Shown here in pieces: positions 1 to 38,574 of a stretch of 38,574 nucleotides of DNA. Below the pieces are notes generated by a model. It was not told the origin of the DNA, did no database searches, and saw only the letters and a list, made by a program, of their open reading frames with translations. The first letter of the stretch is position 1; the number at the start of each line of letters is the position of its first letter. The stretch is from contig LSLI01000017.1 in assembly GCA_001577345.1 (NCBI GenBank), positions 1-38,574 of the forward strand, given 5' to 3'. Both the position numbers and the translations under genes were made by a program. Origin of the DNA: Candidatus Gallionella acididurans (GTDB lineage Bacteria > Pseudomonadota > Gammaproteobacteria > Burkholderiales > Gallionellaceae).

Positions 1-428
1 TAGATGGCACAATTTTTACGAATCGCGCCATTTTATTTGGCATGAATGATGATATTGATCGCCAAATATAAGCCAAACATCCTTTGTAGAGCAGGTGAGT
101 GTAATTAAAATTTTGATGTCCGGCGGGACAGGTTATACCGGTTCGGCGTGCTGGAACAGATCGTTGAGCATTCCTGGCATTGGGAGATGAAAACAAAACG
201 CACAGGTAAGTGGGCAGAATAGTGCGTATCCGCGATTCACGGTATCAACTTCTCCGCTGAACTGATGTACTGGCATCGGCAAATATTCCGGCGAGATGGC
301 GAAGTGGTTGGCCGCGCGAGGGTTGAAAGGTGATGCAGGTCTGAGGGGAGATGACGAGAGAATGCGTATTGCCGTGACGGATGAAACTGATTACGCGGAT
401 AGCATTGAAATCGTTTTGGAGGTGTGTC
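1..428. other. Unassigned left edge
   Basis: No complete gene is supported here. Two short plus-strand stretches look coding-like but are fragments: an open frame ending at the stop at 220-222 that begins after a stop near 106-108, and a second open frame from about 255 running into the antitoxin gene. I recognise neither. The region is probably gene debris in front of the antitoxin. Confidence 0.4.
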
Positions 429-674
429 ATGGCGGCAATCACGATCAGAAATATTGATGATGAGATCAAGAACCGTTTGCGCCTGCAGGCAGCGCAGCAC
501 GGTTGTTCTATGGAGCAGGAGGTGCGGGAGATCCTGATGCGCGCGGTTTTGCCGAAGCGGAACCAGACGGCATTTGCGCAGCGTATTCAAAAGCATTTTG
601 CCGCTCTTGAGTTGGATGCCTTGCCTGTCCCCAGGCGTCGGAAAGTTAGAACACCGCCTGCGGTGGGGCGTTAA
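429..674 (+). CDS. FitA-like ribbon-helix-helix antitoxin, apparently without a toxin
   Basis: An 81-residue protein. Residues 1-40 (ITIRNIDDEIKNRLRLQAA, then a Ser-Met-Glu-Gln-Glu-Val-Arg-Glu-Ile segment) match FitA/VapB antitoxins: a short beta strand and two helices that bind DNA as a dimer, with a basic, Pro-rich tail that would contact a PIN toxin. The ATG at 429 is chosen over the in-frame ATG at 381 because GGAGGTGTG just upstream is a good ribosome site and the protein then starts at the usual beta strand. In this family a PIN-domain VapC/FitB gene normally follows within a few bases. Here an IS200-type transposase remnant begins about 20 bases downstream and no PIN gene is present. 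Function as an antitoxin is inferred; it may now act only as a DNA-binding protein. Confidence 0.72.
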   Translation: MAAITIRNIDDEIKNRLRLQAAQHGCSMEQEVREILMRAVLPKRNQTAFAQRIQKHFAALELDALPVPRRRKVRTPPAVGR

Positions 675-693
675 GCATGCAGGGCGTGTTGCT

Positions 694-951
694 GGATATC
701 CGCCCAAGCTGGCGGTGTCTGTGCTGGTGAACAGCCTGAAAGGCCTGTCCAGCCGATTGCTGCGCAAGGAAAGGCCGGACTTGAAAAAGCGGTATTGGAA
801 AAATGTACTGTGGTCTCCCTCATACTTTGCCTCTTCGTGTGGTGGCGCACCAATCAGTATCATCAAGCAATATATCGAACAACAGAAAACTCCAATCCAG
901 GGAGCAACCCAAGGATGCCTGCGGCATCCACGCTATCCTTCCCCGCCCTGA
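694..951 (+). pseudogene. IS200/IS605 TnpA transposase, C-terminal remnant
   Basis: The reading frame from about 694 gives the C-terminal part of a Y1 (HUH) transposase of the IS200 type: YPPKLAVSVLVNSLKG, then RLLRKERPDLKKRYW, then LWSPSYFASSCGGAPISI and a final IKQYIEQQ. These are hallmark segments of the single-strand transposase TnpA. The N-terminal half, including the HUH metal motif, is missing, so the element cannot move itself. The catalytic Tyr is probably in the IKQYIEQQ helix (inferred from the family). The frame is fused by chance to upstream sequence and runs to a stop at 949-951, beyond the usual protein end near 894. Its start abuts the antitoxin gene, which suggests an insertion or deletion that removed the antitoxin's partner. 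Confidence 0.85.
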
Positions 952-980
952 ACGGCAAGGCTTGCCGCGCATCTGGTCAA
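913..980 (+). repeat. Right end of the IS200/IS605 element, two hairpins and TCAA terminus
   Basis: Two perfect hairpins lie just after the transposase remnant: GGATGCC (913-919) pairs with GGCATCC (923-929), and CGGCAAG (953-959) pairs with CTTGCCG (961-967). The sequence then ends in GGTCAA at 975-980. IS200/IS605 ends are recognised as imperfect or perfect subterminal hairpins and many end in TCAA, so 980 is the likely right border. No matching left end is visible. Confidence 0.65.
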
Positions 981-989
981 GCCGAAGCT

Positions 990-1034
990 GGCGAGGTTAT
1001 CCGCATCATTTCAGCTCGAAAGGCGTCCCCCTCA
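990..1034 (+). pseudogene. Possible BrnT-type toxin scrap
   Basis: Directly after the IS right end, the frame from 990 reads GEVIRIISARKASPS. This resembles the conserved C-terminal strand of BrnT RelE-fold toxins, in which an (I/V)RIISAR(K/R)A segment carries active-site Arg residues. Only about 15 residues remain and the frame soon loses similarity. It would fit an IS200 element landing in or beside a toxin-antitoxin locus. The match is short and could be chance. Confidence 0.25.
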
Positions 1035-1090
1035 ATCCTGCTGTGGCGGCAAGGGCCGCACGTAAAAGCGACTATTTGTAACTACATTGC

Positions 1091-1126
1091 AAAATAGTCG
1101 CGACTATTTTGTATTGATTGTATACT
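1091..1126 (+). promoter_or_regulatory. Promoter with 20-bp palindromic operator for the DUF4143 ATPase gene
   Basis: AAAATAGTCGCGACTATTTT (1091-1110) is a perfect palindrome. A half-site copy GCGACTATTTGTA lies upstream at about 1068-1080. TATACT at 1121-1126 is a good -10 box, and the palindrome covers the place of the -35 box. Transcription would start about 7 bases after the -10, at the A of ATG 1133, so the mRNA may be leaderless. The palindrome fits a dimeric regulator site. The regulator is unknown. Confidence 0.5.
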
Positions 1127-1132
1127 CCCCGC

Positions 1133-2266
1133 ATGAAACGTTACCTCGACGATCTGGTGTTGAACGATCTTGCCACCAAGGCGGTTGTGTTGACTGGTCC
1201 GCGCCAGGTGGGAAAAACCACCTTGAGCCGGCAGTTGATGCAGTCGTTCGGCCGTGCCCAGTATTTGAATTGGGATGTATCGGCGGATCGCGTGGTATTG
1301 CTACGGCAGTCGTGGAATCCGCGCGCCGACCTGTTGGTGATGGATGAGATTCACAAGATGCCGGATTGGAAGGCGTGGCTCAAGGGTGTGGCAGACGGAC
1401 GCCTGGCCGGACAGGCGTTGTTGGTGACGGGCAGCGCCCGCATGGAGACGTTCCGGCAAGCCGGGAATTCGTTGGCGGGGCGGTATTTTGCGTTTCGGTT
1501 GCATCCAATTTCGGTGCGCGAGTGGTGTGAGCAGCAGGGAGTTGATCCGGCAACAGCACTCGATCATTTGCTGGAGCGGGGTGGATTTCCAGAACCTTGC
1601 CTGGCTGCCGATTCGGTACAGGCAGACCGTTGGCGCGCGCAATATTTCACCGATCTGATACGCGAGGACGTGTTGGAGTTTTCGCGGTTGCATGAGATCA
1701 ATACGATGCGGCTGTTTGTCGAATTGCTGCGCGAGCGCGTGGGATCGCCGTTATCTTTGGCCTCGATTGCCCGTGACCTGGCGGTTGCTCCCGCGACCTT
1801 GAAGCGTTACCTGGATATATTGCAGGCGTTGTTCATCGTTTTCACGGTGCATCCATGGCATCGCAATGTTGGTCGCGCCATTCTGCAAACGCCGAAGGTG
1901 TATTTTTTTGATACTGGCTTGGTGCGTGGCGACCAGGGAGTGCGCCTGGAGAATGCGGTGGCGACCATGTTGCTGAAGCAGGCGCAATTCCTGCAGGATA
2001 GCGCGGGGCGGGAAGTCGGCCTGCATTACATCCGCACCAAGGACGGCGCGGAAGTGGATTTTGCATTCAGTGAGGCCGGGGTGCTGAAACAGTTGATCGA
2101 ATGCAAATTGGGTGACAATAAGCCGCACCGTGCGCTGGCTCGTTTTGCCGAACAGTTTCCCGACACGGAGGCGGTGCAGCTTGTTTATGATTTGCGGCAG
2201 GAAGAGTTTCGCAACGGGATCGCGATCACGGATGCAGCGAACTGGCTTGCGCAGTTGGCGGCGTGA
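1133..2266 (+). CDS. AAA-type ATPase with DUF4143 C-terminal domain
   Basis: A 377-residue protein. An N-terminal P-loop domain has Walker A GPRQVGKT (residues 22-29) and Walker B LLVMDEIHK (67-75), followed by a TGSAR sensor segment. A winged-helix-like middle (SLASIARDLAVAPATLKRYL) leads to a DUF4143 C-terminus whose AEVDF and IECK motifs (about residues 305-325) have the spacing of a PD-(D/E)XK-like nuclease fold. The family is widespread in mobile DNA and often sits near toxin-antitoxin genes, but its biochemical role is not established. The start is set at ATG 1133; a TTG at 1118 is in frame but overlaps the -10 box. There is no clear ribosome site, which fits leaderless translation. Complete and of usual length for the family. 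Confidence 0.85.
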   Translation: MKRYLDDLVLNDLATKAVVLTGPRQVGKTTLSRQLMQSFGRAQYLNWDVSADRVVLLRQSWNPRADLLVMDEIHKMPDWKAWLKGVADGRLAGQALLVTGSARMETFRQAGNSLAGRYFAFRLHPISVREWCEQQGVDPATALDHLLERGGFPEPCLAADSVQADRWRAQYFTDLIREDVLEFSRLHEINTMRLFVELLRERVGSPLSLASIARDLAVAPATLKRYLDILQALFIVFTVHPWHRNVGRAILQTPKVYFFDTGLVRGDQGVRLENAVATMLLKQAQFLQDSAGREVGLHYIRTKDGAEVDFAFSEAGVLKQLIECKLGDNKPHRALARFAEQFPDTEAVQLVYDLRQEEFRNGIAITDAANWLAQLAA

Positions 2267-2490
2267 GCAAGGGCATCGGAATCGCCGGCATTCCCGCTAA
2301 TGAAATTTTCATAATATTGAGGTTTCCATATTTGATGACAATGACACATCTTTCTGAATGCGGTAAGGGGAAATTAAAAAACTGGCACGCCATTCCCGTC
2401 CTTCGATGGACTCAGGATAAACTGTCCTTCGGACAAGCGGGAATCCAGAATGCCTCGTCATTGCGATAACCAGCGACTTGCCGGCTTGCT

Positions 2491-2881
2491 GGCTTATAAC
2501 CAACCACTTGGCAACCGTTTTGTGGTTGATTATTGATCTTTCCGTTATTCATTACACCGTTCGCCCTGAGGTATCGAAGGGTGTAGACCGCCTGATGATT
2601 GGGCTTCGATACCTCAGCCCGAACGGTAGGTTTGTCGCTAATTATGGAATGCTCAATAGTGGGATGGCTAGTTGTTTCACCAGTCAATTGGCTATAACCA
2701 ACCACTTGGCAACCTTATTCTGGTTGCTTATTGATCTTTCCGTTATTCATTACACCGTTCGCCCTGATGTATCGAAGGGTGTAGACCTTCTAGTGATTGG
2801 GCTTCGATACCTCAGCCCGAACGGCAGGTTTGTCGCTAATTATGGAATGCTCAATAGTGGGATGGCTAGCGTTCCACCAGT
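2491..2881. repeat. Tandem pair of 190-bp direct repeats with REP-like palindromes
   Basis: Copy 1 (2491-2684) and copy 2 (2690-2881) are nearly identical. Each contains an imperfect inverted repeat of 26-base arms around an 18-base loop: CCGTTCGCCCTGAGGTATCG at 2557-2582 against 2601-2626, and 2755-2780 against 2799-2824. The palindrome belongs to the TTCGGGCTGAG-TATCGAAGCCC type seen as dispersed extragenic palindromes in proteobacteria. Such elements are mobilised by IS200-related transposases (RAYTs) in some species. The open frame spanning the repeats is a by-product of the repeat. Confidence 0.75.
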
Positions 2882-2947
2882 AGTTTCATCAGAAGGCGCA
2901 GCCGACGCGGCAATCCAGATGGTTTAAAAAAATGCATCTTTGTCTTG

Positions 2948-3001
2948 CTGGATTGCTTCACTTCGTTCGCAATGACGGCAAGGGTGTCGTGAATTATGGA
3001 A
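2948..3001. repeat. 54-bp direct repeat, copy 1
   Basis: Starts CTGGATTGCTTCACTTCG and ends AATTATGGAA. It is identical to the copy at 3215-3268. The element carries the GGATTGCTTC...CGCAATGACGG type of dispersed intergenic repeat. Confidence 0.75.
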
Positions 3002-3214
3002 GTATCAATAGAAGACAGCACGGCATGATTCGTAACAGGGCAGGGGAAATGAAAAAACTGGCACGTCATTCCCGCGAATTCGGGGAATCTGGAGTGCCTC
3101 GTCATTGCAACAAGGCTTCAGCTGTGAGTGATGGCACAAACACCTGTCATTGCGAGGAGGCGCAGCCGACGCGGCAATCCAGTAATGCCAAACCGCTGGA
3201 TTGATAGCAAACCA

Positions 3215-3268
3215 CTGGATTGCTTCACTTCGTTCGCAATGACGGCAAGGGTGTCGTGAATTATGGAA
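3215..3268. repeat. 54-bp direct repeat, copy 2
   Basis: Base-for-base copy of 2948-3001. Both are followed by a TCAAT motif a few bases on. The pair could recombine and delete 267 bp. Confidence 0.75.
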
Positions 3269-3418
3269 ATCTCAATGATGTTGGCGCAGTGCGGGATTTC
3301 AAGATGCCGTCAATGCGAACGAAGTGAAGCATCGCATTGGCGGCCCGCTCTTGCGGGTAGAATTTGTTTTGGCACAGCAATACTTGTTGCACTTCGTACT
3401 TTAACCAAGGGGTAATCG

Positions 3419-4981
3419 ATGCGTTCATATTTACAACTGGCTCCTCCGATTAACAAACAATGCCTGATGATTTTTCTGGCGTTATTGCTGGGGTCGACCG
3501 CTGTGTTGGCCCATGCAGAACCTTCCGTGCCCTATATGCCTACCTGGCAAGCGCGCCACTATTTGGAGCGCCTGGTCGATGAAGCGGGACTGAAGATCAC
3601 CACCACGCATTGGCCCTTGCCGGCGTCGGCGGTGCAAAATGCGCTGGATGATCTGCCCAGCGATCTGTCGCCTTCATTGGCGGAATCAAAAGCGTTCGTC
3701 AGCGCAGAGCTGCGCAAACTGTACCAACACGGCAATGTCGATGCGCAGTTGCGCAACCGAGCCGAGGCGCCGGTCGGGTTTGGCGAAAACTACACGCCGG
3801 GCAGTTCGGTCAAGCTATCCAGTGCCGCCACTCAATTCGGGCCAGACGGTTTACCGATAGCCGCACGGGTAGGCCTCCGTGTCGAACAGAATCCCGATTC
3901 GCTGCAGACCAACTTTTCAGGAGGTCTGGGCAGTAACAGCCGGACCCAGGCCAGGCTGGATGACACGGCGCTGGTTGCCGAGATCTCCGGGTTCAATGTC
4001 CAGGCATTCGCGCATCAGAACTGGTGGGGGCCGGGTTGGCAATCGAGCTTGATCAACAGCAATAATATTCCCCCCTGGATGGGCGTTGGCATACAAAGAA
4101 GCGAAGTCAAACCTTCCGAGTCCAAGTGGCTGTCATGGATGGGGGCGTGGTCTTTTGAAGGGTTTATGGCCCAGGCGCAGGACCCTACCATGGTGGCCAA
4201 TCAGCCCAATACTTATTTCATGGGTTCCAGATTGACCTTGAAACCCTGGTCTTGGGCCGAGATCGGGTTTACCCGAGACGAGCAGATGACGGGTACGGCG
4301 CATCAAATGCTCAGCACAACTTTTGCCGTGGGTAACACGCAGGGCGCCCAACAGGACGTGAATGGCACGAGCAACGGTGTGGCGGGCTACGATGTCAAGC
4401 TCAGTTGCCCCAAGGGCATGCATTGCGCTACCTACTTTCAATGGATGGGTGAGGATGCCTCCGGCCAGAGCCACCTGCCCAATCAATTCATGACGCTGGG
4501 AGGAGCGGAATGGTGGAGTGATTCGGGTCGCCACAGGTTATTTACCGAGTTCATGCAAACCTATACACACAGTCTCCCGTGGAATGACTATCACTATGTG
4601 GGCATTGGTTATCGCAACGGGTCTTATCCGCAAGGATTTACCAATGGTGGTCGCTGGATCGGTTCCAGTTTTGGCGGCGATGCCCGTGTCCTCACCGTGG
4701 GCTGGCTAGATGCAGAAGCCTCGCGGACGCTGAAACTTTATAGCGGTGAAACCAGCACTGCGCTCGGGTCCTACAACCCTGACACCAATGCCACGGGAAA
4801 TCTGATCGGCCCCCATGGCAGGTTGCTGGGCTTTGGTGTCCAGCAGAGTTTTCAGTGGAATGCCTGGGCGATCACCCCCGAGTTTTCTTATATCCATTTG
4901 GCCGACGGGCAATCGGTCGGGATCAACAGAACCACCGACATTCGCGCCGGTGTGACACTGAGCAGGGCATTGGGGGACTGA
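3419..4981 (+). CDS. Wzi-like capsule assembly outer-membrane beta-barrel protein
   Basis: A 520-residue exported protein. Residues 16-33 form a signal-peptide core (LMIFLALLLGSTAVLAHA) with likely cleavage after Ala33. The mature start (VPYMPTWQARHYLERLVDEAG) and the many aromatic, alternating strands (QNWWGPGW, TYFMGSRLTLKPW, WWSDSGRHRLFTEFMQTYTH) match the capsule-assembly Wzi family: an N-terminal helical bundle, then an 18-strand barrel. Wzi in Escherichia coli is a surface lectin that anchors group 1 capsule. The start has a strong AAGGGG ribosome site 6 bases upstream. No wza, wzb or wzc neighbours are present, so it stands alone between repeats and a toxin-antitoxin pair. A role in surface polysaccharide attachment is inferred from the family only. 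Confidence 0.8.
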   Translation: MRSYLQLAPPINKQCLMIFLALLLGSTAVLAHAEPSVPYMPTWQARHYLERLVDEAGLKITTTHWPLPASAVQNALDDLPSDLSPSLAESKAFVSAELRKLYQHGNVDAQLRNRAEAPVGFGENYTPGSSVKLSSAATQFGPDGLPIAARVGLRVEQNPDSLQTNFSGGLGSNSRTQARLDDTALVAEISGFNVQAFAHQNWWGPGWQSSLINSNNIPPWMGVGIQRSEVKPSESKWLSWMGAWSFEGFMAQAQDPTMVANQPNTYFMGSRLTLKPWSWAEIGFTRDEQMTGTAHQMLSTTFAVGNTQGAQQDVNGTSNGVAGYDVKLSCPKGMHCATYFQWMGEDASGQSHLPNQFMTLGGAEWWSDSGRHRLFTEFMQTYTHSLPWNDYHYVGIGYRNGSYPQGFTNGGRWIGSSFGGDARVLTVGWLDAEASRTLKLYSGETSTALGSYNPDTNATGNLIGPHGRLLGFGVQQSFQWNAWAITPEFSYIHLADGQSVGINRTTDIRAGVTLSRALGD

Positions 4982-5015
4982 GTGAAAATGCCAGTGACGA
5001 ATTGCAGGTGGGTAC

Positions 5016-5090
5016 AGTTGTCCGGAAATTCCGGACAACTGCCGCAGATGGTAAGCAATAGGGGCAACTGTCCGGTAAATCCGGACAGTT
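5016..5090. promoter_or_regulatory. Two matched inverted repeats upstream of the PIN/RHH operon
   Basis: AGTTGTCCGGA-AAT-TCCGGACAACT (5016-5040) and AACTGTCCGG-TAAAT-CCGGACAGTT (5066-5090) are perfect stems of 11 and 10 bp. Both span exactly 25 bases and start 50 bases apart, close to five helical turns. They share the core TGTCCGG/CCGGACA. RHH antitoxins autorepress by binding repeated palindromes, so these are good operator candidates. They could instead be transcript hairpins that end wzi transcription, though no T tract follows. Confidence 0.5.
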
Positions 5091-5153
5091 CAGTGGCAAT
5101 CAACAACGGGATGGTTGTTATGTTTACTGTTTAAGCATAATATTGCTGGCAAT

Positions 5154-5585
5154 ATGACAATAATTCTTGACACCAATGTTTTAGTGGCGGCTGTGCGCAG
5201 CCCCGCCGGGGCTGCGGCGGAAATCATGCGCCGTATCTTGCAGGGCAAGATTAAAACGGTCGCAAGCGTGCCGTTGTTTATGGAGTATGAGGCGGTGTTG
5301 CTTCGCCCCGTTCATTTAAAGGCGGCGCGGGTATCGGCAGCAGACGTGAATAATTTGCTGGATGTGTTGGCTGGGGTGGTTGTGCCGGTTGAGGTGTTTT
5401 ATCTGTGGCGTCCGCAGCTCAAGGATGCCAACGATGACATGGTGCTGGAGGCGGCGGTGAGCGGACAGGCTGATGCCATTGTGACGTTTAATATCAGGGA
5501 CTTTTTGCCCTCGGCGGAAAATTTCCATCTAAAGGTGATGTCGCCGAGTGATTTTTTAAAGGAGCTACGAGATGGGAACCACTAG
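5154..5585 (+). CDS. PIN-domain toxin (COG1569 type)
   Basis: A 143-residue predicted Mg-dependent ribonuclease toxin. The first strand IILDTNVLVAA gives the first acidic residue (Asp6). The later acidic residues are in KDANDDMVLEAA (about 93-104) and TFNIRDF (about 115-121), completing the usual PIN quartet. Members of this subgroup are labelled putative toxin components and probably cut RNA. The ATG at 5154 is chosen over one at 5115 because the protein then begins at the PIN strand. The downstream RHH gene overlaps its last 14 bases, so the toxin gene comes first, the reverse of the commonest order. Two inverted repeats lie upstream. The pair looks intact. Confidence 0.82.
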   Translation: MTIILDTNVLVAAVRSPAGAAAEIMRRILQGKIKTVASVPLFMEYEAVLLRPVHLKAARVSAADVNNLLDVLAGVVVPVEVFYLWRPQLKDANDDMVLEAAVSGQADAIVTFNIRDFLPSAENFHLKVMSPSDFLKELRDGNH

Positions 5586-5820
5586 CAATTACGCTTTGCG
5601 TTTGCCTGCTTCACTCAAGCATTCCGTTGAGCAGGTCGCGCGGGATGATGGCACTTCGCTCAACCAGTTTATTGTGACCGCGATTGCAGAGAAACTGGCA
5701 GCGATCAAGACGGCGGATTATTTTCAGGAGCGGGCAAAGCGCGGCAATCTGGATGCGGCGCTGGCCTTGCTGAACCGTAAGGGTGGCGTGCCGCCGCAAG
5801 CGGGCGACGAGATTTTATAG
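5572..5820 (+). CDS. RHH (HicB/CopG-like) antitoxin of the PIN toxin
   Basis: An 82-residue protein with the ribbon-helix-helix signature YALRLPASLKHSVEQVA then GTSLNQFIVTAIAEKLA (residues 7-44). This is the fold of CopG/Arc and the C-terminal DNA-binding part of HicB. The remaining tail (about 45-82) would bind and block the PIN active site. The start has a GGAGCTACGAG ribosome site inside the toxin gene, and the 14-base overlap implies translational coupling. It probably represses its own operon through the repeats at 5016-5090 (inferred). It ends 3 bases before the HsdR fragment. Confidence 0.82.
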   Translation: MGTTSNYALRLPASLKHSVEQVARDDGTSLNQFIVTAIAEKLAAIKTADYFQERAKRGNLDAALALLNRKGGVPPQAGDEIL

Positions 5821-5823
5821 ACG

Positions 5824-6207
5824 ATGCCTAACAAGCTCAGCGAAAGCGCCATCGAAGACTTCGCCATTAAGCTATTCGTGCGCTTGGGCTACAGCTACGT
5901 TCACGCGCCGGACATCGCGCCCGATGGTGAGCAGCCGGAACGCAGCCACTATGGCGAGGTGTTGCTGACGGGGCGGCTGGCGCAGGCGCTGAAGCGCATC
6001 AACCCCAAGCTGTCGTCTGCGATGTTGCAAGACGCACTCAAGGAGGTGCAGCGCATCAGCTCGCCAGACTTGTTGTCGAATAATGAAACCTTTCACCGTC
6101 TGCTCACCGAAGGCGTGAAAGCGATACGGAGAGTTTTGCAAACGGCATGCCTGGCTGAGCTATCAAAAGAATTTCTCCAGTGCGCAAGGCTGGCTGAACC
6201 TCGTTGA
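5824..6207 (+). pseudogene. Type I restriction enzyme HsdR, N-terminal fragment
   Basis: The first 98 residues match the start of type I restriction subunit HsdR: SESAIEDFAIKLFVRLGYSY, then GQALK-like RLAQALKRINPKL, and the conserved NNETFHRLLTEGVK near 6085-6120. HsdR is normally about 1,000 residues, with an N-terminal PD-(D/E)XK nuclease and a helicase motor. Similarity stops at about 6120, before the nuclease motifs, and the frame ends in unrelated residues at 6207. There is no HsdM or HsdS nearby. The gene is dead. The deletion point coincides with an unrelated coding-like frame beginning at 6119. Confidence 0.78.
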
Positions 6208-6306
6208 CGCCTGCCTCAATGATCTTGAAGGGGTGCTTCTGCCTATCGGCCTGGAAAATTTGATTTTCTTTGGCTGGGTCGTTCGCAATGGCAATGACAA
6301 AGAGAT
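6119..6306 (+). other. Coding-like fragment of unknown origin between HsdR and nucleotidyltransferase remnants
   Basis: From 6119, after an in-frame stop at 6116-6118, a plus-strand frame runs without a stop into the nucleotidyltransferase fragment. It reads KRHAWLSYQKNFSSAQGWLN and then NLVDACLNDLEGVLLPIG. The composition looks like real protein but I do not recognise the family, and no start codon is apparent. It is probably the C-terminal scrap of a gene fused by deletion to its surroundings. Confidence 0.35.
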
Positions 6307-6520
6307 GAAGGCCGTGGCGGGTCGTTACGACATGTTTGGAGCGATTCTTTTTGGCAGCCGGGCGCGTAAATCCCACCGGCCTGATAGTGACGCCGATGTG
6401 GCTGTGTTATTGCATGGACTTGGAAATTTCGTAGACACAAAACTAGACATGGACGATCTTGCTTTTGATGTGCTGCTGGAGACGGGTATTCGTATCCAAC
6501 CCCTGCCAATATGGGGGTGA
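6307..6520 (+). pseudogene. MNT-type nucleotidyltransferase, truncated by an IS
   Basis: The frame holds the minimal nucleotidyltransferase core: FGAILFGSRARKSHRPDSDADVAVLL contains the GS-x(n)-DxD pattern of MNT-like enzymes, followed by the third acidic strand FDVLLETG. These proteins transfer nucleotides to partners, for example HEPN toxins in MntA/HepT pairs. Normal length is about 100-140 residues. Here the C-terminus stops at IQPLPIW, exactly where the antisense transposase begins (about 6515), and the true N-terminus is uncertain. No HEPN partner gene is present. Non-functional by truncation. Confidence 0.7.
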
Positions 6521-7334
6521 TGCCCGCTGCGGCCAGTTCAAATGGCAAACGTCCTTGGTGAGTACCGAAGGCGCGTTCTGATCGACCCCGCGCTTCCGGC
6601 GAATAAGCCGCGATCATCTCGATGCCCAGATACCGCAGGGCGCGACCAAACTGGGTGGGATTGCCCTTATCCACCTTGCCGCCCGCCTCGGGCGTGTGCC
6701 AGTAGTGGCTGCCCCGGTCGCTGTAGAAGGAGCTGAACAGGCCCTGTGCTTCGATCACGTCATGCACGCCCCGGAAGCTGCTGGCCGTGCCTTCTTCTGC
6801 GACGAAGAACATCGAGTAGTGCTCTTTGGTGGCATCATCCATCGTGACGATCAGGTCCCACTTCTGCCCGGCTACCCATTCGTGGGTGCTGCCATCCTGA
6901 TGGATCATCATGCCCGGCAGGGCAGAGCGCTCAAGGCGCTTTCTATGCGTGCCCCGTTTCTTGGCCTTGGGCACCAGCTCTGCTTCTTGCAGGTGCCGCT
7001 TGACCCAGGTGTAACTGCGCGTGCCACCCGTGCGGATATTCCAGCTATGGAAGTGTTTGACGTTCCAGCCCATATACCGGCGCCGATACTCATCGGTCAA
7101 CGCCATCACTTCATCTACCGGTGCCTGGCGGTTAGAGGCTTGTTCCTGCCGCCGGTCGATCAGCCCCTCTATCCCGTCTGTTTCATAGCGCCCCGGGTAG
7201 CGGCGAAAACTGCGCTCGCAAACTCCCAGTATTCGCGCCGCCTCGGCCTGCGTCAGCCGCCCTGCATTCCATCCTTCATAAGCTTCCTCGAATCTCATCT
7301 TCCGTATCTCCTGTAGCACTTTTGTCGGCTTCAT
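6515..7334 (-). pseudogene. DDE/rve-type IS transposase (ISNCY-like), C-terminally truncated
   Basis: Read on the minus strand from ATG 7334, which has a strong GAGGAGG ribosome site. The N-terminus is a helix-turn-helix (GRLTQAEAARILGVCERSFR), then a segment RYETDGIEGLIDRR, and a retroviral-integrase-like core: HQDGSTHEW with the first Asp, SSFYSDRGSHYW with the second, and SPEARGRSERAFGTHQGRL with the last acidic residue. This layout fits the large DDE transposases usually filed under ISNCY. Full proteins run past 400 residues; this one loses its C-terminus at about residue 273, where it meets the nucleotidyltransferase fragment. All three catalytic acidic residues seem to be present, but the deletion makes activity unlikely. 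Confidence 0.8.
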
Positions 7335-7395
7335 ATCGCCCTCCTCGGGCAATAGGACAACCGGACAGATTGCGTGCTACAAAACCGGACAGATC
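6515..7395 (-). mobile_element. Truncated insertion sequence with one surviving end
   Basis: The transposase remnant has a surviving terminus on its 5' side. Near 7358-7395 the plus strand reads CAACCGGACAGATT and then AAAACCGGACAGATCA, two copies of an ACCGGACAGAT motif. Repeated short motifs of this kind are typical of IS transposase-binding ends. The opposite end is lost at the junction at about 6515. The exact outer border cannot be fixed without a full-length copy. Confidence 0.55.
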
Positions 7396-7709
7396 AAAAA
7401 CTCGCAACACATTACCGCCGCGCTAGTGCTTGACCGCTCGCATTATGCTATGCTTCACAAATCCGTGAGATGTTGCGAAAAGTTATTGTATAACTAAGTG
7501 TATAACCAGATTAATTTGATCAATAAAACTCTTTACAATACAAATTATTGGTCAATAAGTTCGAGTCTCTCCTTCGCACCAATCAACTCAACGGGTTGGC
7601 ATCCTGCCGCATCCCTGTGAATCCCGCAGTATTCCGAAACTCCCCGGAATCATCTACCTGCCCCAGATGTGCTGCTGGTGCTCCATAACACTGTAATTGG
7701 CTTAGCCGG
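7396..7709. other. AT-rich spacer between IS end and polyferredoxin gene
   Basis: No gene seen. The stretch 7478-7560 is AT-rich with repeated GTATAAC. At 7559-7581 GTTCGAGTCTCTCCTTCGCA resembles the T-arm and acceptor 3' end of a tRNA, but the spacing is one base short of canonical and no tRNA body precedes it. It could be an attachment-site scar at the left border of the core region. Confidence 0.35.
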
Positions 7710-8942
7710 ATGTCAAACATGTCCCCGTATCGTTGGAAAAGAAGGATTGTTCAGTTGGCCTCACTGGCGCTGATCGGGCTGATTCCAGCGAGCGGATTGT
7801 TGCGCATTGACCTGGCTTCCGCGAGTTTTTTCATTTTCAACCATCAAATCCTGTGGTCCAGCTTCGCATTGGTGTGCGGCCTCACGCTGGTTTTTGTCAC
7901 GGCACCGATACTCACTTACATGACTATAGGCAGTCTGTGGTGTGGATGGGCCTGCCCGCAAACCATGCTTTCGGAATGGGCGGATAACCTGACATACAAG
8001 CTGCTTGGTAAACGCGCAAGCGTGGAAGTGGTAGGCGATGAATTAATCGTTGCTGCTGCGAAAAACAAGTTGCTGAATTGGACCATGCTCGGCGCCAGCT
8101 TCCTGGCCATGTCATTATTGCTGGCACTGATTCCAATGCTATTCTTTTATACGCCCGCAGATGTCTGGGGGATGTTGACGTATAGCAATCCCGAGCAGTT
8201 GTCGCCGCTCATAATCTATTTGATCATCGCATTCCTGATCTTCATCGACATTGCATTCCTGCGTTATTTTGTGTGCGACTATGTTTGCTTTTACCGCATG
8301 GGGCAAAGGGTATTCAAAACGCAGGATGCCTTGCATGTGAGCTACGATGCTTCGCGATCGTCGGATTGCACCAAGTGCAATTATTGCGCGACAGTCTGCA
8401 TTACAAAGATTCAGCCGACCAGAATAAATCCTTATGACAGTTGCATTAACTGCGGTGAGTGCATGGATGCATGTGACAGGCTGCACGATAAATCCGGAAC
8501 GCGTGGCTTGTTGAGTTTCGAGTTGAGTACGAAATCGGCAAACACAACCCGGCGGCAAATAATGGGCCGCGCGATGTTGAAAAACTGGCTGGCAATAACG
8601 CTGTTCCTGGCGGGGGTTGCGATGATGGCGTGGGGTATAGTGACACAGCCGGAAGATTTGCCGAAGGTGCCGTTTGCCGTGCAACAGAAGGCGCGAGATA
8701 TGGCGCGAGCGTGCAACGTGCAGTGTGCGCAGCTGCAATCGTCCTGCAAAAATCACAGCATGGAAGGATGTTACCGCGCGGCGGCTTGCCGGTGCGAGTG
8801 CTCTTTGCGGCAGGATCCGGCCAACGCGGCCGGCAACGAATGGCGGCAATGTGCTGCAAAGAATCTGGAGCGCGCGCAAGCCGAGAGTGCGAAAGCTTCC
8901 AATCAGGGAAACGCAAAGTTTGACCCGAAGGTAAAACAGTAA
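7710..8942 (+). CDS. Membrane-bound 4Fe-4S polyferredoxin (CcoG/NapH/NosR-like) with Cys-rich tail
   Basis: A 410-residue inner-membrane iron-sulfur protein. TM segments lie near residues 14-32, 50-75, 124-147, 167-186 and 290-312. CGWACPQTM (78-86) is the conserved Cys-xxx-Cys-Pro motif of the CcoG/NapH/NosR family. Two ferredoxin motifs follow: Cys220, 223, 226, 230 and Cys245, 248, 251, 255. CcoG helps deliver copper to cbb3 oxidase and NapH passes electrons to nitrate reductase; which role applies here is unknown. It lacks the Ig-like C-terminal domain of CcoG. Instead the last 85 residues carry eight cysteines (ACNVQC, SSC, GCYRAAACRCEC, QC). No strong ribosome site precedes ATG 7710; ATG 7719 is an alternative. 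The gene converges on the NorD-like gene 17 bases away. Confidence 0.75.
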   Translation: MSNMSPYRWKRRIVQLASLALIGLIPASGLLRIDLASASFFIFNHQILWSSFALVCGLTLVFVTAPILTYMTIGSLWCGWACPQTMLSEWADNLTYKLLGKRASVEVVGDELIVAAAKNKLLNWTMLGASFLAMSLLLALIPMLFFYTPADVWGMLTYSNPEQLSPLIIYLIIAFLIFIDIAFLRYFVCDYVCFYRMGQRVFKTQDALHVSYDASRSSDCTKCNYCATVCITKIQPTRINPYDSCINCGECMDACDRLHDKSGTRGLLSFELSTKSANTTRRQIMGRAMLKNWLAITLFLAGVAMMAWGIVTQPEDLPKVPFAVQQKARDMARACNVQCAQLQSSCKNHSMEGCYRAAACRCECSLRQDPANAAGNEWRQCAAKNLERAQAESAKASNQGNAKFDPKVKQ

Positions 8943-8959
8943 ACCTGAAAGCCGAAGTG

Positions 8960-10753
8960 TTAAAGCGTAAGCGCTGCATAGATCAGCAGCATCTTCTCGG
9001 GCAGGCGGTTGATATGATCTACCACCATGTAGTTCCTCGCCCCGAATATGGCGGAAACATACTTGTCGGCGTTGGGGTCGAGGCCAATACAATAAGTATG
9101 TATACCAAAGCGTCCGGCATCCTTGACCGCCTTTTTTGCGTCATAGCGCAGATATCGCAAGTCGCGCACATCTATGTCCGCCGGTTCCCCGTCGGTAATG
9201 AGCATCAGTAGCTTCTTGCCAGACTGTTGCTGGTTGAGATAGTGGGTCGCGTGGCGTATCGCTGTGCCCATGCGGGTGTATTTTTGTCCCGTCATGCCGG
9301 CAATATTGGCTTTCGAAACGTCGTCGTGGGGCTGGTCGAAATCCTTCAGGCGGAAATATTCAACATCGTGCCGGCTTCTGGAACAGAAGCCGTGGATGGC
9401 GAATGGATCGCCGACTGTTTCAATAGCGTCGGCGAACAGGACGCAAACTTGCTGGGTAAGCTGCAGCACGGTATGGCGTTGCCCGCGGATCTTTTGGTTG
9501 GACGAGTTGGAAAGATCCAGCAACACAAGCACCGAAATGTCGCGAGTCTTGCGAACCGAGCGCATCATGACCCGGGTATCCGGTTGTTCACCCAGTCTGA
9601 TATCGACCTGGGCGCGGACGGCGGCATTGATGTCGATTTCGTCGCCTTCCTCGAGCTTTCTGATGCGGAGCACCCCCCTGGATTGGATGGCGTGGAGCAG
9701 GTTCTTCATGCGCGAGATGAGATGTGTGTTCTGGGCAATGATGTTGTCAACAATTGTCAGGTCGCCGGGCTTGGGACTTCTTTCCCTTAAGGTAACCCAG
9801 GATGGGGTCTCCATCTGGCCCCGGTAATCCCATTCGGAATAAATGTATGTATCCGCGGCAGCTGCCGCAGTTATCGGCCCTGTCGTCCAGCTATGCTTGG
9901 TATCTTCATCAGTGGTGGTCACTTCGTTGCTTTTCAAAAGCAATTTGAATCTGGAATAATATTCGGGTAATTCCTGTTCCTCGCCGGAATCCAGCCTTGT
10001 GGATTCCCATAAATAGCGATTGTCGTCACGGTAGGGCGCGCTTAACTTGTCGGATACGGAATTGATACTGACATTCTTTTTCTGGAATGCATGTGCAAGC
10101 GTCAAGCCCAAGTCCAGGGAAATATTATTGGTTTCCAGATCGTCCGCCGCGCTGAACAGCGCCCGTCCCTGGCTGATCCAGGGATCGTCATCCCGGTAGG
10201 CATCATCCAGCAACGCGCGTGCGAGACGATTGAGATAATCGCCTGCGGTTCGGTTGTGCAATGGGGTGGCTGTATGCTGCCTGGCCCAGAGCTGCTTCAG
10301 GCCGGGGAATCTGCGCATGGACAACGCTTCCACCCGCGCATCCTCAATAGTGGAAATCAACGCTCTTTGCCATTTGTCGAATGATTTTTCAGAGAAATGG
10401 TTTTTCGAGTAAATGATGTGAGCCGCAGCATGTGCGGAAGCTGCGCGATAGGTTTCAAGACCTGTGAAATGCGGGATTCCGTGAAGGGTGAAATCGTAAT
10501 AGGCATTGGGCAGATGGATCTGGTCATTCCTGATGAAAGGCTTGCGCCTTTCGCTGCTCCCGGAGTCGCCATCGATAGCCTTTATGACGAAATTGCAGCC
10601 CCACAATGCCTGTAAATATATCCGGATGCGGCGCTGAACATCGATCAGTTGCGTTCTCTTGTGTTCTTTGCGCAAGGCACACAGGGTCTCGCTCGTAGCC
10701 AGGCCAAGATAAGACCGCAACTTGCGTGCAAGGGGATTGAAGGCAGACTTCAT
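8960..10753 (-). CDS. NorD/CbbO-family VWA-domain protein
   Basis: A 597-residue protein. Its C-terminal third is a von Willebrand A domain with an intact MIDAS: DLSNS at residues 413-417, a Thr in the TRMGTAIRHA segment, and LITDGEPADIDVRD. Family proteins (NorD, CbbO) pair with a MoxR-type AAA+ ATPase (NorQ, CbbQ) to remodel and activate a metalloenzyme such as NO reductase or RuBisCO. The order ISVLVLLDLS, FAIHGFCS, and GARNYMVVDHINRLPEKM is very close to those C-termini. Length fits NorD better than CbbO (about 770). No AAA+ partner or client enzyme is in the window. ATG 10753 is preferred; a TTG at 10771 is in frame, and neither has a clear ribosome site. Confidence 0.78.
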   Translation of the reverse strand: MKSAFNPLARKLRSYLGLATSETLCALRKEHKRTQLIDVQRRIRIYLQALWGCNFVIKAIDGDSGSSERRKPFIRNDQIHLPNAYYDFTLHGIPHFTGLETYRAASAHAAAHIIYSKNHFSEKSFDKWQRALISTIEDARVEALSMRRFPGLKQLWARQHTATPLHNRTAGDYLNRLARALLDDAYRDDDPWISQGRALFSAADDLETNNISLDLGLTLAHAFQKKNVSINSVSDKLSAPYRDDNRYLWESTRLDSGEEQELPEYYSRFKLLLKSNEVTTTDEDTKHSWTTGPITAAAAADTYIYSEWDYRGQMETPSWVTLRERSPKPGDLTIVDNIIAQNTHLISRMKNLLHAIQSRGVLRIRKLEEGDEIDINAAVRAQVDIRLGEQPDTRVMMRSVRKTRDISVLVLLDLSNSSNQKIRGQRHTVLQLTQQVCVLFADAIETVGDPFAIHGFCSRSRHDVEYFRLKDFDQPHDDVSKANIAGMTGQKYTRMGTAIRHATHYLNQQQSGKKLLMLITDGEPADIDVRDLRYLRYDAKKAVKDAGRFGIHTYCIGLDPNADKYVSAIFGARNYMVVDHINRLPEKMLLIYAALTL

Positions 10754-10948
10754 TGCGGAATTGCAGTCCAATGTGGCATTAAGCAGGGTGAGCCGGGCTA
10801 ACCATTAAAATTCCCCATTGCGCTACCCGGTCACCGGTATCACAAGGAGAAGATGGGGAAGGCTCAATTACAAAGCTGCCGGTGACTGTGATCCACACCG
10901 ACCGCCCGCTGCCGGATCAAGCATCCTGTTTCTTCCATATCGCCATTC

Positions 10949-11128
10949 CTAGCCAATTCTCACAAACTTGTCGCGATTTCTGTACGCCAATATCCAGGAA
11001 GCTACGGTCAGCAAGGATGCTATGATTTTAATGGTGAGTGAATGAAACAACAGCAGGTCAACCACAGTAAAGGCTGTGATATTGAAGGCGACTATCATGT
11101 AAATAATTACCAGCGGCAGCTTGAACAT
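10949..11128 (-). CDS. Small two-TM membrane protein of unknown function
   Basis: A 59-residue protein with two hydrophobic helices (about 3-21 and 27-48) and a basic C-terminus (YRNRDKFVRIG). The ATG at 11128 has a strong AGGAGG ribosome site 8 bases upstream, which supports it over an earlier in-frame start. I do not recognise the family. It lies upstream of the NorD-like gene on the same strand, 195 bases away, and could be a small partner of the nearby membrane redox proteins. Confidence 0.55.
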   Translation of the reverse strand: MFKLPLVIIYMIVAFNITAFTVVDLLLFHSLTIKIIASLLTVASWILAYRNRDKFVRIG

Positions 11129-11194
11129 AAATAAATCCTCCTGTTTCAATATTGCGGGGTGGGTTCAACAGGTGATTGCAATCGTGCGTAAAGT

Positions 11195-11377
11195 TTATCC
11201 GCTGGCGTGTGAATCCACAAGTTCCGCAATGCCCAATGATTCGGGTGTGAGCCGATTCGGATCAAAATAATCTGTAATTGCGCGGTCTTCAATGTCAACA
11301 GCGCGTTTGCGGGTAATACAGTTGGGCAACTCTGGCAGATAACAGACGATTGAGATTGGCCCGGCTATGCTGTGCAT
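11195..11377 (-). CDS. Possible 60-residue hypothetical protein
   Basis: An open frame on the minus strand (MHSIAGPISIVCYLPELPNC at the start, SLGIAELVDSHASG at the end) with plausible amino-acid use. It has no clear ribosome site and no recognised family. It may be a gene scrap or chance frame. Confidence 0.2.
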   Translation of the reverse strand: MHSIAGPISIVCYLPELPNCITRKRAVDIEDRAITDYFDPNRLTPESLGIAELVDSHASG

Positions 11378-11435
11378 AGGTTGCGTCGGACGAGTGCGGA
11401 CTCTAGCAGCCTCGATGTATGCAACTTATTGCGCA

Positions 11436-11444
11436 TGATATAAT
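11436..11444 (+). promoter_or_regulatory. Extended -10 promoter for tig
   Basis: TGATATAAT is a perfect extended -10 element (TG at 11436-11437, TATAAT at 11439-11444). No good -35 is seen, which extended -10 promoters tolerate. It would give a 5' leader of about 150 bases before tig. The leader contains GGGGTG (11477-11483 region) complementary to CACCC a few bases on. Confidence 0.45.
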
Positions 11445-11600
11445 CAACCATCAGTGAACATACGAGGATGGTAGCAGGGGTGGTGGCAGACACCCTTTGA
11501 TACCAAAAGCAATCGAAAACAATCCGTGCATGGCATGGCCATTTTGGTTGCTCCTTAATTCGCTAGCCACCGTTCAACTTAATTTCAAGGAAACACGAGT

Positions 11601-12902
11601 ATGACCAGCGTAGAAACTGTAAGCGCGTTAGAGCGCCGCCTGAACGCATCTATTCCCCAGCAAGCCATTAATGCCGTGGTGTCGGTTCGACTGAAAAATA
11701 TCGGGCGAAACGCGAAGATCGCGGGTTTTCGTCCCGGCAAGGTGCCCACAAAAATCGTCGAACAGCATTATGGTGCGCAGGCGCGGCAAGAAGCATTGAG
11801 CGACGCTTTGCAACAGTCGTTTGCCGAGGCTGCGCAAACCAATAATTTGCGGGTTGCGGGTTTTCCGAAATTCGAAATCAAGACCAGGGACCTGAACGCC
11901 GAGCAGATCGAATACAGCGCGACATTCGAAGTTTATCCGGAAGTGGTGGTTGGTGATTTGTCGGGAGAAGTGATCGAGCGCCTGGTATATGAAGTAACCC
12001 AGGGGGATGTGGATAACACCATTGCCACATTGCGCAAGCAACGCGCCACGTTTGAAAAAGTTGATCGCGCGGCCAAAACCGATGACAGGGTGAACATCGA
12101 TTTCACCGGCAAGCTGAACGGTGAGGTATTTGCTGGCGGTGAAGCCAGGGATTACCCGGTGGTGCTGGGGATGGGGAGGATGTTGCCGGAATTCGAGGCG
12201 GCTGTCGTGGGCATGACGATAGGCGAAACCAAGTCCTTTGAGCTGACTTTTCCGGAAGATTACAACAGCAAAGATGTGGCGGGGAAAAAAGTGGTTTTTA
12301 CGATCACCCTGAATCATGTTGAAGAACCGAAGCTCCCGGAAATTAATGCTGACTTTGCCAGGTCTATCGGCGTGCCTGACGCTGATGCGGATAGGTTGCA
12401 AGACGAGATCCGCAGTAATCTGCTCAGCGAAATATCGCGCCGATTGAAGGCCCGCAACAAGGATTCGGCAATGAGTGCGCTGTTGAAAGTTGCCGGTTTT
12501 GATGTTCCCAGGGTTTTGGTGGACGATGAAGTGCAGGCCTTGATGCAGCAAGCCGCCCAGGAAATGGAGTCGCGCGGGATGAAAATGAAGGGCGTTTCCC
12601 TGCCGCCGGAATTGTTCCTGGAGCGCGCCGAGAAGCGCGTCAAACTTGGGCTGATTCTTTCTCACCTGGTGCAGAAGCACGACTTGAATGCAAAACCCGA
12701 ACAGATCAAAAGTTTTATCAGGGAATATGCGCAAAGTTTCGACCAGCCCGAAGACGTAATACGTTGGTATGCCTCCGAGCCGGGGCGCATGCGGGAAGTG
12801 GAACACATTGTCCTTGAAGAAAACGTGATGAACTGGACGCTGGGCCAAACCCGGATCACTGACAAACAGGCCGTATTCAACGAACTTATGGGAACCGCTT
12901 AA
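11601..12902 (+). CDS. tig: Trigger factor, ribosome-associated chaperone and prolyl isomerase
   Basis: A 433-residue protein, full length. The N-terminal ribosome-binding domain has the signature GFRPGKVP (residues 42-49), where the FRK-like loop docks at ribosomal protein L23. An FKBP-type isomerase domain follows (about 150-245; DRVNIDFTGKLNGEVF and VVLGMGRMLPEFE). The helical C-terminal arms cradle nascent chains. It acts in the cytosol at the exit tunnel. AAGGAAA 7 bases before ATG 11601 is the ribosome site. The stop abuts the clpP start (TAA then ATG), so tig-clpP-clpX form one operon, the usual proteobacterial arrangement that links folding to degradation. Confidence 0.97.
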   Translation: MTSVETVSALERRLNASIPQQAINAVVSVRLKNIGRNAKIAGFRPGKVPTKIVEQHYGAQARQEALSDALQQSFAEAAQTNNLRVAGFPKFEIKTRDLNAEQIEYSATFEVYPEVVVGDLSGEVIERLVYEVTQGDVDNTIATLRKQRATFEKVDRAAKTDDRVNIDFTGKLNGEVFAGGEARDYPVVLGMGRMLPEFEAAVVGMTIGETKSFELTFPEDYNSKDVAGKKVVFTITLNHVEEPKLPEINADFARSIGVPDADADRLQDEIRSNLLSEISRRLKARNKDSAMSALLKVAGFDVPRVLVDDEVQALMQQAAQEMESRGMKMKGVSLPPELFLERAEKRVKLGLILSHLVQKHDLNAKPEQIKSFIREYAQSFDQPEDVIRWYASEPGRMREVEHIVLEENVMNWTLGQTRITDKQAVFNELMGTA

Positions 12903-13547
12903 ATGATGCATTATCAAAAATCTGGAAATTCCGCGATGTCTGATTATCAGGAGCCGCAAAACATCGGTTTGATTCCCATGGTTGTGGAGACCAGCGGACG
13001 CGGTGAGCGGGCATATGACATTTATTCGCGCCTGCTCAAGGAACGGGTTGTGTTCCTTGTTGGCGAAGTCAATGATCACAGCGCAAACCTGATCGTGGCG
13101 CAAATGTTGTTTCTTGAGTCGGAAAATCCCGACAAGGATATTCACTTTTACATCAATTCACCGGGAGGTTCGGTGACGGCGGGAATGGCGATCTACGACA
13201 CGATGCAATTCATCAAGCCGAATATCAGCACACTGTGCATAGGTCAGGCGGCCAGCATGGGCTCTTTTCTCCTGGCCGCAGGCGAGAAGGGCAAACGCTT
13301 TTGCCTGCCCAATTCGCGCGTGATGATACATCAGCCCATGGGCGGCTTCCGTGGCCAGGCCTCGGATATCGAGATACATGCGCGCGAAATTCTGTATTTG
13401 AAGCAAAGGCTCAATCAAATGCTGGCGCATCACACCGGGCAGTCGGTAGAAACGATAGAGCGGGATACGGACCGCGACAATTTCCTGAGCGCCGAAGACG
13501 CGGTCAAATACGGATTGGTTGATCAGGTTCTGGAAAAGCGCAGCTAA
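12903..13547 (+). CDS. clpP: ClpP, ATP-dependent Clp protease proteolytic subunit
   Basis: A 214-residue serine peptidase. Ser119 sits in [14 protein letters not shown], His143 in SRVMIHQP, and Asp192 in [10 protein letters not shown]: the complete catalytic triad. [17 protein letters not shown] forms the substrate groove. ClpP makes a 14-subunit chamber fed by ClpX, encoded next. The start at 12903 directly follows the tig stop. A second in-frame ATG at 12936 (MSDYQEP) would give the shorter form common in the family and may be used. The extra N-terminal residues would be removed as a propeptide. Confidence 0.97.
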
Positions 13548-13585
13548 GAGGTTAGACCCGATATTTTGATGGAAGGATGGTAGTG

Positions 13586-14833
13586 ATGGCTGACGATAAA
13601 AATCCAGGCGACAAATTGCTTTACTGCTCATTTTGCGGGAAGAGCCAGCATGAAGTGCGCAAACTGATTGCGGGACCGTCGGTGTTCGTGTGTGACGAAT
13701 GCATCACGCTGTGCAACGACATCATGCGCGAGGAGACGCAAAGCGAACAGATTAAGCTGGGCAAGTCCGACCTGCCGGTCCCCAAGGAAATATGCGCGAC
13801 CCTGGATGAGTATGTGATCGGCCAGGAGCAGGCCAAGAAGATTTTGTCGGTGGCGGTATACAACCACTATAAGCGTCTGAAGAGCAATGACAAGGACGGT
13901 GTGGAATTATCCAAAAGTAATATCCTGCTGGTCGGTCCGACCGGTTCGGGCAAGACCTTGCTTGCCCAAACACTGGCGCGCTTGCTGGATGTGCCCTTTG
14001 TGATGGCCGATGCGACCACCCTGACCGAGGCGGGTTATGTCGGTGAGGACGTCGAAAATATCATTCAGAAATTGTTGCAGACCTGCGACTATGACGTTGA
14101 AAGGGCTCAACGCGGCATCGTCTACGTGGATGAGATCGACAAGATATCGCGCAAGTCGGACAACCCGTCGATTACACGCGATGTTTCAGGTGAGGGCGTG
14201 CAGCAGGCGCTGCTCAAGCTGATAGAAGGCACCAAGGCTTCAATTCCCCCGCAAGGCGGTCGCAAGCATCCGAATACGGAATTTTTGCAGGTTGATACTA
14301 CCAATATCCTGTTCATCTGCGGTGGTGCATTCGACGGGCTGGAAAAGGTTATTCGCAGCCGTTCCGAGAAGGCGGGCATCGGTTTCGGTGCAACCATCGC
14401 GAGCAAAGACCAGCGCAAGACCGGCGAGACTTTGCGCGAGGTTGAGCCGGAAGACCTGATCAAGTTTGGCCTGATTCCAGAGTTTGTCGGACGTTTGCCG
14501 GTGATTGCCACTTTGGAAGAGTTGGACGAACCCGCGCTGGTCAAAATCCTGACTGAGCCGAAGAACGCCTTGACCAAACAATATCAGAAGTTGTTTGCGA
14601 TGGAGGACGTTGATCTGGAGTTCCGTGAAGGGGTATTGCTGGCAATCGCTCGCAAGGCATTGGCACGCAAGGCTGGCGCACGAGGGTTGCGTTCGATACT
14701 CGAACAAGCTTTGCTGGATGTGATGTTTGATCTCCCATCGATAGATAATGTCAGCAAGGTGGTATTGGATGAAACTGCGACCGGAGAAATCAAGCCCATC
14801 ATCATTTATTCCGATACCCACAAGGCGGCGTGA
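13586..14833 (+). CDS. clpX: ClpX, AAA+ unfoldase of the Clp protease
   Basis: A 415-residue protein. An N-terminal zinc-binding domain has Cys14, Cys17, Cys36 and Cys39. Walker A GPTGSGKT is at 117-124, the pore loop GYVG at 150-153, and Walker B VDEID at 181-185. An arginine-rich C-terminal small domain ([14 protein letters not shown]) ends the protein. It unfolds tagged substrates, such as ssrA-tagged chains, and threads them into ClpP. ATG 13586 is preferred over 13577 because GGAAGG at 13571 is then at a proper distance. It lies 38 bases after clpP. A weak hairpin (AAGGCG/CGCCTT, 14822-14840) covers the stop. Confidence 0.97.
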
Positions 14834-14872
14834 TCGCCTTTAGACCACTTTTTATCTTGTCCCCGGGTGGCT

Positions 14873-14900
14873 CTTGAATTATTTAGGGCCATCCCCATCT
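14873..14900 (+). promoter_or_regulatory. Sigma-32 (heat-shock) promoter of lon
   Basis: CTTGAAT (14873-14879) and CCCCATCT (14893-14900) are separated by 13 bases. The enterobacterial RpoH consensus is CTTGAAA, 13-14 bases, CCCCATnT, so this is one mismatch from consensus. It lies 28 bases before lon ATG. It predicts that lon is induced by heat separately from tig-clpPX. Confidence 0.8.
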
Positions 14901-14928
14901 AACTTCACACTTTTGAGAGGTTATAGCC

Positions 14929-17355
14929 ATGTTAGAACAAGATACCCCAGGCACTATTGCAAATAATTTACACCCGCTACTGCCTTTGCGCGATGTGGTG
15001 GTGTTTCCGCATATGGTAATTCCCCTGTTTGTCGGACGCTCCAAATCAATAAAGGCGCTTGAGACTTCGATGGAGGCGGGCAAGAGTATCGCGCTGGTGG
15101 CACAAAGGTCGGCGACTAAAGATGATCCGGGAACGGATGACCTCTATGCCATCGGGAGCATGGCAAACATTTTACAGATGTTGAAATTGCCGGACGGCAC
15201 GGTGAAAGTGCTGGTTGAGGGCACCCAACGCGCCAATATACTGCGAGTTTATGACGCCAAATCTCATTTCGATGCCGAGGTGCAGATCGTTCCCGCCGAG
15301 GATGGCACCGACAGTGAATCTGAAGCCATGAGACGCGTACTGATCGCGCAGTTCGACCAGTATGTGAAACTGAATAAAAAAATCCCCCCTGAAATCCTGA
15401 CTTCCCTTGCCGGTATCGACGATGCCGGCCGTCTTGCGGACACCATTGCCGCCCATCTTCCGCTCAAGCTTGAGCAAAAACAGGAAGTGCTGGAAATATT
15501 CGGTGTGCGCAAGCGATTGGAACACTTGCTGGGACTTCTGGAAGGCGAGATCGATATTCTTCAGGTCGAAAAACGCATACGCGGGCGTGTGAGACGCCAG
15601 ATGGAAAAAAGTCAGCGGGAGTATTACCTTAACGAACAAGTTAAGGCGATACAAAAGGAGCTGGGCGACGGTGAAGAAGGAACCGATTTCGACGAACTGG
15701 AAAAGAAAATCAAGGCTGCTCACATGCCCAAGGAGGCACGCAACAAGGCCGAAGCCGAGCTCAAGAAGTTGCGATTGATGTCGCCGATGTCGGCTGAAGC
15801 TACCGTTGTGCGCAATTACATCGATGTGCTGACGGGTTTGCCGTGGAAGAAAAAAACCAAGATCAGTGCCGACCTGAAAAAAGCCGAGGTGGTGCTGGAA
15901 GAAGACCATTACGGCCTGGATAAGGTCAAGGAACGCATACTCGAGTACCTTGCAGTGCAACAGCGCATGGACAAGATGAAGGCGCCGATACTTTGTTTGG
16001 TTGGTCCGCCGGGGGTTGGAAAGACTTCCCTGGGGCAGTCTATCGCTCGTGCCACCAACCGCAAATTCGTGCGTATGTCACTGGGCGGGGTGCGCGATGA
16101 ATCGGAAATCAGGGGTCATCGGCGTACCTATATAGGCTCCATGCCCGGCAAGATTCTTCAAAACATGAGCAAGGTCGCGGTGAAAAACCCGCTGTTCTTG
16201 CTGGACGAAGTGGACAAGATGGGCATGGATATGCGCGGTGATCCGTCTTCCGCCTTGCTGGAAGTCCTCGATCCGGAGCAGAACAGTACGTTTGTCGATC
16301 ATTACGTCGAGGTCGAATATGATCTGTCGGACGTCATGTTTGTGGCGACTGCGAATACGCTGAATATTCCGGAAGCGCTGTTGGATCGCATGGAAATTAT
16401 CCACGTCTCCAGTTACATGGAGGAAGAAAAGATCAATATCGCCACGCGTTATCTGGTTCCAAAAGTGCTGAAGAACAACGGTTTAAAACCGGAAGAGATC
16501 AGCATCTCCGAGAGCGCATTGCGCGATATTGTGCGTTACTACGTGCGTGAGGCTGGTGTGCGGGGTTTGGAGCGCGATATTTCCAAAATATGCCGCAAGG
16601 TAGTGAAGTCGCTTTCGTTAAAGGATCGCAATACCAAGGTGATAGTGAATTCGCGCAATCTCGACAAGTACCTTGGCGTGCGCCGTTATTCATATGGTGT
16701 TGCCGAAAAAAACAACCAGGTCGGGCAAGTTACCGGCTTGGCGTGGACGGAAGTTGGCGGTGAACTGCTCACCATTGAAGCTGCGGTTCTGCCAGGAAAG
16801 GGCAAGACTACAACGACTGGGAAGCTCGGAGAGGTGATGCAGGAGTCTATTCAGGCCGCATTGAGTGTGGTGCGCAGCCGTGCCAAAAGATTGGGTATAG
16901 AAGAAGAGTTTTATCAGAAAACCGATTTGCATATCCACTTGCCGGAAGGCGCGATTCCGAAAGATGGGCCGAGTGCGGGGGTGGGCATGTGCACTGCATT
17001 GGTCTCTGTGCTGACGGGTATTCCCGTGCGTGCCGATGTCGCCATGACCGGTGAAATCACGTTGCGCGGTGAGGTGTTGCCTATAGGTGGATTGAAAGAA
17101 AAGCTGCTGGCAGCGCAACGGGGCGGCATCAAAGTGGTTCTGATACCGGAAGAAAACATTAAAGATCTGGCGGAAATTCCGGACAACATAAAAAATAAAT
17201 TGGATATTCGACCGGTCAAGTGGATAGACCAGGTTCTGGAAATGGCACTGGAACGTATTCCGGAACCGCTTGCCGAGAAGGTTGAACCCCTTGCTGTGGT
17301 TGGCTTGGCAAGCGAGACGCAGCAAGCCGGCTCAGTATTGGTGACCAAGCATTGA
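14929..17355 (+). CDS. lon: Lon protease, ATP-dependent serine peptidase
   Basis: An 808-residue LonA. The N-terminal substrate-binding domain starts LPLRDVVVFPHMVIPLFVGR (residues 18-37). A coiled linker precedes the AAA+ module with Walker A GPPGVGKT (359-366) and Walker B FLLDEVDK. The C-terminal protease domain has the Ser-Lys dyad Ser682 (DGPSAG) and Lys725 (GLKEK). It degrades misfolded and short-lived regulatory proteins in the cytosol. The ribosome site GAGAGG is 9 bases upstream. A sigma-32 promoter lies just before it. HU, a known Lon substrate in other bacteria, is encoded next. Confidence 0.98.
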   Translation: MLEQDTPGTIANNLHPLLPLRDVVVFPHMVIPLFVGRSKSIKALETSMEAGKSIALVAQRSATKDDPGTDDLYAIGSMANILQMLKLPDGTVKVLVEGTQRANILRVYDAKSHFDAEVQIVPAEDGTDSESEAMRRVLIAQFDQYVKLNKKIPPEILTSLAGIDDAGRLADTIAAHLPLKLEQKQEVLEIFGVRKRLEHLLGLLEGEIDILQVEKRIRGRVRRQMEKSQREYYLNEQVKAIQKELGDGEEGTDFDELEKKIKAAHMPKEARNKAEAELKKLRLMSPMSAEATVVRNYIDVLTGLPWKKKTKISADLKKAEVVLEEDHYGLDKVKERILEYLAVQQRMDKMKAPILCLVGPPGVGKTSLGQSIARATNRKFVRMSLGGVRDESEIRGHRRTYIGSMPGKILQNMSKVAVKNPLFLLDEVDKMGMDMRGDPSSALLEVLDPEQNSTFVDHYVEVEYDLSDVMFVATANTLNIPEALLDRMEIIHVSSYMEEEKINIATRYLVPKVLKNNGLKPEEISISESALRDIVRYYVREAGVRGLERDISKICRKVVKSLSLKDRNTKVIVNSRNLDKYLGVRRYSYGVAEKNNQVGQVTGLAWTEVGGELLTIEAAVLPGKGKTTTTGKLGEVMQESIQAALSVVRSRAKRLGIEEEFYQKTDLHIHLPEGAIPKDGPSAGVGMCTALVSVLTGIPVRADVAMTGEITLRGEVLPIGGLKEKLLAAQRGGIKVVLIPEENIKDLAEIPDNIKNKLDIRPVKWIDQVLEMALERIPEPLAEKVEPLAVVGLASETQQAGSVLVTKH

Positions 17356-17425
17356 ATAAAAAATCCGCTATCAGTTGTATTTGCCCAACGCAAGCAACCG
17401 TAAAAAATATTTTTTCAAGTAATTG

Positions 17426-17456
17426 CTTGACCTGAGTCAAGAAGCCTTGATATAAA
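17426..17456 (+). promoter_or_regulatory. hupB promoter with inverted repeat over the -35
   Basis: TTGACC (17427-17432) and TATAAA (17451-17456) are 18 bases apart, a good sigma-70 promoter. CTTGAC-CTGA-GTCAAG (17426-17441) is a perfect inverted repeat that covers the -35 box, so a regulator could bind there. Upstream sequence is A/T-tract rich (TAAAAAATATTTTTTC), like an UP element. Confidence 0.6.
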
Positions 17457-17507
17457 GCCCTCGCAGGGAACTTCCTGTTTTTTTAACCACTCGCAAAGGG
17501 GACTTAC

Positions 17508-17780
17508 GTGAATAAATCTGATTTGGTTGATGCTATTGCAAAATCCGCTGATATTTCCAAGGCTGCTGCTGCTCGTGCACTGGACGCGACTGTAGACACC
17601 ATCAAAAAGACTCTGAAAAAGGGCGATACCGTGAGTTTGGTCGGGTTCGGTACTTTCAAAGTTGGCAAACGCGCCGCACGCAATGGACGCAATCCGCGTA
17701 CTGGTGCGACCATCAAGATCAAGGCAGCAAAAGTTCCTAAATTTAGCGCTGGCAAAGGTCTCAAAGATGCAGTAAACTAG
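17508..17780 (+). CDS. hupB: HU-beta, nucleoid DNA-binding protein
   Basis: A 90-residue histone-like protein. It has the two N-terminal helices ([20 protein letters not shown]), the saddle strand [20 protein letters not shown], and the DNA-bending arm with NPRTG at about 62-66, whose Pro intercalates between bases. It compacts and bends DNA as a dimer. The start is GTG 17508 with AAAGGGGA upstream. The lon-hupB order is common in proteobacteria. A second, distinct HU gene lies in the right accessory region (37040-37324). Confidence 0.96.
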
Positions 17781-17791
17781 CAGACTTTGTT

Positions 17792-17867
17792 GGGTGCTTA
17801 GCTCAGCTGGTAGAGCGTCGCCCTTACAAGGCGAATGTCGGCGGTTCGATCCCGTCAGCACCCACCA
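17792..17867 (+). tRNA. tRNA-Val(TAC)
   Basis: A 76-nt cloverleaf with encoded CCA. The acceptor GGGTGCT pairs with AGCACCC; the D arm is GCTCAGCTGGTAGAGC; the anticodon loop CTTACAA has anticodon TAC; the T arm is GGTTCGATCCC. It reads GTA and GTG codons. It follows hupB by 11 bases without a visible terminator and so is probably co-transcribed with it. Confidence 0.96.
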
Positions 17868-17878
17868 CAAATATTTTT

Positions 17879-17955
17879 GGAGTGGTAGTTCAGTTGGTTA
17901 GAATACCGGCCTGTCACGCCGGGGGTCGCGGGTTCGAGTCCCGTCCACTCCGCCA
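17879..17955 (+). tRNA. tRNA-Asp(GTC)
   Basis: A 77-nt cloverleaf with encoded CCA. The acceptor GGAGTGG pairs with CCACTCC; the anticodon loop CTGTCAC has anticodon GTC; the T arm is GGGTTCGAGTCCC. It lies 11 bases after tRNA-Val, in the same transcript, and is followed by a strong terminator. Confidence 0.96.
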
Positions 17956-17961
17956 AATAGG

Positions 17962-17984
17962 GGCGAACGAAAGTTCGCCTTTTT
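17962..17984 (+). terminator. Rho-independent terminator after the tRNAs
   Basis: GGCGAAC (17962-17968), GAAA loop, GTTCGCC (17973-17979), then TTTTT. A classic intrinsic terminator with a GNRA tetraloop. It ends the hupB-tRNA unit before ppiD. Confidence 0.85.
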
Positions 17985-18025
17985 CACTTCTGTTTCCTTT
18001 GAATCAATAGTTGGATGACATCGCT

Positions 18026-19918
18026 ATGTTTGATTTCGTGCACGAAAATAAAAAGCTGGTACAGATATTACTTGCGCTCATTGTTTTACCATTCGCATTC
18101 TGGGGGGTGAGTTCGTACGACAAGTCTCGGAATTCAGCCGGAGTGGTTGCCACTGTGGAGGGCATTAAAATTACCCAGCAGGAATTTGAAAATTCAATGC
18201 GTCAGCAACAGGACAGGATGCGTCAGCAACTGGGGGCTAACTTTGATGCGTCAATGATTGAAAATCCAACAATCAAGCGCGCGATAATAGACAATCTGGT
18301 TTCCCAGCACTTGCTCGTCATCCGTGCCAACGCAGCAGGACTTCATGTCTCTGATGAGCAGGTGGCAGAGGTCATTTCCAGTATTGAAGCTTTTCAGGAA
18401 AACGGTAAGTTTGACAAAAATCGTTACCTGACAATACTTAAAGCACAGAATTTATCGCCATTGATGTTCGAATCTCGTGTGCGAGACGAATTACTCGGGC
18501 AACAAATGCAGGACACCTACACACAGAACGGATTTTCCGCAAACAGCGTTGTTGATAATGTTATCCGCTTGAATGAACAGCAGCGTATGGTGAGCGTATC
18601 GCCTATACAGTTTCAGCCATTTGTTTCCAAAGCGAAAGTTGATGATGCGGCTTTGATGAAATATTACGAGCAGAATCAAGGCGAGTTTCAGGTTAAAGAA
18701 CAGGCCAAGGTAAAATACGTGAAGTTTTCCGTTGATGACTTGCTGGCGAAGGTTCAGGTAAGCAAGGAGGAAGTGCGCAAGTATTACGACGAACATCAAA
18801 ATGAATTTGGTTCGCCGGAAGAAAGGCGGGTTGCTCATATTCTTGTCACAGTAAGCGCAAATGCCCCTCAAGCCGAGCAGGAAGCAGCAAAGGCAAAGGC
18901 CGAAAATCTTTTGCAGCAAGTCAGGCATGATCCATCCAAGTTTTCTGAATTAGCCAAGAAGAATTCGCAGGATCCGGGTTCCGCGCCCAAAGGCGGAGAT
19001 TTGGGATTCTTTGGCCGCGGCATGATGGTCAAGCCATTCGAGGAAGCGACATTCGCAATGAAGGTCGGCGAGATCAGTGGGTTGGTCAAATCAGATTTTG
19101 GTTACCATATTATCAAGTTGTTGGCAGTCAAGCCATTCAGGGTTTTGTCATTCGAGGAAGCGCGCGAGGGTATCCTGAACAAGCTGCGCCAGCAGAAAGC
19201 CACCGCATTGTTCGCCGAGATGGCTGAAAAATTCAGCAATACCGTCTATGAGCAAAGTGATACTTTGCAGCCGGCTGCCGATCTGATCGGTGCAAAGATT
19301 GAGCAGAGCGGATGGTTGGTCAAAGGCGCAGTCGCCGCTGAACCGTGGACACCCAAGTTGTTGCAAGCAATTTTTAACGACGAGGTGGTGAAGAATAAAC
19401 GCAACACTGCTGCTGTAGAGGTTGCTGCGAACACACTTGTTGCCGCGAGAATTTTGGAATACAAGCCGGCTTCCGTGAGCAGTTTTGCCGAAGTGAAGGA
19501 AACGATCCGTCAAAATTTGGTCCATCAACAGGCCCTGGCACTGGCTGCGACGCAGGGCAAAAACATGCTTGAAGAGTTGCAGAAGGGGAATAAGCCGAAA
19601 TTAATCTGGGGTGCGGCGCAGAGTATTACTCGTGCGCAGCATGGCTCACTCGATGCTGGATTGGTGCGGCAGATATTCCAGGCAAGTGCGGAAAAGCTGC
19701 CGCAGTATGTGGGCATGGAAGACCCGCAAAATGGCTACGTGCTGGTTCGCATTGATTCCATCAAGGAAGGCGAGCCAATCAATGGTTTGAAGCGCGCGCG
19801 CTACGCTCAGCAATTGAGGCAGATGACCGGCGAGGAAATGTTTAGGGCATACATATCTGATTCCAGGCAGCAAGCTACGGTCAAGTTGAATTTGCCGCCA
19901 GTGGCAGTGCAGCCGTGA
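18026..19918 (+). CDS. ppiD: PpiD-like periplasmic peptidyl-prolyl isomerase / chaperone
   Basis: A 630-residue membrane-anchored foldase. A single TM helix (about 10-29, LVQILLALIVLPFAFWGVSS) anchors it in the inner membrane. A SurA-N-like chaperone region follows (about 35-190). A PpiC rotamase domain starts near residue 265 (ERRVAHILV, FSELAKKNSQDPGSA, GGDLGFFGRGMMVKPFE, SDFGYHIIKL), and a second, degenerate rotamase-like part closes the C-terminus. PpiD receives chains leaving the Sec translocon. ATG 18026 is preferred; an in-frame TTG at 18011 exists. The lon-hupB-ppiD order is conserved in Escherichia coli too. Confidence 0.92.
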   Translation: MFDFVHENKKLVQILLALIVLPFAFWGVSSYDKSRNSAGVVATVEGIKITQQEFENSMRQQQDRMRQQLGANFDASMIENPTIKRAIIDNLVSQHLLVIRANAAGLHVSDEQVAEVISSIEAFQENGKFDKNRYLTILKAQNLSPLMFESRVRDELLGQQMQDTYTQNGFSANSVVDNVIRLNEQQRMVSVSPIQFQPFVSKAKVDDAALMKYYEQNQGEFQVKEQAKVKYVKFSVDDLLAKVQVSKEEVRKYYDEHQNEFGSPEERRVAHILVTVSANAPQAEQEAAKAKAENLLQQVRHDPSKFSELAKKNSQDPGSAPKGGDLGFFGRGMMVKPFEEATFAMKVGEISGLVKSDFGYHIIKLLAVKPFRVLSFEEAREGILNKLRQQKATALFAEMAEKFSNTVYEQSDTLQPAADLIGAKIEQSGWLVKGAVAAEPWTPKLLQAIFNDEVVKNKRNTAAVEVAANTLVAARILEYKPASVSSFAEVKETIRQNLVHQQALALAATQGKNMLEELQKGNKPKLIWGAAQSITRAQHGSLDAGLVRQIFQASAEKLPQYVGMEDPQNGYVLVRIDSIKEGEPINGLKRARYAQQLRQMTGEEMFRAYISDSRQQATVKLNLPPVAVQP

Positions 19919-19940
19919 TGTGACCTGAAAATGCAATTGA

Positions 19941-19970
19941 AAACGCCACCCGAGGGTGGCGTTTTTATTT
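19941..19970. terminator. Bidirectional terminator between ppiD and fabI
   Basis: AAACGCCACCC (19941-19951) pairs with GGGTGGCGTTT (19954-19964) around a 2-base centre, with T runs on the plus side (GTTTTTATTTT) and A-rich sequence on the other. It serves both convergent genes. Confidence 0.85.
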
Positions 19971-19984
19971 TGTGATTACGGCGG

Positions 19985-20773
19985 TTATTCTTCGGTTGTG
20001 CCCAAAGCGGTCGTATTGAAGCCCCCGTCAACATACATTATTTCACCTGTTATTCCGCTGGCCAAGTCGCTGCAAAGAAACGCCGCGGCATTTCCCACTT
20101 CATCGATTGTGACGTTGCGTTTAAGAGGGGCGTGCTTCGAGTTGTAGTTGAGCAATTTGCTGAAATCGCCTATGCCGGAAGCGGCCAACGTCTTGATCGG
20201 TCCCGCGGAAATGCCATTCACGCGAATTGCTTGGCGGCCAAGTTGCATCGCCAGATAACGCACGCTGGCTTCCAGGCTGGCCTTGGCCAGCCCCATTACA
20301 TTGTAATGCGGCATGGTGCGGACGGCACCGAGGTAGGTCAGGGTTAGCAAAGATGCGTTGCGGCCTTCCATCATCGGCAGTGCAGCTTTAGCCAGGGCCG
20401 GAAAGCTGTAGGCGCTGATATCGTGAGCGATACGGAAGGCTTCGCGGCTGAAGCCATCGAGAAACTCTCCGTCTAATGCCTCGCGGGGGGCAAAACCAAT
20501 AGCATGCACCAAACCATCAAAGCCATCCCAATGCTTCTTTAGATCGACGAACAGCTGGTTAATCTCATCATCGCTGCCGACATCGCATTGGAAAATCAGC
20601 TCGCTGTCAAATTCCTTGGCCAAATCCAGCAGCCGACCACGCACTCTTTCACCCTGATAGGTGAAGGCCAGCGTCGCTCCCTGGCGGTGCATCGCTTTCG
20701 CGATACCGTAGGCAATCGAGCGGGTGCTGATCATGCCGGTTATTAAAATTCGTTTGTTGGCCAGAAATCCCAT
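19985..20773 (-). CDS. fabI: Enoyl-[acyl-carrier-protein] reductase (NADH)
   Basis: A 262-residue short-chain dehydrogenase-type enzyme that carries out the last reduction of fatty-acid elongation, enoyl-ACP to acyl-ACP with NADH. The N-terminal dinucleotide site is [20 protein letters not shown]. Catalytic residues are Tyr157 and Lys164 (YNVMGLAK), with Tyr147 before them, the FabI spacing YX6K. The C-terminus has [17 protein letters not shown] 20773 has AGAGGAAC upstream and replaces a longer in-frame start at 20800. A minus-strand TATAAT lies at 20812-20817. It is transcribed away from the ccm operon. Confidence 0.96.
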
Positions 20774-20980
20774 TTTGTTCCTCTGCAAAAGGTTGGTCAT
20801 TGAAGAGGGCTATTATATCCTTAAGTCGGGACATCGCGGACTCATTAAAGGTGCGCAACCTTCTTCAATCCGGGGCGGACGGCTAGCCAAGTGCCACGTC
20901 TATAGTGGCCGAGCTGAACCGGGCACATCGATTGGCATTGCAGGCTGGAGGGGCTTGGCATTAGCTACCTGTATTTGGCG

Positions 20981-21010
20981 TTGTCACCATCGGAGGCTAT
21001 CGGATATAAT
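20981..21010 (+). promoter_or_regulatory. Sigma-70 promoter of the ccm operon
   Basis: TTGTCA (20981-20986) and TATAAT (21005-21010) are 18 bases apart and lie 30 bases before ccmA ATG. This is a strong, near-consensus promoter. No second promoter is evident within the operon. Confidence 0.65.
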
Positions 21011-21040
21011 TCCGGCAATAATTATCATAGGTTTCCCCAC

Positions 21041-21655
21041 ATGCTGGAAGTCAGCAATCTTGCCTGCAGTCGCGGAGATCACCGTTTGTTTTACGGGTTG
21101 AGTTTTTCGCTGAAACCCGGTCAGATCATGCAGCTGCAGGGTGAGAATGGCAGCGGAAAAACCACCCTGTTGCGCGCCTTGTGCGGATTCATGATGCCGG
21201 ACGAGGGTGAAGTCCTCTGGCGCAGTGAAAATATCCGGCATCTGGGTGAGGATTATTGCTCGGAGATTTTGTATCTGGGGCATTTGAATGCCATTAAGGA
21301 TGAATTGAGCGCGGTGGAGAACTTGTGTATATCTGCCGGTCTCTCCGGGTTTGTGCTCAAGGAGAATGATGCAATCGCCGCTTTGCGGCACATGGGATTG
21401 CGTGGTCGCGAGGCGCTGCCAGCCAAGGTGCTTTCCCAGGGGCAGCGCCGGCGTGTCGCGCTGGCGCGTTTGATGGTCAGCGATGCGAAACTGTGGATAC
21501 TCGACGAACCTTTGACTGCACTGGATGTCGGAGCCGTGGCGCTGATTCAGGGGCTAATAGCAGAGCACCTGGAGAACCAGGGAATGGTGATATTTACCAC
21601 GCACCAGCCGTTCCGGGTTGCCGGGATGGAAATGCATAGTTTGTCCCTGTCATGA
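21041..21655 (+). CDS. ccmA: CcmA, ATPase of the heme-exporting ABC complex
   Basis: A 204-residue ABC ATPase. Walker A GENGSGKTT is at 34-42, the signature LSQGQRRRVALARL at 131-144, and Walker B WILDEPLTALD at 152-162. With CcmB, C and D it releases holo-CcmE from the membrane complex in cytochrome c maturation (System I). ATG 21041 is chosen because it begins the ABC fold and follows the promoter at 20981-21010. Its stop overlaps ccmB by 4 bases (ATGA). It is the first of nine tightly packed ccm genes. Confidence 0.95.
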   Translation: MLEVSNLACSRGDHRLFYGLSFSLKPGQIMQLQGENGSGKTTLLRALCGFMMPDEGEVLWRSENIRHLGEDYCSEILYLGHLNAIKDELSAVENLCISAGLSGFVLKENDAIAALRHMGLRGREALPAKVLSQGQRRRVALARLMVSDAKLWILDEPLTALDVGAVALIQGLIAEHLENQGMVIFTTHQPFRVAGMEMHSLSLS

Positions 21656-22350
21656 AGGTCATGGGTTATAAAAAATCCTCGTTGCTTCAATTGCTGGTGC
21701 TTGTGATACGGCGTGATTTGGTGTTGGCGATGCGCCGCCGTGCTGATGTGTTGACCACACTGGTTTTTTTTGTGATTGTAGTCAGCTTGTTTCCGCTGGG
21801 TGTGGGCCCGGAACTGGGCATGCTGCGAAAAATGGCTCCCGGGGTTTTGTGGGTTGCGGCTTTGCTGGCATCGATGTTGTCGCTGGGCCGTTTGTTTTCC
21901 GCCGACTATCAGGATGGCACGCTGGAACAGATGATGCTGGCTCCGCAGTCGCTTTCCATGCTGGTGCTGGGCAAGATGATTGCGCACTGGATGGTGTCCG
22001 GGTTGCCTCTGGTGCTGATGGCGCCGGTGCTGGGTTTGCAGTTCGACATGTCAGCGCAGCCGCTGGGCGTTTTGATCATTGGCCTGCTGTTGGGCACGCC
22101 GATACTCAGCATGATCGGTGCAATCGGCGCGGCGTTGACTCTGGGGTTGCGCGGTGGTGGCGTGTTACTGTCGCTGCTGGTGTTGCCTCTGTGCATCCCG
22201 GTGCTGATTTTCGGCACCGGTGCAGTGGAGGCGATATCGAGCGGGCTAAGTGTGGCGTCCCACCTGTCCTTGCTGGGAGCCTTGTTGGTGTTGTCCCTGG
22301 TGTTCACCCCGTTGGTGACCGCGCAGGCCTTGCGAATTTCGATGGAGTAA
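21652..22350 (+). CDS. ccmB: CcmB, membrane subunit of the heme exporter
   Basis: A 232-residue inner-membrane protein with six predicted TM helices and a cytoplasmic start (LVIRRDLVLAMRRRADVLTT), which is the family's conserved entry to TM1. The loop FSADYQDGTLEQMMLAP matches the CcmB ATPase-coupling region. It partners CcmA. It overlaps ccmA by ATGA, which indicates translational coupling. The alternative ATG at 21661 would shorten it by three residues. Confidence 0.94.
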   Translation: MKVMGYKKSSLLQLLVLVIRRDLVLAMRRRADVLTTLVFFVIVVSLFPLGVGPELGMLRKMAPGVLWVAALLASMLSLGRLFSADYQDGTLEQMMLAPQSLSMLVLGKMIAHWMVSGLPLVLMAPVLGLQFDMSAQPLGVLIIGLLLGTPILSMIGAIGAALTLGLRGGGVLLSLLVLPLCIPVLIFGTGAVEAISSGLSVASHLSLLGALLVLSLVFTPLVTAQALRISME

Positions 22351-22354
22351 TGAT

Positions 22355-23092
22355 TTGGCGATAAACTGGTTCAAGTATTCCTCCCCAACCACCTTTTACG
22401 GCTTGGCCGGAAAGATGATTCCGTGGTTTGCTGTTTCCGCCGCGATTCTGTTTGCGATCGGTTTGTATATCGGTTTTGTTGTTGCGCCGGTTGACGCCCA
22501 GCAGGGGGAGTTTTACCGGATCATTTTCATACATGTGCCGGCCTCAATGATGTCCATGTTCCTTTACATGGTCATGGCTGCATATGCGGCGCTGGGCCTG
22601 GTTTTTAACACACGTTTGTCCGGCATGATGGCGAGTGCGCTGGCACCGACCGGTGCACTCTTTACCCTGATTTCATTGTGGACCGGCGCACTGTGGGGCA
22701 AGCCGATGTGGGGGACATGGTGGATGTGGGATGCGCGCATGACTTCCGAACTTATCCTGCTGTTCCTTTACCTGGGCTTCATCGCGCTGCATGCCTCGAT
22801 TGACGATTCGCGGCGTGCCGATCGTGCCGCGGCATTGCTGGCCATTGTCGGATCGGTGAACGTGCCGATCATTTACTTTTCGGTGAAATGGTGGAATACG
22901 CTGCATCAGGGCGCGACCATCAAATTTACCGGCACCAGCATGCAAATCGCAATGCAGCAGGCCATGTTTACCATGTTGCTGGCCTGCTGGTTATATTCAA
23001 TTGCGGTCGTGCTGGCGAGGGTGCGCAGCATCATTCTCAGTCGCGAACGTAATACTGTCTGGATCAATGAATTGCCCGAGGTGAAACAATGA
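22355..23092 (+). CDS. ccmC: CcmC, heme handling protein (TTG start)
   Basis: A 245-residue protein with six TM helices and the tryptophan-rich WWD domain WGTWWMWDARMTSELIL that presents heme to CcmE. Flanking periplasmic His residues in FIIHVPA-like FIFIHVPASMM and LHQGATIKF are the expected axial ligands. The start is TTG 22355: ATG 22350 runs into a stop after four codons, while GGAG 8 bases before TTG is a proper ribosome site. The gene begins 4 bases after ccmB and overlaps ccmD. Confidence 0.94.
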   Translation: MAINWFKYSSPTTFYGLAGKMIPWFAVSAAILFAIGLYIGFVVAPVDAQQGEFYRIIFIHVPASMMSMFLYMVMAAYAALGLVFNTRLSGMMASALAPTGALFTLISLWTGALWGKPMWGTWWMWDARMTSELILLFLYLGFIALHASIDDSRRADRAAALLAIVGSVNVPIIYFSVKWWNTLHQGATIKFTGTSMQIAMQQAMFTMLLACWLYSIAVVLARVRSIILSRERNTVWINELPEVKQ

Positions 23093-23259
23093 TGGGTTTG
23101 GATATCTGGATGAGGGAAAACCCGCTGGTCTATGTCTGGATCGGTTCATACGCCGTCACTTTGGTTATTTTTTTGGTGGAGATTGCGACGGTGGTTCACA
23201 AAAGAAAAGTTACTTTGCAACAGGTTCGCCTGTTGCGCGATGCAGGGGACGAAAATTAA
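23089..23259 (+). CDS. ccmD: CcmD, small membrane factor for holo-CcmE release
   Basis: A 56-residue protein. One TM helix (about 16-37, WIGSYAVTLVIFLVEIATVV) is followed by a basic cytoplasmic tail (HKRKVTLQQVRLLR), the typical CcmD layout. It overlaps the ccmC stop (ATGA at 23089-23092), with GAGGTG upstream, and its stop abuts the ccmE ATG. A second ATG at 23092 is possible. CcmD is needed to free heme-loaded CcmE from CcmABC. Confidence 0.92.
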   Translation: MMGLDIWMRENPLVYVWIGSYAVTLVIFLVEIATVVHKRKVTLQQVRLLRDAGDEN

Positions 23260-23748
23260 ATGAAGCCGCGCCATAAAAGATTTGTTTTCATCGCCGTTGC
23301 CCTTGCCGCAGTGGCGGTTGCCGTCGGTCTGGTACTGTATGCGTTGAGGGGCAACGTCAATTTATATTTCACGCCTACACAAGTGTTCAATAACGAAGCG
23401 CCCAAGGGCCGCAGTTTCCGCATAGGCGGTTTGGTCGAGAAGGGCAGCCTGAAACGCGAAAAGGACGGCTTGACGGTGAATTTCGTGATTACCGACACGC
23501 ACAAAAGCATACCTGTCGTGTACACGGGCATCTTGCCGGATTTGTTCAAGGAAGGTAAAGGCGTGGTGGCCCAGGGCGAGGTGCAGGCCAATGGCGTGAT
23601 GCGTGCCGAAGAGGTGCTTGCCAAGCACGATGAGAATTACATGCCGCCGGAAGCGACCGATGCATTGAATAAAGCGAAGGCTGCGAATGCGGCCGATGCG
23701 GCTGCCGCTGCTTCCAACGGCTCCGCGGCTGTTCCTGTTATTAAATAA
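23260..23748 (+). CDS. ccmE: CcmE, periplasmic heme chaperone
   Basis: A 162-residue protein anchored by one N-terminal TM helix (8-28). The OB-fold body (FRIGGLVEKGSLKR, VNFVITDTHKSIPVVYTGILPDLF) ends in the heme site AKHDENYMPPE, with His123 for covalent heme attachment and Tyr127 as axial ligand. An Ala-rich tail of about 30 residues follows. It carries heme from CcmC to the ligase CcmF. It starts immediately after ccmD. Confidence 0.95.
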   Translation: MKPRHKRFVFIAVALAAVAVAVGLVLYALRGNVNLYFTPTQVFNNEAPKGRSFRIGGLVEKGSLKREKDGLTVNFVITDTHKSIPVVYTGILPDLFKEGKGVVAQGEVQANGVMRAEEVLAKHDENYMPPEATDALNKAKAANAADAAAAASNGSAAVPVIK

Positions 23749-23766
23749 TTACCCGAGGGGTTACAC

Positions 23767-25770
23767 ATGATTCCAGAACTTGGTCATTTATCATTGATCA
23801 TCGCACTTTTCCTGGCGGTATCCCTGGGCGTGCTGCCCATATACGGCGCTGCCCGCAACAACGCGGTCCTGATGAGCCTTGCGCGCCCGCTGGCGTTCGG
23901 ACAATTCGTATTTATCGCGCTGGCGTTTGCCACCCTTGCCAATGCTTTTCTCCACAATGATTTTTCCGTGCTGTATGTCGCGCAGCATTCCAACTCGCAA
24001 TTGCCCTTGCATTACCGGTTTGCCGCCATTTGGGGCGGGCACGAAGGTTCCCTGCTGTTGTGGGTAACCATATTGTCGGTTTGGACCGCTGCAGTCGCGA
24101 CGTTCAGCAGGCACCTGCCGGAGGAAATGGTGGCCCGCGTGCTGGGCGTGATGGGCCTGATTTCGGTCGGCTTCCTGCTGTTCATGCTGCTCACCTCGAA
24201 TCCGTTCGAGCGCCTGCTGCCCGCTGCAATTGACGGGCAGGAGTTGAACCCGCTGTTGCAGGATCCGGGGCTGGTGATACACCCACCGATGCTGTACATG
24301 GGATACGTGGGATTCTCGGTTGCTTTTGCCTTCGCCATAGCTGCCTTGCTCGGCGGCAAACTGGATGCCACATGGGCACGCTGGTCGCGCCCCTGGACCA
24401 CCGTGGCGTGGACATTCCTTACTTGCGGCGTGATGTTGGGCAGCTGGTGGGCATATTATGAACTTGGCTGGGGCGGCTGGTGGTTCTGGGATCCGGTCGA
24501 GAACGCCTCATTCATGCCTTGGCTGGTCGGCACCGCGCTTATTCATTCGCTGGCCGTTACGGAAAAACGCGGGGCATTCAAGAGTTGGACGGTGTTGCTG
24601 GCGATAGCCGCATTCTCCCTCAGCCTGCTCGGAACCTTCATGGTCCGCTCCGGGGTGCTGACATCGGTGCACTCGTTTGCGACCGATCCAAAGCGCGGCG
24701 TGTTCATTCTGGCCTTCCTGGTGATAGTGATCGGTTCGTCCCTGTTGTTGTTTGCCTGGCGCGCTCCCAAGATCGGCTTGGGCGGCAAATTCGACATGGT
24801 CTCGCGAGAGTCCATGCTGCTTTCGAATAACGTACTGCTGTCGGTTGCCGCCGCAGCGGTATTCATCGGAACCTTGTATCCGCTGTTCATGGATGCCCTG
24901 GGGTTGGGCAAGCTATCGGTAGGGCCGCCGTATTTCGACGCGGTGTTCGTTCCTTTGATGGCACTGGCGATATTGATGATGGGGCTGGGGGCGCTGGCAC
25001 GCTGGAAACAGACCAGCGTGCCCGAATTGGCCAAGCGCGTGCGCTGGGGATTCGCCTCCGCGCTCATCCTTGCGCTGCTGTTACCGCTGATCTTCCACCA
25101 CTGGACACCGAAAATCGCGCTGGGATTGTTGCTGTCGTTCTGGGTCATCGCCTCGCTGGTGATCAGCCTGCAGCAACGCTGGAGCGGGCAGGGGCCCTTT
25201 GCCCAGCGCGTTCGCAACCAGAGCTTGAGCTATTACGGCATGCAGCTGGCACATCTCGGCGTCGCGGTGTTCATCATCGGGGTCACTGTGGTGAAAGGTT
25301 ATGAGACCGAACGCGATGTGCGCATGAACGTGGGCGACACGGTTGACGCGGGCAGCTACATGTTCCGTTTTGACGGCGTGCATTCCATTTCCGGCCCCAA
25401 CTACATGGCGACAGAGGCACACTTCACAGTTACAAGGGATGGCAAACTGGTTACCGAATTAATGCCGCAGAAGCGCATTTACAACGCTTCCGGAATGCCG
25501 ATGACGGAAGCTGCGATTGACACCGGCATATTCCGCGACCTGTACGTCTCGATGGGCGAACCTATTGCCGACGTGGACGGGGCCTGGGCGGTGCGTGTCT
25601 ACTACAAGCCCTTCGTGGTTTGGATTTGGGGGGGCTGCCTGTTGATGGCCATGGGCGGAGCATTGGCCATCAGTGACAGGAGATACCGCATACACAGCAA
25701 AAGCGCCTCGAGCATCACCGGCGAAAACAAGCTGGGCGGAAGATTGGCCGCGGGGGGGAAGGTATCATGA
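23767..25770 (+). CDS. ccmF: CcmF, cytochrome c heme ligase core
   Basis: A 667-residue polytopic membrane protein of usual length. The WWD domain is GWGGWWFWDPVENASFMPWL, near residues 237-256, preceded by YRFAAIWGGHEGS and LQDPGLVIHPPMLYMGYVGF, all hallmark CcmF segments. It joins heme vinyl groups to the CXXCH thiols of apocytochrome c in the periplasm with CcmH and CcmI. A ribosome site GAGGGG lies 8 bases before ATG. It overlaps ccmG by ATGA. Confidence 0.96.
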   Translation: MIPELGHLSLIIALFLAVSLGVLPIYGAARNNAVLMSLARPLAFGQFVFIALAFATLANAFLHNDFSVLYVAQHSNSQLPLHYRFAAIWGGHEGSLLLWVTILSVWTAAVATFSRHLPEEMVARVLGVMGLISVGFLLFMLLTSNPFERLLPAAIDGQELNPLLQDPGLVIHPPMLYMGYVGFSVAFAFAIAALLGGKLDATWARWSRPWTTVAWTFLTCGVMLGSWWAYYELGWGGWWFWDPVENASFMPWLVGTALIHSLAVTEKRGAFKSWTVLLAIAAFSLSLLGTFMVRSGVLTSVHSFATDPKRGVFILAFLVIVIGSSLLLFAWRAPKIGLGGKFDMVSRESMLLSNNVLLSVAAAAVFIGTLYPLFMDALGLGKLSVGPPYFDAVFVPLMALAILMMGLGALARWKQTSVPELAKRVRWGFASALILALLLPLIFHHWTPKIALGLLLSFWVIASLVISLQQRWSGQGPFAQRVRNQSLSYYGMQLAHLGVAVFIIGVTVVKGYETERDVRMNVGDTVDAGSYMFRFDGVHSISGPNYMATEAHFTVTRDGKLVTELMPQKRIYNASGMPMTEAAIDTGIFRDLYVSMGEPIADVDGAWAVRVYYKPFVVWIWGGCLLMAMGGALAISDRRYRIHSKSASSITGENKLGGRLAAGGKVS

Positions 25771-26291
25771 TGCGTTTCTGGCCATTCGCGGCATTCGTGG
25801 CGCTAGCCGGTTTCCTGTACGTCGGGCTGAGCCTCGATCCGCATGAAGTGCCCTCGCCGCTGATAAACAAGCCTGCACCGGCATTCACCCTGCCACAGCT
25901 GCATGATCCCGCCAAAATGTTTTCATCCCAGGACATGAAAGGGCAGGTCTGGTTGCTCAACGTGTGGGCCTCATGGTGCGTTTCCTGCAAGGAAGAACAC
26001 CCTGTCCTGTTGTCGCTGGCGCAGCAGAACATCGTGCCTATTCTCGGTTTGGATTACAAGGACAAGAACGAGGACGGTGAAGCGTGGCTGCGCAGTGGCG
26101 GCAATCCCTACACTTTGGTCGCCACCGACAAGGACGGCCGTGTCGGGATCAATTACGGGGTGTACGGCGTTCCGGAAACCTACGTGATCGACAAGCAAGG
26201 TGTGATCCGTTACAAGCAGATCGGCGCGGTCACCCGTGAAAATCTGCAAAAGAAGATACTTCCCCTGATCGCGGAGTTACAGGCCAAATGA
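25767..26291 (+). CDS. ccmG: CcmG (DsbE), thiol-disulfide oxidoreductase for apocytochrome c
   Basis: A 174-residue periplasmic thioredoxin-like protein. The N-terminal TM anchor is residues 3-22. The active site WCVSC has Cys71 and Cys74, and the cis-Pro loop is GVPETYVID. The YGVYG insertion and acidic groove typical of CcmG are present. It keeps the CXXCH motif reduced for heme ligation, receiving electrons from DsbD or CcdA. Its start overlaps ccmF and its stop overlaps ccmH by ATGA. Confidence 0.95.
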   Translation: MMRFWPFAAFVALAGFLYVGLSLDPHEVPSPLINKPAPAFTLPQLHDPAKMFSSQDMKGQVWLLNVWASWCVSCKEEHPVLLSLAQQNIVPILGLDYKDKNEDGEAWLRSGGNPYTLVATDKDGRVGINYGVYGVPETYVIDKQGVIRYKQIGAVTRENLQKKILPLIAELQAK

Positions 26292-26755
26292 AATATTTAT
26301 TGGTATTGCTGATTTGTTTGTTGCCGGCATTTTCCTATGCCGGACAAGCCAAGGACCTGGCCGAGGACCCGGTTTTGGAAAAGCGCATGGTAGCCCTGGC
26401 GCAAAATCTCCGTTGCCTGGTTTGCCAGAACGAGTCGCTGGCCAGCTCGCGCTCTGATCTTGCCAAAGATCTGCGCCAGGAAGTTCGTGAAAAAATGAAG
26501 AGCGGGATGAGCGACCAGCAAATCGTCGATTTCCTGGTTTCAAAATATGGCGATTTCGTATTGTTTGATCCCCCGGTGAAGAAGGATACCTTGCTGCTTT
26601 GGTATGGCCCGTTTGCGCTGCTGATGATCGGGCTGATCGGGCTGGTAATCCAGCTGCGCAAACGCAAAACTCAAATTTCCGAAGTGGTGCTTTCTGCTGA
26701 AGACGCTCAGCGAGCCGCCGCCCTGTTGAACACACCGAAAGACCCGCAAATATGA
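26288..26755 (+). CDS. ccmH: CcmH (CcmL type), thioreductase subunit of the heme ligase complex
   Basis: A 155-residue protein. The signal peptide is residues 1-18 and the LRCLVCQNE motif holds Cys43 and Cys46. A three-helix bundle follows (SDLAKDLRQEVREKMKSGMSDQQI), and a C-terminal TM anchor lies at about 103-122. The protein corresponds to the short N-terminal part of E. coli CcmH; the TPR part is the separate gene ccmI here, as in most beta- and alphaproteobacteria. It overlaps ccmI by ATGA. Confidence 0.94.
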   Translation: MKYLLVLLICLLPAFSYAGQAKDLAEDPVLEKRMVALAQNLRCLVCQNESLASSRSDLAKDLRQEVREKMKSGMSDQQIVDFLVSKYGDFVLFDPPVKKDTLLLWYGPFALLMIGLIGLVIQLRKRKTQISEVVLSAEDAQRAAALLNTPKDPQI

Positions 26756-28008
26756 TTTTATTCTGGATATTGTCGGCAGCCATGCTGCTGGCCGCCATGC
26801 TGTTTTTTGTACTGCCGCTGTGGCGCAAAGCCGCACCCGCTAACGACGTGTTGCGTGATGCCGCCAACCTCGGGATATTGCGCGACCAATCTGCGGAACT
26901 GGACGAAGACCTGGGCAATGGTTTGTTGACGACTGAAGCTTACGAGCAAGGCAAAAAAGAATTGCAGGTACGCCTGGTCGAGGAGGTCAAATCCACCGGG
27001 CAGCCCGTCCTGTCGCCGCGAAATCCGGCCAAGGTTCTGGCGATCGTATTGGCAGTCCTGTTGCCGTTGTTCAGTGTCCTGCTCTATCTCAAGGTGGGGA
27101 ATCCCGACGCACTATTCCCGCAACAAGTCATCGCGACCGACGCCGACGGCATCATACGTTCTGATGATGACCTGAAAAAAATGGAACAGAAGCTGGAGCA
27201 CTTCCCCAAAAGCCCGAATGACTGGTGGATACTGGCGCGTTCCTATACCGAACTGAAGCGATTCCCGGACGCGGCCAGGGCATATGAGCATCTGGTCAGC
27301 CTGGTTCCGGGTGAATCCCAATTGTGGGCAAACTATGCCGAAATCTATGCGATGGCGCATGGCCAGACGCTGCAGAACCCCGAGGTCATCAAATTCCTGG
27401 AAAAGTCACTTGAACTTGATCCTGCCAACCCCACCGCGCTGGCATTGAACGGTTCCGCGGCAATGGAGCGTGGCGACTTTGTCGCAACCATCATCAACTG
27501 GCAGAAGCTGCTTGACCAGGTCAAGCCCGGTACCGAAGACGCAAAGATGTATGGCGACGGCATCAAGCGTGCGCGCAAGCTGCTTTCGGAACAACCCGGC
27601 GGCAAAGAAAAACTGGTATTGCTGGATTTGACCAGATCCCATGAAAAGTCCGCGGCAAAATCCTCGTCCGCAATAACCGGAAATGTGTCCTTGAGCCCGG
27701 CATTGCGGGGCAAGGTTGCGCCCACCGATACCGTGTTCATTCTTGCACGCGCGGCACAGGGCCCCAAGATGCCGCTGGCGGTGCTGCGCAAACAAGTGCG
27801 GGACCTGCCTTTCAAATTCACCCTCGACGACAGCATGGCGATGCAGCCGCAATTGAAGCTGTCAGGGTTTGAGCAGGTTGTGGTAGTGGCGCGGGTGTCA
27901 AAGTCCGGCGGGCCGATGGCGCAATCGGGAGATTTGCAGGGTTTGACCGGAACCGTTAAACCCGGCAGCAAAGGGCTGAATATCGTAATCGACGCCGTCG
28001 TCCCATAA
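26752..28008 (+). CDS. ccmI: CcmI, TPR apocytochrome c chaperone
   Basis: A 418-residue protein. TM helices lie at about 3-22 and 97-116 with a cytoplasmic loop holding a leucine-rich helix (RDQSAELDEDLGNGLLTTEAYEQ). A periplasmic TPR region follows (about 135-270; WWILARSYTELKRFPDAARAYE). A C-terminal beta-rich domain (VSLSPALRGKVAP, VVVARVSKSGGPMAQSGDL) resembles the cytochrome-like cap of CcmI/CycH. It binds apocytochrome C-termini and passes them to CcmF/CcmH. It is the last gene of the operon, followed by a strong terminator. Confidence 0.92.
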   Translation: MILFWILSAAMLLAAMLFFVLPLWRKAAPANDVLRDAANLGILRDQSAELDEDLGNGLLTTEAYEQGKKELQVRLVEEVKSTGQPVLSPRNPAKVLAIVLAVLLPLFSVLLYLKVGNPDALFPQQVIATDADGIIRSDDDLKKMEQKLEHFPKSPNDWWILARSYTELKRFPDAARAYEHLVSLVPGESQLWANYAEIYAMAHGQTLQNPEVIKFLEKSLELDPANPTALALNGSAAMERGDFVATIINWQKLLDQVKPGTEDAKMYGDGIKRARKLLSEQPGGKEKLVLLDLTRSHEKSAAKSSSAITGNVSLSPALRGKVAPTDTVFILARAAQGPKMPLAVLRKQVRDLPFKFTLDDSMAMQPQLKLSGFEQVVVVARVSKSGGPMAQSGDLQGLTGTVKPGSKGLNIVIDAVVP

Positions 28009-28031
28009 CTCGCAGGCTGGCATATTGATAG

Positions 28032-28069
28032 CGGCATCCGATCGAGGGATCGGATGCCGTTTTGTTTTT
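28032..28069 (+). terminator. Terminator of the ccm operon
   Basis: CGGCATCCGATC (28032-28043), GAGG loop, GATCGGATGCCG (28048-28059), then TTTTGTTTTT. A 12-bp perfect stem with a T tract. Confidence 0.9.
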
Positions 28070-28263
28070 GCATGCGGACCGGCGCCGATTGATGCTGGCA
28101 AGTTGATCAATTCGCGGAATTGGATTCTGTGCGGTTCGCCGGTCATGGGTAAAGTTTATTTGCCATGGACGGGCCGGCTTCAGCTGGTTACCGGAAGTAT
28201 CCCAGAACCCTCATTGCTGAAGTCGCCATCGGCAGTGACATCGGCATCCGCGAACTCCGGAGT

Positions 28264-29730
28264 TCATTCCTTCAGGGGACGGGGTCGCGAGATTCCGAAA
28301 CCCTGCGCAAAATCGATGCCTATTTCTCTCAGGCATGAAATGGTCTCTTCGTTCTCAACCATTTCGGCAATGGTTTTAACGCCGATCTGCTTTGCAACCC
28401 GGTTCAGGGCAGTCACCTTGGCGAGTTTCAGCGGGTCGCGAAGAATATCAAGAATGACGCTGCCGTCAATTTTCAGGAATTCAACCTGGAAGCCGCGGAT
28501 CAGGTCAAACAATACCCGGTCACGCCCGAAGCCGCTGAGCGCAACAAGGCAGCCGCATTGCCTGACCTGCCGTGCAAATTCGGCCACATCCGCAGTGCTG
28601 GAGGCGAGTGCGGAATCGGTAACCTCAAAGCACAGCGCGTTTCCGGGCACGTCATATTCCTGCAGCGTCAAACGCAGATATTCTGGAAATCCCGGGTCGG
28701 AAATTGTGGACTCCGAGACATTGATGAAGAAAATCGAGTTTTCAAGTTGATCCTGCACTGGCTTTTTGCGGGTGACCCATTCCGCAACATGCTGCACCAC
28801 CCACCTGTCCAGGTGCGCCATGAGTCCGTATTTTTCTGCAAGAGGAAAGAACATTCCCGGCGGAACCATTGTTTCTTCTTCCTCCATCAAACGAACCAGG
28901 ATCTCGTAGTGAGCGGCCTGCTCTGAATTTGGCGCCAGCGGAGTAATGAGCTGGCAAAACAAACTGAATTCACCTTTCTCGATTGCCATCCTGATCAAGC
29001 CCGCATCCTGTTGCCCGGTAACCTGCTCGGCATAAGAATCGAGGAACAGATTCTGGTCAATCGATGACTGGTTTTGCGTCACAATACTCGCATCGCCGGG
29101 CCGGGTGATGTCATTCATTAATATGTGGAATCCGCTGATTTTGCCATCCAATCCAAACTGGGGAAGATGTTCAACCGAAAACCGGTACACCGTGCCATCC
29201 GGCATCTGCTGGGTTCGTTCATAATGTGCCGCATGGCCGTCCAATGATTGGCGCACGGCGGTTGCCGATTCCCGGTAGACCTTGGCACCCAGTACATCCC
29301 GCATATGCCGGCCATCGACCTGGTCCGGGCGCAAACGCAAACCGTCCAGAAATGCCCGATTGCGATATTGACAGCATCCTTCACGGTCTACAAACGCAAC
29401 CATGGTCGGCACTACCTCGTCGAGCAGATGCAGTCTCGGTTTGCTGGAGGCAACCGCCTGCTCGGCGATTTTACGCAGTTGCGATTCGCGTTCGAACTTG
29501 GCCTTTAATGACGACAGTTGTGCCGTGCGGCGCGTGACAATCCACTCCGCGTGCGACCTGCGTGTTGTTTCCGCAAGTACCGCAGCCAACAGAACCCCGG
29601 TCAGGAACGTGATCCATTCCGGGCCGAGTTGGGTGTAGTAGATGGTGAATACCAGAATGGCGGAGGTAACAATGACTGCAAAAACAGTCATGAGTGGTCC
29701 AACGGTACTAAACAGCTTACGGAATTGCAT
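28264..29730 (-). CDS. Membrane PAS-EAL protein with a degenerate phosphodiesterase site
   Basis: A 488-residue protein. Two TM helices (about 12-32 and 38-55), a short coiled coil (65-95), a PAS domain (101-210; VVPTMVAFVDREGCCQYRN, HILMNDITR) and an EAL domain (245-488). EAL reads EIL at 276-278. Asn337 (INVS), Glu369 and Lys420 (LKIDGS) align with catalytic positions, but the DDFG metal-binding motif is replaced by SGFGRD at 399-404. Loss of both Asp residues should abolish c-di-GMP hydrolysis, so it may bind c-di-GMP or act as a protein-interaction sensor (inferred). GGAGG is 7 bases before ATG 29730. It converges on ccmI. Confidence 0.82.
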   Translation of the reverse strand: MQFRKLFSTVGPLMTVFAVIVTSAILVFTIYYTQLGPEWITFLTGVLLAAVLAETTRRSHAEWIVTRRTAQLSSLKAKFERESQLRKIAEQAVASSKPRLHLLDEVVPTMVAFVDREGCCQYRNRAFLDGLRLRPDQVDGRHMRDVLGAKVYRESATAVRQSLDGHAAHYERTQQMPDGTVYRFSVEHLPQFGLDGKISGFHILMNDITRPGDASIVTQNQSSIDQNLFLDSYAEQVTGQQDAGLIRMAIEKGEFSLFCQLITPLAPNSEQAAHYEILVRLMEEEETMVPPGMFFPLAEKYGLMAHLDRWVVQHVAEWVTRKKPVQDQLENSIFFINVSESTISDPGFPEYLRLTLQEYDVPGNALCFEVTDSALASSTADVAEFARQVRQCGCLVALSGFGRDRVLFDLIRGFQVEFLKIDGSVILDILRDPLKLAKVTALNRVAKQIGVKTIAEMVENEETISCLREIGIDFAQGFGISRPRPLKE

Positions 29731-29880
29731 ATTTTGCCTCCCCCGGCCCGCTTATAAGCCCCGCTAAATTATAGATGTCGCATCTTTTTATTATAAACCT
29801 ACAGTTGATCATGACATCAACGCTTCAGGTTAACTCATACGGTTCTTATTGGGCGGATTATTTCACATCTAACTAAGGGG

Positions 29881-30105
29881 TTAAAAGTTTGTTTCGAACA
29901 CCTCGCACGGCACCGGCCTGCTGAATAAATAGCCCTGCATTTCTTGGCAGCCTGACAGGCGGAGCAAGCTGGACTGCTTCGCGGTTTCTGCGCGTTCCGC
30001 TACCACCTTGAGCTTTGGCGAATGCGCCGGGATGATGATGGTGGATACCAACCCCAGACTGAAAGTCGTATCGTCCACAAAAGGGAGGTCTATCTTTAGC
30101 GTGAG
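29881..30105 (-). pseudogene. EAL-domain protein, C-terminal remnant
   Basis: The minus-strand frame begins after loss of the upstream gene and reads LKIDLPFVDDT (EAL catalytic Lys region), LVSTIIIPAHSPKLKVVAER, then CQEMQGYLFSRPVP and the stop at 29881. This is the last 70 or so residues of an EAL phosphodiesterase. The AEGVET motif has become AERAET. There is no start codon context. It lies between the PAS-EAL gene and tRNA-Leu and is probably a scar of an insertion or deletion at the tRNA. Confidence 0.8.
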
Positions 30106-30162
30106 TACAGTGACGCCAGAAAATAAATTTTCTGAAATGCTCGTGTGTGTTGGTGTTGGTGT

Positions 30163-30254
30163 TGGTGCCCGGAACCGGAATCGAACCGGTACGCTGGTTT
30201 TACCCTAGCGACGGATTTTAAGTCCGTTGTGTCTACCAATTTCACCACCCGGGC
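30163..30254 (-). tRNA. tRNA-Leu(TAA)
   Basis: A 92-nt class II tRNA on the minus strand with encoded CCA. The acceptor GCCCGGG pairs with its 3' strand; the anticodon loop ACTTAAAAT gives anticodon TAA; the long variable arm is GCTAGGGTAAAACCAGC; the T arm is CCGGTTCGATTCCGG. It reads TTA and TTG codons. It appears intact. Confidence 0.94.
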
Positions 30255-30365
30255 GGAGCTTTCGAAGCGAAGGCCAATTTCGAACTAATCTTAAAATGGC
30301 TTGGATCCGATTGGGACAATCTGAACATTTTATCCGGCCCGGATTATCCGGTTCGGAAAATTGAA

Positions 30366-30390
30366 AAGGTCGGCAAGTCATGCCAACCTT
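30366..30390 (-). terminator. Putative minus-strand terminator downstream of the tRNA-Asn fragment
   Basis: AAGGT-CGGCA (30366-30375), AGTCA loop, TGCCA-ACCTT (30381-30390), one mismatch. On the minus strand it is followed by CCTTTTCAA. It would have terminated the ancestral tRNA-Asn transcript. Confidence 0.55.
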
Positions 30391-30400
30391 TAGTTATATC

Positions 30401-30448
30401 TGGCTCCCCGACCTGGACTCGAACCAGGGACCTGCGGATTAACAGTCC
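30401..30448 (-). pseudogene. tRNA-Asn(GTT) 3' half, island attachment site
   Basis: The minus strand reads GGACTGTTAATCC (anticodon stem-loop with GTT), then the variable loop, the T arm CCTGGTTCGAGTCCAGG and an acceptor ending GGGGAGCCA. These 48 nt match positions 29-76 of tRNA-Asn. No D arm or 5' acceptor strand follows at 30449. Integrases that target tRNA 3' ends leave exactly this kind of half copy at the distal end of the island. The orientation puts chromosome at lower and island at higher coordinates. Confidence 0.85.
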
Positions 30449-30594
30449 ACGTATATTACTATAATAATCAAAACGAAGTATGGATTTTTGTTCCGCAAAG
30501 CTATTTATTTAACGTGTCTCAAACCCAATAGCGGCGCGGGTGCATTTTTATATGCGGAATAAAATCCGAACCGATGAGCCGTAAGATTATGTAC

Positions 30595-31869
30595 TTAGCC
30601 AGCCACCGGCAGCTCACTCCATTCAGTCGTGTAGTTTGGTGACTTCCTCTCCCGTCGCATCGCCCAGCGTTGCCTGACCCCCGATGCAGCGATAGTTACA
30701 CTCCCTTGCCCCATGCGCCGGTTTATCGCGTCCATGACGCGCATCCTGTTGTCTGACCTAGCCTGCTCGGCAGGATCATCGAACAGGGTCGCCTGGATCG
30801 TATCCTTCGCCTGTAGCCCCATCAGCAGCACGCCAGTCTTTTTGTAGCGGTATCCGCTGCGGTATATCACCTTCAGTCCTGTCAGAGCGGCATGGACGAG
30901 CTTTGACGTGTCGTCGGTAGGCAGGCCCAACGGGACTACTAACGAACGCTGGTATTGCGGATCATCTTCCTTGAACGGGTTGGTGTGGACATAAACACAG
31001 AGGCTGGCCGCAACTGAACCGTCCTGTCTGAGCTTTTCTGCTGCGCGTGTAGTGAAGCTCGCAACTGACTCTGAAAGGTCAGCTAGAGCGGTTACAGTCG
31101 AGCCAAACGAGCGCGACACCATAATCTGTTGTCTGGGTGTATTGGCATCTTCCAGCTCGATGCAGGGTGTGCCGTTAAGCTCCTGAACGGTACGCGCGAG
31201 AACGATCGAGAACCGGCTGCGGATCATCTCCAGGTTGGCGTTACACAGTTCTTCCACTGTTGTTATGTTCATGGCTAGGAGCTTCTCAGTGATACGGCCG
31301 CCTACGCCCCATATCTCACCCACGGGGAGGCTGGCAAAGAGTGTCCGGCGCCGCTGCTCATCAAGCTGGCCGAAGTCGCATACGCCATCACGGCCGGCCA
31401 GTCCCTTCTTGGCGCAGTGATTAGCCAGCTTGGCGAGGGTCTTGGTATCAGCGATGCCAACACAGACCGGAATGCCGACGTTGCGCTTCACAGCCTGCCG
31501 GATGGTCTGACCGTAGGCCAACAGCGTTTTTGGATCAAATCCAGCCAGGTCAAGAAAGCATTCGTCGATGGAGTAGATCTCCTGCCTGGGCGAGAACGTG
31601 GACAGAATCGACATCACCCGCGCGGACAGGTCACCGTATAAGCTGTAGTTGCTGGAAAGTGCGACGATGCCGTGCTGCCTGGCGATCTTCTCCATCTTGA
31701 ACCAGGGTTCGCCCATCTTGATGCCCAGTGCTTTCACTTCGTTTGATCGGGCAACCGCGCAACCGTCATTATTGGACAGCACGACGACAGGTACACCTTC
31801 CAGCCTGGGATTGAACATCCGTTCGCAGGAGACGTAGAAGTTGTTGCAATCGATGAGCGCCAAGGGCAT
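30595..31869 (-). CDS. umuC: UmuC, catalytic subunit of error-prone DNA polymerase V
   Basis: A 424-residue Y-family polymerase. Palm motifs are [14 protein letters not shown] (first catalytic Asp, near residue 7), [20 protein letters not shown], and [10 protein letters not shown] (Asp-Glu catalytic pair, near 100). The little-finger region ([20 protein letters not shown]) and a C-terminal DUF4113-like tail ([20 protein letters not shown]) complete it. It copies damaged DNA with UmuD'2. ATG 31869 follows the umuD stop by 10 bases; a GTG at 31872 is adjacent. A copy of its last 69 codons recurs at 36802-37009. Confidence 0.95.
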
Positions 31870-31879
31870 CACAGCACCC

Positions 31880-32320
31880 TTAAACGAACTTCTTCACTGC
31901 GGAGGTCACCACCCCCCACACTTGCAGCTCCTGGCCCTCCTTGAACTCTATCTCCTGGCAGCGAGGGTTCTCCGGCTTGAGGATGACCTTGCCATCGCGA
32001 TTGATCAGGCGCTTCACTGTCAGATCACCATCCACAATGGCGATGACGATGTCACCGGAGGATGGCGTCAGCGATTTATCGACTACGAGCAGGTCACCAT
32101 CGAAGATGCCGGCACCGACCATGCTGTTGCCCTTGGCGCGGACGAAGAAGGTCGCGTCCTTGTTTGAGATCAGGTGTTCGTCCAGGCTCAACCGGCCCTC
32201 GATATAGTCATCGGCAGGTGAAGGAAAGCCAGCAGCAACCTTATGGCTGAATAGTGGCGCAAGGATAGGCGGTTTGCCAATCGCCGGCAGGAGGATGGCT
32301 TGTTGCAACAGGGGAGTCAT
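31880..32320 (-). CDS. umuD: UmuD, self-cleaving accessory protein of Pol V
   Basis: A 146-residue LexA-fold protein. Residues 28-34 give the cleavage site VAA-GFP (Ala30-Gly31). Ser66 ([13 protein letters not shown]) and Lys103 (LTVKRL) form the Ser-Lys dyad. RecA-stimulated cleavage makes UmuD', which activates UmuC. ATG 32320 is chosen: an earlier in-frame ATG at 32350 lies within the promoter's -10 box and would not be transcribed. It forms an operon with umuC under the operator at 32349-32377. Confidence 0.93.
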
Positions 32321-32348
32321 GGATGTTTTCGAGCAGAGCGATAGCGGC

Positions 32349-32377
32349 ATCGTAGTGAACGATCGTTCTGTTGTCAA
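32349..32377 (-). promoter_or_regulatory. umuDC promoter with GAAC-N4-GTTC palindrome in the spacer
   Basis: On the minus strand: TTGACA (32372-32377, consensus -35), 17-base spacer, TACGAT (32349-32354, -10). The spacer holds the perfect palindrome GAACGATCGTTC (32357-32368). A repressor bound there would block RNA polymerase. The sequence resembles the GAAC-N4-GTTC LexA box described for Firmicutes and related lineages, not the CTGT-N8-ACAG box of E. coli. Whether LexA or another repressor binds is inferred. Confidence 0.75.
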
Positions 32378-32604
32378 TTGAATCAGGACTGAGTGACTAA
32401 TTGCTGCCGATATACTTGGCGAAACTGATGTTCACGCTTCTCGTTAGGAGATACTCGTGACAGGAAGCAAGTGACACTTTATAGTCATTCACCGCGAATT
32501 GCCTACAGCATGTTATACGGGTAGGATTTCCAGACAAAATTCAATGTATCGGTAGTTTCGCTGAATCGAACGTCGAATTAGTCAGATTGAAGATAAAGGA
32601 ACTT

Positions 32605-33756
32605 ATGAATAGTGTTAATTCAGAACCTACGCCCGCCCTTGATGCTGTTGCAATTGGGAGCATAATTCGAGATGAACTTGACCGACGCGACAAATACTTA
32701 GAATTCGCCCAAGGACAAATCGAAAAAGATCGGGCCTACTTTAAGCACCTATACAACTATGCAGTGGCATTTCTCGCCATCCTGGTAGGAGGCGCTGCTT
32801 ATTTTTCCTACACGTCCGTAAACCAGATGCGCGGTGATATAAAAGCCTCAGCGGACGCAGAGCGAACCGAAATGAAATCGTCCGTTGACGCTGAGCTTAA
32901 TCGGGACAAAGCGGAAATGGCAGCTCTTCGTACCCAGGTGGAAAATACTGGAGTAGAAGCCCAGATAACTGTAAAAAAAGAACTGGAAAATGTTCGTACA
33001 GAAGTTCAGAAAAAGATCGCTAACGAATTCCGCAGCGAAAACATTACACACCTCATCGGAATGGCAGCGAAGGAGCGCACCGAGACAGAACTGACAGGAG
33101 TAATACACTCAGAAGCCTCCAAGCAAGTAGCACAGGGCATAAAAGACCAATGGCCGGTAATTCAGAAGGTGGTTGAAGATCAGACCAAAGAAGCTGTCAA
33201 GGCATTGCAACCCACGATTAGTGGTGCTGTCGATAAAGCAACGCAGGATCAGGTTCATGCTGCTGTAGAACCCATCCAGTCACAAATGACCGCCTACGGC
33301 GACTCTATTCGAATGGTAAACCTCGAAACGTTGGCACGTGGAGACGACAGGGGGGCTTTTGATTATTTGTTTCAGGTTGCGGTAGGATCTAAGCCTGAGT
33401 CAGCTAATACTGACTTTCGCAAGGCTGCTGACTCCACAGTGGGAGCAATTATTAGAGAAACGGAATTTCCATTGCAGATAACCCAGACCTTCAAGGAAAA
33501 GCAAACACCCGAAGCAATGAAGCATTTTATGTCAAGTCCTAATAACGAAGAACGCGAAGCTGCTTTGGACAACTACCCACAAGATGATAAAAGCATTCTT
33601 CCAGTATTGATTGAGATGATAAAGTCAGATCCAAGCATCTCCGTGCTTCATAAAGCTGTAATTCGATTCAATGCGTTAACAAAACAATCGTTCAGATTTT
33701 TTCAATCGGATGAGATTCTTAAATGGTGGAACAAAAATCAAAATTCATACAAATAG
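32605..33756 (+). CDS. Unrecognised membrane-anchored coiled-coil protein
   Basis: A 383-residue protein I cannot assign to a family. Residues 1-47 are cytoplasmic-type and charged (IIRDELDRRDKYLEFAQGQI). One TM helix lies near 50-70 (YNYAVAFLAILVGGAAYFSY). A long alternating charged region (75-235) looks like coiled coil, with repeated Lys-Glu-rich heptads. The C-terminus (240-383) is helical, with LARGDDRGAFDYLF, NNEEREAALDNYPQDDK and VLHKAVIRFNALTKQSF suggesting HEAT-like repeats. ATG 32605 has AAAGGAA 5 bases upstream; TTG 32587 is in frame but has no ribosome site. It is divergent from umuDC, about 230 bases from its promoter, and AT-richer than the core genes, so it is probably island cargo. 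Confidence 0.6.
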   Translation: MNSVNSEPTPALDAVAIGSIIRDELDRRDKYLEFAQGQIEKDRAYFKHLYNYAVAFLAILVGGAAYFSYTSVNQMRGDIKASADAERTEMKSSVDAELNRDKAEMAALRTQVENTGVEAQITVKKELENVRTEVQKKIANEFRSENITHLIGMAAKERTETELTGVIHSEASKQVAQGIKDQWPVIQKVVEDQTKEAVKALQPTISGAVDKATQDQVHAAVEPIQSQMTAYGDSIRMVNLETLARGDDRGAFDYLFQVAVGSKPESANTDFRKAADSTVGAIIRETEFPLQITQTFKEKQTPEAMKHFMSSPNNEEREAALDNYPQDDKSILPVLIEMIKSDPSISVLHKAVIRFNALTKQSFRFFQSDEILKWWNKNQNSYK

Positions 33757-33868
33757 TTGACCCTAGTTCTTTTATAGCACTGAGAACTCAATAATCCAGT
33801 TCTGTGGATTTAGTCATGAGCATTATCGATTTAAGCGGGTTGACTGAGTAATCGGTTAGGAGACAGCC

Positions 33869-34036
33869 ATGTGTGGACGCTATGCCCTCAACAGTTCACC
33901 CGCTAAGCTCAAGGAGCATTTCGCCGCAGCGAATGAACCGGACGTAAAGCCGCGCTTCAATATCGCGCCATCCCAGACGGCTCCGGTTGCTTTCCGTCCT
34001 GGTGCATCTGGTGATGAAGCCAGACACTCGGCATAG
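33869..34036 (+). pseudogene. SRAP (YedK/HMCES) peptidase, N-terminal fragment
   Basis: A 55-codon frame with a good AGGAGA ribosome site: MCGRYALNSSPAKLKEHF, then the conserved RFNIAPSQTAPV. Cys2 is the residue that crosslinks to abasic sites in single-stranded DNA in the SRAP family. The full protein is about 190-240 residues. Here it ends at 34036 after unrelated residues, so the domain's Glu and His active-site residues are missing. It lies within a damage-response neighbourhood with umuDC. Inactive by truncation. Confidence 0.85.
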
Positions 34037-34069
34037 TAGCGTACATATTTCAACTGTGATGAGGTGATT

Positions 34070-36412
34070 ATGCACTTTAGTTTGCTTGCACCGATGAAAA
34101 CCCCCTCGCAGAAAGAACTAACCCCATACCGTCGTCCATTCAACTGGACGGTATTTTCCGGCATTGCAGGGCTGGCGGGCATTATTGCCATGCTGGTGTT
34201 CAGTCTTGCCAGCGAATATCAGAACGCTAACCAAAATGCCAAAAATGAGGTGGAAAATATCACCCAGATGCTGGAAGAGAACGCGTCGGCCACCTTCAAT
34301 AATGCTGATCTGTTATTGCGGGAAATGCAAAGGGACGTACGTCCGTGGGATATGCTGCTTTCTCGCGGCACAAGAAGCGCACGCGGGCAAGAGCTTCATT
34401 CCTTGCTGGAATCCCAAGCCAATATCGTGCCGGCAGTTTCTGTTATACGTATTATCGATAGCAAGGGAAATAATATATACGGTTCGACCAATCCGATTCC
34501 CCATATCAATATCTCAGACCGCCCATATTTCCAGCGGCAACGAGCCGATGCCACAGCAGGGTTGGTGATTTCAGCTCCGCTCATTGCGCGAACTACCGGC
34601 AAATGGTCGTTTGTGCTGAGTCGGCGGCTGAATTTCAAGGATGGCAGCTTTGCGGGCATCGTCCTGGTTGTTCTGAATTTGGATTACATTCAGCGTTTAT
34701 ACCATGCCCTTAATCTTGGCACCTATGGGGTGGTGGCGCTATTCGACAGCGACCTTCGTCTTGCTGCCCGCTATCCGCCGAGCGAAAAGGATATTGGCAA
34801 GATAGCCGACTTGAATGCCAAATTCTATCTGGATAAAGGAATAACGCATGCTGTCTACCATGCCAGAGCGCCATTGGATGGCATCCCGCGCGTGTTCGCT
34901 TTCCGCAAGGTAGGCAATCTTCCCTTGATTGTGTTTGCCGGTATTGCCGACGAGGATTATCTCGCCGCATGGCATCGGCATATCTGGCAGTCCGGTATCG
35001 GGGCAATGATATTCAGCTTCGTGGTGATCGGCTTTGTATTGTTGCAACGCCGGGCAGAAGATGTGCTTCGCAAAAGCGACATGAAGAGCAAATCAGATGA
35101 TGAACAAATCGCTTATCTGGCGTTCTATGACCAACTCACCGGCTTGCCCAATCGACGGCTTCTTTCGGACCGGCTTCACCAGGCGTTGGATGCCAGTGCG
35201 CGTAGCGGCAAGAAAGGCGCGCTGTTGTTCATTGACCTGGATAATTTCAAAAGCCTCATCGATACCCTCGGCTATGACATGGCCGACCTGATGTTGAAAC
35301 AGACTGCACAACGGCTGGAAGCCTGCGTGCGTAAAAGCGACTCCGTGGCGCATATTGATGGTGACGAGTTTGTGGTGATGCTGGAAGATTTGAGTGGGAT
35401 ACCCGTTAAAGCGGCCGCACTCGCGGAAGCCGTCGGCGAAAAGATACTCGCGTCTCTCAGCCAACCTTACCAGCTTGATACTCATCATGAACACCACAGC
35501 ACTGCCAGCGTCGGTGTCACCCTGTTTAACGGCGGCCAACTGACGACAGATGAACTGCTGAAACAGGCCGACATTGCCATGTTCCAGGCCAAGAAAGCCG
35601 GACGCAATACCTTGCGCTTCTTCGATCCGCAGATGCAAGCCAGCATCACGGCCCGCTTCTCACTGGAGGGTGAATTACGCAAAGCACTTGAGCTGCAACA
35701 ATTTCATCTGTTTTACCAAGTACAGGTGGATAGTTCACATCATCCATTGGGTGCAGAGGCATTGATCCGCTGGATTCACCCCTTGCGCGGACTGGTGCCG
35801 CCAGACAAATTCATTCCGCTGGCGGAAGAAACTGGGCTGATCTTGCCCATCGGGCATTGGGTGCTTGAGACGGCCTGCGCCCAGCTCAAGGTGTGGGAAC
35901 AGAATGCGCTCACCCGTGACCTCGTTCTGGCGGTAAACGTGAGTGCCAGGCAATTCCATCAGACTGATTTCGTGGCCCAAGTGCAAGCGGTCGTGCAACA
36001 CCATGCCATCAATCCCAAGCTGCTGAAACTGGAGCTGACCGAAGGCATGTTGATTGAAAATATCGAAGAAACTATCGCGACCATGGGCGCATTGAATGAA
36101 GTCGGTGTCAAGTTATCACTGGACGATTTCGGCACCGGCTATTCATCGCTGCAATACCTCAAACGGCTGCCGATCGATCAGCTCAAGATCGATCAGTCGT
36201 TCGTGCGCGACATAACCACAGATAAGGACGACATGGCGATTGTGCATACCATTATAGCGATGGCACAAAGCCTGGACATGCAAGTTATTGCCGAAGGAGT
36301 GGAGACAAAAGAACAAAGACAGCTACTCCTAGACAGAGGCTGCATTCACTATCAGGGGTATTTGTTTGGCAGGCCGGTTCCGATTGAGCAGTTTGAGGCG
36401 TTACTGAAGTGA
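34070..36412 (+). CDS. Cache-GGDEF-EAL c-di-GMP signalling protein
   Basis: A 780-residue inner-membrane protein. TM helices lie at about 26-46 and 311-331 and flank a periplasmic dCache-type sensor (47-310; ASATFNNADLLLREMQRDV, SDRPYFQRQRAD). The GGDEF domain (about 350-510) has the motif changed to DGDEF at 430-434 (HIDGDEFVVML), so cyclase activity is uncertain. The EAL domain (about 530-780) is intact: EALIRW with Glu563, NVSARQ, ELTEG, DDFGTGYSS, KIDQSF, AEGVET. It therefore probably degrades c-di-GMP. ATG 34070 with GAGGTGA upstream is chosen over GTG 34064. It starts 33 bases after the SRAP fragment. Confidence 0.9.
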   Translation: MHFSLLAPMKTPSQKELTPYRRPFNWTVFSGIAGLAGIIAMLVFSLASEYQNANQNAKNEVENITQMLEENASATFNNADLLLREMQRDVRPWDMLLSRGTRSARGQELHSLLESQANIVPAVSVIRIIDSKGNNIYGSTNPIPHINISDRPYFQRQRADATAGLVISAPLIARTTGKWSFVLSRRLNFKDGSFAGIVLVVLNLDYIQRLYHALNLGTYGVVALFDSDLRLAARYPPSEKDIGKIADLNAKFYLDKGITHAVYHARAPLDGIPRVFAFRKVGNLPLIVFAGIADEDYLAAWHRHIWQSGIGAMIFSFVVIGFVLLQRRAEDVLRKSDMKSKSDDEQIAYLAFYDQLTGLPNRRLLSDRLHQALDASARSGKKGALLFIDLDNFKSLIDTLGYDMADLMLKQTAQRLEACVRKSDSVAHIDGDEFVVMLEDLSGIPVKAAALAEAVGEKILASLSQPYQLDTHHEHHSTASVGVTLFNGGQLTTDELLKQADIAMFQAKKAGRNTLRFFDPQMQASITARFSLEGELRKALELQQFHLFYQVQVDSSHHPLGAEALIRWIHPLRGLVPPDKFIPLAEETGLILPIGHWVLETACAQLKVWEQNALTRDLVLAVNVSARQFHQTDFVAQVQAVVQHHAINPKLLKLELTEGMLIENIEETIATMGALNEVGVKLSLDDFGTGYSSLQYLKRLPIDQLKIDQSFVRDITTDKDDMAIVHTIIAMAQSLDMQVIAEGVETKEQRQLLLDRGCIHYQGYLFGRPVPIEQFEALLK

Positions 36413-36801
36413 AGCTGACCGTTGTTGGTGCTGGAACAGTTGTGAAAGACTTGCTGTGTCCAGAACCGTGTAGGAAACGGCAGGCTCCGAACCCGGTTAT
36501 GGTGGAGCGGGCAGTGATGAAAACCGTTCGGTACTGTGGACAACCTCATGAATAGTGGAGCGGGTGAAGGGGATCGAACCCAAACCCACATACTACGTAA
36601 CTACTTGTTTAATTTAACACTGCCAGAAAACTTTTCGATCATCGTAGGACAGCATCGTAGTAGCTTATCGAAGCTACTTACACGCGCATCATTACTCAGA
36701 TTCCCACCAATTGCAACGCACAACCTGGTTGCATATTTGAATGTTTAACGCAAAGGAATAGGGGCATCGTTGCACATTTCCATTTAACACCCATAAAACC
36801 G
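36413..36801. other. Gene-free stretch with a tRNA 3' end scar
   Basis: No gene supported. Apart from the tRNA-Gly 3' end at 36556-36586, a TGGAGCGGG copy lies at 36502-36510, suggesting more than one pass of recombination here. The remainder (36590-36800) is AT-rich with no open frame that I recognise. Confidence 0.45.
36556..36586 (-). pseudogene. tRNA-Gly-like 3' end, second attachment scar
   Basis: The minus strand reads GGGTTTGGGTTCGATCCCCT and on to CACCCGCTCCA: a T arm, an acceptor 3' strand and CCA as in tRNA-Gly whose 5' end is GCGGGTG. Only about 31 nt are present and no anticodon arm precedes it. It is another half-tRNA, of the same orientation as the tRNA-Asn fragment, and probably marks a nested or earlier integration. 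Confidence 0.65.
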
Positions 36802-37009
36802 TCAGATCGCCACCGGCAACTCACCCCATTCAGTCGTGTAGTTCGGTGACTTCCGTTCACGACGCATCGCCCAGCGTTGCCTCACCCCCGATGCAGCTAT
36901 AGTCATACTCCCTTGCCCCATGCGCCGGTTTATCGCATCCATCTCGCGCATTCTGCTGTCCGACCTGGCCTGCTCGGCAGAATCATCGAACAGGGTTGCT
37001 TGGATCGTA
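36802..37009 (-). pseudogene. umuC 3' end, second copy
   Basis: The minus strand encodes the last 69 or so residues of UmuC and matches 30595-30800 closely, with scattered differences: [20 protein letters not shown] then a changed last residue. Similarity ends sharply at 37009 (TGGATCGTA), where the terminator region of the HU gene begins. There is no start. It is the tail of a diverged second umuC whose body was replaced or deleted. Confidence 0.88.
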
Positions 37010-37012
37010 GCC

Positions 37013-37031
37013 GAGGATGGACTCCATCCTC
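37013..37031 (-). terminator. Hairpin after the second HU gene
   Basis: GAGGATGG (37013-37020), ACT loop, CCATCCTC (37024-37031). A perfect 8-bp stem 9 bases beyond the HU stop codon. No T tract follows on the minus strand, so it may be a stabilising hairpin and not a true terminator. Confidence 0.4.
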
Positions 37032-37039
37032 AGCAGTCA

Positions 37040-37324
37040 TTATTTCTTGGCGCCGTTGACGGCTGCTTTCAACGTTGCACCAGCCTTGAATGCTGGTTGT
37101 TTCGATGCCTTGATCTTCAGTTCTGCGCCGGTTGCCGGATTGCGCCCAACGCGGGCAGCACGCTTGCGTACCTCGAATGAGCCGAAGCCAACGAGTGCTA
37201 CTTTATCGCCCTTCTTGAGTGCGCCGGAGATAACTTCGATGAAGGCCGCGATGGTGCGATCAGCGGCAGCATTGCTCGTGTCAGTCTTTTTTGTCAGTGC
37301 TTCGGCCAATTCTTTTCTGTTCAT
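37040..37324 (-). CDS. HU-family DNA-binding protein, second paralogue
   Basis: A 94-residue HU protein: MNRKELAEALTKKTDTSNAA, the saddle VALVGFGSFEVRKRAARVGR, arm tip NPATG, and a basic tail KAAVNGAKK. It differs at many positions from HupB in the core (90 residues), so it is not a recent duplicate. ATG 37324 has GGGGAG 8 bases upstream. HU or IHF proteins assist tyrosine-integrase recombination and are common on mobile elements, so this may be the island's own accessory factor (inferred). It sits between the umuC tail and a GGDEF tail. Confidence 0.92.
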   Translation of the reverse strand: MNRKELAEALTKKTDTSNAAADRTIAAFIEVISGALKKGDKVALVGFGSFEVRKRAARVGRNPATGAELKIKASKQPAFKAGATLKAAVNGAKK

Positions 37325-37443
37325 GTGTGTAGCTCCCCGTTGTTGTGTTTGATGAAACAGAGCTGATTTTTGTAGATATTGCGCTTGCTGACAAGTGGAG
37401 ATTGACTGTAATGTCGACTGGGAGTGTACAATCATATTCTTAG

Positions 37444-37572
37444 ATGAGCTTTACGGTAGGAGTCTGTCTGTTTTCAGGCAATCAGCACAGCATTAAGAGT
37501 TTTCTAAAACAAGCTGATGGCGTAATGTATCAGGCAAAGCGTCTGGGGAAATGCCGTTTGATCTGGAGATGA
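37444..37572 (+). pseudogene. GGDEF-domain protein, C-terminal remnant
   Basis: A 42-codon frame: MSFTVGVCLFSGNQHSIKSF then LKQADGVMYQAKRLGKCRL. These match the end of a GGDEF domain (compare SVGVTLF and LLKQADIAMFQAKKAGRNTL in the intact protein at 34070-36412). The catalytic motif and everything upstream are missing. The stop overlaps the start of the next gene. Confidence 0.82.
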
Positions 37573-38042
37573 ATCAAGCGGAATGGGTTGCCAGAATTGA
37601 TTCGATTGATGATTCAATAGTTTTTATTAACGGCAATGGATCGCAAGCAGAATATCGGGCAAAAAAGGGTTATATGATTACATGCAGATTACCGCTAATA
37701 AGAAAACGAGTTGGACGCTGTTATGAACTTGCCTACAGGGGGCAGGAGAAAGCCTCCGAATGGATATTGGTACACGGGTATGTTAATGGCAAATTAAGTC
37801 GAATAGATCATGCGTGGCTTGAATGTGAAAATCAGATATATGACGCTGTAAAGGATGAAGTGTATTCGGTGGAGATTTACACCAAGAAATTTAATGCTGT
37901 TGCCGTAGTGCGCTATGACCGTAAGAGTGCTGCGCGAAATGTAGTAGAGACGGGACACTCCGGACCTTGGGATTACCACTTTTGTCTGACGCTATCAGGC
38001 GAAAGTGAGGGCAAGAGTGTCAGGAACACAAAAGCCCCCTAA
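37569..38042 (+). CDS. Hypothetical protein with possible Cys-His-Asp triad
   Basis: A 157-residue protein without a recognised family. The order CYELAYRG (Cys near residue 57), WILVHGYVNG, RIDHAWLE (His near 83) and NQIYDAV (Asp near 93) is a C...H...D pattern seen in papain-like predicted hydrolases of phage and mobile elements, in which HAW and YD/ID strands flank the catalytic site. This is inference from motif spacing only. ATG 37569 overlaps the GGDEF remnant's stop; ATG 37551 is an in-frame alternative preceded closely by GGGGAA. Base composition is AT-rich compared with the core. The last 26 bases overlap a possible next gene in another frame. Confidence 0.5.
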   Translation: MNQAEWVARIDSIDDSIVFINGNGSQAEYRAKKGYMITCRLPLIRKRVGRCYELAYRGQEKASEWILVHGYVNGKLSRIDHAWLECENQIYDAVKDEVYSVEIYTKKFNAVAVVRYDRKSAARNVVETGHSGPWDYHFCLTLSGESEGKSVRNTKAP

Positions 38043-38191
38043 TCAAAACGTAACACTACTAAGTGCAATAGAAACACCACTGGCAACCCAGCCCACGGTA
38101 ATAGAACAGAGTTTATTTTTTTGATAAGTGAGTTAAATGATGATGGGGTTAGCAAGTTACTGGACTATATCCAAAATATGCATTCACGCTA
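38017..38191 (+). pseudogene. Small gene with a frameshift at a T7 run
   Basis: GTG 38017 with GAGGG six bases upstream opens a frame VSGTQKPPNQNVTLLSAIET then PLATQPTVIEQSLFF, ending at TGA 38122-38124. A shift of -1 within the seven T at 38116-38122 gives FLISELNDDGVSKLLDYIQN and MHSR, stop at 38191. That tail resembles the C-terminus of small HTH repressor-like proteins (LNDEGVAKLLDYA). It is either a frameshifted gene, a base-call error, or programmed slippage. The joined product would be about 58 residues. Confidence 0.4.
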
Positions 38192-38193
38192 AA

Positions 38194-38574
38194 TCATCAC
38201 CTTGCTGATAGCACTAGCCATCGGCCTGGGCATCTGACCTGCCCGACCCAACACTTACACCTGGCGCAATCAATCCCGAAGTTACCCAGGCGAATATCCA
38301 GTCAACGGTTTGCGTGAAGGGATATACCAAGACGATCAGACCGCCGGCCCATTTCACCAACAAACTAAAGAAGCGGCAGATGCGTGAATATGGCTATAAC
38401 GACAGGAACCCGAAGCATTATGAGGAAGATCACCTGATAGCCCTTTCAATCGGTGGCGCCCCTGACAATCCTCGCAACTTATGGCCCGAACCACGTAAAA
38501 GCGAGTGGGGAGCCAAGAAGAAGGATCGGCTTGAGTTTGTGCTTTACAAGATGGTGTGCAACCAGGAAATATCG
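38194..38574 (+). pseudogene. Secreted HNH-like nuclease gene, broken at its 5' end and cut by the window edge
   Basis: From 38218 a frame is open to the window end: DLPDPTLTPGAINPEVTQAN, then KKRQMREYGYNDRNPKHYEE and DHLIALSIGGAPDNPRNLWP. The DHLI...GG...NL pattern is that of an HNH-type beta-beta-alpha metal nuclease. Just before it a different frame (about 38194-38232) encodes a signal-peptide-like IITLLIALAIGLGI, and the two are separated by a stop and a frame change. No start codon precedes the hydrophobic stretch. So the 5' end has lost its start and picked up a frameshift, or is non-canonical. The 3' end lies beyond 38574. Confidence 0.6.

Follow-up and report, generated by a model that had tools for sequence, protein, structure and literature searches.

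The closest described systems are genomic islands that sit in tRNA genes. The Islander table lists 2083 islands with an anticodon-centred attachment site (class A), in which a tyrosine integrase gene lies between an intact tRNA gene and a 3′ fragment that has been displaced but keeps the orientation of the gene (PMC4383910). In PFGI-1, a 115-kb island of Pseudomonas fluorescens Pf-5 that targets a tRNA-Lys gene, 45 bp of the tRNA 3′ end lie within 49-bp repeats, a phage-like integrase gene stands near the tRNA gene, and the site spans the anticodon and T loops (PMC2647930).

Here we describe an island in Candidatus Gallionella acididurans that was, with high probability, put into the anticodon-loop region of a tRNA-Asn(GUU) gene by a tyrosine integrase. 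We observed both ends, the integrase gene, the layout of the arm-type sites, the empty site in relatives and two split genes. The island conforms well to a type of element already known, the tRNA-gene genomic island. Compared with class A islands as described in PMC4383910, nothing essential differs; here the element spans three contigs, ordered by split genes. From PFGI-1, as described in PMC2647930, it differs in target (tRNA-Lys there) and size (115 kb there).

Two ends of an island at tRNA-Asn

The window, that is, the whole 38,574-nt stretch of DNA that was analysed, ends where contig C17 ends (features in Table 1). A first-pass annotation had read positions 30401-30448 (minus strand) as the 48-nt 3′ half of a tRNA-Asn gene, from the anticodon stem to the CCA. 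This was borne out by a match to part of an intact gene on contig C27 plus two bases (E 1.7e-19 for 30399-30448 against C27:23945-23994, with one genome searched). ARAGORN calls a 74-nt tRNA-Asn at 30401-30474; Rfam lists the C27 tRNA-Asn gene and has no tRNA at 30401-30474 at gathering score. Since the 5′ part of the ARAGORN call is unlike the C27 gene, the window copy is a fragment. A genome search at E 0.001 gave three matches, one in the window, one on C27 and one, of 21 nt in the T arm, on contig C132. Identity between the two repeat copies begins at GGACTGTTAATCC, the anticodon stem-loop, which places the site in the anticodon-loop (A) sublocation. The sublocation rule reportedly stems from Williams 2002.

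Table 1. Features of the window on either side of the island boundary.
Feature	Position	Strand	Evidence or remark
CcmI/CycH-type gene, ccm cluster, outside island	26752..28008	+	adjoins tRNA-Asn on its right in five relatives
Intact tRNA-Leu(UAA), outside island	30163..30254	-	ARAGORN, Rfam
Decayed tRNA-Cys 3′ end upstream of tRNA-Leu, outside island	30262..30286 (approximate)	-	match to G025
Distal att site (attR), 48-nt 3′ half of tRNA-Asn + 2 bases	30399..30448	-	50/50 identical to C27:23945-23994
Arm-type site TTGTTCCGCAA, in inverse orientation to the C27-end sites	30488..30498	+	position -49 from core
Second, degenerate arm-type site	30550..30562	-	-111 from core; TGCGGAA at 30553
umuC-like Y-family polymerase gene	30595..31872	-	Pfam IMS, IMS_C, DUF4113
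umuD-like gene	31880..32377	-	Pfam Peptidase_S24; PHROG UmuD-like
389-aa protein	32587..33756	+	sole Pfam match sub-cutoff; PHROG, PADLOC: no match
Decayed second copy: endonuclease-like gene tail + 55-aa N-terminal SRAP piece	33812..34036	+	83-84% DNA match to C71:74-120, 1373-1492
dCache-GGDEF-EAL protein	34064..36412	+	domain matches
26-nt remnant of tRNA-Gly(CCC) 3′ end	36556..36581	-	26/26 to intact tRNA-Gly(CCC) on C46
Second umuC 3′ end, truncated	36809..37009	-	89.6% to 30602-30802
HU-like DNA-binding protein	37040..37324	-	Pfam Bac_DNA_binding
163-aa protein	37551..38042	+	Pfam, PHROG: no match
Endonuclease-like gene, cut at contig end; C-terminal part opens C71	38314..38574	+	Pfam Endonuclea_NS_2 below cut-off

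The intact tRNA-Asn and the integrase gene predicted to lie beyond position 38574 are both present in the same genome, on the separate contig C27. The intact gene (C27:23917-23992) has the same 3′ end as the window fragment, and about 70 nt from it lies a tyrosine integrase gene (Pfam Phage_integrase, 1.5e-17; PHROG integrase, 3.8e-41) adjoined by an excisionase-like gene. The best solved relatives of the integrase are Int structures (E about 3e-7), one of six being named lambda integrase. As in Islander elements, the intact tRNA gene has its own 3′ fragment displaced downstream in the same orientation (the orientation resting on the contig order given by the split genes), and a tyrosine integrase gene lies between the two.

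We propose that the attachment site of the island itself bore the 3′ half of tRNA-Asn, so that integration would have made the gene whole again on C27, at the end with the integrase, and that the original 3′ half would have been displaced to the far end, now window 30399-30448. Arm sites on either side of the core would be the places where the integrase binds, strand exchange would take place in the anticodon stem-loop, and the DUF4224 protein adjoining the integrase would be its excisionase.

Empty sites in relatives

Relatives were compared using 24 of 36 same-genus genomes, from which G019, with no intact tRNA-Asn on its stretch, was dropped. Among the 23 tRNA-Asn loci, five have both flanks, nine the left flank only and nine neither. 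The five represent the empty site: the left flank of C27 is followed by an uninterrupted tRNA-Asn gene adjoining the window's ccm cluster. At the other 18 loci CcmI is not beside tRNA-Asn, in some because the contig ends. Among the five, G022 alone gave a DNA alignment that extends past the junction by more than 5 bases. Queries with UmuC, UmuD and the C27 integrase had no match at E 1e-6 in any of the 23 loci; GGDEF-EAL, EAL and HU queries match some of them.

The change in gene content across the boundary is real, with umuC, umuD, GGDEF-EAL and HU genes above it and the CcmI/CycH-type gene below. The description of the lower side as core genes holds for the ccm cluster but fails for the adjoining 2.3 kb (28070-30398, an EAL gene and tRNA-Leu), which have no match at the tRNA-Asn place in the five empty-site relatives. 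The Gly-Cys-Leu stretch of G025 matches over its positions 16-138, tRNA-Cys there starting at about 114.

Arm-type sites at both ends

The motif TTGTTCCGCAA has six exact copies in 3.43 Mb, three of them at the two island ends. As its reversed control has seven, the motif is neither rarer nor commoner than expected from that control, and only its placement is informative. Relative to the core, the arms stand at -111 and -49 at the window end and at +85 and +105 at the C27 end. The corresponding positions are -111, -49, +88 and +108 in the complete single-contig G010 element; -114, -52, +84 and +105 in G013, where the core string starts 3 bases later; and -112, -50, +79, +98 and -115, -52, +55, +73 at the att sites of two viral contigs. 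Arm motifs were sought across the whole window, and none was found near the tRNA-Gly remnant (36.5-36.8 kb).

Cargo

From the cargo first listed, the umuDC, HU and c-di-GMP (GGDEF-EAL) genes stand; SRAP does not stand in the window, where the copy is broken and covers positions 1-46 of the 214 of Pfam SRAP, but a full-length SRAP gene is present on C71. The island also carries an MmeI-like type IIG enzyme, and part of its cargo (UmuDC, SRAP and the type IIG restriction enzyme) is of the DNA-damage and defence type. Among the island proteins scanned, covering part of the frames, no capsid, tail or packaging gene was named by Pfam, or by PHROGs outside C71, and no relaxase or type IV secretion gene was named by Pfam. 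GC content is 50.3% in the window part, 49.8% in C71 and 45.2% in the C27 part; given this drop from about 50% to 45.2%, the island is not uniform. It looks composite.

Extent and contig order

The extent, inferred in the first-pass annotation, can be placed at about 33.4 kb by split genes over three contigs, and the island probably has this length. It would comprise, in this order, C17:30449-38574, C71:1-16676 and, in descending direction, C27:32632 to 23995, a sum of 33,440 bases in which the contigs are ordered by split genes and not by reads (Islander limits the length to 2-200 kb, on one replicon). C71 is put between C17 and C27 by two genes that contig ends interrupt. The endonuclease-like gene is split between C17 and C71, as read against a Burkholderia plasmid homologue, and of the tail opening C71 the window holds a decayed second copy (83% over 47 bases). 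The other split gene connects C71 with C27, and a nucleotidase profile matches just C27 and C71 among the contigs of the genome. The missing part of each split gene was found once, and we infer from these two genes the order C17-C71-C27. A direct join of C17 to C27 was rejected: the genes cut at their ends are not the same, and C71 carries the continuation of both, one at each of its ends.

Queries of 200 bases from the C17 and C27 ends matched nothing in the genome but themselves. The ends of the three contigs, which are not read-joined, share no overlap of at least 10 bases; by eye, overlaps of 6 and 8 bases can be seen, the last bases of the longer one being mismatched. Both ends and the likely extent are fixed for an island hidden by a fragmented assembly, and genes split between contigs, the spacing of arm sites and empty sites in relatives can jointly outline such an island without reads.

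Integration and its alternatives

The same ends could belong to two or more tandem islands at tRNA-Asn, the C27 integrase being that of one and the window end that of another whose integrase was lost. Such a history would suit the mosaic interior, which has second pieces of both umuC and SRAP and a tRNA-Gly remnant, as well as the T-arm match on C132, where conjugation-like and CRISPR-like sequence was read by eye. However, the genome search finds no other tRNA-Asn 3′ half, a 14-base T-arm string was not found on C71, and one arm motif occurs at both ends, laid out as in single elements of the integrase family, so that we regard tandem islands as improbable. Far more remote still is the idea that the half tRNA is a leftover of chromosomal rearrangement or duplication rather than of integration. 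Rearrangement did occur at this locus, since the adjoining tRNA-Leu block has moved, but the repeat begins at the anticodon stem, an integrase gene stands at the other copy, the locus is uninterrupted in five relatives, and arm sites are present at both copies in a layout that itself argues against such an origin.

The integrase family and its target tRNAs

Within the genus, the two integrases closest to that of the island lie at tRNA-Leu(UAA), not tRNA-Asn, and have paired arms of the same type; they are those of G063 (71-72% identical to the C27 integrase) and G025 (67-71%). In the tree, the G025 integrase, matched as two pieces in different frames, is sister of the C27 integrase (99/87), with G063 next (98/96). 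It is conceivable, though rather doubtful, that two related umuDC-endonuclease-SRAP elements fused to form the island, one of them having formerly ended at tRNA-Gly(CCC), and that in this lineage the island integrase exchanged tRNA-Leu(UAA) for tRNA-Asn as its target, so that the old target tRNA now lies about 145 bp beyond the new attachment site. In that case the locus would be a snapshot of an anticodon-loop integrase changing its tRNA while keeping its arm sites.

The G010 element (L097), from the same genus, has an integrase about 51-55% identical to that of the island, a 48-nt 3′ half at its far end and arm positions within 3 bases of those of the island. It measures 7.2 kb and lies at tRNA-Phe, whereas the island lies at tRNA-Asn, and its arm core reads TTCTACAA where that of the island reads TTCCGCAA. 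Among the island proteins compared, a set from outside C71 that excluded the integrase, DUF4224 and GGDEF-EAL, none matched L097.

We surveyed 42 integrase loci, seeking an ARAGORN tRNA within 700 bases of the integrase 3′ end. Twenty have one, and in 13 of these 20 an arm pair lies between the integrase gene and the intact tRNA gene; L094 is included in the 13 through a tRNA-Leu read by eye, as its sequence has N and ARAGORN does not list it. The other seven (L123-L127, L131 and L138; Ser, Lys, Cys, Arg) have no arm pair there. Among the remaining 22 loci, a tRNA half was seen by eye, and named by eye, in eight (L095, L107, L108, L117, L128, L130, L134, L136), and none was seen in 14, three of which have records that stop at the integrase. 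L095 (-113, -50) and L107 (-111, -49) have the inner arm pair and L130 has one such site, but no such pair was found at L108 or L117. Five kinds of tRNA (Asn, Leu-UAA, Leu-CAA, Phe and a CAU tRNA called Met) are represented at the 13 arm-pair loci, so that this family is a convenient case for how integrases change tRNA target. Of the seven viral loci, three (L132, L133, L135) appear by identity to be the same elements as L092, L093 and L094.

Two ends of one island on separate contigs

The genome is assembled in 316 contigs, and the right end of the window (contig C17) is a contig end. A search of the genome returned one other strong match to the tRNA-Asn fragment, the 3' end of an intact tRNA-Asn on contig C27, and alignment showed the 50 bases to be identical, with identity starting at the anticodon stem. 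Beyond this tRNA-Asn lie a gene for a 343-aa tyrosine integrase, oriented toward the tRNA, and one for a 77-aa DUF4224 protein. The best solved relatives of the former are Int structures, one named lambda integrase, and the PHROG matches of the latter are excisionases. The first-pass annotation had predicted an intact tRNA-Asn with an integrase beyond the window; as both are present on C27 of the same genome, the prediction holds. ARAGORN reported a 74-nt tRNA-Asn in the window; this call lacks support from Rfam and is the fragment joined to unrelated sequence. Entry of attR tRNA fragments as genes is known for tRNAscan-SE and GtRNAdb, according to passages of PMC9897764. A 21-nt exact piece of the tRNA-Asn T-arm occurs on C132, a contig that looks conjugation-like and CRISPR-like by eye.

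Coordinates of features in and around the island and at related sites
Feature	Location	Position
tRNA-Asn 3' end, 50 bases	window 30399-30448	att site
tRNA-Asn call (ARAGORN)	window 30401-30474	
Intact tRNA-Asn	C27:23917-23992	integrase end of island
EAL gene, EAL remnant (by eye), tRNA-Leu(UAA)	window 28070-30398	between ccm cluster and att site
3' end of tRNA-Gly(CCC), 26 nt	window 36556-36581	inside island
MmeI-like type IIG restriction-methylation enzyme, 934 aa	C71 (L141) 6583-9387	inside island
Short direct and inverted repeats, cluster	window 2366-3340	
tRNA-Asn T-arm piece	C132 (L006) 3794-3814	
tRNA-Cys 3' part, 51 bp	C44:23671-23721 (L103)	
First and second tRNA-Asn 3' ends, G004	L049 8814-12071	
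First and second tRNA-Asn 3' ends, G015	L053 9304-12620	
Far tRNA-Phe half, G010 element	L097:16841-16888	

The motif TTGTTCCGCAA has six copies in the genome versus seven for the reversed control, and three of the six are located at the two island ends. Arm positions, counted from the core start, are -111 (degenerate) and -49 for the window, and +85 and +105 for C27. On one contig of the relative G010, a complete element at tRNA-Phe carries a related motif, TTCTACAA, at -111, -49, +88 and +108. In G013, the arms at -114, -52, +84 and +105 are counted from a core string beginning 3 bases later, which corresponds to -111, -49, +87 and +108 when counted as for the others. Two viral contigs, each with one single tRNA-half core within the fetched stretch, have arms at -112, -50, +79, +98 and -115, -52, +55, +73. 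This shared layout ties the C17 and C27 ends to one element. That the element is an ordinary tRNA island is well supported, with clear attachment-site evidence.

The empty site in relatives

Stretches around tRNA-Asn 3' ends were taken from 24 of 36 same-genus genomes, and an intact tRNA-Asn was present in 23 (absent from L051, from G019). The comparison with relatives lacking the island, proposed by the first-pass annotation, bore out its reading: in five of these 23 loci (G021, G006, G027, G022 and G024), an uninterrupted tRNA-Asn lies consecutively between the C27 left flank (an aminotransferase and a 950-aa protein) and the CcmI gene of the window. With the two flanks joined as a blastn query, synteny in the five reached several kb into the ccm cluster, and among them only G022 had an alignment that crossed the junction by more than 5 bases. 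Nine other loci have the left flank only, and another nine neither flank. UmuC, UmuD and this integrase had no match at E 1e-6 in any of the 23 loci. In G004 and G015, two tRNA-Asn 3' ends are spaced about 3.2 kb apart, and neither stretch has a match to the C27 integrase; from these, tRNA-Asn may also be a target of other elements.

Likely extent, cargo and apparent composite structure

The end of C27 cuts a gene for a 5'-nucleotidase, leaving profile positions 87-302 of 302, and positions 1-88 lie at the final bases of contig C71; these are the sole matches in the genome. The window end cuts an endonuclease-like gene, and the C-terminal stretch that opens C71 aligns, by eye, with the last part of a full-length homologue from a Burkholderia plasmid. 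These two split genes would thus order the contigs C17, C71 and C27 reversed, giving an island of 8,126 + 16,676 + 8,638 = 33,440 bases. No overlaps of at least 10 bases were found between contig ends, and ARAGORN found no tRNA on C71.

Cargo comprises UmuC, UmuD, GGDEF-EAL and HU in the window; DUF2252, full-length SRAP, GIY-YIG, the MmeI-like enzyme, a resolvase and a protein with weak likeness to PD-T4-7 on C71; and MarC, an IS transposase, P63C, the 5'-nucleotidase and a HicA-like protein (match below cut-off) on C27. The island proteins scanned, a subset of frames, included none named as a capsid, tail, relaxase or secretion protein. On G068:C80 (L079), a UmuD 70% identical to that of the window lies near a distant (33%) relative of the integrase.

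The window part also contains a second umuC end (89.6%) and an endonuclease tail with a SRAP piece, 83-84% identical to C71. Each umuC end lies just inside a tRNA 3' end, about 150 bases from that of tRNA-Asn and about 230 from that of tRNA-Gly; no arm motif was found at the tRNA-Gly remnant. The duplicate pieces and the tRNA-Gly remnant are provisionally read as a putative trace of a second related element. By eye, the att site of a viral relative of the integrase (L136) contains a half resembling tRNA-Gly(CCC).

Integrase relatives and the adjacent tRNA-Leu

Integrases can switch tRNA yet retain their place within it. Among 399 genomes of the order, 24, its own included, have relatives of this integrase at E 1e-40. 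In a 37-row tree it is sister to the G025 integrase (99/87), followed by that of G063 (98/96), both at tRNA-Leu(UAA); the simplest reading is that the integrase changed target in this lineage. A passage of PMC2647930 attributes to Williams 2002 the correlation between place within the tRNA and integrase subfamily.

The tRNA-Leu/EAL block outside the boundary has no DNA match at this locus in the five empty-site relatives. Of 16 tRNA-Leu stretches fetched (L027-L042), 11 have tRNA-Leu immediately after tRNA-Gly and tRNA-Cys; in this genome Gly-Cys lies on C2, and the window tRNA-Leu is preceded by a decayed tRNA-Cys end. The block has probably moved, the tRNA-Leu having left its Gly-Cys-Leu neighbours. 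The tRNA-Cys piece on C44 (96% match) may mark the distal end of a different island. Some repeats of the cluster at the left of the window either match C27 repeats near 3.4-3.9 kb exactly or resemble them at about 97%.
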